Assembly (NCBI GenBank): GCA_964035015.1
Contig: OZ036015.1
Span: 1,579,501 to 1,643,500, forward strand
Origin: Corallium rubrum
Lineage: Eukaryota; Cnidaria; Anthozoa; Scleralcyonacea; Coralliidae
Reading direction: 5' to 3'
DNA: 64,000 bases
The notes below the pieces were generated by a model. The model was not told where the DNA came from. It saw only the letters and a list, made by a program, of their open reading frames with translations, and ran no database searches. Shown here piece after piece: positions 1 through 64,000 of this stretch (its first letter is position 1; every line of letters begins with the position of its first letter). The position numbers and the translations under genes were made by a program.

Positions 1-1275
1 AGTGGTGACGATAGTGGTGGTAATGATGATAGTGGTGGTGATAGTGGTGGTAATGATGATAGTGGTGGTAATGATGATAGTGGTGGTAATGATGATAGTG
101 GTGGTGATAGTGGTGGTAATGATGATAGTGGTGATGATAGTGGTGGTAATGATGATAGTGGTGGTAATGATGAGAGTGGTGGTGATAGTGGTGGTAATGA
201 TAGTGGTGGTGATAGTGGTGGTAATGATGATAGTGGTGATGATAGTGGTAATGATGAGAGTGGTGGTGATAGTGGTGGTAATGATGATAGTGGTGATGAT
301 TGTGGTGGTAATGATGATAGTGGTGGTAATGATGATAGTGGTGGTAATGATGATAGTGGTGGTAATGACGATAGTGGTGGTGATAGTGGTGGTAATGATG
401 ATAGTGGTGGTAATGATGATAGTGGTGGTAATGATGATAGTGGTGGTAATAATGATAGTGGTGGTAATGACGATAGTGGTGGTAATGACGATAGTGGTGG
501 TGATAGTGGTGGCAATGATGATAGTGGTGGTAATGATGATAGTGGTGGTGATGATAATGGTGGTGATAGTGGTGATAATGATGATAGTGGTGATGATAAT
601 CGTAGTGATGGTGATTGTTATTGTGATGGTAATGGTAGTAATAATGATGATGGTGGTGGTAGTGGTGATGGTGGTAGTAATGATGATGGTGGTGGTAGTG
701 GTGATGGTGGTAATGATGATAGTGGTGGTAATGATGATAGTGGTGGTAATGATGATAGTGGTGGTGATAGTGGTGGTAATGATGAGTGGTGATGATAGTG
801 GTGGTAATGATGATAGTGGTGGTAATGATGAGAGTGGTGGTGATAGTGGTGGTAATGATAGTGGTGGTGATAGTGGTGGTAATGATGATAGTGGTGGTAA
901 TGATGATAGTGGTGGTAATGACGATAGTGGTGGTAATGACGATAGTGGTGGTGATAGTGGTGGCAATGATGATAGTGGTGGTAATGATGATAGTGGTGGT
1001 GATGATAATGGTGGTGATAGTGGTGATAATGATGATAGTGGTGATGATGATAATCGTAGTGATGGTGATTGTTATTGTGATGGTAATGGTAGTAATGATG
1101 ATGATGGTGGTGGTAGTGGTGATGGTGGTAGTGGTGATGGTGGTAGTAATGATGATGGTGGTGGTAGTGGTGATGGTGGTAGTGGTGATGGTGGTAGTGG
1201 TGATGGTGGTAGTAATGATGATGGTGGTGGTAGTGGTGATGGTGGTAGTAGTGGTGGTGATGATGATGATAGTTA
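1..1275. repeat. Degenerate GAT/GGT/AGT trinucleotide-type array
   Basis: About 1.3 kb of alternating GTGGT, GATGAT and AATGAT blocks with larger internal duplications: the stretch near 590-760 recurs near 1020-1250. The long open frames here on both strands encode only low-complexity peptides (Met/Val/Ile, Gly/Asp/Ser/Asn, or His/Tyr), so I treat it as non-coding repeat. It continues past the left edge of the window. Confidence 0.95.
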
Positions 1276-1860
1276 TCAGAATTGTCATACAACCATCTCA
1301 AACTCATTCATAATTCATGAAGAGAATCAGTACCGTGTCTGTGGTTTGGAAGAAATTACATAAATTAAGCAAACTTTTACCCCGATTTTCTTTTACAATC
1401 CAAAAACAAAAGAAATTAATGTTTAATCAGTGCTTTGAAATCGGAGGAAAAGTACTAGTACTTTGAAATAATGCAAAATAGGTTTTCAAAGTCTTGGAAC
1501 TTTGAAATTAGGCAAATTATATTACGTTTCAGAGGTATCTTCGGAGTTTTGAGTTTGAGAAGTCAGTTCAAATACTCGACGTCGGACTTTACTGGGATTA
1601 CAAAGCCCTCGTGCATTAAAAAGGCTCGACCTTGGCTCGCCTTTGGCTCGCCTTTTCAAAAAGCACTCGGACTTTGAAATCCCGGTAAAGTCCTCCGTCT
1701 CGTATTTGAACTATTATGTAAGAACCATCTACACAATACAATTGCATATACTGTATACAATAATCATTATGGTCTTGTGGTGTATGTGATTGTGTGCACA
1801 CAGTACAATTCATGTTTCTGATTGGATAATCAATGCTGTAAAACACCTTGTCTGTAACAT
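1276..1860. other. Gene-free stretch with a dispersed repeat copy and a hairpin
   Basis: Bases about 1303-1375 resemble 23884-23975 (shared AATCAGTACCGTGTCTG and AATTAAGCAAACTTTTACC), so both are copies of one dispersed repeat. Near 1580-1605 and 1672-1698 are inverted arms around CGGACTTTACTGGGATT. No convincing coding potential was seen. Confidence 0.6.
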
Positions 1861-1863
1861 AGG

Positions 1864-2245
1864 TAGATTTTTGTTTTTGTTTGTTTGTTTGTTTGTTTGT
1901 TTGTTTGTTTGTTTGTTTGTTTGTTTGTTTGTTTGTTTGTTTGTTTGTTTGTTTGTTTGTTTGTTTGTTTGTTTGTTTGTTTGTTTGTTTGTTTGTTTGT
2001 TTGTTTGTTTGTTTGTTTGTTTGTGTTTTTTGTTGTAAATATGTGTAAGTCCTGTAAATATAATAATCTTATGCTCTGACCCAGATATATTGTTAAACTA
2101 TTTTTGGTAATCTAGCTTTCAGGCATTTTTAGCAATAGCTATTTCTGAGAGCTAGTACCCATCTATTAATTAATTTTTATGCCTGTTTATATAAATAATT
2201 TAACAAAATGGGGTACAAATAAAAATTGTTGTTGTTGTTGTTGTT
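1864..2245 (+). repeat. (GTTT)n microsatellite plus AT-rich stretch ending in (TTG)n
   Basis: Bases 1864-2027 are a near-perfect GTTT tract of about 40 units. The following 200 bases end in AATAAAAATTGTTGTTG, the form of a non-LTR retrotransposon 3' tail with a short-repeat terminus. No reverse transcriptase sequence is present, so the retroelement reading is an inference. Confidence 0.7.
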
Positions 2246-2427
2246 TCACACACTTGTCAGTGAATCACATACATCAAAATGTGAAGATAATCTTTAAAAT
2301 TTCTATTTTGTGTTTGGGATATTTAAATATGTTTCCAGTATTTGACATATTCTGGTGACAGTTCTCTACACATCATCAATCCAAGTTTCACAAGTATTGT
2401 ACATGTATTCCTATAATTCATGAGCTA

Positions 2428-2675
2428 ATAGGCGAATTTCAGGGTATTGCGTGCGCATCGTTTTGCAAAGAAATTGGCGGGCTCTTGGCGGGCTCCCCAC
2501 AAAGTAAGCAATGGCAAACAGACTTACTAGCCACTAACAACAGCAGATTAACAGTGTTAAACATCCAGAAACTGTATCTATACTTTGTTGATTTTAAACA
2601 GTATGTTTACTTTGAGTGGAGCTTGCCAGTTTTTTTTAAAAATGATGTGCGCGCAACACCCTGAAACTCACCTAT
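2428..2675. mobile_element. MITE family B, copy 1
   Basis: Terminal inverted repeats beginning ATAGGCGA and containing CAGGGT(A/G)TTGCG bound about 248 bp. A second copy lies at 34609-34846. No transposase is encoded, so it is non-autonomous. Confidence 0.8.
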
Positions 2676-2749
2676 TAGCCAATCTGAGAAAAATATTTGG
2701 TCATCACTCATGTGTATGAGTTCTGAAACCCGATAAAGGTCGCGCAAAC

Positions 2750-2832
2750 TGAATTTATAATTAAGAAATCAGATAATAAACGGCACAAACAAAGAACCAT
2801 TTATTACTACATTTCTTAATTATAAATTCAAC
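2750..2832. repeat. Short inverted repeat
   Basis: AATTTATAATTAAGAAAT and its complement flank about 45 bases. It is either a short hairpin or a deleted MITE. Confidence 0.6.
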
Positions 2833-2904
2833 GTGAAACCATTGTCTAATCTAATATGCACCAATATCAACAAGTCCCTCTACTATAATTGACGATTGAG
2901 AAGC

Positions 2905-3150
2905 TATTTCACAAACTCGTGTATCGTGTTTTACCAGGGGTTTGCAAACACTCGAGAACAACAAAAATCACTCGGCCTATTACCTCGTAATTTTCAATGT
3001 TCTCCCGTGTCCGTAAAACATTCGAAAACAATAAAACTCACTCTGCTTGCAGCCTCGTGATGTCAATATTCTCTCATGTTTTACAAACACTCGAGAACAA
3101 TGAAAATTACTCGGTTAACGGCCTCGTGATTTTCATTGTGCTCTCGTGTT
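2905..3150. repeat. Tandem ~60-bp degenerate repeat
   Basis: Three to four diverged units carry the recurring pieces ACACTCGAGAACAA, CACTCGG and CCTCGTGATTTTCA. No function can be assigned. Confidence 0.65.
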
Positions 3151-3351
3151 TGTAATCCCTGATAAATAGTCGAGGAGGAGAAGAAGAAGCGAGAAAACGT
3201 CGACCACGTAGCACCCCCACTATACAATAGTTTTGACTCCAGATTATAATAGGCTGATACCCATAGAACATTGCTAGGTCAGTCGTACTCACAAATTGTG
3301 GCGTCAGTGGCCTGATACTAGAGGGGGTGGGTGGTCCTTACATTGACATAC

Positions 3352-3831
3352 TTAAAGTGCACATGAAACGAAAATTAAGTTTGTCCTATTTGAAAGAACA
3401 CTTAGAATGATAGAGTAACATCTTTTGAAGTTTTTCGTTTCCTTGCCTTGTTTTTGAGATATTTCAGTTTGTTTGAAATGTAAATTAAACAACTTGACGT
3501 CACATGTGCATAATGAGTTATCAGAGGTTATATATCTTTGCTATTATCAAACCAAACTTAATTCGAAGAAAGTATGTGCGTGTGTTTCTCTCACAACGCC
3601 AAACATGTAGAATTTTCAAGTGATTATGTTTGATAATAGCAAAGATATATAACCTTCTCTGATAACTCATTATGCACATGTGACGTCAAGTTGTTTAATT
3701 TACATATCAAACAAACTGAAATATCTCAACAACGAAGCAAGGAAACGAAAAACTGCAAAATATGTTACTCTATCATTTTAAGTGTTCTTTCAAATAAGAC
3801 AAACTTAATTTTCGTTTCATGTGCACTTTAA
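3352..3831. mobile_element. TTAA-flanked fold-back MITE, copy 1
   Basis: TTAA followed by AGTGCACATGAAACGAAAAT, with the matching inverse at the right end. The two halves are complementary over almost the full 480 bp. The TTAA target and fold-back shape suggest a piggyBac-type non-autonomous element. Relatives lie at 4800, 13404, 55268 and, more distantly, 53133, 61315 and 47767. Confidence 0.85.
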
Positions 3832-3906
3832 GTCTGTCAATGTAAGGACCACCCACCCCCTCTATGTAGCAGGCCACTGACCCCACAATTTGTGAGTACG
3901 ACTGAC

Positions 3907-4136
3907 CTAGTGACAGGTTTGTTGAACACCTTCGTGATGTCAAAAACAATGTGCAAAACAAACCTGTTGCCAGGCACTTCAACAGTGCCAACCACTCCTT
4001 TTCTAACATGAAAATCTGTGCCATTCAGCCCATTACAGGTTGTAACGATACTCGTCGTAAACAAGAAATGCGTCTCATTTACAAACTTGGTACCATTCAC
4101 CCTCACGGCCTCAATGCGCGATTCTCTTTCATTTAG
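3907..4136 (+). pseudogene. PLE endonuclease C-terminal fragment
   Basis: The plus-strand frame reads through KPVARHFNSANHS, ICAIQPITG, RRKQEMRLIYKLGTIHPHG and ends LNARFSFI-stop. From memory this is the typical C-terminal end of Penelope-like proteins, downstream of the GIY-YIG domain. The GIY-YIG motifs themselves and the reverse transcriptase are absent, so this is a dead fragment. Confidence 0.8.
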
Positions 4137-4391
4137 CTCAATCCACCACCATATTCCACACCTTTTCCTTAACCTTTTTCTGATGATTTAAATAGTAATT
4201 TATAACCTGTTTCTTTGCCTATTTGCAGGTAGCTGACCCACAAATTGGGTCAGCACCTGCACACAGCCTAAAATTACATATTAATTTATTTGTTTACTTT
4301 GTTTTTATTGGCTTACATGTGTTCACGTGATTCCTATTGTAGCTCTGCTATAAATACGCGAGACCACATGTGAGTTGTTTACTAATTTCTC

Positions 4392-4425
4392 CTGACGAAG
4401 GGCCTTCGCTCGAAACGTCGAGAAG
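4392..4425 (+). ncRNA. Hammerhead-like core 3' of PLE fragment
   Basis: CTGACGA (4392-4398), a GGGC/GCTC stem II with a CTTC loop, then GAAA (4412-4415) match the hammerhead core order CUGANGA, stem II, GAAA. It sits about 260 bases downstream of the PLE stop. A clean stem I/stem III with a cleavage triplet was not resolved, so activity is doubtful. Confidence 0.5.
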
Positions 4426-4666
4426 ATTTTTCTCTGTTTTTCAGGCCAACGTGACTTAATCTATGGGTATCAGCCTATTATAATCTGGAGTCAAAACTAT
4501 TGTGTGGTGGGTGAGCTACGTGGTCGACGTTTTCTCGCTTCTTCTCCTCGACTAAAAACACTTCCACTTGTTTATGAAATATTATACAGGATAAAGGCCC
4601 CAAGCAAGATATCTTATCCAACAAAATGGTGATGGTAAATGGACAGCCATGATGTACTGTGATCAA

Positions 4667-7600
4667 TCACTCTCGATGAATAAGCACGAAAATCCCAAGA
4701 GCTGCCAGAACAAAGTACTAGAAAAGATTTAAAAGGAGTTTAAACTTCCTTTCTTGCAGCCACCTTGAAAGAAGGCATGAGTAGGACAAGCTGTTTGATT
4801 TAAAGTGTATATGAAACGAAAATTAAGTTTGTCTTATTTGAAAGAACTCTTAAAATAATGGGGGATATCAATTTACAGCTTTTTCATATTTTACTTAGTT
4901 CTTGAGATATTTAGACTTATGTGATATTCAGATGAGAAAACTTATGGTTCGTTTTTTTCTAATTAACATATTCGAAAATCGTGAATATTTTTAAGATTAT
5001 TGATCAAAATCACTTGTAACTTGTCTTGCATGTTTAGTTGCATGAACTGTAGCAATATGCAAAGTTTCAAGTGATTTTGTTCAATAATCTTAAATATATT
5101 CGCGATTTTCGAATATGTTAATTAGTGAAAAAACGAACCATAAGTTATCTCATTTGAATATCACATAAGTCTAAATATATCAAGAACTAAATAAACTATG
5201 AAAAAGCTGTAAATTGATATTCCCCATTATTTTAGGAATTCTTCCAAATAAGACAAACTTAATTTTCGTTTCATATACACTTTAATAACTTTATTGCCTA
5301 AAGCAACTGGTGCCTGGTGGTCAGACATGGTGAAATGCCTCAATTGAACATGACTACCATGAAGAAAAGTGTTGATTTTACGGAGGGAGGAAAACCGGAG
5401 AAGTTGGCAAAAAAACCTTCGAAGCACAGGAGAGATCAACTACAACTCTACTCACATGAGTTCCAAGTTCAACAACAGGGTCATTCCCAAGCGGTCACCT
5501 ATCCAAGTACGAACCTTGTCTAACTGGGCTTAACTTTTGATGAGCACACACCACCCATTAGCGTGCTGTCTCTCACCGCTGAAGTTAAGCCAGGTTGAAT
5601 GGGGTTAGTACTTGGATGGGTAACCTACATCAGCATAAGCTGTAAGTGCGCTCCCTCTCACGACTGAACTTAAGCCAGGTTGAATGGGGTTAGTACTTGG
5701 ATGGGTGACCTACATTAGCACAAGCTGTTAGCGCACTGTCTCTCATTGCTGAAGTTAAGCCAGTTTGAATGGGGTTAGTATTTGGATGGGTGACCAACAT
5801 TAACACAAGCTGTTAGCGCACTGTCTCTCACTGCTGAAGTTAAGCCAGGTTGAATGAGGTTAGTACTTGGATGAGTGACGTACATTAGCACAAGCTGTTA
5901 GCTAACTGTCTCTCACCGCTGACGTTAAGCCAAGTTGAATGGGGTTAGTACTTGGATGAGTGACCTACATTAGCACAAGCTGTTGGCGCACTGTCTCTCA
6001 CTGCAGAAGTTAAGCCAGATTGAATGGGGTTAGTATTTGGATGGGTGACCTACATTAGCACAAGCTGTTAGCACACTGCCTCTCACCGCTGAAGTTAAGC
6101 CAGATTGAATGGGGTTAGTACTTGGATGGGTGATCTACATTAGCACAAGCTGTTAGTGTACTGTCTCTCACCGCTGAAGTTAAGCCAGGTTGAATGGGGT
6201 TAGTACTTGGATGGGTGACCTACATTAGCACAAGCTGTTAGTGTGATGTCTCTCACTGCTGAAGTTAAGCCAGGTTGAATGGGGTTAGTACTTGGATGGG
6301 CGACCTACATTAACACAAGCTGTTAGCGCACTGTCTCTCACTGCTGAAGTTAAGCCAGGTTGAATGGGGTTAGTACTTGGATGGGTGACCTACATTAACA
6401 CTAGCTGTTAGTGCACTGTCTCTCACCGCTGAAGTTAAGCCAGATTGAATGGGGTTAGTACTTGGATGGGTGACCTACATTAGCACAAGCTGTTAGTGTA
6501 CTGTCTATCACCGCTGAAGTTAAGCCAGGTTGAATGGGGTTAGTACTTGGATGGGCGACCTACAACTACATTAACACAAGCTGTTAGCGCACTGTCTCTC
6601 ACTGCTGAAGTTAAGCCAGGTCGAATGGGGTTAGTACTTGGATGAGTGACCTACATTAGCACAAGCTATTAGCGCACTGTCTTTCACTGCTGAAGTTAAG
6701 CCAGGTTGAATGAGGTTAGTACTTGGATGGGTGACCTACATTACCACAAACTGTTAGTGCACTGCCTCTCACCACTGAAGTTAAGCCAGGTTGAATGGGG
6801 TTAGTACTTGGATGGGTGACCTACATTAGCACAAACTGTTAGTGTGATGTCTCTCACCGCTGAAGTTAAGCCAGGTTGAATGAGGTTAATACTTGGATGG
6901 GTGACCTACATTAGCACAAGCTGTTAGCGCACTGTCTCTCACTGCTGAAGTTAAGTCAGGTCGAATGAGGTTAGTACTTGGATGAGTGACCTACATTAGC
7001 ACAAGCTGTTAGTGCACTGCCTTTCACCGCTGAAGTTGAGCCAGGTTGAATGGGGTTAGTACTTGGATGGGTGACCTACATTAACACAAACTGTTAGCGC
7101 ACTGTCTCGCACCGCTGAAGTTAAGCCAGGTTGAATGGGGTTAGTACTTGGACGAGTGACCTACATTAACACAAGCTGTTAGTGTACTATCTCTCACTGC
7201 TGAAGTTAAGCCAGGTTGAATGGAGTTAGTACTTGGATGGGTGACCTACATTGGCACAAGCTGTTAGCTCACTCTCTCGCTGCTGAAGTTAAGCCAGGTT
7301 GAATGGGGTTAGTACTTGGATGGGTGACCTACATTGGCACAAGCTGTTAGCTCACTCTCTCGCTGCTGAAGTTAAACCAGGTTGAATGGGGTTAGTACTT
7401 GGATGAGTGACCTACATTGGCACAAGCTGTTAGCTCACTCTCTCGCTGCTGAAGTTAAACCAGGTTGAATGGGGTTAGTACTTGGATGAGTGACCTACAT
7501 TGGCACAAGCTGTTAGCTCACTCTCTCGCTGCTGAAGTTAAACCAGGTTGAATGGGGTTAGTACTTGGATGGGTGACCACCTTAGCTTCATGTGAGTAGG

Positions 7601-10600
7601 GTTGTTGGTTCTCTCCTGTGCTTCGAGGGTTTTTCACCAGGTTCTCCAGTTTTCCTCCCTCCACAAAATCAACACCATAGTTTCCTCAGTTAATTCTACG
7701 AACTCATTCCATCAAGGAGTGCGGGCCATTGGAAATACCGTCAAATAAAGAACAATTTAAGCTTTTTTTTTTAAAAATATCTTTACCTTAAATTGAGGAT
7801 AGTCATTCATAACAATAGTTACCATTCCTACGTAAGGTAAAAATCTAGGAAGAAAAAATCAAATGACTTCAATTTAGTCATCAGTTAATCACTATTACTA
7901 CCATTTGCGCTCAAGCGGTTATCGAATAACTAGAAGTAATATTGGGCATTTCACTCGATTACATAGCATGTTCTAGGGATTTACGGTGAAGGAAAATTCG
8001 AGTGTAGAATATATACATTATAAGACCAAACCGGGACCAGTTGCGAAAAATGCGACTACACAGGCCTTCCGGCAGGAATTGAACCCACGACCTTGCGATT
8101 CTAGTGCAATGCTCTGCCCACTGAGCCACGGAGGCCGTTGCCGAGAGCTTGATCGCGAATTCTGTATATATTAAGGTGGTAATGCCAGGAGAGAATTGGT
8201 CGTGGGTTCAATTCCTGCCGGAAGGCCTGTGTAGTTGCATTTTTCGCAACTGGTCCCGGTTTGGTCTTATAATGTATATATTCTACACTCGAATTTATCT
8301 ATCGAATAACTAGTTGTTTTCGAGTTTTGAAACAAACGTTGTTCAATGACAACTACACGTTTGACAGATCAAATCAATAACGAATACGGAGTGTAACTTT
8401 TCGTTGTCAATACTTGTCATCGTTCTTTTCACACGGCAGCGTTTGCTTGGAATAACTTGTCTTTGGCTTAATTGTGAGAATCGGAATGATCAGTGAATGC
8501 AGATTGTCTGATAAGGGTAGTTCACTTTGATATGACCTGCCCAACGCATTTATTTTGTATTCCATGTTTGCCGTGGCCTATGAAAAAACGTTGAAACTTG
8601 AAATGGAAGTAATAACAATGGAAAGTTACACCGGTACACCCCCTATTCGTTATTGATTTGATCTGTCAAACGTATAGTTGTCATTGGACAACTTTTGTTT
8701 CAAAACTCGAAGACAACTACAGTCGAACCCCTCTTAACGGACACCCCTATTAAGCAGACACCCCTATTAAGCGGACACCTATGAAAGGTCCCGGCCATTT
8801 CTTTAATAAAACCCTATAGTTACACCCCTATTAAGCAGACAACCCCTATTAAGCGGAAGCGGACACCTATCTTGGGTCCCAATGAACAGAATAATCTCTA
8901 TTAAGCGGACACATGGAGTTCAAGGTTAATGTTTTCCTTTGACAATAACATTCAACACTTAAGATTTTACAAGACATACCGACATTAGGCGATCGACATG
9001 CATGTAATGAAGAGCGTTCCAGTGCTCTTTTGAACGTTAACGACATTTTAAGAGACTTGTGGCTACGCGAACCTCGAAAGCAAACACTTACAGATTCTTT
9101 GATTATTTAATAATTTAACTTATCTAATGTATTTCAAAATTTTCAGTTTGGTTAATGTTTTGTTATATTTTGAACTATTAAAGAAATATGTTGGACTTAT
9201 TTTAAGTCAAATAGTGCTGTATTAATTGTTTTACAGTAAAACCAAACAAAGTCTATAATAAAACCTGGTAACCCCCTGCGCACCCCCTACTGTGCCAACC
9301 CCATTAAGCGGAGACCTGACGGGGTCCCAAAGGTGTCCGCTTAATAGGGGTTCGACTGTAGTTATTTGCTAAACGCTTGAACGCAAATGGTAGTAGGACA
9401 GTATAAGTAATTCAGCAAAAGTCTGACTCATGTAAAAACATATCCCAGGTTTTCAGTGAGCTTGTGCAAAATATACAGTACACCATTCTGGCAAGTTCCT
9501 TGGGCACCTTTGGACAGTAAATGGTGCCAGTGGTACTTACCAGGATGGTGTAGAATACATGTATACATGTATGTCAGTGATAGTGGCCTTATAAGGATGG
9601 TACAGAATGGTGTCAGTGATGGTGGCAATTGAGATGTGCAAGGTAACCTTGTGCAAGGGCACAAACCTGAAAGGTACTGTACCAAAGCAAGTCAAACTTT
9701 TCGTGAATTACTTACTGTATTCCGTAACCATGACAATCACAACATGAACCATATTTATAGAATTTTAAATTACATTTTATAGTACTGTATTGCACTGCGC
9801 TGCACTGTACTGCACTGTACTGCGCTGCACTGTACTGCACTGCAATGTACTGCACTGCACTGCAATGTACTGTACTGTAATGTAATGTACTGTACTGCTC
9901 TGTACTGTACTGCACTGTACTGTACTGTACTGTACTGTACTGTACTGTACTGTACTGTACTGTACTGTACTGTACTGTACTGTACTGTACTGTACTGTAC
10001 TGTACTGTAATGCACTGCACTGTACTGTACTGTACTGTACTGTACTGTACTGTAATGCACTGCACTGTACTGTACTGTAATGCACTGCACTGTACTGCAC
10101 TGCACTGTACAGTCTGTGCTGCGCTGTACTGCACTGCACTGTGCTGGACTGCACTGCACTGCACTGTACTGCACTGTGCTGTACTGCACTGTGCTGTAAT
10201 GCACTGTGCTGTACTGCACCGTACTGTGTTGTACTGCACCGCACTGTGTTGTACTGCACTACACTGTACTCTACTGTACTCTAACTGTACTACACTGTAC
10301 TTTACAGTTATATTTATAAAATACTAGTCTAAACAAAAGGCAGAAACTAACCCTCTAGCTCGACCAACAACATCCTTTTTCTGTAACCAAAGTTGACCAG
10401 GAGCATAAAGGCCTCGATCATCAACTGAATTATTATCACCTTTAGTTAAGAATATCACACTACCATTCTCCCTGAATGACAAAAACAAAAACGTGTTTAG
10501 TATACATGTGTAAAAAATCTCGCAAGTTGTTACACCATTGTCGCCTGAACAAATATGCTGTAACAACTTGTTGACATATGTGAACAACATTGATGAATGA

Positions 10601-13600
10601 ACAACATTGTTCATCATTGTTTCAACAAGTTGTTACAGCTTGATGAAACAACAACCGTTGTTCACGCATGTTGTAACAACCGAAGAACGTGTTGATACAT
10701 CAACCATGTTCACCATTGTTGTAACATTGTTGTTCATCGTTGTTATTTTGTCATGCTATTACAACATGTTGTATCATGTGCGAACAACGTTGTTGGCTAT
10801 AAAAATGTACTGTTGGAACAACTTGTTCATGACTGTTGATTTATCTGTGAACAAGTTGTTCGAACCATAAGTGAACAACTTGTTGACAACTTGTTCACGG
10901 CGAGCAGCACAACATTGTTCACAACGAGCAGCACAACTTTGTTCACGCCTGTTGACAACCGTGAACAAGTTGCGCGTTTTTACATGTATAGGTAATAGCA
11001 TGGTTTCAAGTGCAATTTGGAAAAAACATGCACAAGTGAGTTTTTCATTGACTATCAAAATTGCACGAGTCCGAAGGACGAGTGCTATTTGAGGTCTTTG
11101 AAAAACGCACGAGTGCGTGTTTTTTCCAAATCGCACAAGAAATCATCTATTACTTATTAATAATATACATGAAAACATTTATCATAAAGAGAATCTTTCT
11201 AATCAAAATGCTTTGTTCAAATAACATACATAAAAAAAAATTAACAGGAAGAGCTTTTTTTCTAGTAAAAAATGATTTTTGTGCAAATTAAAAAAATTAC
11301 AAAATTTACACTGTATTTCATTTTCTGCACTGAATTACACTAAAATTGCACTCCTCTCAGCCAATCAGAATTGAGAAATATTTTGATGTATATTATTAGG
11401 CAAAGAACACCATATTTTCTGGACTACAAGTCACACCATTGTATAAACTGCAATGCCAGGTTTTAAAACCGTAAGACAATAAATTTTGAGAAACGTTGTC
11501 ATTGATACTCTAGAAAATATGGTACATGTACATACAGCCCCAAAATAAAATCTTGCTTTATCTTGAATTTGAATAATTTTTCTGCCCTACAGTTTACTGT
11601 CTTTTATTATATAAAATAGTGGTTTATTGGCTTTTCCACAACTAATAAGTATAGGTAATCATATGATAGTGAGTACAATTAAGGATTTACACTACAAGTG
11701 ATATTTGAAAATTTTGCCAAAATTGCACGAGCCATTAGGTGAGTGCAATTTGGCATAATTTTCAAATATCATATGTTAATGTATGAGCAAAATCATATGA
11801 TTACTCATTTATTATATGCATGACAAAATTATGACAAGTACATTTTGTACTCACCGTCACATCTTTAAAAACATCTTGTTTCATTACTTGACAAGAAACA
11901 TTTTCACTCTGGGTGTTCTCCGTACTCATTTCAAAATATTTACATGGAATTTTTAGTTTATAGTGTACCACAAGTCATTGGAAATGTGAAAACTTTCTAT
12001 TGCAGAATTGGCTGGCATTTTGAATTTTACTGTCAACATCGTTCCCAGGGCCTTGGGAGCAGTACAATTAATAAAATAATTGTACTCCTCTCAACCAATC
12101 AGAATGTAGTAATTTTGTCATGCATCTAATAAAATCCATAATCTCACATGTGTCGATTATCACAGGATGCATTAGAGTATGTATGGTTCTACATTTTTGT
12201 GGGTCAATAGGACTATTTTTTTATATTACAGTATAATAATAAACAGAACAATACATCGATGTAATATAAATAAGTTTTGTGGAAACACCATGTAAAATAT
12301 TTATTTGCTAAGCTTTCGGCCTGTTGCCTCAGGCCTTCATCAGAGCAATAACAACAAGCTGTTGGCTCATGTCATTTATAAACTAAGCAACTGATCAGTT
12401 AAATCACATAAGAAGACAATGGTGTATCATGTTAATAGTAAGGCAACAGGCCGAAAGCTTAGCAAATAAATATTTTATGTGGTGTTTCCACAAAACTTAT
12501 TTATATTACATTATCACCATGAAAACTTTCAAAGAATTAATACATGGATGTTTGGAAATATGAAATTCTTTCTCGTGTTGAATAGGATATCTCACTCGCT
12601 GGCTTCACTCATTTATGAGATATTCTGGTCAGCACTTGAAATACCTATTACAGCAGGGCTCTCCGGGAAGAAACAAGAGGAGCCTGACAAAAAGAGCTCA
12701 CCAAAGTGGTAAGGGGCTCCTTTTAGAGCCCCTGGGAATTATACAGAAACTGGGTAGTGGATGGGTCTACTAGCATTATTAATGACATTGAGATTATTTG
12801 AGAACGAGTTAGCACTGCAGTCCTTGCACAGTGGATAGTTTATACTTTATAGAAGAATATAGTAACAGTTTTATTTCAGTAAATAAAATTATGTTAAACA
12901 TTTTAATTTCTAAACAAAAATAACATGAAAATGATGAAAAGTAAATTATCAATATTAAAAAACAGGAAAAAGTTAGAGATGTCCATAGAGTATAGACATA
13001 CTGTACAGTAGTAGTTCAGTGTCAGTGACAATGTGAATTGTGACATAGTGACTAAGAGATGTCTTCTTTCCCCCACGACTTGAAGGTGGATAGTTTAACT
13101 TTGACCCCTTTTGAATTTAATGTCTCCATATATTATTCAATCGACGCCATTTTTAGATTTTGAGATTTTGAGAGCATGGTCACAAACTGTCATGTCAGCA
13201 ATTCTCGTTCTCACGCACGTTTTGGGAATGAGATTGCCAGCGATTAATTAAAGAAAAAGTTTGCAAAATTGATTGATAAAATCCAAACTTCATAGTGTTT
13301 TGTTGTTCACTTCAAGTTCCCACAGTATATTCAATACTACTTGGTAGGGTTTTTTTGTAAGATATTCTATTTAAGGCGCTTGATTTTTCGAGCTCGCCGA
13401 TTTTGATCAACAACCTTAAAAATATTCACGATTTTCGAATATGTTAATTAGAAAAAAACGAACCATAAGTTATCTCATTTGAATATCACATAAGTCTAAA
13501 TATCTCAAGAACTAAGTAAAATATGAAAAAGCTGTAAATTGATATTCCCCATTATTTTAAGAGTTCTTTCAAATAAGACAAAATTAATTTTCGTTTCATA

Positions 13601-14392
13601 TACACTTTAATACAACTTTATTTTATACAGTGAAATAAAAGTAGTGTGCTGCGTAGGCAGTGTTGAAACAACAATCGAAATATAGTAAGGTTAGATATAC
13701 TACCAAAACAGAGAACATGGGAGTCTAACATTTTGAGTGAAGGCCATTCATCAGAGAGAAACATTTCTCTCTGACAAAGGGCCTTCGATCAAAGCATTAG
13801 ACTTTTATTCAAAACAGTACTTACTTTTCATGAAGTTTAATTACTCTATGTACAATTGGTATCTCTCTTCCTTTTATTTTAAAAACAACAATTTCACCAA
13901 CACGGATGGGATCCTCTTTGTAATTGGTAAGAAATAAAAGATCGCCACGTTGAAATGCAGGCTCCATGCTACCACTAGTAATTTCAAGAAGTTTAAAAGT
14001 CATTGTTGAGAATGGCTGAGAGAGAAAGCTTGAGAAATACAAAAGAAAACAAAGGCAGACAAAAGGAAGACCAAGAAAGAAGAAAGCAACATGAGAGCTA
14101 TTGGATGAGAAACTCCCTTTGCAATATCATTTGCTGAATAAGATTCTCCTGTGTGTGTGTCTGAGAATTTTACCTCACAAGGCTATGAGACAAATACCTA
14201 TGCTCCTTTCTTCTTTTCCTGCCTTCCTTCTTCCTTCCCTTCCTCCCTCCCTCCTTCCTTCTTTTCCTTTCTTCCTTTTATTCCTTGCTTGCTTGCTTCT
14301 TCTCCCTGCTTGTCCGCTTCTTTTCCTTCCTTCCTTCCATCTGTCCATCCGTCTGTCCATCCATCCTTCCTTCCTTCTTTTCCTTCCCTCCT

Positions 14393-14476
<84 letters not shown>

Positions 14477-15871
14477 TCCTTCCTCCCTCCCTCCCTCCCT
14501 CCCTCCCTCCCTCCCTCCCTCCCTCCCTCCCTCCCTCCCTCCCTCCCTCCTTTCTTTTCTCCTTTCTTTCCTTCCTTCCCTCCTTCCTTCCTTCCTTCCT
14601 TCCTTCCTTCCCTCCCTCCTTTCTTTCTCTCCTTCCTTCCTTCCTTCCTTCCTTCCTTCCTTCCTTCCTTCCTTCCTTCCTTCCCTCCCTCCCTTCTTTC
14701 CTTCCTTCCTTCCTTCCTTCCTTCCTTCCTTCCTTCCTTCCTTCCTTCCTTCCTTCCTCCCTTCTTTCCTTCCTTCCTTCCTCCCTTCCTTCCCTCATTC
14801 CGCTACAGTAGTAACTCTCATGTGCAACTTGCTTCAGCAAGGTGTCCACTTGACTAAGGCCTTGTTTACATGGAAGTAGGGTGACCCTTCTAGAAGGGTT
14901 ACCCTTTGAAGCGAGTCAAAAGATAGCCCTGGTTTACATGGAGGTAGGGTGTCCCTTCTAGAAGGGTTACCCTTTGAAGCGAGTCAAAAGATAGCCCTTG
15001 TTTACATGGAGTAGGGTGACCCTTGTAGCAGGATTAACTCTTCTAGTAGGGTCACATTACTTCTGCATGACCGTTTTACTATAGTTTCAGTTTACATGTT
15101 ATTGTTGGCGTCATTTGCTTGATATCTTCAAAAGACTTCACAAGGTGTATAAGAACAGGAAGGGCAGCCACAAAATCATTAAGACATTTTGTCCGGTGTG
15201 CTTTTTTTTTTCTCATTGAAACATAACCCGGCTGCCAGGGTCACCCTAGCAAATGCGTTTACATGGCTTATGTAAACAAAAAGATAGCACTGCCACCAGG
15301 GTTACCCTAGCAAGCTTGATAGGGTAACCCTCCCCCCAGGGTCACCCTAGAAAGATAATGAACTAGGTAACCCTTTTACCCCATGAAAACAGGCCTAAGA
15401 TCTCTGATCAAATACATTGTATATAATAAGCTCATTTTTACATATGCTTAATTAAAAGAAATCCAGTCTCTACTAAATGCATTTAGATCCTCTAAAATCA
15501 CACTGGATAACACCATTTTAATTATTGTACAAATCTACAATCTAATACTGTACCGTATATGAAATGATAATATAAATAATATATTCAGCCTATATTCAAA
15601 GCCTTTAATATATTGTATTATATCCATACCTTAATACAACAACGATGGGGCTTTCACTGCCAGTAACCACCATCAATCCTTTCCAAATCATTAAAGCAGA
15701 CGAGACGATCATTCCAAAATTTAACACTTGATAATACAGCTGAAATGAAGAGGTCAAATATGATTGCAGTTTAATAGTATTAAAATAGTCTTTTCATACG
15801 AAATAACCAGTGCAACGTACCTGTCGCTTATTCATCCGCCTAATATCGTCAAACCATGACATTATATCCAT
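4667..15871 (-). CDS. SEC11: Signal peptidase complex catalytic subunit SEC11
   Basis: This is the membrane serine protease that removes signal peptides from secretory and membrane proteins at the ER. Minus-strand exons: 15821-15871 (start [17 protein letters not shown]), 15630-15739, 13825-13974, 10352-10471, 7787-7844 and 4667-4717 (ends FVLIHRE-stop). All junctions are GT/AG and phases agree, giving 179 residues, the length of human SEC11A. The N-terminal membrane segment is in exon 2 ([17 protein letters not shown]). Catalytic Ser56 lies in SGSMEPAF, His96 in PIVHRV, and Asp116/Asp122 in [10 protein letters not shown], at the vertebrate positions. A hydrophobic C-terminal segment ends the protein. 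No lesion was seen, so the gene looks functional. The introns carry 5S-like, SINE, MITE and microsatellite insertions. Exons 5 and 6 are tiny (58 and 51 bp) and easily missed. SEC11A and SEC11C paralogs cannot be distinguished in an invertebrate. Confidence 0.97.
4800..5285. mobile_element. TTAA-flanked fold-back MITE, copy 2
   Basis: TTAA plus AGTGTATATGAAACG at the left and the inverse at the right. The arms are complementary nearly to the centre (hinge near 5040). It lies in SEC11 intron 5, about 80 bp from the last exon. Confidence 0.88.
5365..7670 (+). repeat. 5S rRNA-like tandem array bounded by inverted repeats
   Basis: About 24 units of 82-85 bp each contain GAAGTTAAGCCAGG then GGTTAGTACTTGGATGGGTG, which match the 3' part of 5S rRNA, including the box A region and box C of its internal promoter. 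The rest of 5S is not recognisable, so these are not intact 5S genes. A tail at 7588-7670 (GTTTTTCACCAGG, TTTTCCTCCCTCC) resembles a SINE body, and its reverse complement lies at about 5365-5460. It is probably an amplified 5S-headed SINE in SEC11 intron 5. Confidence 0.85.
7941..8296. mobile_element. tRNA-derived SINE-like palindrome, copy 1
   Basis: Two arms each hold AGGCCTTCCGGCAGGAATTG and a tRNA-like core. On the minus strand the left arm reads GGCTCAGTGG and GGTCGTGGGTTCAATTCC, close to pol III A and B boxes. The ends share CGAGTGTAGAATATATAC. It is not a functional tRNA because the cloverleaf is incomplete. A second copy is at 21935-22575. Confidence 0.75.
8718..9361. mobile_element. 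pogo/Tigger-like MITE 1
   Basis: The left end TACAGTCGAACCCCTCTTAA and right end TTAATAGGGGTTCGACTGTA are inverted repeats with sub-terminal GCGGACACC motifs. The CAGT-GAACC style terminus flanked by TA resembles pogo/Tigger elements. There is no transposase frame. Confidence 0.8.
9420..9779. other. Gene-free intron segment
   Basis: Unique-looking sequence in SEC11 intron 4. No coding or structural signal was seen beyond short GGTACTTACCAGGATGGT-like duplications. Confidence 0.5.
9780..10310. repeat. Pentanucleotide array (GTACT)n/(GCACT)n
   Basis: About 530 bp of TACTG/CACTG pentamers, with a pure GTACT core at 9905-10008 and mixed variants on both sides. The open frames are repeat artefacts. 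Confidence 0.95.
10500..10975. repeat. Dyad-rich AACAACTTGTT repeat region
   Basis: Many short palindromes built on GTTGTTC/GAACAAC and CAACAAGTTGTT are spread over about 470 bp, just upstream (gene sense) of SEC11 exon 4. It is probably a degenerate MITE with internal sub-repeats. Confidence 0.6.
10976..11385. mobile_element. Fold-back MITE with GCACGAGT arms
   Basis: Inverted pieces such as GCACGAGT/ACTCGTGC and TGCAATTTGGAAAAAACATG versus its partial complement near 11117-11133 indicate a diverged palindromic element. The right boundary is uncertain. Confidence 0.45.
11386..12260. other. Gene-free intron segment with one hairpin
   Basis: Bases 11700-11776 fold back (ATGATATTTGAAAATT around a GCACGAG loop). 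AATTGTACTCCTCTCAACCAATCAGAAT at 12078-12105 resembles 11346-11375, a shared MITE end. Nothing clearly coding was seen. Confidence 0.5.
12262..12512. mobile_element. Inverted PLE-type terminal repeat pair
   Basis: The two ~70-bp arms (12262-12330 and 12443-12512) are reverse complements containing GGCCGAAAGCTTAGCAAATA. The minus-strand copy at 12314-12343 keeps a complete hammerhead-like core (CTGATGA, AGGCCTG/CAGGCC stem II, GAAA). The plus arm has lost CTGATGA. Confidence 0.6.
12314..12343 (-). ncRNA. Hammerhead-like core
   Basis: On the minus strand CTGATGA is followed by AGGCCTGAGGCAACAGGCC and GAAAGC. The stem II arms GGCCTG and CAGGCC pair perfectly around a 6-base loop. Stem III is only GC/GC, and the following base is A rather than the U needed in the cleavage triplet, so it may be inactive. 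Confidence 0.5.
12513..13403. other. Gene-free intron segment
   Basis: AT-rich sequence of SEC11 intron 3 with no recognisable gene, array or palindrome. Confidence 0.5.
13404..13610. mobile_element. TTAA fold-back MITE, half copy
   Basis: It matches the right half of the 4800-5285 element (AACGAACCATAAGTTATCTC, then CATATACACT and TTAA). The left half is missing. Confidence 0.8.
13615..13800 (-). mobile_element. Degenerate PLE terminal repeat
   Basis: AAAAGTAGTGTGCTGCGTAG, GTGTTGAAACAACAATCGAA and a mutated core (CTGACAA near 13780) match the repeat found at 32300, 39300, 40195, 47926 and 60810. It ends about 25 bp from SEC11 exon 3. Confidence 0.65.
14210..14800. repeat. 590-bp polypyrimidine tract
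   Basis: (CTTT)n at about 14394-14477, (CTCC)n at about 14480-14549 and (CTTC)n to 14800, almost pure pyrimidine on the plus strand. The long Pro/Ser/Phe/Leu and Lys/Glu/Gly/Arg frames are artefacts. Such mirror tracts can form triplex (H-DNA). Confidence 0.95.
14858..15396. mobile_element. MITE with GGGTTACCCT sub-repeats
   Basis: AGGCCTTGTTTACATGG at the left pairs roughly with CCATGAAAACAGGCCT at the right. Internal copies of TAGGGTGACCCTTCTAGAAG are duplicated at the left and inverted at the right. It is in SEC11 intron 2. Confidence 0.65.
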
Positions 15872-16068
15872 GATTGCAATGAAAAAACACGAGAAAAACA
15901 AACTATTTTGATGCAAAATGCAGAATGAAGCTCCAGCACGTTTTTCGCCTGACGTGTGATACGCATAATATACTTGGCACACTCCGATGACCAGATAGCA
16001 CGCAGACGCACGTAAACATTGCGCCCACGATATTACCAAAACCGATGATCTGCGGCATCACCCGACCG

Positions 16069-16443
16069 CACGTTGTATCTAATAAACTACTAGACATTAT
16101 AACACATTGTATCCAGTAAGTTACTGGAAATTGTTTAATAAAGATTTTTTTAATGAAACCCTTCCCCCCCCGAACCCCCTAACCCTAATCTCAAAAATGT
16201 GAATTTCCCGGGGGTAACCCTAACCCTAACTTGAAAATTGTCGGGGAGTTTTTTAAGCCGTCTCCTCCCCGTCCAACCCCCCTAATAGTGTTGGTAATTT
16301 ACGGTCAACAGTTCTTGACAAAGATTGTGGGATGCGCAGTGAGTTTTAATCCGTTAATTGGCGCATCTTAGAATTAAACAATTTCCAGTAACTTACTGGA
16401 TACAATGTGTTATAATGTCTAGTAGTTTATTAGATACAACGTG
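16069..16443. mobile_element. Inverted-repeat element upstream of SEC11
   Basis: About 70-bp arms (CGTTGTATCTAATAAACTAC and complement) flank a core with ACCCTAACCCTAA-type runs near 16175-16225. It begins about 200 bp upstream of the SEC11 start, so it lies in or near the promoter. Confidence 0.8.
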
Positions 16444-17280
16444 CGCATCGGGTGAACGTGCGCATCGGGTGCCAAAACCATTCCCAAAACACGTCATGAT
16501 CAGTTATGTGTAATCAAAGTAGAATCAAAGTGCATTCTTGATTCAGGAATTTTGTGTAGTTAGGTATATGTTTGCTGTGTCAGCGTCAGACAACATTATA
16601 TTATTCTGCTGTTGCTATATGTTATAGTTGACTGGCTTACAGTTAATATAGCGTTCACCGCAAAATCTGAGGTAGGAATGCAACCTGGGCAATGACTTTA
16701 TACTTCATGTAAGAACATTATAGAAAATAGAAATGAAACACGACTGCCAGGGGAAGAATACTGGTAACGAAGCCCAACGTGTAGCATGGGTGTGTGGACA
16801 GACATACTAGTACCATTTAGCATTTACACATCAAAGTCTATTCAAATAATACTAAAAACAATATTAATAACCGGGCTATATCAAATAAGAGACTGCTCAT
16901 TATTCATTATACAAGGGGACCCTGGGGAGAAAATCTGAGACGTAATATTTCTTTCGCTGCCCCAGCGGCGGCGGAAGATCTTTTCTATATTGGAGCTAGG
17001 GGCTAATTATTCGTCAATAGAATGATAAAAAGTGTATTTTGCTCCACCCCCCCAACCAAGTAAATTTTAGGCCTTTTTTAGCCCCTTTGTCGAAGATATT
17101 GGAGGGACATAGCCCCCTTCTTGGAAATATTGGGGGTATAGCCCCCCTCGTTCCGCCGCTCTTCCGCTGCCCCTTTTTAATAAACCAACTAGTATTTTAA
17201 ATCACCCTCCCAACTCTCAAGACAGAAAAATAAATTTTAGAGCCTCCCCAAAAACGGATATACCGAAAAACGGAAATATT
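16444..17280. other. Gene-free intergenic segment
   Basis: No gene was recognised. C-rich stretches such as CCACCCCCCCAACCAAG and GGGTATAGCCCCCCTCG suggest diverged repeat. A GGGGGCATGCTCCCCC palindrome just beyond, at about 17344, recurs near 30964 and (variant) 55845. Confidence 0.45.
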
Positions 17281-17379
17281 CAACCGGCTATGTCTAGCAG
17301 GCCCGGCGGAAGCTCTGGAGAAGTGGAGCGGCTAGAGGGGTCTGGGGGCATGCTCCCCCAGAACATTTTGCAACTTAGC

Positions 17380-17600
17380 GATCTATTCGTATAGGCGGAA
17401 CTGTCACTATATCACCTCCTTTGTCCATGTATGTAATTGTAAACTGTCATGTATGTCGTCATATCCATTCATTGTAATTCACCCGTCGAAGGCTGCAGAC
17501 TGGCAGCCGAAAGCTCGTAACTCGAATAAATATTATAAACCAGAGAACGTTGTCAACATTAATATGAATAATCCTGGTTTCGCATCCAACATCTTTAAAA
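17380..17600 (+). mobile_element. PLE 3' end remnant with degenerate hammerhead core
   Basis: TATAGGCGGAACTGTCAC, then GGCTGCAGACTGGCAGCC and GAAAGCTCGT parallel 42655-42890, which follows a PLE endonuclease fragment. The CTGATGA position reads CCGTCGA here, so the core is degenerate. Confidence 0.65.
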
Positions 17601-18529
17601 AGAAAACAGTTTTGCCACATTAAACTAAAACATAAAATAACCTTCATGACGGGAAAAAGCAAAACGCAAGATGACGAGTGGTAAAAAAAACATCTACCAA
17701 TAAAAACAACTCTCTGAATAAATTAGCCATAATGTTACGCCGGTGAGGTAACGATAAGGTAAAACTCGGTGCTTAACTAAGTATTCCTTGACAAATCTCA
17801 TTCTGGACTTCGTTTTCAAGATTGCAGCACCTTATTGTAATAAAACTTAAAAATTTTATATCGCTATTTTTATATATTTTTAAAAATGCTTTCAACGTTA
17901 TTGACATGGCGCGTTCGTGTGCACTAACTTATTTGCTAACTTAATTGGAATTGTTTCTGAAGCTGAGTCACAGTATTTGCAACAGAATTACAATCTCGAA
18001 TCAATCCGTACTCAAAGAGCGATATATTTAATATTGCTTTTCAGATTTTTTTTTACTAAATAACAATTATCAAAGTACCTTCTTACACTGTCACTGTAGC
18101 ATTTCAGACTTTTCTTTTTAAATATACTAAACGCACAAGATTCATTTATAAATTAAACTGAAGCAATTTAAGTGCTATTTGTCGTAGATATTTTAAGTTA
18201 CCTAAACGGGAAGTTTTTCAAAATTGGGAAAAAAAAAATCTTTGAAAAAATAAAAAAAATATCATGCTTGGGTTTACGTATGAAATTACATGAAGTATCA
18301 TCCTCAGTCTAAAGCACATGGTCTGCACGTGGAATATGGAGAAAAGGGATTCTTCGGAAAGTTTTCGTTTCGAAAACAAATAGTGAAAAAGAAGCGGAAA
18401 AACTTACAATCTTACAAGAGACATTACATTTATGTATAAATACAAAGGTAAACATTGGTTTCATAATTTATACACGCGCAGACCGTCTTTAAAATGAGCT
18501 ATTCCGCTGTCCACCCCCACCCCCCTACT
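17601..18529. other. Gene-free intergenic segment
   Basis: AT-rich sequence without a recognisable gene or repeat structure. Confidence 0.45.
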
Positions 18530-19102
18530 GTTAACACCATAGAGACCATATAAATACTAGAGGGGGCATTGGCGGGAAAATTTGGTAACCATGGAACACC
18601 GCTGCCAAACGTTTGCGCATGCGTGAATTTGCCGGAGTAAACATTGCAAGAAAAGTGGGAATTAGCCGTGGCGACAACAACCAACAGTGAAGACTAAGTT
18701 ATAAGACTCGACTATTCATTTGTGTTTTAAAAAAAGGGTAAAGAAAATTACGAAGGGGTAAATTCAGAATATGTTACAATATTGATAATTTTAACTTTTG
18801 TGTCGGACTCTCGGACCAGTCCAAATATTTCAGTGTTTTCCCGCTCTTTTTCCAAGGACGAGCTGGCCGTCGCACACGCGCAAAACGTTTGGCAGCGGTG
18901 TCACCACATGGGGGGCGCCATTACCTATGATATTTCAGTCAATTGGTTGGCAAATGTACTAGACCCAGTCCTTTGCCAACCAACGCGCCTAATGTTTGCC
19001 TCCAGAAAAATCCAAGATGGCGGCGTTCAATTGGTTACCCGCGGCTGACTGAAATTAAGATAGGATGCCCCCTCTAGTATTTATATGATCACTATGGTTA
19101 AC
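18530..19102. mobile_element. Inverted-repeat MITE
   Basis: GTTAACACCATAGAGACCAT and ATAAATACTAGAGGGGGCAT at the left are complemented at 19062-19102. The inner motif CGCTGCCAAACGTTTGCG is also inverted near 18880-18900. It is non-autonomous and abuts the 3' end of the four-TM gene. Confidence 0.75.
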
Positions 19103-19186
19103 ACCCCCTCCCTTTGAAGGTCCTACAAACGCTCATCCTCCTCCCCGTGCACTCTCTCCCCTGAGGTTTCCAAATAACATTTGTCT

Positions 19187-22100
19187 TCAGAATAATGTCT
19201 CCAACTGCTTGGAGTTTCGTCTTGAGCCAGGAATTGCTGACTCAGCTTCAGGCTCAGCCCCAGGATCCAAGAAGGACACTCTGCCTTTCTCCCGTCCTCC
19301 ATTCGTCGCTCCTAATGACGACGGAGGCTGAGGAAAGATGTCTTCTACAGACGGGTACTTCCCAGGACTACGGTCCACCTCTGTTCTGTTGATATGCTGA
19401 GGACCAAGTGGTGGTAATGGGGGAGCTTTGGGGATAGTTGGGGACACCTGAGAAACTTCTGGTTGGTACTGACCAGGATCGGTAACTTTGCTTGGTGGTT
19501 TATTGTTATTTGGGGATAGTTGCGGATCTGGGGGGTGACTAGGATTGTTTGGATGTTCCCTTGAGAAATTATTCCATGCGCTCTGAGGATCCACTGGGGA
19601 TAAAGGAGGTATTCCAGGGATACTTGGGGGTAGCTGTGGATCAGAGGTGGGGTTCGGGGTGGCAACCTCGCTTGGGTGTTTCCTAGAGAAATGGTAGTAA
19701 TCGCTAGGGTTCTCCTCTTCCTCAACGTGGGTGTCCAGATGGGATACATGAGGATCACGACGACGAGGTTTGTATCCGACCAACTTGATCCCATCACACT
19801 CCTGACACACATAAAACGCGTTGGATGCATCAGAAGCATCGGAAGGTGTCGGAGAAACGCTTCGTTTTGGTTCGGGTTCGGGTGCAGCGCTATGCTGCAT
19901 TGGAACTTTGATCACTGTTGCGGGTGAGCGAAGACCTACTGGTTTTTTTTCTTTGATGATAGGAATTGATGAAGGTCTGGTCGGAGTCAAAGGTTTGGTT
20001 TGACAGCCCTTACATGCAAATCTTTCAATGGGTCTGGCCAATTTGAGGGTGATTTCTGGGTGGACCAGCTCGTAACCCGAAAGATATCCATAAATCTGTG
20101 AATTGTAATAAGTGAATGTTATTAACACTTCACAACGGAACACAGCACAACACTACACGGCACAAAGCAGCGCTGCACCACACAGCACAACGCAACGCAA
20201 CGCAGCGCGCAACACAACACAACACAACACAACACAACACAACACAACACAACACAACACAACACAACACAACACAACACAACACAACACAACACAACAC
20301 ACCGCAACGCAACGCAACGCAGCGCGCAACACAACACAACACAACACAACACAACACAACACAACACAACACAACACAACACAACACAACACAACACAAC
20401 ACAACACAACACAACACAACACAACACAACACAACACAACACACACACAACACACCACACCACAACCCAACCCAACCCAACCCAACCCAACCCAACCCAA
20501 CCCAACCCAACCCAACACAACACAACACAACACAACACAACACAACACAACACAACACAACACAACACAACACAACACAACACAACACAACACAACACAA
20601 CACGGCACAACACAACACAACACAACACGGCACAACACAACACAACACAACACAACACAACACAACACAACACAACACAACACAACACAACACAACACAA
20701 CACAACACAACACAACACAACACAACACAACACAACACAACACAACACAACACAACGCAACGCAACGCAACGCAACACAACGCAGCACAACGCAGCAAAA
20801 CGCAGCACAACGCAGCACAACGCAGCACAACGCAGCACAACGCAGCACAACGCAGCACAACGCAGCACAGCACAACGCAGCACAACGCAGCACAACGCAG
20901 CACAACGCAGCACAACGCAGCACAACGCAGCACAACGCAGCACAACGCAGCACAACGCAGCACAACGCAGCACAACGCAACGCAACGCAACGCAACGCAT
21001 CGCAACGCAACGCAACGCAACGCAACGCAACACAACACAACACAAGACAACACAAGACAACACAGCGCAACACAGCACAGCACAACACAGCACAGCACAA
21101 CACAACACAACACAACACAACACAACACAACACAACACAACGCAACGCAACGCAACGCAACGCAACGCAACGCAACGCAACGCAACGCAACGCAACGCAA
21201 CGCAACGCAACGCAACGCAACGCAACGCAACGCAACGCAACGCAACGCAACGCAACGCAACGCAACGCAACGCAACGCAACGCAACGCAACGCAACGCAA
21301 CGCAACGCAACGCAACGCAACGCAACGCAACGCAACGCAACGCAACGCAACGCAACGCAACGCAACGCAACGCAACGCAACGCAACGCAACGCAACGCAA
21401 CACAACACAACACACCACACCACACCACACCAAACCAAAGCAGACCAAAGCAGTGAAGCATAGTAGAACGTAACAAAACGCAGCGTTTCCCTACACAACA
21501 ACACAGTATTTAAGAATCAAATGAACTGTCACTTACACTTTCTATTCCACAATAAACTTTAATATGCGTTAAAAAAGTTTCCACAGCAAGTAAAATGGAG
21601 CAAATAGCAACAAACACCCAGATACCACTGTAACACATTGCACTTGTGTAATAAGACTTTCCCAATGGCTCATACGAACCATAATCTTGCTGAGGTTTAA
21701 GCATTAAATAATCAACATCACCCGAGCTATAGTAATGGTTGGATTTCGTTTGATACTTCTTCCAATCTGGTCCTTCGACGACGATAACAAAAATAGCAAT
21801 ATTCAGGCAGATGAAATCAAGACATATACAAAACTTTAGCTGAAAACGCAAAGCAGGAAATATTGTTAACTTCTGACGTCACCCTAATTATAGCAATTCT
21901 TACAGAAGCAAAAATTGTTCAAACCTCATAACCGAGAGCTTGATCGCGAGTTCTGTATATATAATAAGGTGGTAATTAATGCCAGGAGAGAATTGGGTAT
22001 ATTATAAGTAATATTGGGCATTTCACTCGATTTCATAGCATGTTCTAAGGATTTTGGGTGAAGGAAAATTCGAGTGTAGAATATATACATTTTAAGACCA

Positions 22101-25100
22101 AACCGGGACCAGTTGCGAAAAATGCAACTACACAGGCCTTCCGGCAGGAATTGAACCCAAATTGAATCAAGCTCTCGGCAACGCCCTCCGTGGACTAGAA
22201 TCGCAAGGTCGTGGGTTCAATTCCTGCCGGAAGGCCTGTGTAGTTGCATTTTTTGCAACTGGTCCCGGTTTGGTCTTAAAATGTATATATTCTACACTCG
22301 AATTTTCCTTCATCCAAAATCCTTAATACACGCTATGTAATCGAGTGAAATGCCCAATATTACTTATAATATACCAATTCTCTCCTGGCATTACCACCTT
22401 AATGTATACAGAACTCGCAATCAAGCTCTCGGCAACGCCCTCCGTGGCTCAGTGGTCAGAGCATTGCACTAGAATCGCAAGGTCGTGGGTTCAATTCCAG
22501 TCGGAAGGCCTGTGTAGTTGCATTTTTCGCAACTGGTCCCGGTTTGGTCTTAAAATGTATATATTCTACACTCGAACATTCTTAAAAGAGGCATGTTTGA
22601 TTATAGTTTGCTGGGCAATGATGTTTTTAACCAGACTTCGATTTCCGCCTGGTGCCTCAATTGCATCGATTTTTGCAAATATCATTTTAACTCGGAAAAA
22701 GCTGAATTTGAGCCACTAGTGCCTATTAACTTTGATAAAACATTGATGTTTTATTAATCAATGTTTTATCCGTATTTAAAGATGCTGATTAAACATTCAT
22801 TTCTTTTGAATTTTCGTCATGAATTATTAATGAATTTGATAAGTAATGTTTACAACACGAGCGGCCGTGTTGTATTGAATATACAATCACGAGCCGAAGG
22901 CGAGTGATTGTAGATAGATAGATAGATAGATAGATGGTTTATTTGAAAAAAATACATAGCAGCCAAGGGCTGAATTGCGTATTTCATTAAAATTACATTT
23001 GTTATAATAGATATTCTTATATTAAAATTACAAATTTATATGTAAAATAAATTTACACGAGCTTACATAAAATAGCTATAACAAAATGTCAAGCCTAAAC
23101 TAAAACTAATTCTTAAAACTGGACATTGACTATTTCATGTTAGCATTAAGGCATGAAGACATTATGTAAGTGTTCTTAAAACGGTTAGTCTTCCATCTGG
23201 GAACATTAAATGATCGCGAATGTCTCAAGTTGTGCTTAGTCTCATAAGACGGCGGTAATAATTGATGTATATTCAATACAACAAGGACGCGAGTGTGAAA
23301 TGAATAAATAGTAAAAATCCCTTTGGGATATTGAGATGCTAATTAGTTACAAGCACTAGTGCATGGTTGTATCAGAAGAGTATACATCCACTAGTGGTTG
23401 TAACTAATTAGCATCATTGGTTTTAGTTTGTATGGGGTTTACAGGGGTATACATGTGATGTAATTTCTGAAATTGGATTGACTGCAAAACTCATGAATTA
23501 GTAATGAATTTCACAAGTAATAAAACAAACAAGAGTTTGAGTGTTTCATCAGGGGTCCCAAACACGAGAAAAGAAATGAAAACCGAGGGTGTAGCCGCCA
23601 GCTTTTTATTGTTTTCGAATGTTTGGAGTCCCCTGATGAAACACGATAAACGAGTGTTTGATCTTGCTTCTCAAACGAGTATTCGCATTGCGATTTGCGG
23701 TGTTTTCTTCATTGATTTCAATATGCAGATTAAGAAATGTCATCCAGTTCACTAGGAAGTTTCCTACAGGTTTTCATTGGGTATCAAAACTCATGCATGT
23801 GATGTGGTATACGTTTATGGATTGGCCACGATAATTCATGAATTATTAATGAATTTGAGAAATATTATATCCCAAACTCATTAATAATTCATGAGGAAAA
23901 CACAAAGGAAATCAGTACCGTGTCTGCGGTTTGGATATCGGAGGAAGAAATTACACAAATTAAGCAAACTTTTACCTTGACGTACTGTATAATAAACGAG
24001 CAGGAGTGTTTTATCAGATATAAAGACACGAGGCGAAGCCGAGTGTTTTTATATCTGATAAAACACGAACTGCGAGTTTATTATACGGCTTCAAAAACGA
24101 ACCACTTGGTAAGTTGATTGGCGGAGTTAGTTTGAAAAATAACCTTGTCTGTGCCGAGAAAATCAAAGCTAAAGTTTATGTAAATCAGGAGAAATCTTTA
24201 TCACATATAAAGATACGATACGGTCATGATTTTCTTTTGTGTTTTCCTCATGAATTATTAATGAGTTTTTGAATTTCTCTTAAAATACTGATTTGTTTGA
24301 GATGCTATATCATACACTCGGAGGAGTGTCTCATCAGGATATCCAAACACCTCGAAGTTTGTTCGGTTTTCAACAAACGTCTCGGTGTTTGGATATCCTG
24401 ATGAAACACTCCTCCTCGTTGTTGATATATTACATAAAAACATAAGAGATACTACACACATGCACAGAAGTACGGATAGTTAAAATTAAAGCGAGATGTT
24501 TTTAAAAAAATCCTACGTTTTTAATAGTTATTTTTACTCACCAAAAAGTTGTATTCCAAGAAAATAAACAGCGCTGAGATTATTGCGAGAATAATAAACT
24601 AAAATAGAGACAAACGGTATACTAAGTTGCGTCCATCTTGCTATGATTATTGCTTAGGCTAGTATACATGGCAGTATGAAAAAGTAGAGTGCTGTGTAGG
24701 CAGTGTTTTAGATAGAGCAAAGCGGAAAGATGGTGGACTGCTGAGATTAGTTTTGATAACGAAATACTGACGTTCCAAGCAGAGTCCTTCATCAGAGTAA
24801 AATCTAGAGTGCTGTGTAGGAAGTGTTTTAGATAGAGCAAAGTGAAAAGATGGTAAACTGCTGAGAATAGTTTTGATAACGAAATACTGACGTTTCAAGC
24901 AGAGCTCTTCATCAGAGTAAAAACTAGAGTGCTGTGTAGGCAGTGTTTTAGATAGAGCAAGTGAAAAGATGGTAAACTGATGAGAATAGTTTTGATACAG
25001 AGACCCTCATCAGAGTAAAAAGTAGAGTGCTGTGTAGGCAGTGTTTTAGAAAGAGCAAAGTGAAAAGATGGTAAACTGCTGAGAATAGTTTTGATAACGA

Positions 25101-27033
25101 AATACTGACGTTTCAAGCAGAGCCCTTCTTCAGAGCAAAATGTGATGGCTCGTTGCGACACTGTATAGTGGGTTGCTTTTTTCATTTTGCAATAGACGTT
25201 GAAAAATTGCATTGCAAGTTGCAGAAAAAATTGCGTCGTGTAACAAATACATGGTCTTTTGCGCAAGATCCAAGAAGCAATGAACACTTTCCTTAGGTCT
25301 GGCAACATACAACTTAAACTGAAGAACTCTGATGAAGGTCTGCGCTCGAAGCCTCTCAGCAGTTTACCTTCTTTTCACTTTGCTCTATCTAAAACACTGC
25401 CTACACAGCACTCTACTTTTTACTCTGATGAAGGACTCTGTTTGAAACGTCAGTATTTCGTTATTAAAATTATTCTCAGCAGTTTATCATCTTTTCACTT
25501 TGCTCTATCTAAAACACTGCCTACACAGCACTCTACTTTTTACTCTGATGAAGAGCTCTGCTTGAAACGTCAGTATTTCGTTATTAAAACTATTCTCAGC
25601 AGTTTACCATCTTTTCACTTTGCTCTATCTAAAACACTGCCTACACAGCACTCTACTTTTTACTCTGATGAAGGGCTGTGCTTGAAATGTCAGTATTTCA
25701 TTATAAGAACTATTCTCAGCAGTTTACCATCTTTTCACTTTGCTCTATGTAAAACAATGCCTCCACAACACTCTACTTTTACTCCGATGAAGGGCTCTGC
25801 TTGAAACGTCAGTATTTCGTTATTAAATATATTCTCAGCAGTTTACCATTTTTCACTTTGCTCTATCTAAAACACTGTTATACAGCACTCTACTTTTTAC
25901 TCTGATGAAGGGCTCTGCTTGAAACGTCAGTATTTTGTGATTAAAACTAATCTCAGCAGTTTACCATCTTTTTATTTTGCTCTATCTAAAACACTGACAA
26001 CACAGCACTCTACTTTTTACTCTGATGAAGAGCTCTGCTTGAAACGTCAGCATTTCGTTATTAAAACTATTCTCAGCAGTTTACCATCTTTTCACTTTGC
26101 TCTATCTAAAACACTGCCTACACAGCACTCTACTTTTTACTCTGATGAAGGGCTGTGCTTGAAATGTCAGTATTTCATTATAAGAACTATTCTCAGCAGT
26201 TTACCATCTTTTCACTTTGCTCTATGTAAAACAATGCCTCCACAACACTCTACTTTTACTCCGATGAAGGGCTCTGCTTGAAACGTCAGTATTTCGTTAT
26301 TAAATATATTCTCAGCAGTTTACCATTTTTCACTTTGCTCTATCTAAAACACTGTTATACAGCACTCTACTTTTTACTCTGACGAAGGGCTCTGCTTGAA
26401 ACGTCAGTATTTTGTGATTAAAACTAATCTCAGCAGTTTACCATCTTTTTATTTTGCTCTATCTAAAACACTGACAACACAGCACTCTACTTTTTACTCT
26501 GATGAAGAGCTCTGCTTGAAACGTCAGTATTTCATTATAAAAACAATTCTCAGCAGTTTACCATCTTTTCACTTTGCTCTATCTAAAACACTGCCTACAC
26601 AACACTCTAGTTTTTACTCTGATGACGGACTCTGCTTGAAACGCCAGTATTTCGTTATAAAAACTATTCTCAGCAGTTTACCATCTTTTCACTTTGCTCT
26701 ATCTAAAACACTGGCTACACAGCACTCTATCTTTAAGACATTTACGACGAGCAGTTATTTGCTATTTATTATAATACTTACAGGAATTCCCGCCCAGTAA
26801 TGAACCTGATCTTGACGGTACATTGTCTCTTGGTGATCACCTAGTTCGGAATTATCATGTTCAAATATCGTTCCACATATCAGAAAAAGCAATCCAAAGA
26901 GAAAGAAAATGGCTGCATAATACTTCAACGATGTTTTGTGCTCCAATAACAAATTCATAATGTTGTAGCGTCCAGTGGGAAATTTCAAGAAATTCAAAAG
27001 TAGCGAAGGCTGAAACTTTACTATAGTACTCAA
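19187..27033 (-). CDS. Four-transmembrane protein with proline-rich tail, family unrecognised
   Basis: Minus-strand exons: 26782-27033, 24542-24598, 21537-21839 and 19187-20095. Junctions are GT/AG and phase 0, giving 506 residues if the first Met is used (a later Met at residue 26 is possible). Hydrophobic segments lie at about residues 39-57 (AAIFFLFGLLFLICGTIF), 83-103, 104-124 and 170-195. A long Tyr/Asp-rich loop lies between TM3 and TM4 (YQTKSNHYYSSGDVDY). The ~310-residue tail has Cys pairs (CKGCQ, CQECD), a basic PRRRDPH patch and many PxxP and DPQLxP repeats, suggesting a cytosolic SH3/WW-binding scaffold. The layout recalls MS4A or TMEM255 proteins, but I saw no diagnostic motif. 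Intron 1 is largely the hammerhead-like satellite, and intron 3 is a giant pentamer array. The gene model is strong; the function is unknown. Confidence 0.85.
20125..21430. repeat. 1.3-kb pentanucleotide array (ACAAC)n/(GCAAC)n
   Basis: Nearly continuous pentamers with discrete variant blocks: ACAAC (20210-20450), CCAAC (about 20463-20515), ACAAC again, a 10-mer GCAGC-ACAAC block (20780-20975) and a CGCAA run (21140-21400). All six frames are open in places, purely as an artefact. It lies in intron 3 of the four-TM gene and ends about 100 bp from exon 3. Confidence 0.97.
21935..22575. mobile_element. tRNA-derived SINE-like palindrome, copy 2
   Basis: The unit of 7941-8296 appears here in alternating orientation three times. 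The part at 22440-22505 keeps GGCTCAGTGGTCAGAGC and GGTCGTGGGTTCAATTCC, tRNA-like A and B boxes with a 4-bp anticodon-type stem. The acceptor stem is not paired, so it is SINE rather than a tRNA gene. Confidence 0.75.
22840..23300. mobile_element. Inverted-repeat element hosting a (GATA)n-tailed insertion
   Basis: TTGTATTGAATATACAATCA at the left matches the inverse ATTGATGTATATTCAATACA near 23260. Between them, minus-strand sequence ending AAATAAACCATC-(TATC)n at 22912-22935 looks like a non-LTR retrotransposon 3' tail. Confidence 0.55.
23330..24430. repeat. Cluster of separate hairpins
   Basis: There are four fold-backs: 23330-23418 (GATGCTAATTAGTTACAA arms), 23540-23660 (GTTTCATCAGGGGTCC / GGAGTCCCCTGATGAAAC), 24005-24070 (TTTTATCAGATATAAAGACA) and 24312-24420 (CATCAGGATATCCAAACACC). 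The last three share a GAGTGTTTNATCAG design, so they are relatives. All lie in intron 2 of the four-TM gene. Confidence 0.7.
24542..24598 (-). CDS. Exon 2 of the four-TM gene (TM2)
   Basis: A 57-bp exon between TTTTAG and GTGAGT encodes FIILAIISALFIFLEYNFL, the second membrane segment. It is listed separately because it is too short for usual ORF calling. Confidence 0.85.
24667..26735. ncRNA. Head-to-head array of ~120-bp hammerhead-like units
   Basis: About 12 plus-strand units start at CTGATGA positions 25328, 25425, 25545, 25665, 25784 (CCGATGA), 25902, 26022, 26142, 26261 (CCGATGA), 26379 (CTGACGA), 26499 and 26619. Four minus-strand units have cores at 24773-24795, 24893-24915, 25007 (deleted) and 25111-25133. 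Each good unit shows CUGAUGA, a short stem II, GAAA, stem III (CG/CG around UCAGUAUUU) and NUH. UUUUACU before the core pairs with AUUAAAA after the cleavage site at 6 of 7 positions (stem I). About 180 bp of non-repeat separates the two arms. The array nearly fills intron 1 of the four-TM gene. The hammerhead assignment is by motif only. Confidence 0.75.
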
Positions 27034-27220
27034 CTCGGTAATTTCTTAGTCCAAAACAGTTTTACTTGTTTAAGAAAAACTTTGGGGTATCTTCAAGAGA
27101 AAAGTTAACTTGATTCTAGCTTTAACGCGTCTGATAAACTAAAACCAGCAGTCGTTCAGCAGGTACTGGTCAGTTTGTTTTGTCAACAATAAATCACGCC
27201 GCAAAACAAATCTATTCCGC
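27034..27220. other. Upstream region of the four-TM gene
   Basis: About 190 bp between the putative start codon and the tetranucleotide array. No clear TATA box was seen. Confidence 0.4.
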
Positions 27221-27325
27221 TTGTTCGTTCGTTCGTTCGTTCGTTCGTTCGTTCGTTCGTTCGTTCGTTCGTTCGTTCGTTCGTTCGTTCGTTCGCTCGC
27301 TCGCTCGCTCGCTCGCTCGCTCGCT

Positions 27326-27356
<31 letters not shown>

Positions 27357-27611
27357 TCGTTCGTTCGTTCGTTCGTTCGTTCGTTCGTTCGTTCGTTCGT
27401 TCGTTCGTTCGTTCGTTCGTTCGTTCGTTCGTTCGTTCGTCTGTTCGTTCGTTCGTCTGTTCGTTCGTCTGTTCGTTCATCTGCCCATTCGTTCGTTCGT
27501 TCGTTCGTTCGTTCGTTCGTTCGTTCGTTCGTTCGTTCGTTCGTTCGTTCGTTCGTCCGTCCGTCCGTCCGTCCGTCCGTCCGTCCGTCCGTCCGTCCGT
27601 CCGTCCATCCT
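27221..27611. repeat. Tetranucleotide array (GTTC)n/(GCTC)n/(GTCC)n
   Basis: About 390 bp with block changes: TTCG to CTCG (27294-27330), back to TTCG, then TCCG (27554-27605). The Arg/Ser/Phe/Val and Asn/Glu/Arg/Thr frames are artefacts. Confidence 0.96.
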
Positions 27612-28060
27612 TCCGTTATTTACGAATCTATATAAATATTTAGCCTGAACTCGACCTAGGTAATTTTATTTCAAACTTGACAAGAAACCGAGTTTACCCA
27701 GTATTAAACACACACGCTGCAGAAAAAAGAATATTTAAATCCAAATTGCAAAATACCTGCGCCGTTTTCCACGACAGATCCTGCTTATACAAATTATTTT
27801 CTCGCTTAGAAATTATTTCCTTATGTTCCTTATATTTTATATATCAAGAGAGCGTCAAAGCAGTGTCAAAGAATTCCTAAAAAATTATTGCGAATATTCT
27901 AGAAAAAAAATATGTTCATTCTTATCTGTAATTTATTTATAACGAAATCAACTTGTCTGCGCCAAAGATGGAGGAAACAAACCAAGTGCAACGTAATCTT
28001 CCAAAATCTAGCAAAGAAAAAGATAGATTGTCAAGTCAATCGAATAAATAGATTACATTT
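27612..28060. other. Gene-free intergenic segment
   Basis: A minus-strand open stretch at about 27760-27850 (KEHKEIISKRENNLYKQ) ends at a GTATTT and lacks a start. I cannot support it as an exon. Confidence 0.4.
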
Positions 28061-28092
28061 TCCCGCGTGTGTGTAACGTAGATTTGACGCCA

Positions 28093-28170
<78 letters not shown>

Positions 28171-28560
28171 ACATTTTGCCGAGTGTGTGTATTGTAATAG
28201 ATCACAGAAGACGTCACAGCGTGTAAAAACAACAGTCACGCCACTCGACTTCGTCTCGTACTTTTCTGTTCTTTACACGCTGTGACGTCATCTGTAATCT
28301 ATTACAATACACGCACTCGGCAAAATGTAATCTACAATACAATACAATACAATACAATACAATACAGCACAGCACAGCACAATACAATACAATACAATAC
28401 AGTGCAGTGCAGTGCAGTGCAGTGCAGTGCAGTGCAGTGCAGTGCAGTGCAGTGCAGTGCAGTGCAGTGCAGTGCAGTGCAGTGCAGTGCAGTGCAGTGC
28501 AGTGCAGTGCAGTACAGTGCAGTGTATACTGTAATAAACAAATCTGCTGACGTGATCTGA
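28060..28560. repeat. Hairpin element with (GT)n and (AATAC/AGTGC)n arrays
   Basis: (GT)n at 28096-28165. ACAGCGTGTAAAAACAACAG and its complement near 28215-28290 form a hairpin around GTCACGCCACTCGACTTCG. Pentamers at 28333-28520 change from AATAC to AGTGC. Confidence 0.85.
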
Positions 28561-28944
28561 AGTAGATTTTACGCCATCTGCGTGTCGGGTAAAAACAACA
28601 GTCACGCCAATCTCGTACCCAGGGCCATTTGTAGGGACCTGGGCCAAGATGGCGAATAAAAACAATATGGCGGGAACAAATCGCCCTGGTGGAGGCTAGC
28701 TAAAATACGCAGTATATTGCGCATTTTTTTAATCAGAACTCAGTCATTTAAGGGTGGCTCCCTATAGTTTAAATAAATGCGCGCTATTTCGTTATTTAAT
28801 GTTATTCATAAGATTTCAGCGATGGAAGTACCAGGCGGAAAACGTAGGGTGATAAATATTATTGCCCAGCAGATAACTTTTAAAAACACCATATCGAATA
28901 GGAATACATTGAGAAGATTGAAATACTTTAATAAAAAACTAACG

Positions 28945-28973
28945 TTTCGTCACTACACGAGTAACATCATCAG
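28945..28973 (-). ncRNA. Hammerhead-like core 3' of PLE endonuclease
   Basis: The minus strand reads CTGATGA, then TGTTACTCGTGTAGTGAC with a 6-bp stem II (GUUACU/AGUGAC, one U-G pair), then GAAACGTTAG. It lies about 110 bases after the PLE stop, in the same orientation. Stem III has decayed. Confidence 0.55.
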
Positions 28974-29079
28974 AGTGATATAGATTTACATAAATTCTCG
29001 GCTTAAATAACCTAGGCAATTACAAAAATAGAAATGAGGAAATAGAGAAAGGTGATAGGTGTAGCGTCGTGTCAGGAGA

Positions 29080-29577
29080 TCAAAACAACGCTAACGGAAA
29101 GGAACTGATGTTGGCATTAAGTGAAGGATTTGTTTTAGATATTAATAAACTCTCTTTAAGGAGGACCTCGAACTGCGAGTTACCGGTGGAGAGAATGGAA
29201 AAATCTTCAAAGGAAATCGGATGTCCGGTTTTTTTCGTATGTGTTAAGACACTAGATGATTGGGAAGGAAAAGGAATCTCATTACCTGTGTAGGCCGAAA
29301 TGCCCATATGCTCGCAGACCCTGGTGTGTAAATGACGGCATGTTTTACCGATATACAAAGCGGAACAGCTTTGACACGTAAATTTATAAACAACGTTGGA
29401 TCTTAGGCGCATAGGAATCCGGTCTTTAAAGCGAAAGAAACTTGAGATTCGGCAGACTGGTCGAAATACTATTCGAAGGCTAATGTGCGGATATGAAGAT
29501 GACAATAATTTTAAAAGTTGTTGGCGGATTTGTAGGCCATGATTACCAGTGAATGGTAAAACAAGTGAAATCTGCAA
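29080..29577 (-). pseudogene. PLE GIY-YIG endonuclease fragment
   Basis: The frame has a Cys-rich VVYKFTCQSCSALYIGKT segment (CxxC followed by the YIG motif), then HLHTRVCEHMGIS and KTGHPISFEDFSIL, ending LNANISSFPLALF. This is the C-terminal endonuclease domain of Penelope-like elements, which nicks DNA for target-primed reverse transcription. The reverse transcriptase part is missing, so it is a 5'-truncated copy. Confidence 0.85.
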
Positions 29578-30372
29578 GTTATAAGTTTAAAATATTTGTT
29601 ACCTTACTATAGCAGAACTATTGCAGATATAAAATATTTATTAAAAAGTTCAATTATTTGCTGTTACCATAGTAATAATGACGTTGGAATTTTGGCATAT
29701 TTTCAAAGTGGCATCTCTTCCGTTTGCTTCGGTGAATTTTCTTACAAATTGCTGAGATGATAGATATTGTTGTAGAGAATATCCATGCAAAAAATGAAGG
29801 TAGGTTGTAGGGACAGATTTTTCGCTATAAAAATTATCGATTTAAAAAAAGTTCTGTCTTATGAAATTTTTTTAAAAAAATATATACTTTAGAAGTTTTT
29901 ATAAACTACTTATTCACAAAATTTTACCAAAATTCACCGAATAAAACGTCTACAGGTCTAACATCCATGTCGTCGCCGTCATAGAATTTCGAAACGACAA
30001 GATCGCTGTTTACGAATGCGTAAGCGATACTATTTCTAGTCACCAGTCCCCTATTGAAATTACCGTAGGGAGCCACCTTAAACGGTAATTATACCTAATT
30101 ACACCTAATTATTGCATGGTTTAAAATATAATTTCCCGCAACCGTGTGCAAGACCAACCTGACAAGGTCAAAATACTTTTCTTTTTTTTTTAAATATAAA
30201 ATCAAACCATTTGATTTATGCAATAGCTCTTGACCAATCAGGGGCTGAGATAGCCTAGCCTCCACCAGGGCCATTTGTTGCCGCCATTTTGTTTTTATTC
30301 GCCATCTTGGCCCAATCTCGTCCCCAATCTTGGCCCAGTTCCCTACAAATGGCCCTGGGTACGAGGTTGCAC

Positions 30373-30900
30373 AACCTTGTCCCCAGGGCATTTTGCCTCC
30401 ACGTTGGGAGTCGGCGAAAATGGCCCTGGCATCGGCTGGTCACGTGACACCCAGAATTTTGGGGTGTTTTGGCAAGAAAATTTATGCGGTCTTTGTGTTT
30501 CGTTTTTGTATAATACGTATACATGAATAATAAATAAGAAATATTTAACGCTCTGCCGAATCACTCATGTGAACCTTTAACATAAATGCAACTGGCTAGC
30601 ATTATTCATCATGATACTCCCCACGATTATCCAGGATACATTTAAATGTCGGGAAGAAACATATATCTAATGTTGTTCTTGACTTTAACCAAAGCTATCG
30701 TTACAATTCTTTGGATGAACTTCGCAGAGTGGATTTATTGCAATTCATGTTTTGATGAATAAATTACACTGTATCTGAATTAATCAAGTTTTTAAACCGG
30801 CCAATCCGACTATAGAATCAACCAGCCGATGCCAGGGCCATTTTCGCCGACCTCCCAACGTGGAGGCAAAATGCCCTGGGGACGAGGTTGGAGGTTGCAC
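30373..30900. mobile_element. Inverted-repeat element
   Basis: About 70-bp arms share CCCAGGGCATTTTGCCTCCA and GAAAATGGCCCTGGCATCGG, with complements at 30828-30895. No coding frame is present. Confidence 0.8.
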
Positions 30901-31051
30901 TCACGCCACTCGACTTCGTCTCGTGTTACAGGCTAAGTGTGACGACACATTTCTAGGGGAGTCTGGGGGCATGCTCCCCCGGATTTTTTTTGAATTTTGG
31001 TTCTCTGAAACAGCATTTCCCGCATTTTGAGGACACTGTTGAGCAAAATAT

Positions 31052-31237
31052 AGACCTTATTCAAAAATGGCCGCCGAATTAAAATTCTTTTATATACATA
31101 TAAATTAGCCCTTATGAACTCGTTTTCATGTGTGAAATTCAAAAGAATTTCTACTTTAAAACGAGGTCATAAGGGCTAATTTATATGCATATAAAAGAAT
31201 TCTAATTCGGCGGCCATTTTTGAATAAGGTCTATAAA
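31052..31237. repeat. Compact hairpin MITE
   Basis: AGACCTTATTCAAAAATGGC and the next ~55 bases are complemented at 31165-31237 around a short loop. Confidence 0.85.
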
Positions 31238-31374
31238 GGTCTGAAATCCCATTTTCTAACAGAGTTTCTCGTCATTTTAAAGAATTTTTTTTTTCGTCCC
31301 AAAACGTGGGCCGTCCAAATTGTGGGCCTACAAATTGTAGCCTGGTAAGTCTATCGGTAAATCCGGGCCTGCCA

Positions 31375-31495
31375 GTTATAGATACACAGATGACGTCACA
31401 ACGTGGGAAGAACAAAAAAGTGGCCCACGAGACGCAGACGAGTGGGTCACTGTTGTTCTAACCACGTTGTATGGTCTTCTGTGCATCTATAACTG
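31375..31495. repeat. Hairpin related to the 28215 hairpin
   Basis: TTATAGATACACAGATGACG and the inverse TCTGTGCATCTATAACT flank GAGACGCAGACGAGTGGG. Confidence 0.7.
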
Positions 31496-31616
31496 AACAG
31501 ACAACAAAAAAATGGAATCTATTTGTTTTATACAATACAAAAACTTAAAAGGTTTTTATCAAAACTCTTGTCGGGTTTTGGGGCATGAAGAAAGAAAAAA
31601 CAAGTCAGCTGACGGC

Positions 31617-32080
31617 AGGGGCTGAAATAAGCGGGCGCCAGGTCGCCAAATGCGACCAAATTTCTAATCTGGCGACCAGATATTTTCCGCAGGTAGCCCT
31701 TGTGGCGACTAAGAAAAAATAAGAAATATACTGTTACTTTACTTTACTTACTAAAGAGTTAAGATTATATGAGAAGTTTATTAAGCAAGCACATCATTCA
31801 CCAATGTTATGAATTGAATTGAATTGAATTGAATTGACTTGAATTGAATTGAATTGAATTGAATTGAATTGAAATAGATAGAACGGAGAGACTGAGACAG
31901 TTTCTACTATGTATAATAGTATCACTAGTAACTATTAATGTTTTCTTGGTCAGAAAGTTTTGATTTTAACACAAAAATATGACAATTAATATAGAGCGAC
32001 TTGATATGAAATTTGGCGACTAGATTTTCTTTCTGGTAGCCACTTGGACGACTAAAAAAAATTCTTATTTCAACCCCTGC
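31617..32080. mobile_element. MITE with (GAATT)n inside
   Basis: GGGGCTGAAATAAGCGG and TTATTTCAACCCCTG form the ends. Sub-terminal GGCGACCAGATATTTTC and GGCGACTAGATTTTC recur. Pentamer GAATT fills 31807-31872. Confidence 0.6.
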
Positions 32081-32289
32081 TGACGTGATCTGACGTGATC
32101 CATGTGTCTGTCCTCTAATACATCATGGGCAACAACCAATGAAAACACGCATAGCAACCAGGGTATTGTACAATACAACACACGCACTCGGCAATATGTA
32201 ATCTACAATACATATATCTTATTAGATGTTTTGGTTTGTAGTATCGCTGTATATGTTTAAGAGTTGTGCCGTATTTTGACGAGCCCGCA

Positions 32290-32715
32290 TTTATTATACA
32301 AGAATCGAAATATGGTATAGTAGGTTAATACTGCCGAAACAGAGAACGTAAGTGGTCTAACGTTTCGAGCGAAGGCCCTTCGTCAGAGAGAAACGTAAAG
32401 AGTGAAACAAACAACGAGCTTATATACGCGAGATAATCACGTGATAAAAATTAGCCAATCAGATAAAGGTAAACCTGGATAAAGGTAAACCTGGATAAAT
32501 CAGATAAAGATAAACCTAATTTTTATCACGTGATTATCTCGCGTATATAAGCTCGTTGTTTGTTTCACTCTTTAGTCGTTTCTCTCTGACGAAGGGCCTT
32601 TCCTCGAAACGTTAGACCACTTACGTTCTCTGTTTCGGCAGTATTAACCTACTATACCATACATATTTCGATTGTTGTTTCAACACTGCCTACGCAGCAC
32701 ACTACTTTTATTTAT
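32290..32715. mobile_element. Inverted pair of PLE terminal repeats
   Basis: Two copies of the AACGTTAGACCACTTACG repeat face each other, with hammerhead-like cores at 32363-32386 (minus) and 32586-32609 (plus). The plus copy ends GTAGTGTGCTGC in complement. Between them lies an inverted AACCTGGATAAA region. Confidence 0.7.
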
Positions 32716-33229
32716 TATACAAGCTCTGATCAACAAATTTTTATGGAAAAAGAAACCTCTAAAAAGGCCAGAGAAGTAGCGTGACTTGCACCAGGACAAA
32801 ATAATAAGCATACATGAAGTAGTTTCCCGTGTGATAAGTTTGATTGGCTAACAATTCAAATAACCAGTGCAAATAACTAACTATCCAAATATCGCTGTAT
32901 ATTTGCACTCATTTTTAGCGTTATTTGGCCGACAGTTTTTAATGCAGTTGTATAACAAAACACGCTATTTTTCAGATATGCCACGATTTAAACTAAATCA
33001 ATGTTAAAACAGTTATACTAATTAAGTTTACAATAAAATATCCGTTCTATTTTTAGACAAGGAAAATCGGGCATCTGCCCGCAGGGTAGCTTTGTTTTTG
33101 CGCCCATGATAATACCTGGCAGCGGTCTTCGTTCGGAGTGGCATTTTGATTGGTTAATAATTTTGGCGCGAAAACCCGAGCCCTCTTTGTCTTGATTTTC
33201 AAGATTTTTCTTCGTGGCACACTTCACCT
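32716..33229. other. Gene-free intergenic segment
   Basis: No gene, array or palindrome was recognised. Confidence 0.4.
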
Positions 33230-33720
33230 CGTCGTTTCGATCTTTTCCTCGGTTTTTACATCTCGTAAGTACATTTTCCCTTCTATATTAACATATTTGT
33301 CTAGCTTAACCTTTTATAATTCAATATTTGTTAAATACGGCTTTGTTTCACCTTGTATAAGTGATTTCTGACAGTTCTAATTACTTGCGACTTTCGACTT
33401 TGAACAGAACCAAATCTTGAACATTACTGACTTCGTTAGCTCGTAAGTACGTTTTATCTTCCACATTACCATATTTGTTTAGCTTAACCTTATACAATTT
33501 AACATTTAGGAGTGATTTTTTTCCACGCTTTCCACGATTTTCGCCGATATCCCGTAAGTATGTTTTAACTTCCATGATACCGTATTTGTTGATCTTAACC
33601 TTTTATAATTTAATATTTCTTAAATACGGTTTTGTTTCATCTCCTAGGAGTGATTTTTTAGTTTTATTTATTCGCGACTCTGGGCTTTGACGAGGGGGAA
33701 ATCACTGGTTTATTACGTAC
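33230..33720. repeat. Three diverged tandem copies with AACCTTTTATAATT
   Basis: CTCGTAAGTAC/CCCGTAAGTATG starts near 33262, 33440 and 33552 are each followed by ACATATTTG, CTTAACCTT and ATACGG(C/T)TTTGTTTC pieces. The copies are only partly conserved. Confidence 0.6.
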
Positions 33721-33966
33721 ACCTTATTTTTAAAAAAAATTAAAAATCACAAAAACATCATGAAATCAAAATATCACAAAAGAAATCACGAAAAAAAAAG
33801 AAAAAATCACGGGGGGGAATCAAAAAATCACAAAAAAAATCAAAAAATCATGAAAAAATCAAAAACGGGTTTTGAACTGAACTATTAAACCTTACATTGA
33901 ACTAACATCCGAACTGAACTGAACTGAACTTTAGGGTAAACTTATGACTGAATTGATGACTAAGAC

Positions 33967-33969
<3 letters not shown>

Positions 33970-33999
<30 letters not shown>

Positions 34000-34160
34000 C
34001 TATCTATATATATCTATATCTATATATATATATATATATAATTAACAAATAGAAAATCGCTTGCGTGTCTCTGTACTGTGATACATACACGAATGACGTG
34101 ATTTCAACCGGTTGAAATTGCGTCATTCGTGTTTGTATCACAGTACAGAGTCACAAAAGC
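33970..34160. repeat. (TA)n tract and ~90-bp hairpin
   Basis: (TA)n at 33972-34040. ATACACGAATGACG and CGTCATTCGTGTTTGTAT flank CAACCGGTTG, and CTCTGTACTGTGATAC pairs at the ends. Confidence 0.8.
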
Positions 34161-34451
34161 GATATTCTATTTGTTTTATAAAATAACTAACCGTTTTACG
34201 AGGTAAAAAACCAAGGAGAAGCCACCAAAGTGACCGAGACTCAGCTGACGAATGATGGCGTAATTAAATAAATACGCCAGTGATTACGTGAGATTTAACC
34301 AAACAGAGCATGCGTTGTACAATATAACATGAAAATGACGTCAAACGTGTCTCTGTACTCTGAGTGAAAATGGCTCTCGTCCAATCAGAGCGTGCGTAGC
34401 ATACCTGTTATTTTATAAATATATATATACACACTAATATATATGCAACCA

Positions 34452-34916
34452 ATACATGGATCGCGAATCTCGACTGCGCATCAGAACGACGCGTTCTGAG
34501 TCGGGATAAAACTTAATTAACTTTATAACATCAGGCTAAAGCTGCAGTTTTCATTTGCATTTTCATTTCTGAACTCATTGTACTGGATTCCTCAGCCTAA
34601 TGTTACAAATAGACGAGTTTCAGGGTGTTGCGTGCGCATCGTTTTGGAAAGGAATTGGCGGGCTCCCCACCAAGTAAGGAATGGCAAACAGACTTGCTAG
34701 CGAGCCAACAACAGCAGAATAACAATGTTTTATATCCAGAAACTGTATCTACACTTTGTTTATTTTAAACAGTATGTTTACTTTGAGTGGAGCTTGCCAG
34801 CTTTTTTGAAAAATGATGCGCGCGCAACACCCTGAAACTCGCCTATTGAAATAAGTTTTATCCCGACTCAGAACGCGTCATTCTGATGCGCAGTCGACAT
34901 TCGCGATCCATGTATA
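34452..34916. mobile_element. Palindromic MITE interrupted by MITE family B
   Basis: The outer arms ATACATGGATCGCGAATC and ACGCGTTCTGAGTCGGGATA pair with 34855-34916. Within them 34609-34846 is a copy of the 2428 element (ATAGACGAGTTTCAGGGTG ends). The outer element ends 19 bp from the last recognised exon of the epimerase-like gene. Confidence 0.8.
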
Positions 34917-34934
34917 GCCTTGGCAACAACTTAC

Positions 34935-37900
34935 TTCTTTTAAAGATTCAGTTGTTAATTTCTCATGTTCATATTTAAAGCCAGTTGCTTCTAGTTTACT
35001 GCTGTCCAGGGAAAGATGCTTTTCATAAAGTAATTCCTAAAAAACACACAAAAAATATCATACAGTCAACTCTCGTTATAGCGGACATCCTGGGGACCGT
35101 CATTTGGTGTCCGTAATAACGAGAGTCCGCAATAGCGGGATGCGATGAAAATATCCCGATTTCAGGTTGTAAAAGTCACTACAATGTATTACTGCTTTTT
35201 TGTTTTAAAATGTCCAATTTATTTCAATTTCTAGTTGACGTTTACTGTGATACATAAGTACACAGTACAAGTCAAAATACAAGTCAAAAATTTGTATTCA
35301 AATACTAGTTTTATTCCAAAACCAAAAATACAACGGTAACATGAATCAGAAACATAAATATGTCACTCGATAAATTAAAAAGTCATTTACTTTCATGTCT
35401 CGAGAGAAAAATACGTCCAAGGTGTCCGTTGTAACGAGAGTAGAACGATAAAAATGTTTGTTGGGGACCACATGAAGTGTCCGCAATTCCGTAATAGTGA
35501 GAGTTCGTAATAGCGAGAGTTGTCTCAATAACATTTCATAGTAGTTTCGGCCGGGGATTTACCAACTGTCCTTAATAGCGGGGTGTCCGCAAGGCGAGAG
35601 TTGACTATAAATAGTTAATAAACCATAACCCCCCTGGTGGGAAAGAGTTGCATGCTATGCTTACCTGGTCAAGGTATGGACTCAGGGGGGTATTTTCTAT
35701 TTTGTCTCGTTGGCAAGCCTCTGACCAAGGTTCTAAATGTTTTTCGTTTGATTCATCGACAATGTCAGTCATATTCAGCTGCAAAGAATATTCAGAAATT
35801 TTTTGAAAGGGAATTATTTTGAGAAGAGAAATTGTTTTTGAGAAGAGAAAAGGAGCAAAAGAAAGAAAGATGAGAAAAGGGTAAAAGAGGAACATAAAAA
35901 AGGGGAAAAAAAGAAGAAAAAAAAAGGAAAGAAAAACAAAGAGAGGTGATGGAAAGTAATAGAAAGGATTGAAAAGAAAGAGAAACAGAAATGAATTAGA
36001 AGAGAGATTTTAAGCAAATATCGAGTATTGTGAATACTTACTCTAGCAAAGTTCGATATAATTGTGCCATGATAATCATGATTTATGCTAAGTAACTCCG
36101 AAACAAGTTCAGAAATCAATCCTTGAGCTTAAAGATAAAATAAATAAAAAAGTAATAAATTCTTATATCTTGGTGTTTCTTTTTTTATATTTTTGCTGCA
36201 TTCATTCATGTTAACAAATATTTAGAAAATAATTAATCGTTCATGAAGAAATTGGAAAAAATAATCCACCATATTTGACTTACTAGTTTCACTCTTATCA
36301 ACTATATTGTACACCTCTCCGTTTCCACCTTTGCTGGTTAAATGCCACAATGCTCGACACACATCGTCAACATGAACTGTATTCATCTTTAAATCTTTAC
36401 TCCATAACAGCTACAAATAAATTAAATTAAACAAAATTTAATTCTTTAAAACAAGTTTGTTTTTTTTTGCATATTACTGAACACTTTTTTTCAAAAATCA
36501 TTTTAAATTTAATAACACATATATTAATCCTCAAAAAAACATCTAAAAATGTTATATTTCCAAATTTTGGAGTAACAAAAAACACTAGCTTGGATCCAAG
36601 TTTAGCTAAGTTTTAAAAGGAAAGACAGATCTTCAAGAAAGTTATCTTTTTCGTAAATTTGAGTAACCCTACCTTCATTTTTTCTCCCAACTGTTTATAA
36701 ACTGCTCCTATGATAAGCCTTGGAGCTAAAAAAATGTTAAAAAATTAACATTCTATAAAAAAATAGTATAAAACTATTTTTTTAAAATCACTCATCGAAA
36801 TATAGTAAGGTTATATATACTGTTGAAACAGAGAACGTAATAATAGCAGCTGATGATCCAGGCAGGTATCTTAATCTTAATATAAATATCAATGCCCAGC
36901 ATAATACACGAAGCAAAGCCATACGTTTAAAAGTAATTTAACATCTTCAGAGAATGAATGAGGGAATAAATAATTACAAATATATAAAAATAGGTTACTA
37001 ATAAGAACTATTACAGATATATGAGAGGTGAGAGGTCGGGAGGTGAGATGTCAGAAGAGAGAAAGTGGGAAGGAGCTGTTTAGATTCATTAAATTACATT
37101 TAAACTTATGGCTTTGCTTCGTGTTACTATTATGCTGGGCATTGATATTTATATTAAGATTAGAACATAATAAGGAGTCTAACATTTCGAGTGAAGGCCT
37201 GAGTGAAGGTCTGCAAGGTCAGAGAGATTACTAGGGCATTCGCTCAAAACGTTAGACTCCTATGTTCTCTGTTTCAGCAGTATATCAGTAACCTTACTAT
37301 TAATTGCGATTGTTGTTTCAACACTGTCTACACAGCCCTACCTTTAAAATCACTCAAACTTGAAAAATAGTTTGAAAACATTAGAGGTGAGCCGATCATC
37401 GGCAAAATATCGGCAGAGCCGATTAACAGCTACTTTTTCTCACAATCGGCCATCAGCCGATTGTCTTTCACCATCGGATCGGCTGTCTGGTGACTCTCGT
37501 CCTGTACTATTTCTGCTCTCTCGTCCTATTTTTTCATTGTTTGGCATTTTTGCACTTGTCGAGTTATTGGTACAAAAATAATTTAAATAAAGGAAACACT
37601 GCTGACTACTTGACTGTTTTCTGTTTGTTTTGTTGCGCTCAAAATACGAGAATTGGCTTGATGACTTCCTCTCATTGCAAAACTTGAGATGAATAAAACG
37701 ACAAAACGGGAGCACTCAGCATCAGGTTAGCAAACATTGGTTTTGTCGATTAATCAGCCGATGGTGGGGAAATATCAGCTCTTAACAATCGGTATCAGCA
37801 ATCAGCTTTTTTTTAACATCGGCTCACCTCTAGAAAACATGGCTATTTAGATGCATCCATTTGATAAGTACATTAAAGCATTCGCAGCCAATCTGTATCT

Positions 37901-40459
37901 GATTTACATTGTAAATGAGATACAGAATTTACAGATTAATTGCTGCTCACACTAATATCTATTTAACATATTATTTATTTTATAATATAATGTACACCAT
38001 ACTTAAGCCCTGTTTATCTCCAAAACCATACACAATTCCAGGTCTTACAATGACATAATTCAATCTAAAAGAAAATAAATTTGTGTTTTCACAATATTAT
38101 GCGAGTTTTAATTACCACTTTTTCACTTTGCAAAAATTATTTATGGGGTGTTGGTGGCACAGTGGTTAGCGCACGTGCCTTTCACCTCTGTGACCCGGGT
38201 TCAATTCCTGCTCTCAGCAGTTATCTGACTAAAATTTCACCTTGGCCGCATGTGAGAAGAGTGCTTCCAGTTTGACTCTACCAAACATCGCAGGTTTCCT
38301 CCGGGTACTCCGGTTTCCTGCTGTAGAAACACTGGACCAATGAGGGATGGCCCTTACTGGACCTCTGGGGAGAACAGTTAGCTTTTAACTGGTAGAGATA
38401 TCCAGTATAAATAAGATTAGTTTAGTTTAGTATACACCAATACTCATACCCTTCTACTTTTGAAAGTTCTTCTTCAACTTTAAGTTTATATTTCGCCTGC
38501 ATAGTCCATGGAGATAACTTTGAATCTTCTTTGCTTTCTTTCTGCGGGGAAATCAATACATTCAGTGGTGTCACCAGACCTGGGAGAGTGGGGGGGGGGG
38601 GGGACAAAATGATGATGTCATCATTATATGACATCATCGATATATGATGTCATTGGTATATGATGCAGGCCTGCAAATAATTTTTTGACATAGAAGGACA
38701 AATGTCAGCCCAGACCAGAAAGTGGTCGGACATGTAGAAATTCTGGCCGGATGGACTAAGGGTTTCCCTACTTTTTATAAATGCATCCACTTATCATGAT
38801 GGCATACACGAGGAATCAGAATAGATTTTTTATCTCGAAAATTAATGTCAGTAAACTAGTACTACATAATGCATCATGGTCCATTTTAAAAACAATCTAT
38901 AGGAATAAGGATTGACACAAAAATGAACTATCTCTTATTGTAATTATTGATCAGCTCAAACAGACAGAATTTCCTTAATTCCTTTCTGTATACCTTTTAC
39001 TAGCGAGTACTAAATGGACAAAACATCTTAAAGACAATAACTATTAACTCGGTAAGCTTGAATTGACCGGTCAAAATAACCGGCCATGAGGTTTGGGTGG
39101 ACAATAATGCGCAATCATGCTGGACAATGTCCGATGACCGGCTGTTATTTGCAGGCCTGATGATGTCATAATTGTTGGTACTTCCTGTTAATTCTATATA
39201 ATAGTTTTTATATATTAGATAATTGTGATTTTAAAATAATTTATATGATCGTTTCGGGTGCATTAACCTTAACCCCGAAACATTCGTAAACTTAACCCAA
39301 ATTGTTGTGTGGACCCAACGTTTCTCTCTGACGAAGGGCCTTCGCTCGAAACGTTAGACCACTTACGTTCTCTGTTTCGGCAGTATTAATCTACTATACC
39401 ATATTTCGATTGTTGTTTCAACACTGCCTACGCAGCACACTACTTTTATTACATAGTAGGAATGCTCTAGGGGGTGCAGGGGCAAAATGCCATTTCCTAC
39501 ATTCTGAGATGAGATTTTTAACATTCTGAGGGGTGATTTTTAAATTCTTGTACAGTTTTTGAAAAAACTCTCAGATTGTAGTACATAGTTTATATTTTTG
39601 GGTACCTAGTTTGGACGCCCAAACCGGTGTACCAGCGTGTCAAACTGCCTGGATACAGCCCTGAGTGAACTAATGCAAAAAAAGATAAGAAAAACACATT
39701 CACACACTTGTAAACTATTTGTCCAGCTAGTGGTCAGTGAGCTGAGCACTTGGAATCACTACATACACCCCCCCCCCCCCAACATTTCTCACCGGATTTG
39801 GAAGAATCTCGAATTGGTCTTGAAGAGAACTGGGGGACATGTCCCCCCTCGGTCCCCCCCCTAGCGATGCCACTGAATACATTTGAGAATAAACATGAGT
39901 GTTTCTACAGTTACTCTAGGGTTAGAGGGTCTTCAGGTGGCACAGTGGTCACCTCTGTGACCTGGGTTAATTCCTGCTCTCAGAAGTCATCTGATTGAAA
40001 ACTTCATCTTGGTCACATGTGAGAAGAGTATTCCTGTTTGACTCTACCAAACACCACAGGTTTCCTTTGGGTACTTCAGTTGCCTGCTATAGTAACACTG
40101 GATTAATGAGGGATGGCCCTTAATGGACCTCGAGGGATAACACTTTATAGATATGACTGATAGAGTTATCCAGTTAGTATAATAGTTAATAAAAGTAGTG
40201 TGCTGCGTAGGCAGTGTTGAAACAACAATCGAAATATAGTAAGGTTAGATAAACTGCCAATTAAAACAGAGAACGTAGGAGTCTAACGTTTCGAGCGAAG
40301 GCCCTTCGTCAGAGAGAAACGTGATGGTAGTTACATGTAGTTTAGTTTTCTTCTGTAGTAACACTGGATCAATAAGGGAGCAGTTTAGAAATGACTGATA
40401 GAGTTATCCAGTAGTTATAGTTTAGTTTTAGATATTAAGATTAATACAAAATAATTATA

Positions 40460-40498
<39 letters not shown>

Positions 40499-43400
40499 CT
40501 ATTAACTTTTTAATTCACAGAGCTTAAAATTAATACTCATTAATAGCTATACTTACTTTGTCACCAGAATAAACTTGGGCTGTAGAAACTTCAATGTATC
40601 TTTTAACACCATGTTTAACTGATTGGTTTGCACAATTTATTGAAACTTTAAAAACACCTTCTTTGTAAACCTTCACATAAATAAAAGTATGGTACAACAG
40701 ACTTAATAATAGATGTACTCTGAATAATGGTAGCAGATTGTGCGTGATAGTATTATATTGTGAAATTGGAATATGATGGTGGTAGACTGTGGATGATGGT
40801 GGTAGATAACGTGGTAGATTGTGAATGATGATGGTAGATTTTTCAAGTGATGGTATTACATTGTCAATGATGGTGGTAGATTATGGATAATGGTGGTAGA
40901 TTATAGATGATGGTGGTAGATTATGGATGATGGTGGTAGATCGTGAATGACAATGGTAGTAGATTTGTAAAGTGACGGTACAGTACAGCTCAGAAATAAC
41001 CTAACAAAAACTGAGGTCAAACCTAGGTCAAACCTCAGCTTAATCATAATACAACTCTGTTCAGTGTTAGTTAAACTGTCTCTAAATCACTATGAATCAA
41101 AATATGGATGATGGTGGTAGATTGTGAATGATGGTGGTAGATTTGTAAAGTGATGGTAGTACATTATGAATAATGGACTGGTGGTAGATTGTGGATGATG
41201 GCTGTGGTAGATTTGTAGTATGATCAGGTTAACTTAACATTTCAGACAATGGTTCAAACAATAGTAATTATATATACAGTACATACATGTGATACTTTAG
41301 ACGTTACACAATAAATCAATTGATAGTATAATAATTGTCAGAAAAGTAGTCTACCTCTTCACTTTGACCATATTTAGTCTCAGCTGCAAAGTTTATACAA
41401 AAATCAAATGGTCCATCTGAATCTTCAAAAGCTTTTTGTGCTGAAGCTATTCAAAAAGAAAACAAATTTACAAGATTAAACACTATTTCTTTAATACTTA
41501 CAGCAAAAAATTTTAAATCTAACAAAAAAGTAGTAAAAATAAAGCTGACTACTGTAAATAATAATAATAATAATAATAATAATCATGAGGATGGTGATGA
41601 TGATGATGATAATGAAAATATGATAGTGATAATGATAATAATGATAATAAAAATGATGATAGTGATAATGATAATGATACAGTGGAGCCTCTCTTTAGTG
41701 CGTATCGTTATAACGCATGACTCGGTATAACGCAGTTGATCCTTGGACTCCAAAATTTTACTTTTCGTGGTTTTTCATTTGACGACTTATACTGATGTTT
41801 ACCTACAGTACTAAAGTTCACCACAGACCGCTAAATTCTGCAAAATTATTAGAGACAGAATTGATGTGTAATATGACGCTGAAACTGAAGTTTCTATTTG
41901 CTCATTGGAGACAATTTAATCTTGTCTGCTGACGATCGCTGATCATCTTGAATAATCACGATCATTACAAGATAAAAGGACAACACAGCAGTGCTATCAT
42001 TGCAAGAAATGAAACTATGCTCAAAAATCTTATTTCAATTCCATTTTGTTGAAGTCTGTCTTGAGCGGAGGGAAGAGTACTGGGAATGAGATATTTGGCT
42101 GTACCTCGCAATAATGCACTTCATTTATAACGTGGTCACCACTTAGGACCCCAACTACTGCGTTATAGCGAGGCTCCAGTCTGTAGTGATGAATACTGAT
42201 GATAATGATGATAATAACAATGATAATAATGATAACGATGTCATAACGATAATGAAAATGATGATAATGATTATTAGCAATAATGATGATAAATGATAGT
42301 GATAGGGATATTATAATGATGACGATGATAATAATGTACAGGTAGTTACCTTCATGAACAAGATTGGCACTCTTAAACTGTACTACATCACTTTCAAAAG
42401 CTTTCTGGAATGAGAAATGTCGAGAAATATAAAGCGGGCTCAAATATTGCGAATCATGCTTGGTCTTACGACCATAAAATTGATTTCAACAACAGCAAGA
42501 TAATTGACAAAGCAAACTACCGCCACAGAGCTACACTGGAATCCTGGCACACCGCGCTTACAACTAATGCTGACAATAATTCTAAACATCTACCCGAACA
42601 ATACCATTTTTTATTGAAGAAATAGAACAATCGTTAGAGTTCACAGAGTATCATATAGGCGGAACTGTCACATCCAGTTATTTGTTTGTCATTGTATTGT
42701 TAATTGTAGCATAGGCGTATAGTCTGTAATTGTAAACCATAGTCATCTGCAATCATTGTTTTTTGTAACTACCCGTTGAAGGCTGCAGTCTGGCAGCCGA
42801 AAGCTCGTGATAAATAAATATTTTCAACCAGAGAGTGTCTCCAAAATCATCATGTTCAATCCTGGTTGCACTTCCAGCATTTTTAAAATAAAGTATATAC
42901 TGTACACAATTATGCCACTCTAGTAAAACAGCATACAACAGCCCATTAGACAGATTGTAGGTCCAAGACCATTAATTAAAATTATTAAAATAATCATACT
43001 TTATGCCTCGAGTTAAGCCAAGCTGTTTGTGGAGGGACTTTATCAACAGCCCTTATCTAGAAAAATATTGGAAAGACAGAATTGAAAAGAAAATTTTACA
43101 ATTGAGTAAATTTTCATCCAAAACAATTGCATATTTGTATAATGTCCAGAGATCCATTTATTTTGTCAGCCACTTGATCGACATGTCAGTCACTACCACA
43201 GTCTTTCTCAAGACTTAACACTAATGTACTGGGATTTTTAAGACACAATTCCTAACTAAATTTCCAATAACTAAAAGATAAGGCTTTTACTATATTACAG
43301 TAGAACCTGAGTTTTACGACACCCCTTTTAACGACCACCTGCTGTTTACGACCACTTTTTCTGGCACAGACAATTTGTAATAGAAATGTACCTGCAGTGA

Positions 43401-46400
43401 GCGACCACCTGCCTAACGCGACCAGCGACCACTTTTTAGTGTCCCAAACAAGATATTTACCTGTTATAAACGACCATCTCAACATAAAACTGCCGAAATA
43501 TGTTAAAGAAATACCCGTTTTTCCGTAGTATTAAACAAACGTGAATGCGACCACATGCAAAAACAAGAAACTGGAAGTGTTGCTCAATTGCTGTGTTACC
43601 GCATTTTAGGCTTGTTTTGCTTCTCTTTTGAGCATTATTTGATGAAAATCTGTGTGAATTTTTGTTGTCAGAGTTAAATACTTTTTTAGTTGATGTTTGA
43701 GAGTCAATACAATGACTGAACAATTCGAAACCATGAGTAATATTTGTTAACTTTAGACAAGTTGATCTTGACAATCGTTGACGTTACCGCAACAAATAAA
43801 GGCCATGATATTAAATGCACAAATGTCAAATTTCTTTTCTTTTAATAACCATATTAACATTAATAAATCAAGACTGCACTTCTTTGAAATGTTCTTGTTT
43901 TTCCATTTCCCTTGTAAATCTTTATAAATCGCCATTTTCCTAACCTTGAAACAATGTTTATATAAAGAAGCGCTGCATAGCTGCCAAAATGGCTGCTATG
44001 ACGTCACATCACTACCTGCCATGTATGACCTCCTGTCATTTACGGCAACTTTTACCTGGCAACAGGGGTGGTCATAAAACTCAGGTTCTACTGTACATCT
44101 TAACTTTTTTTCAACTCTTACCTTTGAACAAAGGTCATTCTCTACAAGGTATGTGACTAAATTTCTACCAATAAAACCAAGTCCTATAATGTTTAATAAA
44201 AGAAAAGAAATTATTCATAACATAAGATGTATATAAGAATTTTTTCGGCACAAGTTTTTAATTTTTTAATAAGATGCAACTTATTTAATAGAAGTCAGTT
44301 AGTTTTCACCTCTAAATAGTTTTGACAAGAAGAAGTGTTTTGTGCATATTTAATACTAGGCTGTCTGAAGTATAAAGGAAGTGAATTGTAGTCCCACCCC
44401 TATCTCTGGTATATTGATCTAGTCTTGGGAAGTACATACAGTACACATAAACAGGGGCGTCGTGGCTCAGAGATTTTAGGGGTGGCCAAGAGCACAGTTA
44501 TTCCGACAAACAACAAGGTTTTTCCAACATATCACATATATACATAAAAATTAGGCAATTAAGCTTCACATCAACGATAAAACATACTTAATTCTGAATT
44601 AAATTCAACGATTGCCTGAAGTATAAAACAGGTGTATTAAAGCGACAAACCTGAAAAGGATTTGTAGGAGCACTAGCATGTTTGTATGGAATATGTTGGT
44701 GTTTCTTTACTCTATCCAAATGATATTTATTGTTATGGCAAGATCGATAATCACTGTCAAATGTCTTCTTGTATAGCAGATATTCAACTTTCCAACGTTT
44801 CGTTGTTGGTGGCATGTGAAGAGCTTTACCCAAATTCCGACAAAACTGTGTTGAATGACATTAGGGAGGGCCATGTCCCCCCCCCCCCTGACCCCCCAGC
44901 CACAACACCACTGCACATAAAGGCTAGCTAATGAGAACCTCTAGAGTTAACTGAGGCTAATCCTATTGACCTATTTTCAACCCTCTCTAACACCAGACAT
45001 TTTTATCCCACAAAGAAAGAACACTCATACATCCTAGGCAGCAATGAGTTAATTCAGGTTAGAAAAAGATAGTTAAAAATATAAGGTGATAACCAGATGG
45101 TTGTATGGTGGCCAACTACAACTGTATTGTTTGTAAAAACTAAGGGTGATATTATGTTAGGTATACATGTAAGTACACTTCCCCCACTCAAAATATCAAG
45201 ACTAAAAATAACAGTCTTTAGTATAAATACACCCGTGATTATAGAAAATCACGTGTGCTGATTGGTCGAGCTACTTCGGATTAATTCTGGATAATCACCT
45301 ACAGTGTTTATTCAAAATGGCCACCAGCCAAAGTTGTCAATGCGACAGACAAGGAAATTAACAATTTTAAAGAAAATGCTCTTCCTAAAAGTACGAAAAT
45401 GTGTATTTATACTAAAACAATTATTCACCTCAGGCTCAGTGAATATCGGTGAGTAATAGCCTCGACTTCATCTCGGTTATTATTCACTGATATTCACCTC
45501 ACCTTCGGCGAATAATTGTTAATTAATAGTTTCATTCCAAATACACTATAGTTTCCTTTTACTTCCTATTTATTCTCTTCACTTCAACAATACTGGACAC
45601 AATAACCATGCTATGATTAAAGATACAATTTATTTAAAAGTTAGAGTCCAATGTTTAAGGGCAATAGCCAAGTAGCAGGAAACATGAAGTGTTTTGTTGA
45701 CGTTATAGCTTGGGCTAAGATATTTGTTAGTGATGACTGACAACTCAATATCCTGTCATATCCGTATTTCAGAAGCAGTTATAGAGATATTTATTATCTA
45801 TATGGTTTATTATTATAAAACTATGAAAATAAATCATCAACTTCCAAAGAACACTTCCTCGACAAGCCAGCCACTAACCCTAAACTATCTTGTTTTAAAA
45901 ATTAATCTATCTACAGCAAGCCATTAATTATAAGTAATTTAAATGTACTTTGACATGTTATTAAAGAACGCTAAATTTGCATTCCAAAGAGATCGAATTC
46001 TCGTTAGAACATCCAAGAACGTCTTCAAAGGCATCTGGAAATAGCATTTGGTTTCCTCAAAACAACACATTATGTATTGCATTGACAAAAAACCAAAAAA
46101 TTCTGTTCTTTAAGTTTGTCTATTAACTCGTGCGGCAATTTCACGACTGACTGATTCAGTCGCTAATTTAGAATTTAAGCATATTACAAAAATGTTGCAA
46201 AGTAACGTTCGATCGAACGTCTAATTAGAACAATTACAAACAATTCTAACACAGTGGCTGTTTACACGAGGCTTATACGAATGCAACCTTCCTGTCAGGG
46301 GCAAACTTTTAAATATACTGTAAGACGATCTGACAAGACAAGAATGATTTTTGTGTGCGAATACACGTGGCGCTTATAAACTAATGTCTATAAATGAAGC

Positions 46401-46465
46401 ATATCTTATACAAAATAAACGTTCCTACCTCCGGTTATAATGACGCTTGGCTTTGCAGAACTCAT
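34935..46465 (-). CDS. NAD-dependent epimerase/dehydratase-like atypical SDR (3' end not found)
   Basis: Thirteen minus-strand exons: 46429-46465, 44122-44183, 43000-43056, 42350-42404, 41355-41446, 40557-40670, 38450-38541, 38003-38064, 36673-36725, 36284-36410, 36042-36127, 35665-35778 and 34935-35036. All have GT/AG borders and compatible phases, giving 351 residues. The protein starts MSSAKPSVIITGGLGFIG, with the GxxGxxG Rossmann nucleotide loop. Then come IRAVDKVPPQTAWLN, FDFCINFAAETKYGQ, GVKRYIEVSTAQVY, LNYVIVRPGIVYGFGD, NTVHVDDVCRALW and TPLSPYLDQ. This pattern matches, from memory, an SDR family common in fungi and present in some invertebrates. The expected YxxxK is not canonical (KYKLKVEEEL), so the catalytic chemistry is uncertain. 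The last short exon after TTESLKE was not located. No inactivating lesion was seen in the 13 exons. Confidence 0.92.
35061..35608. mobile_element. pogo/Tigger-like MITE 2
   Basis: TACAGTCAACTCTCGTTATA and the right end GCGAGAGTTGACTATA, with sub-terminal GCGGACATCC / GGGTGTCCGC. It lies in intron 12 of the epimerase-like gene. Confidence 0.8.
36785..37345. mobile_element. Degenerate PLE terminal repeats, inverted
   Basis: CGAAATATAGTAAGGTTATA at the left and TAACCTTACTATTAATTGCG at the right flank sequence with mutated cores (GAGTGAAGGCC, CGCTCAAAACGTTAGACTCC). Confidence 0.6.
37382..37832. mobile_element. hAT-like MITE with 8-bp target duplication
   Basis: The ends TAGAGGTGAGCCGAT and ATCGGCTCACCTCTA are inverted. 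GAAAACAT precedes the left end (37374-37381) and follows the right end (37833-37840), an 8-bp target-site duplication typical of hAT transposons. It sits in intron 8 of the epimerase-like gene. Confidence 0.9.
38143..38430 (+). mobile_element. tRNA-derived SINE copy 1
   Basis: The head GGTGGCACAGTGGTTAGCGC (A box) and ACCCGGGTTCAATTCCTGC (B box) is followed by a body with AGGTTTCCTCCGGGTACTCC and a tail ATAAATAAGATTAGTTTAG. It matches 39928-40195. Confidence 0.85.
38568..39875. mobile_element. GTGGCG-ended MITE copy 1 with insertions
   Basis: It begins CAGTGGTGTCACCAGACCTG and ends CCTAGCGATGCCACTG. The interior matches 55572-56274 (TTAATTCTATATAATAG, TTTGGACGCCCAAACCGG). It is interrupted by an inverted GCAGGCCTGCAAATAA element (about 38660-39165) and a PLE terminal repeat (39300-39455). 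Confidence 0.75.
39300..39455 (+). mobile_element. PLE terminal repeat with hammerhead-like core
   Basis: The core CTGACGA-GAAA lies at 39328-39351. It is followed by ACGTTAGACCACTTACGT, in which ACGU/ACGU can form a 4-bp stem III, and ends at GCAGCACACTACTTTTAT. Confidence 0.65.
39928..40440 (+). mobile_element. tRNA-derived SINE copy 2 split by a PLE terminal repeat
   Basis: GGTGGCACAGTGGTCACC and the body to about 40195 match the 38143 SINE, with part of the head deleted. A minus-strand PLE terminal repeat (about 40195-40325, core 40289-40312) follows, and a SINE-tail fragment (GTAGTAACACTGGATCAAT) resumes to 40440. Confidence 0.75.
40459..40497. repeat. (TA)n microsatellite
   Basis: An AT dinucleotide run 60 bp from exon 6 of the epimerase-like gene. 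Confidence 0.9.
40740..41220. repeat. Degenerate GATGGTGGTAGATT repeat
   Basis: Irregular repeats of GATGGTGGTAGATTGTG, with an inserted ~130-bp stretch that has no repeats. Confidence 0.8.
41561..42330. mobile_element. pogo/Tigger-like MITE 3 inside an AAT/GAT microsatellite
   Basis: AAT/GAT repeats at 41561-41677 and 42186-42330 flank an element (41678-42185) with ends TACAGTGGAGCCTCTC and GCGAGGCTCCAGTCTGTA and sub-terminal TATAACGCA motifs. Insertion between TA-rich repeats is consistent with TA target choice. Confidence 0.8.
42411..42890 (+). pseudogene. PLE endonuclease C-terminal fragment and 3' end
   Basis: The frame reads NVEKYKAGSNIANHAW, KIDFNNSKIIDK, HRATLESWHTALT and PEQYHFLLKK-stop (42411-42624), typical of PLE/GIY-YIG C-termini. 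The 3' region to 42890 carries GGCTGCAGTCTGGCAGCC-GAAAGC (42773-42802), a hammerhead-like core with a mutated first box (CCGTTGA). It abuts the acceptor of epimerase exon 4. Confidence 0.85.
43296..44095. mobile_element. pogo/Tigger-like MITE 4
   Basis: The ends TACAGTAGAACCTGAGTTTT and AAAACTCAGGTTCTACTGTA are perfect 20-bp inverted repeats, with sub-terminal ACGACCACCTG. At ~800 bp it is the longest of the four relatives, yet no transposase motif was recognised. Confidence 0.88.
44453..44921. mobile_element. Possible GTGGCG-type MITE
   Basis: It begins GGGGCGTCGTGGCTCAG and ends CCCCCCTGACCCCCCAGCCA with CACAACACCACTGC, similar in style to the 38568 and 55572 elements but with diverged interiors. 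Confidence 0.45.
44922..46428. other. Intron 1 remainder of the epimerase-like gene
   Basis: No array or gene was seen. Weak inverted sequence at 45430-45515 (GGTGAGTAATAGCCTCGACT and TTCGGCGAATAATTG) may be a small hairpin. Confidence 0.4.
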
Positions 46466-46760
46466 TGGTAGCAGATCGACTCGATCGTAGTCAAACACTA
46501 TTACTAACTGCTAAAATTGTTGATATCCTTCGAGCCTGATTTGAAATCAATCGCTTTGATCAAATTATACACAAGCTGTCGACGAACAATCTTCTGAATG
46601 AGTTGTGTTTGTACAGTCGCTGTTAAAGGATTTCTATAAACGTGTACTAGTGTCAGTTATGACTGATGGCCGGACAAGACACTTGCAAACGAGAGGAAGT
46701 GGAGCAAATAAATCTATTCTTCTCATGGGAGATACCGCTGAGGAGTTAGCTGCGCCATAA

Positions 46761-47000
46761 ACTTCGTTCGTTCGTTCGTTCGTTCATTCGTTCGTTCGTT
46801 CGTTCGTTCGTTCGTTCGTTCGTTCGTTCGTTCGTTCGTTCGTTCGTTCGTTCGTTCGTTCGTCCGTCCGTCCGTCCGTCCGTCCGTCCGTCCGTCCGTC
46901 CGTCCGTCCGTCCGTCCGTCCGTCCGTCCGTCCGTCCGTCCGTCCGTCCGTCCGTCCGTCCGTCCGTCCGTCCGTCCGTCCGTCCGTCCGTCCGTCCGTT
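46761..47000. repeat. Tetranucleotide array (CGTT)n then (CGTC)n
   Basis: A run of TTCG units to 46861, then an abrupt switch to TCCG to 46998, about 300 bp upstream of the epimerase start codon. It is the same motif family as 27221-27611. Confidence 0.96.
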
Positions 47001-47229
47001 CTGAAATAACTCAAATATGAAATCAAGAATTTTTAATTTAAAATGAAAATATCAATTAAAAATATCGTAAAATAAACAATGTTTCAGCCAATTTAAATTT
47101 TGATAATTTTCTTCAAAAACACTGTAGGACTCTCCTCCTTCGTCCATTTGTAATTGTTGATTTTGCTTTGAAATAGCTTTGTTTTTCTTGGTCACAAAAG
47201 CTGGATAATCTGGCATCTTGTAAGCCATC

Positions 47230-47400
47230 CGAAATTGCAACTCGCCTCGCAACGATTCAGTGACCATTGCACAGCATGTTACACGGTGCAATGATTCATG
47301 CTACTTGTTTTGCAACGCCGCTGCGAGACAAGATGCATGAAGACAAGTTGCATGAAGAATTGCACCGTGTAACAGAGACTTAAAAATCAAAATACAATAG
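47230..47400. repeat. Inverted GTTACACGGTGCAA element
   Basis: AATTGCAACTCGCCTCGCAA and GCATGTTACACGGTGCAATG are mirrored by GCACCGTGTAACAG near 47367. It is a small MITE, and the spacer at 25190-25240 has a similar GTGTAAC/TTGCA composition. Confidence 0.5.
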
Positions 47401-47766
47401 TAACCAAGCCTATATTATTATATAAGGGCGCACTTAAGTTGGAGCCAGGCTCTGTTGTGCTAACCCGCACCATTTTATTTTATTTTTCTTGTATGGTGGA
47501 AGTTATGTAAATAAGTAAATAAATAAATATATAATTTCAAGGCCAGCCTCGTGTAAACGAAAGCCCATTTACACCACGCTTGACTTTTAATGCGGCTCGG
47601 TTAAATTGTTACCCGTAGGCCGTACCAATTTTATCTATGCTCGGACCTCATTGTAAATACAGTAAGCACCCGCAGGCCTGACGAGAAGGGGAGTCAGCCT
47701 GGTTGTTAAGCAGAGGCCCACGGTCGAAAGGGGCCCAGTTTTAACAAATTGATACAAAAGAATACA

Positions 47767-48395
47767 TTAAGTGCCTATATCACTTGTGGGGTTTTAACTT
47801 ATTTAAAATACAGCAGAAAAAATCGGTTAATAAGTTATTTTGCCGTTTTTGATTTAGTGAAATAGTTCCTGACATATTGGCTTCTGAACATGCCAATTCT
47901 CAAAAATTTCCGTCGTTCATTTTAACAACAATCGAAATATGGTATAGTAGGTTAATACTGCCGAAACAGAGAACGTGAGTGGTCTAACGTTTCGAGCGAA
48001 GGCCCTTCGTCAGAGAGAAACGTTTCTCTCTGACGAAGGGCCTTCGCTCGAAACGTTAGACCACTTACGTTCTCTGTTTCGGCAGTATTAACCTACTATA
48101 CCATATTTCGATTGTTGTTTCAACACTGCCTACGCAGCACACTACTTTTATTACACTATTTGGTTCATTTTAACACCTTGGGGGCCTGGGACTCAGGAAC
48201 GAGTCAATCCAAAACAACTACGTTTCGGCTTATTGAGTCACAAAAACACATATGTTTGACTGAAAAATGTCGAGCTTACACCCGTTTTCTCAGAAACTAT
48301 TAAAGTAAATCAAAAACGGCAAAATAACTTATTAAGTAACTTTTTTTGCTCTATTCAAATACGTTAAAACCCCACAAGTGATATAAGCACTTTAA
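47767..48395. mobile_element. TTAA-flanked MITE carrying an inverted PLE repeat pair
   Basis: The ends TTAAGTGCCTATATCACTTG and CAAGTGATATAAGCACTTTAA (last 20) are inverted with TTAA borders. Sub-terminal AATAAGTTATTTTGCCG is inverted. The inserted pair (47926-48165) has back-to-back cores at 47990-48013 (minus) and 48030-48053 (plus), separated by only 16 bases. Confidence 0.8.
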
Positions 48396-48429
48396 ACTAT
48401 TGAACAATAAATTCAGTTCTATAATAATC

Positions 48430-48620
48430 AACAACTGAAGATTCAGGTGCATCGGAGCATCGCGGGTTCGAATCCCAACTGGGCCAAGTAGAGTTTTCTC
48501 TACTTGTCTGGTATGGTTCGGCGGTTCACCTCTTGGAGTAACACCTTAATATTATTCTCCACCTGAGTTCACTGTCCCAATAATCATTTGAAACTGAAGT
48601 TTCAGTATTGACTATTACAT
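48430..48620 (+). mobile_element. tRNA-like SINE remnant
   Basis: CATCGCGGGTTCGAATCCCA is a good B box. AGTAGAGTTTTCTCTACTTG is a perfect short hairpin. The A box is not clear. Confidence 0.5.
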
Positions 48621-49325
48621 TGCATTGGGTCCCTAAATATGGATTTGTCACTGTCATGGTACCGGTTGATTATGTATACGGCTTCATTAGTGACGTTGGG
48701 TTCTTTATGGCTTTGCTATTACTGTCATGGCGCTCTCTATAGCCTTTTCAATTCACTACAATGTGTTAATTTACAGTTTGATTAAATAAGAGGGGACACA
48801 AAGGGGGTATTAAAAGGCCCACAAACATTTCTTGATCAGGGGCCCAAAATTTCTCTCGGCTGGCCTGTGCACCCAGGTTACCGTAGCGTCCTTGTAAACA
48901 TGACAAAGAAAGAAACAAGAAATGTACGAGAATTAGGGTAACGCGGTTGCTAGGGTAACCCTATCTCCTTGTAATTAGTTACTGTAAAACTCTGAATGAT
49001 TATTATCTTTTTCTTTTTGCTGTTAGATTATGGAAAAAAGAACGAGGAAAATGTTTTTTCCGCCGGCTGAAGAATGCAAAGACGTAATGACTTATAATTA
49101 TATATAGACTATATATAGTTATATAACTTATAATAGAAGCTCAAATTTGTGGTAACACCAATTGACTCAGGCCTTCATCAGAGAAAATGCCAACATCGTG
49201 TTGGCTCACATCATAGAAACAAAAGCAAACTAGAATAACACAATAGTTACGTGTTTACGTTTATTCTCAAATTAATTAAATTGCATAATGCCGGAGTCAG
49301 TATTCTTGACCAAAGAGAGCTAACT

Positions 49326-49326
<1 letters not shown>
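48621..49326. other. Gene-free segment with small repeat pieces
   Basis: GGGTAACGCGGTTGCTAGGGTAACCCT near 48937-48963 recalls the 14858 MITE. CAGGCCTTCATCAGAG at 49169 is a truncated hammerhead-type end on the minus strand. Confidence 0.45.
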
Positions 49327-49378
<52 letters not shown>

Positions 49379-49643
49379 CATCATCATCATTGTCGTCGTC
49401 GTCATCATCATCATCATCATCATCATCGTCGTTGTCGTCGTCGTCATCATCATCATCATATCATCATCATCATCGTTGTCGTCGTCGTCGTCATCATCAT
49501 CATCATCATCATCATCTTTGTCGTCGTCATCATCATCATATCATCATCATCATCATCGTTGTCGTCGTCGTCATCATCATCATCATCTTTGTCGTCGTCA
49601 TCATCATCATATCATCATCATCGTTGTCGTCGTCGTCATCATC

Positions 49644-49675
<32 letters not shown>

Positions 49676-49690
49676 CATCTTCGTGATCAT
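49327..49690. repeat. (CAT)n/(CGT)n trinucleotide array
   Basis: About 360 bp of CAT with interspersed blocks of CGT and CTT. All long open frames are low complexity. Confidence 0.95.
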
Positions 49691-49777
49691 CATCAGTGTT
49701 GTCACCACAAATTCTCATTTGTATTACTACTTGTCACCATGTAAACTTTCAAAGAATTATAAAATTTACGTTTTGTA

Positions 49778-49905
49778 AGTGCAGTGCAGCGCAGTGCAGT
49801 GCAGCGCAGTGCAGTACAGTACAGGGCAGCGCGGTGCAGTGCAGTGCAGTAGTGCAGTGCAGTGCAGTGCAGCGCAGTGCAGCACAGTGCAGTGCACAGT
49901 GTATA
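49778..49905. repeat. Pentanucleotide (GTGCA)n/(GCGCA)n
   Basis: About 125 bp of AGTGC/AGCGC pentamers, the same family as 28395-28520. Confidence 0.93.
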
Positions 49906-49964
49906 ACTGAACTCAAAATTTCATTATTTAGAAGCATTATTCATTTAACAAATAAAACATAAAG

Positions 49965-50330
49965 CTCCGTGCATATGTACAGTACTCTTATAAAGGTTCG
50001 TTTGGTGTCATTTGAACACGAAAGAAGTTGAGTAGAGGCACGAGGCGATAGCCGATACAGTACTTCTTTCGTGTTCAAATGACGTCAAACGAACCTTTAT
50101 AAGAGTACATACCCACAGGAGCGGTATGTTTTATTTGTTTTATAAAATAAGAAGAAGAAAAAACGAGCTAAAAGTGGGATAGTTTTGAAAGTTCGCTAGA
50201 TTCTCCCACCAGGTGACGCCATCCTACGTCACTCCACACCATTTTACGTCATTCATGACCTTCATACTCTTATAAATGCATGGAGCCCAGCCAATCAGAG
50301 CGTGCATAAAGGACACCTTATTTTATAATC
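49965..50330. mobile_element. Palindromic MITE
   Basis: TACTCTTATAAAGGTTCGTT at the left and the inverse at 50090-50108 form the inner arms, with CTTTCGTGTTCAAATGACG also paired. Confidence 0.7.
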
Positions 50331-51594
50331 ATAATTAAAACAAATGCAAAACAACTATAAACTTAATCTGTATCCATTAAAGACAAACTAAAACATTTTT
50401 TTTTTCATTAGTCTAATTTGATTGGGCGACTCATCGGGTCAAAGGGCCGCACTATAAAGGCCCTAGAAAAAAAGACAGCATGCCATTTGCAAATCGTGGG
50501 GTACAGGAAAGGAAAGGTATTTCTTATATATTTTTTTGTAGTTATTTTTATGTAGTATTTCTTATAGTTATTTTGAAGAATCAACACAATCTAAGCCATT
50601 AAAACTAGTTAAACTATTGGATATCGCAGACTCAACACCATATATAAGCTCTCGGACAGGAAGAGGGACAGGAATGAGCTAATCCTAATTAACACCCTAC
50701 TAGAAATACATAAACGCAACAACCCCTCGCCCACTTTTACAAGCTTTTTTGAAACACTAAACACCCAAACACCCACCCACCCCCTGATTGAAATAAGCAC
50801 TCCTGATACAGTATACAGCCACTATAAAAACAAACAGATATAAAAACAAATGATAATCCTCAAGTTCATTATATAATTTACCAATTTCCTGTGCACCGGA
50901 CAGCCATGTTTGAATTTTCCCTTGTGCGCCAAGCTGAATGATTGAATGAACATATATGTAAATGCCAGTACGTATTAATCTTATTACTGACATTGGTGAT
51001 TTTGGTCTAATTTTGTGCGCCAAGTAACAACTAACATATTTTTGTGCACCGATTTGTGCGCCAGCAAAGACAGATTTTCCATGAACATGTGAAGGTCAGA
51101 GCCCCTTCATTCCAAACTGGAATAACGCCATGTTACATACATCTTTTGCAAAGGCAGAATTAAAAAATTACATTTTAATAATTAGTCTGAGATAATTCCT
51201 GAAAGAAGTATTAATAAACAGACCACGTTTCAGTCGAAAATTTGGAAATATAGCCCAGAAAATCGACAAAGCCCATGAGTATTTTTAATAATAAAACGCA
51301 TGCAAAGTCAATGAAAAACATTTTAAGTTAGCTTTAGTTAAGCTGACTTAGTTATAAGCGAAAACTTGAAAACAACATCAGAACATTCTTGGATATATAT
51401 AAATACTAAATAAATATAATTATTAAATAAATGCAATTAATATCCTACCGTTAACTTTAACTGAAATGATTTTGAGACAACTGAGTGACCACAAACACTC
51501 CAATTCAGATCGAGTTTTTGTTTACCATACGGCGTTTGGTTTCTTCAGGTTCTCTGGTTTCGCTTCAAGATATATTAAATCGGCTGTTTGCTTC
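50331..51594. other. Gene-free segment
   Basis: No gene was recognised. GTGCGCCAAG occurs twice (50921, 51015) with GTGCACCG variants, a weak dispersed motif. Confidence 0.4.
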
Positions 51595-52067
51595 CTACCT
51601 CATGTATTTATACTGTATATATATAGGGCGGCGGACGTTCCTAGCAGAAAATTTATTTTCATGCCGGCATTTTGAAATTAGCTCCGATCGTTTGTTGAGC
51701 AAGTTCGCCTTGTTAGCTTTCAGAATAACTAGCTTTTCTTCCAAGCACAGATTACAGCGCCTTGCTCCACTTGTGTAAGGGGCGGCGCGTTTTACAATAG
51801 ACCAATTTACGTGGAATGGTTTCCCTTTGATTTTAAGTCCCAAACGTACTTTGATAGTTCAGTTTCGTTCTTGTATTTCTCGTCATGGAAAGATTTCTGG
51901 TGGTTGTTGAAGCGTTGCTTGAAGTTGTTGGCTGTCATTCCTATGTATTGTTTTGTTGTGTCTGTTTCATCGGTTGTTGTCGTGACATCAGCTTTGTAGA
52001 TGACTCCTGCAACCATGCAGTTTCCTTTCAAGGGGCAATCGGTTTTATTTCTGCAGCTGCAAGTTTG

Positions 52068-52070
<3 letters not shown>
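51595..52070 (-). pseudogene. PLE GIY-YIG endonuclease fragment, frameshifted
   Basis: The upstream frame has CSCRNKTDCPLKGNCM, AGVIYKADVTTTT, KQYIGMTANNFKQRFNNH and TELSKYVWDLKSKG. The next frame continues KPFHVNWSIVKRAAPYTSG, RRCNLCLEEKLVIL and NKRSELISKCRH. The change of frame is near 51830. These are the Cys-rich linker, GIY-YIG core and CxxC tail of a Penelope-like endonuclease. A long in-frame Asn run (AAC codons) lies immediately upstream. Confidence 0.88.
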
Positions 52071-52339
<269 letters not shown>

Positions 52340-52453
52340 AATCTCTCGAACTTATCCCACGCAATCTCGCGCGTGCGACGGTGTCACGTGTGCCGCGATC
52401 TCACGCGTGCCACGCAATATAAACAGAAGTTATAGTCAAACTTTTTCAGTTGC

Positions 52454-52477
52454 CTGATGATCGCTTAACGCGTGAAA
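52454..52477 (+). ncRNA. Possible hammerhead-like core
   Basis: CTGATGA, then CGC/GCG stem II with a UUAAC loop, then GAAA. The orientation is opposite to the adjacent PLE frame, and stem III pairs only A-U and C-G. Weak. Confidence 0.35.
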
Positions 52478-53132
52478 CTCGGAGTAGCAACGTTCATTTT
52501 CTAAATAAAATGTGTATATATATATACAAATATAAACAGGTTTCAGAATTATTTTCAGCTTTTCATCTCGCGTGTAAAGTGGACTCCACGCATGTCGAGA
52601 TTGGCACCCTCACCGGGCTCCGGGCCTTCAGCCCTACGACCGGGCTCGGGGAAAATTGCTAATTGCTGCCCAGTAGAGAGCCTGGGTACGAGGCTGCAGT
52701 GTAAAAACGCCATGGCCTTTTAGTTTTACCTGGCGTTTTTACGTTTTGCTCGCATAATTTTCTTGTGGTCGAAGCTGTTCAAGACTTGACAAGACGTCTG
52801 GTCAGGCGTTCACTCGGGCTACTGCAAAATCACAGGTCCTGAAGTGTTATCGACGCTGCAATCAAGTCTAAACACATTGGTCACAGACAAAAGTCAAAAC
52901 ACAATCCAGTTCAGTCTCCGATGGAAAACACAATATATATGAATTTGCAATACACTTATACACTGACAAAACACGATTGCCTGTATTTAACGTATTTCCA
53001 CACATGTACACAGCGTTCATATGTCGAGTCACTTCCGGTATTAAATATCAATATCTATTAACGGCGTGTGCGATTGTAAGCGTATATGTAAGCGATAGCA
53101 ACTTCTAGTTATATTAAGTAATCTTTTAAAGT

Positions 53133-53568
53133 TTAAGTGCTTATGACACAAAAATAAATAAGTTTGTCTTATTTGAAAGAACACATAAAACGCCAAAGTA
53201 ACATCTTTTGCAGTTTTTCGTTTCTTTGCTTCGTTCTGGAGATATTTCAGTTTGTTTGATATACAAATTAAACATTTTGACGTCACATGCGCATAATGAG
53301 TTATCAGAGAAAGATATGCTACAACCTCGTCCCCTCGTAGACATTTTCGCTGTTAAAGTTGACGGAAGTGACGTCTATGCAGGATTAATCTGCAAAGTGG
53401 TTTTTGAACAGACAAATTCCTGCGTAGACGTCACTTCCGTCAACTTTAACAGGGAAAAAGTCCATGAAGATGAAATTTTAGAAAAGGAAGATATATTAAA
53501 AATCTTCTCATCAGGTTCCAAATATCTTAAATATGTAAAATCCCCAATCATGATATAAGCACTTTAAG
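53133..53568. mobile_element. Possible TTAA-flanked MITE with inner hairpin
   Basis: TTAAGTGCTTAT at the left and ATATAAGCACTTTAA at the right resemble the 47767 element. An inner hairpin of ~36-bp arms (GTTAAAGTTGACGGAAGTGA) spans 53350-53452. Confidence 0.6.
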
Positions 53569-53737
53569 CTTTCGGCCTGTTGACTCGTGATGTTCCACAA
53601 AAATAATCTATATTACATTTATATCGCCATGAAAACTTTCAAAGAATTAATCATCAAACTGAACTCTAATTTATTTTTGTGGCAAATCCTGACGAATTGA
53701 GGGCACTTGAACTTGCAAACCTCAATGAAGACCTTAA

Positions 53738-54425
53738 AGTCTTCGTTAACGTTTGCAGGGTCATTTCTGTAAAGCGCTCTCAATTCGTCAGCATTTATGC
53801 CACAAAAATAAAATAGATATCGTTAGAAAGCTATGAATTTGTAGAATACAATGGTGTCTTTGGTTTCGCGATAAACACAAACCGTTAATAGTTGTGAATT
53901 TTTAAATTAAAACCAGAGGGCTTTACTTGGGGCGACTTAAGAACAAAGCGTTTCATTTTGTTCAAATTTTGTTCGATTCCGAGATAAATGTCCAGCAAAA
54001 CGGTATCAGCGTTTTTCTATTTATTGCCTGGTTTCGAATTTATGACTTATTTTGTCCGAATGTTGGTCGAAAAACAGCATTTTTAACTTTGGTCGTCAAT
54101 AAAATCGGCAAAACTCGACATATCAAAAAACGCTGACACCATTTTGCTTGAAATTTATCTCGGAATCAAAGTACAAAAAAAGATTTTGAACAAAATAAAA
54201 CGCTTTTTACTCGAGTCGCCCCGAGTGAAGCCCTCTGCAGGTTTTAATTAAAAAATTCACAACTATTAACGGTTTGTGTTTATCGCGAAACCAAAGACAC
54301 CATTGTATTCTACTGACAAATTCATAGCTTTTTAACGATATCTATGTTATTTTTGTGGCATAAATTCTGACGAATTGAGAGCGCTTTACAGAAATGACCC
54401 TGCAAACCTTAACGAAGACCTTAAA
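53738..54425. repeat. ~690-bp near-perfect fold-back
   Basis: The left arm (CTTCGTTAACGTTTGCAGGG through GGGGCGACTTAAGAAC) is complemented in order by the right arm up to 54425. The centre (CATTTTGTTCAAATTTTG, GATTCCGAGATAAATGT) also pairs with 54130-54205. The frame at 53927-54136 is an artefact. Confidence 0.85.
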
Positions 54426-54769
54426 TCAAGTTTATTGCCTGTTGCATCGTAATACGACTAATGCGTAGATGCTTATAAAAATAAATATTATTTCAGGTAT
54501 TAATCAGGTTATCTCACAAGTGAGCTAAAAAATCTACACATATTTTATATAAAATTTTATTTTTTTTAGAACATGTCGCCCATGGCCCACCTTCTCCTTA
54601 CTGTTCGAGGAGAAGGTGGTTTCAAACAGAAGTTGGACCGAGCAGTAGGCATATTAACGCCGTACTTTGTAGTGGTAAATAAACTTATTATTGCATTACT
54701 GTACAAAAATACTTTGATGACGCGAAGGAGTATATGTATCTGCGCCAAACCCACCACTGTACATGTGAG

Positions 54770-54900
54770 AATCTTGTCAAGATCTTGTGTGATCTTGGAA
54801 AATCTTGTAAGATCTTAAGAAAAATCTTATAAGATTTTTACACGTAGATCTTATAAGATTTTAGCGAGATCTTATAAGATAATTGAAGAGAAAGTACACG
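54770..54900. repeat. AAGATCTTATAAGATTTT dyad repeats
   Basis: Six to seven imperfect copies of AGATCTT(A/G)TAAGAT(C/T)TT. Confidence 0.7.
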
Positions 54901-55267
54901 TTCTCTGACCAAAATAATTTTTATCATGACTCACAAAAACTGTGGTAGATCACACTCACAAGTTTACTATAAGCCACGTTAAAAATACTTACCAGTTTAT
55001 CAGCAATATCCCCTGTCTCCGAAATGTTTTAGTGCAAAACTTTGTCGGAAATATAGAATTTAACGGTTAACTGCAGGAAGATATATCCCAATGGCCAATA
55101 ATACGGCTGTTGAGCCGGACACCGCGGGTCTAAATATTACCCCTGAATCGTCTGTAGGTTTGTGCCATTTTGGAAACTTATACCGTTAGATAGAGCGTTA
55201 AACTCTGTTCAACAAATGTGCATTAAAAAAAATCTTAGAATAGCAACGGAGTCTATAACTGGTCTTT

Positions 55268-55524
55268 CGTGTTTGGTTGCATGAACTGTAGCAATATGCA
55301 AAGTTTCAAGTGATTTTGTTCAATAATCTTAAAAATATTCACGATTTTCGAATATGTCAAATTAGAAAAAAACGAACCATAAGTTATCTCATTTGAATAT
55401 CAAATAAGTCTAAATATCTCAAGAACTAAGTAAAATATGAAAAAGCTGTAAATTGATATTCCCCATTATTTTAAGAGTTCTTTCAAATAAGACAAACTTA
55501 ATTTTCGTTTCATATACACTTTAA
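55268..55524. mobile_element. TTAA fold-back MITE, half copy
   Basis: It matches the right half of 4800-5285 (GGTTGCATGAACTGTAGC through CATATACACT-TTAA). Confidence 0.85.
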
Positions 55525-55571
55525 ACAACTTATATCTTTATAAAGATTGTTGATAAATCTAAACAATTAAC

Positions 55572-56274
55572 CAGTGGCGTCGCCGGACCTGGGAGAGAGG
55601 GGGGAACAAAATGATGACGTCATCGTTATATGACGTCATAGGTATATGACGTCATGGTATATGACGTCATAATTGTTGGTACTTCATGTTAATTCTATAT
55701 AATAGTTTTTATATAGATAATTGTGATTTTAAAATATATATGATCGTTTCGGGTGCATTAACCTTAACCCCCAAACATTCGTAAACTTAACCCAAATTGT
55801 TGTGTGGACCTAACACATAGTAGAAACGCTCTAGGGGGGTCCGGGGGCATGCCCCCCCGGAAAATTTTGAAATTTAGAGTCTCGGAAATGCCATTTCCTA
55901 CATTCTGAGATGTGAATTTTTACATTCTGAGGGGTGATTTTTAAATTCTTGTACGGTTTTTGAAAAAACTCTCAGATTGTAGTACATAGTTTATATTTTT
56001 GGGCACCTAGTTTGGACGCCCAAACCGGTGTACCGGCGTCTCAAACCGCCTGGATACGGCCCTGAGTGAACTAACGCAAGAAAAGATATGAAAAACACAT
56101 TCACACACTTGTAAACTATTTGTCCAGCTAGCGGTGTGAGCTGAGCACTTGGAATCATTACATACCCCCCCCCCCCCCCCCAACGTTTCTCACCGGATTT
56201 GGAAGAATCTCAAAATTGGTCTTGAAGAGAACTGGGGGGGACGCGTCCCCTCAGTCCCCCCCTAGCGACGCCAC
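55572..56274. mobile_element. GTGGCG-ended MITE copy 2
   Basis: The ends CAGTGGCGTCGCCGG and CTAGCGACGCCACTG are inverted. It has internal GACGTCAT repeats at 55615-55670 and a GGGGGCATGCCCCCCC palindrome at about 55845. It is a more complete relative of 38568-39875. Confidence 0.8.
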
Positions 56275-56484
56275 TGCAATTAACTAAGAAGTGTGAATTG
56301 GATAAGTTGTATACAATATTAACAATACTAAAATAGATTACCCCAGGAGCGTGATCAAACTAAGGTACTTGTCATAGAAAAGTAACTAGACTTAGTCAAT
56401 AATTATAATATATATATCTATCTATCTATATATATTCTTTTTACATTTTAGAGATCATTAAAGAGATCCACAAGCCTTATCCGA

Positions 56485-56800
56485 ACATCCACCACCCCCC
56501 TCATCCCAACATCCACCACCACCACCCTCACCACCACCACCCTCATCTCCACATCAACCACCACCCTCATCCCAAGATCCACCACCACCACCCTCATCCC
56601 AATATCCACCACCACCACCCTCGTCCCAACATCCACCACCCTCATCCCAACATCCACCACCACCACCCTCATCCCAACATCCACCACCACCACCCTCATC
56701 CCAACATCCACCACCACCACCCTCATCCCAACATCCACCACCACCACCCTCATCCCAACATCCACCACCACCACCCTCATCCCAACCCTTATCCCCACTA
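56485..56800. repeat. 27-bp minisatellite (CCACCACCACCCTCATCCCA)
   Basis: About 11 units of 27 bp or truncated forms, with period divisible by three, so a Val/Asp/Met frame stays open on the minus strand. No gene context. Confidence 0.9.
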
Positions 56801-56956
56801 CCTCCACCACAACCTATTGTGTAAGTACTATATACCTTTTGTTATTTAACAAAGAAAAAGATTATTTCAAAATAAAATACACGTCCTATACACATAAGAT
56901 TCGTTAATAAACTAATTACAGTAAATAATTCATATTTCAGAATAACAAAATTCAAA

Positions 56957-57099
56957 ATGATGATGATGATAAAGATGATGATGATGATGAAGTTGATAGT
57001 GTAGATGAAGATAATGATGAAGATGATGATGGTGATGAAGATGATGATGGTGATGAAGAAGATGAATATGATGGTGATGATGAAGATAATGATGATGAA

Positions 57100-57170
<71 letters not shown>
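56957..57170. repeat. (GAT)n trinucleotide array
   Basis: GATGAT with AAG/GGT interruptions, pure at 57100-57168. Confidence 0.95.
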
Positions 57171-57171
<1 letters not shown>

Positions 57172-57411
57172 AATGGTGAAAGTGATGAAGATCAATGGGA
57201 TCTGATCAGAAGAGGTACTCAATGTTCTATTTTTTTAACTAAAAAAATCTACTATCACAAAACCCACCCATGGGAAAAAGTTAAATGTTTGCGACTAAGT
57301 TAATAAGTTCTAAGATAAAAAAATGTTAAAAGAACATAACTGAAGAAAATAGTGTACCCAATATGCGAGGCGCTACCCCTAAAAAAACCAATAATCAACA
57401 AAAACAAACTA

Positions 57412-57556
<145 letters not shown>

Positions 57557-59657
57557 CATCTTGAAGAAACAGGACTGCTACAATCCGACCAAAGAGGAGC
57601 AAGAGAGGGTGTGTCCGGGTGCTTAGACAACCTGCTAATCGATAAAGCCGTTATGGAAGATGTTAAAGACCGGCGACGAAATATGGCGTGTGCGTGGATC
57701 GATGTCCGTAAAGCGTATGACAGTGTGGACCATTCAGTTCTTAGAAAGATTTTAACCATGCACAAGTTTCCAGCTAAAGTTAACCAGGCAATAATGAAAA
57801 TGGTCACAGGATGTTCCACAAGTCTCAATGTCACTACCACTGACGGAAGGAGAGAGTCCAGTCCGATAATCCTAAAAAGGCTCTACTACAAGGTGATTCT
57901 TTATGCCCAAAGCTGTTCACCATTTACTTAAATCCTCTTGCCTGGAAAATAAGGACAATGGAAGGATATTGTATCAGCAAACCTATCTCATTGAAAATTA
58001 CACAACTGATGTTTATTGATGATCTGAAAATGTTTTCTGCAAATGATAAGAAGTTATATCCAGCCTTGCAGTGTAGCCAGACGTGCATGAAAGACTTAAA
58101 CATGGAATGGAATGACAAGAAATGCGCCGTGATGAATGTGAAAAGGGGAGTTCTGGATGAACAGTCTCAACTCAAGTTAAATGATTTGACGTTGATAGAT
58201 TCAGTCACCGCGAACAAGCCATACAAATTTCTTGGTATACATGAGCATCTGGGCCTAGATAAAGGTACCATCCACGAGAAGGCAAGCAAGGAATTCCTGC
58301 AGCGAGTTTGGCTTATATGGGCATCACCACTGTCCGACCTGTTCAAAGTGCTGGCCACCAACACATTTGCAATGTCCGCCCTTTCTTATTTCATGACCAT
58401 CACAGAATGGACAATTCACCAGTTGCAGGAACTCGACCGAGAAGTTCGAAAGATTCTTACAGACAACAGAGGAAGACACCCATGTGCTTCTGTACATCTG
58501 CTGTATCTCCCGAGAGCACAAGGAGGTAGGGGCTTAAAAAGCGTTGAGCAAGAATATAAAGAATTGAGAATTAAAACTGCCATCCATCTGTACGCATCGA
58601 ACGATCCAACAGTGAAAGCAGCCGCGCTTACTGACCAAGTAAGAAGAAATAGAGGAAGAAGATCCATCATGAAAGATGCCAAGAAGTTTGCTGAAGAACT
58701 AGGAATTGACATTTCCACAAATAGCAATCAAGAATGGTCCATCATATATACTACTGAAGATGGTAACGAGAAAGTTGTTACAGATGAAAGAAAGATAAAG
58801 TCTTTACTTCGAGAAATCAGAATTACCAAATTAAGAAAAGCAATTGGAAATCAGCCATGGCTTGGCCGTAACACCAACCAGCGGTGGGAAATGGGATATG
58901 GCAGTGATGGATTCCCATGGCTAAATGGGTGGAAAGGATGTCCTACTGATGTAGTGGCCGACATGGAGGAAATTGTACAGCAGTTGATCCCCACCCGCGT
59001 CTATTACAGCGTCAAGCTTGGGCAAGATACCACCAGCAATATGTGCCGCCTATGTGAATCGAAGCAAGAAACCGTATCGCATCTTTTGTCTGGGTGCGAA
59101 CGGCTCTCTCAGACGGAATATCTATATCGACACAATAATGTCTTAAAATGTCTTTATTTTGCACTATTGCAACAATTTGGCATTATTAAAACTATTCCTC
59201 CAGCAAATAGTGCAATTGAGCCCAAACCTGTAACGAAGACCAAGGACGTGGAAATTTTATGGGACATGCCAATTCTCTCCTCTGGTAGTCAAGTAATAAC
59301 ATCAACAGAACAGGGTAATAGACCAGATATGGTACTAATCAACAGGAAACAGAAAACGGTGGTAGTCATAGAATGTAGTTGCCCATCAAACAGCAATATG
59401 GAAAGAAAGGATGAAGAAAAAACGAACAAGTACCAAGAAGTCCGAGCCGAGCTTCAGAAGAGATTCGAAGGATTTGATGTATACCAAATCAATGTTCTTC
59501 TGGACGTGATGGGTGGCTATAAAAAATCGCTGAAAGCCTCGTTAGCCGTTCTGCTGGGCCAAGAGAAATTAGCAAGGGCCGTATTAAAAAGAATGCAGAA
59601 GGCGGTTATTTTTGGATCGATTCGTATAAAAAACTTATTTAAGTCAGCTAGGATGTA
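57557..59657 (+). pseudogene. 5'-truncated RLE-type non-LTR retrotransposon (R2/R4/Dong-like)
   Basis: The coding frame opens with LLQSDQRGAREGVSG and has ACAWIDVRKAYDSVDHS, the RT palm motif carrying the first catalytic Asp. A one-base frameshift near 57880 moves reading to the frame with GDSLCPKLFTIYLNPLAW and FIDDLKMFSAND (the xDD box at about 58012). After the thumb come a zinc knuckle CRLC-x7-H-x4-C (59044 on) and a restriction-like endonuclease signature RPDMVL...VVVIECSCP (about 59320-59385). The stop is at 59658. RT plus CCHC plus PD-(D/E)xK-like endonuclease in this order defines the R2/NeSL/R4 type. The N-terminal DNA-binding part is missing and the frameshift makes it inactive. Confidence 0.9.
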
Positions 59658-59807
59658 AATACTTTTATGGTGTACTTTCTTCTTTTAATTTATATGACTT
59701 TTGTAAATATTTTATTTATAGGTTGGTAAAAATCTCTAGGTCACTCAATTAGAGCCCTGAGATTATTTTTTGTTAAAATTTGTTAAATCAAAACAATTAA
59801 ACACTCA

Positions 59808-60006
<199 letters not shown>

Positions 60007-60194
60007 GAAGAAAATAATATAAAAAAACAAACGCTGTGACACGTCGGACCAACCTCCTATGGTGACAATTAATTGCATTAAAAGCTAAGAACCTTCACTG
60101 TGATACGACCACGTTTTGATGTTTATTATTTATTGCTACAAAAAAGTAGTAAATAATAAACGTAGTATTACCATAAGTACTCACTTCTATTAAC

Positions 60195-60751
60195 TTATTA
60201 TAGGAAATTAACGATGCACTTTATTAACGCGACATCTAATTAACGCGACATCTAATTAACGCGACATCTAATTAACGCGGATTGCTTCTAGGTCTTTTAA
60301 AATCTGAAACGCGAGTCGGTGTGATGCACAGATTATTGAATCTGATTCAGAATCTGATAGTGACAGTGAAGAGGAGGAGTGATGTTTTTAAGGCTGGTTT
60401 ACACCATCAAAGTTTCTGTGATCAAAATCTTTGATCAAAGTCTTTGGTCAAAGAACTTCAAAGCAACCGCCGTCTTTGAAAGGCATTTACATTGTCAAAT
60501 ACTTTAATCAAAGCATACTTTGATCACAGAAACTTTGATAGTGTAAACCAGCCTTTAGTATACCTTAATATGCTGTATTTTGATATTAAAAGAGTTAGTG
60601 TTGTTTAAAACAAATCAAGGTCTTTTTAATTAACGATAACTAAAACTTGCATACTTGAAATTAACGATGACAAAAATTAACCTTAATTAAATTAACGCGA
60701 ATTTTTAAAATCCGCGTTAATAAAGTGCATCGTTAATTTCCTATAATAAGG
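60195..60751. mobile_element. MITE with AATTAACGATGCACTTTATT ends and nested MITE
   Basis: About 38-bp ends (TTATTATAGGAAATTAACGA) are perfectly inverted. The left end carries four CTAATTAACGCGACAT-type sub-repeats. At 60391-60554 is a nested element with inverted ends AGGCTGGTTTACAC and CAAAGTTTCTGTGATCAAAG. Confidence 0.85.
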
Positions 60752-60804
60752 TAATTCTTTAAAATTCACGATCGTTAATTCATCTGACGTCACGGACTGA
60801 CTAA

Positions 60805-61015
60805 AAAAAAGCAGTTGAAATATAGTAAGGTTAGATATACTGCCGAAACAGAGAACGTAGGAGTCTAACGTTTCGAGCGAAGGCCCTTCGTCAGAGAGAA
60901 ACGTGAAGGGCCTTCGCTCGAAACGTTAGACTCCTACGTTCTCTGTTTCGGCAGTATATCTAACCTTACTATATTTCTGTTTCTACACTGCCTACTCAGC
61001 ACAATACTTTTATTG
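60805..61015. mobile_element. Inverted PLE terminal repeat pair
   Basis: The minus core is intact at 60871-60894. The plus copy lost CTGACGA but keeps GGGCCTTCGCTCGAAACG. The outer ends read AATATAGTAAGGTTAGATAT in both orientations. Confidence 0.7.
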
Positions 61016-61314
61016 ACTACAAAAAAGACCTAAAACTAAAATGCATGTACACTTGAATAAATAAGAAAGTAAAAATGAGTAAATATGTATATTTGATTCT
61101 TTCAGATACATTAAAGATAAAAAAAATCAAAACATATTCGGTGAGTATAGCCTTAGTTGTTACTGATAAGTTGACAGTTTTATTAGTTCATCTTACAGGT
61201 AGCTCAAATAGTTCAGTTTTAGATGCAGCTTTGATCATAACAGATAGTCAGGTACTGTGTGTATAGTTATTGAACTCAGGTCACAATCCAGATATTGTAC
61301 ATTTGTCAAGACTG

Positions 61315-61805
61315 TTAAAGGACATTGGCAATAAAAAATAAGTTTGTCTCATTTGAAAGAACTCGTCAAATGGTATAAGAAGACCTTTTACAATTTTCCG
61401 TATTTGTTTTGGTTTTGGAAATATTTTGACCAAAGACAGCGTGCTGTCCGCCATCTTGTTGTAATATTGGGTCTAATTAACTAGGAAATTGGTGACGTCA
61501 TAACCAGGGTAAACCTGATGAAACTACTCCGTGGGTGACCAAATTTCCACGGAAGGCTTTTTAAATGTTGTGGGTCAATTTAAAATGGAAATAGCGCAAC
61601 AAAAAATCGAGTTTCTAGCTCATAATGTCATAAGGTTGGCAAGATAAAAATTTCACTTTACCCTGGTTATGTCCTCACATGCATAATTTTGCATATCGAA
61701 AATGGTGGACAACAGATACGGAAAAATTGTAAAAGGTCTTCTTATACCATTTGACGAGTTCTTTCAAATGAGATAAACTTAATTTTTATTGCCAATACCC
61801 TTTAA
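61315..61805. mobile_element. TTAA-flanked fold-back MITE, related subfamily
   Basis: TTAA then AGGACATTGGCAATAAAAA, with the inverse ATTGCCAATACCCTTTAA. The arms also share AAGTTTGTCTCATTTGAAAG with the 3352/4800 family, so the subfamilies are related. Confidence 0.8.
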
Positions 61806-62053
61806 TGCAGTGTCTTGTGTTTACTAAATTAAGGCTTAACACGCACGACTGGGACTTGCGAGACAAAAAGTTATTAGATCTCCCAAAGGTAAAAAGTGCA
61901 ATAGGGCAATCCATGTTCAAGTATACAGCTGCAAAGGATTGGAACTCTTTGCCTTCGGAATTCAGAGAACTTTCATCTATCTCTAGTTTTAAACGTAGTA
62001 TTTTCATGCACCTATTAGAAACTGACAACAATACTCACATTTGCAGTTTATAA
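61806..62053 (+). pseudogene. Non-LTR retrotransposon RT C-terminal remnant
   Basis: The frame has RLNTHDWDLRD, SAIGQSMFKYTAAKDWNSLP and ISSFKRSIFMHLLE, the end typical of jockey/CR1/L2-type reverse transcriptases (AP/WN-LP-SSFK-HL). It starts at the right TTAA of a MITE and is otherwise 5'-truncated. The 3' sequence ends in an ATT-rich tail near 62190. Confidence 0.8.
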
Positions 62054-62199
62054 ATTTCCTTCAACTGTTATTTTTATTAATTTTGTTCACTTTGTATTAA
62101 TGATTAGTTATTATCTATAATTAAGCACTGTTCTCCTGTTAATACCAGCATTTATGCTGATAGGATCTTCAACAGTTTTATTATTATTACTAACAATAG

Positions 62200-62810
62200 T
62201 AAAATTTTTTAATGGATTACAGAAAGAATGTCTGCATTCACCCACGCCTCTCAAATCCAACTGTGTAATGCAATGAATGCAGTCTAGTCAAGGACAGTCC
62301 TATGCAGTCTAGTTCAGAAACGTGCAGCGTAGAACAATACAGTACAGTGGTCTATAATTGCGTTTTATAGATGTCTAACAATTTTAAATTTTTGAATTTA
62401 ATTTCAGAGAAAACATCCATATACTTACATTATAGGTAATGTTAATTCTAGTTTGTTTAATATGTAATGTTTAATAATACTTATAGTAACTTACTATGAT
62501 AACCATGCCACTGTGCTTTGAACTAATTCTTCCATCTATCTTTCATTTTTACAGCCAAGTCACCTTCAAGAAGGGGGGAAAATATTTAATGTATTACTGT
62601 TACTGTTTTTTAATTTACTGTATTAATATTAAAAAGTGTAAATAGCTTAATAATAAACGTGAATAGTTGTAATAGACTTATATTAATAATTCATTTTACA
62701 ACAGTTTCCCCTTAATTACAGGCTTCTCTCCACCTTTCTCTTATGCATCCTTCCTTTTTAAACCACTCTCTTTCGTGTCTTTCTCAACCATTTGTTTACT
62801 GGTTCATTTG
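62200..62810. other. Gene-free segment
   Basis: AT-rich sequence. ATGCAGTCTAGT(C/T)(A/C) occurs twice near 62278-62312. Nothing else was recognised. Confidence 0.4.
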
Positions 62811-62950
62811 CGTTCAAGCGTTTAGTGAATAACTAGTTGTTTTCGAGTGTTGAAACAAACGTCGTCCAATGAGAACTATACAATGACGAGCCACGGCAAA
62901 CATGGAATACAAAATAAATGCGTTCCGTTCCATCGCCACGGCAACAAACA
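62811..62950. mobile_element. Partial copy of the 7895 palindromic element
   Basis: GCGTTCAAGCGTTTAGTGAA, TTTCGAGTGTTGAAACAAAC and GGCAAACATGGAATACAAAA match 7908-7925, 8318-8340 and 8560-8572 of the earlier copy. Confidence 0.65.
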
Positions 62951-63935
62951 ATATCAACAACAATTTTTAAAATAAACACTGCTTTTTTGTATTTCTATGT
63001 TATTATTTTTTTTTAAATTTTTTTAAATATTTTTAAGTTAACTTTCAACACAACAACAAACAATATCAACAACATTAATTTAATAAACACTGCTTTTTTG
63101 TATATATATATATATTTTTTTAAATTTTTTTGGGGGATTTTTTAAATATTTTTTATTTAATTTTTAACACAACAAACAATGTCAACAACAATAGTAAAAC
63201 AACAACACCCACCTTTCCACCACCACAGCAACAACACCCACCTTTCCATCACCACGACAACACCCACCTTTCCATCACCACGACAACAACACCCACCTTT
63301 CCATCACCACAGCAACAACACCCACCTTTCCATCACCACAGCAACAACACCCACCTTTCCATCACCACAGCAACAACACCCACCTTTCCATCATCAAGAC
63401 AACACCAACCTTTTCATCACCACGACAACAACACCCACCTTTCCATCACCACGACAACAACACCCACCTGTCCATCACCACGACAACAACACCCACCTAT
63501 CCATCACCACGACAACAACACCCACCTTTCCATCACCACGACAACACCCACCTTTCCATCACCACGGCAACAAACAATATCAACAACAATTTTTAAAATA
63601 AACACTGCTTTTTTGTATTTCTATGTTATTATTTTTTAATTTTTTTAAAATATTTTTAAGTTAATTTTTAACACAACAACAAACAATGTCAACAACAATA
63701 GTAAAACAACACCACCCATCTTTCCATCACCACAACAACACCCACCTTTCCATCACCACGACAACACCCACCTTTCCATCACCACAACAACACCCACCTT
63801 TCCATCACCACAACAACACCCACCTTTCCATCACCACGACAACACCCACCTTTCCATCACCACGACAACACCCACCTTTCCATCACCACAACAACAACAC
63901 CCACCTTTCCATCACCACGTCAACACCAATACACA
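62951..63935. repeat. Minisatellite ACCCACCTTTCCATCACCAC in two blocks with duplicated flanks
   Basis: Units of 27-30 bp fill 63195-63570 and 63700-63925. A flank with CAACAAACAATATCAACAAC and AATAAACACTGCTTTTTTGT occurs three times (62945, 63050, 63567), so a large segment was duplicated. The Thr/Pro/His frames are artefacts. Confidence 0.9.
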
Positions 63936-64000
63936 CTGCTTTTTTAAGTTTTTGAAAGTATGGGAATTTTGAATAAAGAAATAAGTAAATGAAAGAAGGA

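Follow-up and report, generated by a model that had tools for sequence, protein, structure and literature searches.

The window, by which we mean the whole 64-kb stretch of DNA analysed here, carries a head-to-head array of 120-bp tandem units, four of them minus-type and about 12 plus-type. This array is probably a non-autonomous, leader-only Penelope-like element (PLE), which was multiplied in tandem and inserted by the PLE machinery. By its sequence, the ribozyme core belongs to the minimal type I hammerheads known from PLEs, and the array is a single insertion of a genome-wide family. The motif class, the family, the end positions, the enrichment of target duplications and the match of the unit's 'tail' to the start of a PLE reading frame are read directly from the DNA; trans-mobilisation, two-strand priming, template jumping and weak cleavage we infer.

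The plus-type units at 25354-26734 comprise 11.6 copies with a period of 120 bp and also show a higher-order period of 477 bp, and the GC content of the array is 37%. The array occupies intron 1 (24599-26781) of a minus-strand gene, of which exon 1 (26782-26958, with ATG) and exon 2 (24542-24598) are in frame, with GT donors and an AG acceptor. The tandem-repeat periods and this exon structure bear out the earlier note, which had described a head-to-head array of ~120-bp units in an intron. The outer end of the left arm lies at unit phase 120, with a complete tail, and its inner end at phase 114; the outer end of the right arm lies at phase 118. Both outer ends are long, and no flanking repeat of at least 8 bp was found at this element. 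The junction spacer (query 25140-25360) has no match elsewhere in the 64-kb window at E<=1e-4. The open frames of the array translate the 120-bp unit and provide no RT and GIY-YIG endonuclease, and the element is therefore not autonomous.

Table. Features of the array and of other PLE-related sequences, in window positions
Feature	Position	Strand	Remarks
Left arm of the element	24679..25143	-	four minus-type 120-bp units, one of ~98 bp
Head-to-head junction spacer	25144..25326		end placed by eye and by a weak model match at 25329-25355
Right arm of the element	25327..26734	+	~12 plus-type units, the first with a deletion
11 minimal hammerhead motifs	25417..26653	+	covariance model, E 1.9e-8 to 1.3e-4; starts at 25417, 25537, 25657, 25776, 25894, 26014, 26134, 26253, 26371, 26491, 26611
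3 minimal hammerhead motifs	24761-24803, 24881-24923, 25099-25141	-	covariance model, E 1.5e-6 to 2.2e-5
Tail example CACTGCCTACACAGCACTCTACTTTT	25395..25420	+	
Dispersed head-to-head PLE leader with TATATAAG (32544 plus, 32426 minus)	32289..32723	+	two hammerheads; right end with complete tail; target duplication of 14 bp, ATTTATTATACAAG, at 32289 and 32710
Dispersed head-to-head PLE leader	47916..48175	+	both arms begin at ACGTTTCTCT; 12-bp target duplication TTCATTTTAACA at 47916 and 48164
Single PLE leader copy, hammerhead and tail	39319..39447	+	
Single PLE leader copy, hammerhead and tail	40191..40322	-	
Decayed head-to-head PLE leader copy	13637..13806	-	
Head-to-head PLE leader copy, plus arm without first part of hammerhead	60806..61011	+	
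Hammerhead with 6-bp stem I (UUUCUC/GAGAAG)	4384..4439	+	same in the leaders of the PLE family whose open frames measure 914 aa
3' part of another PLE	28933..29586	-	GIY-YIG-like frame 29080-29586, hammerhead 28933-28981
Hammerhead variant, AGCU for ACGU, stem I UUGCU/AGCAA	12302..12351	-	within a 250-bp inverted repeat

The hammerheads were located with a covariance model built from ten leader-type hammerheads of the same genome, with the array excluded. Besides its 11 plus and three minus matches, the model finds two relics, at 24983 (minus) and 25329 (plus), with E values of 0.74-0.76, in agreement with the ~12 plus and 4 minus core units counted previously. A hint at Penelope-like elements in the earlier note is also right. 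A PLE-type descriptor, composed after the motif had been seen, marks 17 distinct sites in the window, counting both strands, seven of them in the array, and none in 24 Mb of Markov sequence. Most array units carry a hammerhead-like core, and this by a wide margin over chance. The Rfam hammerhead models, which had been named as a check, return nothing in the array at E<=10, which is one half of what the earlier note had set as a refutation, and the array does not match the canonical type I covariance model. At E<=1, however, the same models also miss the hammerhead in eight PLE loci that carry one, so this negative does not discriminate. For the whole window, Rfam gives only two tRNAs at gathering score, and lax thresholds yield only unrelated names below their cut-offs.

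In the supported fold, stem I is UACU/AGUA, a palindromic ACGU replaces stem III, and cleavage is predicted after GUC (ACGUC), between C31 and A32 of the unit (GUC|AGUA). Such a fold would need two motifs sharing the ACGU helix; according to Cervera and de la Pena 2014 and Luense 2017, as relayed in PMC7761336 and PMC7229834, minimal PLE hammerheads are proposed to work as dimers. Across the ten leader-type hammerheads, 88% of the cells pair compared with 64% after shuffling, and the covariation score is 0.674 against 0.209 (0/500 shuffles), where several rows are close relatives and the shuffles ignore kinship. The stem I strands pair with their own partners in 36 of 40 cells and in 181 of 360 cross-pairings (0/20,000 permutations; strands entered by hand, some sequences related).

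The array family possesses the catalytic core, the palindromic ACGU, H17 and stem I of the minimal PLE-type hammerhead. Core, H17 and palindrome are kept in 178 of 248 satellite units, and 105 of the 248 additionally keep a 4-bp stem I and a stem II of at least 3 bp. The array version shares CUGANGA, stem II, GAAA, the lack of a real stem III and the short stem I with published minimal PLE hammerheads, but it sits in a regular satellite and its stem II is often broken (pair 3 in 30% of units). The conservation of the unit core is not significantly higher than that of the rest (0.976 vs 0.961, p 0.07), and the hammerhead fold, when forced, lies 6.1-10.5 kcal/mol above the best fold in a calculation that ignores stem III and tertiary contacts. 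The satellite ribozyme would be an inherited leader module with weak cleavage at best, and then only in dimeric form, perhaps aided by PLE protein. We also notice an extra nucleotide between A9 and stem II in the array hammerhead.

A different, monomeric fold had been drawn earlier. Its stem III holds in 89-100% of the 248 units, H17 is U in 242, and the six of seven stem I pairs claimed for unit 25545 are counted correctly; stem I pair 2, however, is unpaired in 99% of units and pair 3 in 62%. The layout with at least four contiguous stem I pairs has 0 matches in the window and one in the null. We set this fold aside for its mostly unpaired stem I pairs 2 and 3 and the lack of strict matches in the window. 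The cut, formerly placed at CGUU|AUU, falls upstream of that site in the better-supported fold, and the previously favoured unit 26022 fails the strict PLE-type descriptor, as it has no third stem I pair. Units 25665 and 26142 show a compensatory-looking change of the monomeric stem III from ACG/CGU to AUG/CAU. The two units are related via the 477-bp period, and the change would also fit two CpG decays.

Genome-wide, the array core has 1,254 exact matches, compared with 0 in the reversed control; exact patterns for this core and for the dispersed core have 0 matches each in the viral contigs scanned. We analysed the ends of 64 elements in 63 stretches, leaving out arrays that run off their loci; the loci were picked through matches to a conserved core or to the unit, so that some ends may be over-represented. 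Head-to-head elements number 33 and one-armed elements 31, and none is tail-to-tail. The 97 outer ends lie mainly at two points ~35 bp apart, with 35 at the tail end, 29 at phases 81-91 and 33 elsewhere (P 4e-21 and 7e-9 for the two peaks against a uniform distribution), which resembles the optional 'tail' of PLEs. Among the 33 head-to-head elements, a long end is combined with a short one in 14, one is long/long and one short/short. The family therefore displays the head-to-head layout with an optional one-sided tail of 30-40 bp that characterizes PLEs. A DNA transposon with CAGTG...CACTG termini was dropped as a candidate, since the ends are two-valued and one-sided.

At the 5' side, 59 of 97 ends fall at phases 109-120 or 1-10, the ribozyme's upstream edge, and 38 elsewhere; four lie near the predicted cut (phases 28-36), where ~7 are expected if uniform. 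Recounting without one duplicated locus changes the end counts little. The locus pair L043 and L045 looks like a segmental duplicate. Target duplications of at least 8 bp flank eight of the 64 elements, against 0.82% of mismatched flanks (P 6e-8), and the other 56 have no flanking repeat of this length. Target duplications, a feature of PLEs, are thereby enriched in the family at lengths of 8-12 bp. This test replaced one with coarse ends, in which 6 of 41 elements had duplications of at least 8 bp compared with 15 of 400 random pairs.

The tail connects the satellite to ORF-bearing PLEs. It reads CACTGCCTACACAGCACTCTACTTTTT, and CACTGCCTACACAGCACTCTACTTTT has 20 matches in the window at up to three mismatches, 14 of them in the array (shuffles mean 0.00). 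At 24 of 27 positions it is identical to the terminal tail of the dispersed leader family, which continues into a PLE frame (TLPTQHTTF...) in two of six fetched copies; at C20:3164996 this frame is open for 764 aa. The copy at C1:3107444 has the same hammerhead, a GIY-YIG-like frame and the same end downstream. Its frame is interrupted, and its RT and GIY-YIG assignments, which go by known motifs, are below Pfam cut-offs. The L086 and L092 frames have no Pfam match at E<=0.1 and, at E<=10, weak ones to RVT_1 (0.12) and GIY-YIG (0.24) plus one unrelated name; PDB sequences gave no match.

We read 12 N-terminal regions. Hammerhead, tail and PLE N-terminus occur together in five (L093, L096, L099, L101, L104), tail and N-terminus without a strict hammerhead in two (L094, L095), a hammerhead with another tail in two (L102, L103), and none of these in order in three (L097, L098, L100), with a degenerate satellite copy near L100. 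A satellite-type tail followed by the PLE extension occurs at eight further places in the genome. In the 51807 family (11 stretches) and the 29080 family (six stretches), the PLE ends have different hammerheads and lack this tail; the exception is L077, which has satellite-like and leader copies downstream. In L084 of the 29080 family the hammerhead is broken. The satellite thus has its terminal sequence and RT start in common with ORF-bearing PLEs of the genome, but not its middle segment, whose similarity to the PLE leader does not exceed that of shuffled sequence (39/78 identical, shuffle mean 0.48). None of the 12 regions yielded an autonomous PLE that has the middle segment of the satellite, and the PLE link therefore rests on the hammerhead and the tail. 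A seven-base overlap between the end of the tail and the start of the leader involves some circularity, as within arrays the bases preceding a unit are the previous tail.

The 5' ends bear on a second explanation, a metazoan retrozyme, in which array transcripts would cut themselves, tRNA ligase would circularise the ~120-nt monomers and the circles would template new tandem inserts. PMC7229834 reports circles of ~170-400 nt from tandem type I hammerhead repeats in coral, mussel and axolotl, and the satellite shares with these retrozymes low-GC tandem repeats and a type I hammerhead in each unit. The 105 well-kept units fit this explanation, and so does the mostly intact monomeric stem III. 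However, copying round a circle would leave no fixed 5' end, so the clustering at the ribozyme's upstream edge, with 4/97 near the cut, counts against it. The motif is of the minimal PLE kind rather than canonical, the 120-bp unit is shorter than those reported, and the insertion ends are PLE-like; the core conservation, the broken stem II and the fold cost also argue against a retrozyme, which we regard as unlikely. The earlier suggestion of a circular-RNA-producing system finds no support: the sense direction of the host gene holds only four units, of which two have kept CUGANGA..GAAA intact, the core is not extra-conserved, inserts do not start at the cut and the fold is costly.

A PLE leader might also have landed and then been amplified and spread as an ordinary satellite by DNA recombination or copying alone, the ribozyme being a fossil. 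The 477-bp period, the core without excess conservation and the apparent segmental duplicate agree with this, but the many separate insertions with preferred ends and enriched target duplications, 33/64 of them head-to-head and none tail-to-tail, make it improbable. A chance hammerhead likeness in an A+T-rich repeat, with which the missing Rfam match and the weak fold would agree, is very hard to credit given the empty 24-Mb null and the covariation across leader families; as far as the descent of the motif goes, the matches to a model whose training set excluded the array already count against it.

Under the PLE explanation, the leader-only element would consist of an RNA start site, the minimal type I hammerhead, a spacer of ~64 nt and a reverse-transcription start, the tail. 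Most likely, a PLE protein acting in trans nicked the target. The tail would have offered two alternative starts of reverse transcription, ~35 nt apart; from either, the leader would have been copied back to its 5' end, and this from both target strands, which would leave the insert head-to-head. A polymerase that had run off the 5' end and then jumped to another tail may have produced the tandem units, and later unequal exchange would have enlarged some arrays, as the 477-bp period of the window array suggests. The ribozyme cut is not needed to explain the inserts. Template jumping and unequal crossing-over both fit the sequence data; we give an even chance to an RNA-born satellite, a ~120-nt Penelope parasite that grows in tandem because the PLE polymerase, on reaching the 5' end of a unit, jumps to the next tail.

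These steps have counterparts in known PLEs. PMC3846280 describes a pLTR with TATA-Inr, an inverted pLTR shorter by 37 bp, an optional 31-bp tail on one side, duplications of 8-10 bp and head-to-head palindromes; the word hammerhead is absent from its main text. According to PMC11167929, PLE RT begins internally at two adjacent sites bounding a 30-40 bp tail and extends both target strands, and the PLE hammerhead cleaves only when protein is present. With the endonuclease-containing PLEs and pseudo-LTRs of both papers, the satellite shares a TATA-Inr-like promoter leader, the hammerhead, an RT start with a ~35 bp tail, head-to-head layout, target duplications and tandem copies, whereas it differs in being a leader only, without RT/endonuclease frame, in a 120-bp repeat with one ribozyme per unit. 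The long PLEs of this genome also form tandem copies with an inverted lead copy, at spacings of 2.7 and 3.1 kb. Solo pLTRs and pLTR-flanked inserts of Adineta vaga likewise moved PLE terminal sequences without an ORF, but a tandem satellite form is not described in the consulted passages of PMC3846280. Titles and abstract openings of the open-licence literature mentioned no non-autonomous PLE satellite that is tandem, consists of a leader only or bears a hammerhead; the PLE-hammerhead papers of 2014 and 2017 fall outside this scope and may hold a prior description.

If the satellite is RNA-born in this way, many of the minimal hammerheads dispersed in animal genomes would be leader-only PLE inserts too, produced by the same internal start, at the RT site's 5' copy; in this genome, GAAACGUH-type motifs occur 15,265 times, compared with 159 in the reversed control. 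The family provides a concrete link, as it combines tandem hammerhead repeats, PLE-like insertion ends, many copies and an ORF-bearing relative in the same genome. Testable predictions follow from it as to where RT starts, where the RNA has its 5' end and whether cleavage by the ribozyme is of consequence. Further leader copies and hammerheads are scattered over the window (Table).

The window carries two opposed arms of a 120-bp tandem repeat, located by TRF and repeat searches (table below). The host gene runs on the minus strand, and both arms sit within its intron 1; exons 1 and 2 (26782-26958 and 24542-24598) join in frame. Relative to this gene the four minus-type units are therefore sense, those of the plus type antisense. 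The head-to-head intronic satellite described in the earlier note is borne out.

Satellite arms and hammerhead motif sites outside the array (window coordinates)
Feature	Position	Strand	Basis
Array left arm, minus-type units	24679-25143	-	TRF + repeat searches
Array right arm, plus-type units, 477-bp higher-order period	25354-26734	+	TRF + repeat searches
Non-array motif sites (strand marked per site)	4392, 12343(-), 28973(-), 32386(-)/32586, 39328, 40312(-), 48013(-)/48030, 60894(-)		pattern scan

CUGANGA...GAAACGU or near variants also occur outside the array. Their common layout is CUGANGA, one extra nucleotide, stem II, GAAA, a palindromic ACGU (AGCU at 12343(-)) and H17, with stem I formed by the bases directly 5' of CUGA and directly 3' of H17. 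The extra core nucleotide brings to mind a viroid variant, reportedly described in a paper that PMC6155905 cites. This layout is unlike the monomeric fold proposed earlier: 89-100% of units retain that fold's stem III, but its stem I pair 2 fails in 99% and pair 3 in 62%. A descriptor of the layout found 17 distinct window sites, 7 of them in the array, and 0 in 24 Mb of Markov sequence, a contrast flattered because the descriptor was written once the motif had been seen.

For a covariance model, ten leader-type hammerheads of this genome were aligned with the array left out, several rows being close relatives (the leader being the short 5' segment, with a minimal hammerhead, of Penelope-like elements, PLEs). 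The six pairs formed in 88.3% of cells versus 63.6% when shuffled, and the covariation score was 0.674 versus 0.209; 0 of 500 shuffles reached either value. Slid structures paired at no more than 42%. Two further measures set the alignment apart less well: pairs altered at both positions (4, reached in 71/500 shuffles) and further pair types (7, reached in 239/500). Across ten leaders, stem I strands paired with their own partner in 36/40 cells versus 181/360 with foreign ones (0/20,000 permutations), in a set where some rows are related and where a monomeric stem III of 3 bp replaces ACGU in those from loci L069, L073 and L078. The model matched 30 window places at E<=1, including its own four window training rows. 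Within the array it matched 11 plus and 3 minus units (E 1.9e-8 to 1.3e-4) and two relics (E about 0.75), which agrees with the about 12 plus and 4 minus units counted earlier and confirms a hammerhead-like core in most of them. Rfam, suggested as a check in the earlier note, gave no hammerhead in the array at the gathering score or at E<=10; it says little, because at E<=1 eight PLE loci that carry a hammerhead likewise went unreported.

The window's dispersed leaders share their terminal sequence with the array. This tail, which resembles the optional terminal segment of ~35 bp in PLEs, has 20 window matches (<=3 mismatches), 14 inside the array, against a shuffle mean of 0.00. Leader copies at 48020-48149, 39319, 40322 and 60904 start at ACGTTTCTCT, ten bases 5' of CUGA, and that at 13760 starts at ACATTTCTCT. 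One longer copy, with a 14-bp target duplication, bears TATATAAG, its first T 30 bp upstream of the usual start; the minus arm keeps this spacing exactly and the plus arm has two extra bases in the start region. A pattern that joins the tail to its extension matches exactly at 92 places across 474 Mb of genome sequence in 312 contigs, and two of six copies fetched, L086 (C1:3107444) and L090, continue into the same coding sequence. The L086 frame is open for 356 aa and, after an interruption, reads YFLPKIHK...MDVKSLYTVIPH, which we take to be PLE reverse transcriptase motifs. About 1.5 kb downstream, in L092, a GIY-YIG-like frame (Pfam E 0.24, below the cut-off; 44% over 32 aa, E 2e-7, against the window frame at 29080) is followed by the leader's hammerhead and, after it, the leader's end. 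A relative at C20:3164996 has a 764-aa open frame, and 5 of 12 N-terminal regions keep the order hammerhead, tail, PLE N-terminus. Because leader tails run into PLE frames, the tail corresponds to PLE coding sequence close to the ORF start. There, according to PMC11167929, reverse transcription begins in the PLE studied in vitro.

Between satellite and PLE leader, the hammerhead (22/27) and the tail (24/27) are alike, and the middle matches at 39/78, the same as shuffled. We consider it likely that the satellite is a non-autonomous PLE which consists of the leader alone and has been amplified in tandem. Long genomic PLEs show the same tandem-plus-inverted architecture at larger scale. At C15:11892123-11918353, a tandem PLE array has an inverted lead copy: a minus copy at 11892123 precedes ten plus copies (11893401 to 11917964) spaced 2,729-2,730 bp, of which seven have open frames of 860 aa and one a frame of 853 aa. 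On contig C43, seven minus copies lie about 3,112 bp apart beside one plus copy. Numerous short matches to the PLE tail/N-terminus at C192:24474-74043 are perhaps a second leader-derived array.

The unit core pattern has 1,254 exact genome matches versus 0 for the reversed control, some being short relatives (e.g. L039-L042, 67 bp matched). A unit search gave at least 211 matches (best 40 of 1,311 candidates scored), and motifs of the GAAACGUH type, counted over all families, total 15,265 versus 159 in the control. Arm ends were located in 63 stretches, made up of the window itself, 42 out of 60 loci from these searches (the others overlapped these, ran off their ends or were short) and 20 hand-picked core matches. 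Segments <=60 bp apart formed one element, the window's two arms being joined by hand; 10 groups <100 bp were discarded, none for edge position. Phase 1 is the A of ACUCUGAUGA, the predicted cut follows 31, and 120 ends CUACUUUUU. The 64 elements comprise 33 head-to-head, 31 one-armed and 0 tail-to-tail. Outer ends fall at phases 116-120 or 1 (long, 35/97), at 81-91 (short, 29/97) or elsewhere (33/97), and inner or 5' ends at 109-120 or 1-10 (59/97) or 28-36 (4/97). The 33 head-to-head elements are long/short in 14, short/other in 8, long/other in 5, other/other in 4, short/short in 1 and long/long in 1, the last being the window's array. Without L045, which resembles a duplicate of L043, outer ends number 34, 28 and 33 of 95, and long/short 13. 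Flanking direct repeats >=8 bp occur at 8/64 elements versus 0.82% of mismatched flanks (P 6e-8), among them one of 12 bp (L063) and one of 11 bp (L105).

The two outer-end classes fit the optional PLE tail of PMC3846280 and the two reverse-transcription start sites of the PLE in PMC11167929. Since inserts extend beyond the ribozyme cut to the leader start, their templates were presumably mostly uncut at the predicted site; the PLE of PMC11167929 could likewise dispense with its hammerhead in vitro. Tandem growth may have proceeded by template jumping, which would be helped by seven bases that the leader start (ACTTTTTACT) has in common with the tail end (CTACTTTTT); inside arrays this overlap is partly circular.

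We also compared 248 distinct full-length units from genome loci and the window, a sample biased to intact cores. CUGANGA..GAAA stands at the expected spacing in 191; core, H17 and palindrome are kept in 178, of which 105 also retain four pairs in stem I and three or more in stem II. Mean identity is 0.976 in the core versus 0.961 in the rest (p 0.07, with the same intact-core bias), and 74 units have A.C as the third pair of stem II. Computed without stem III or tertiary contacts, forcing the fold costs 6.1 to 10.5 kcal/mol in two-unit array transcripts, and 4.1, 4.8 and 8.4 kcal/mol in the leaders 4392, 28973 and 48020. The cheapest fold tested, 1.1 kcal/mol, is that of the AGCU hammerhead (12343), within a ~250-bp inverted repeat at 12259-12511. 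Given this core conservation, broken stem II and folding cost, nothing in these sequences points to selection for cleavage in the array. Circular RNA from the array is possible; the circular-RNA-producing system envisaged in the earlier note finds no support here.

Other elements were noticed in the window. A GIY-YIG-like frame of another PLE family lies at 51807-52070 (-) (Pfam E 1.7e-4, just under the cut-off); its genome relatives carry a post-ORF hammerhead, GUUGC-CUGAAGA...GAAACUCGGAGUA-GCAAC, which Rfam did not report in the four relatives scanned. A tandem array at 5558-7586 holds 24 copies of an 85-bp unit, part of which, we believe, resembles 5S rRNA; it had no Rfam match at the gathering score. 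Near-alike tRNA-like sequences at 22438-22509 (+) and 8064-8135 (-) (Rfam tRNA, 42.9 and 41 bits) are perhaps a tRNA-derived short element. A 604-aa reverse transcriptase frame, presumably LINE-like, occupies 57844-59658 (+) (RVT_1 E 2e-9).
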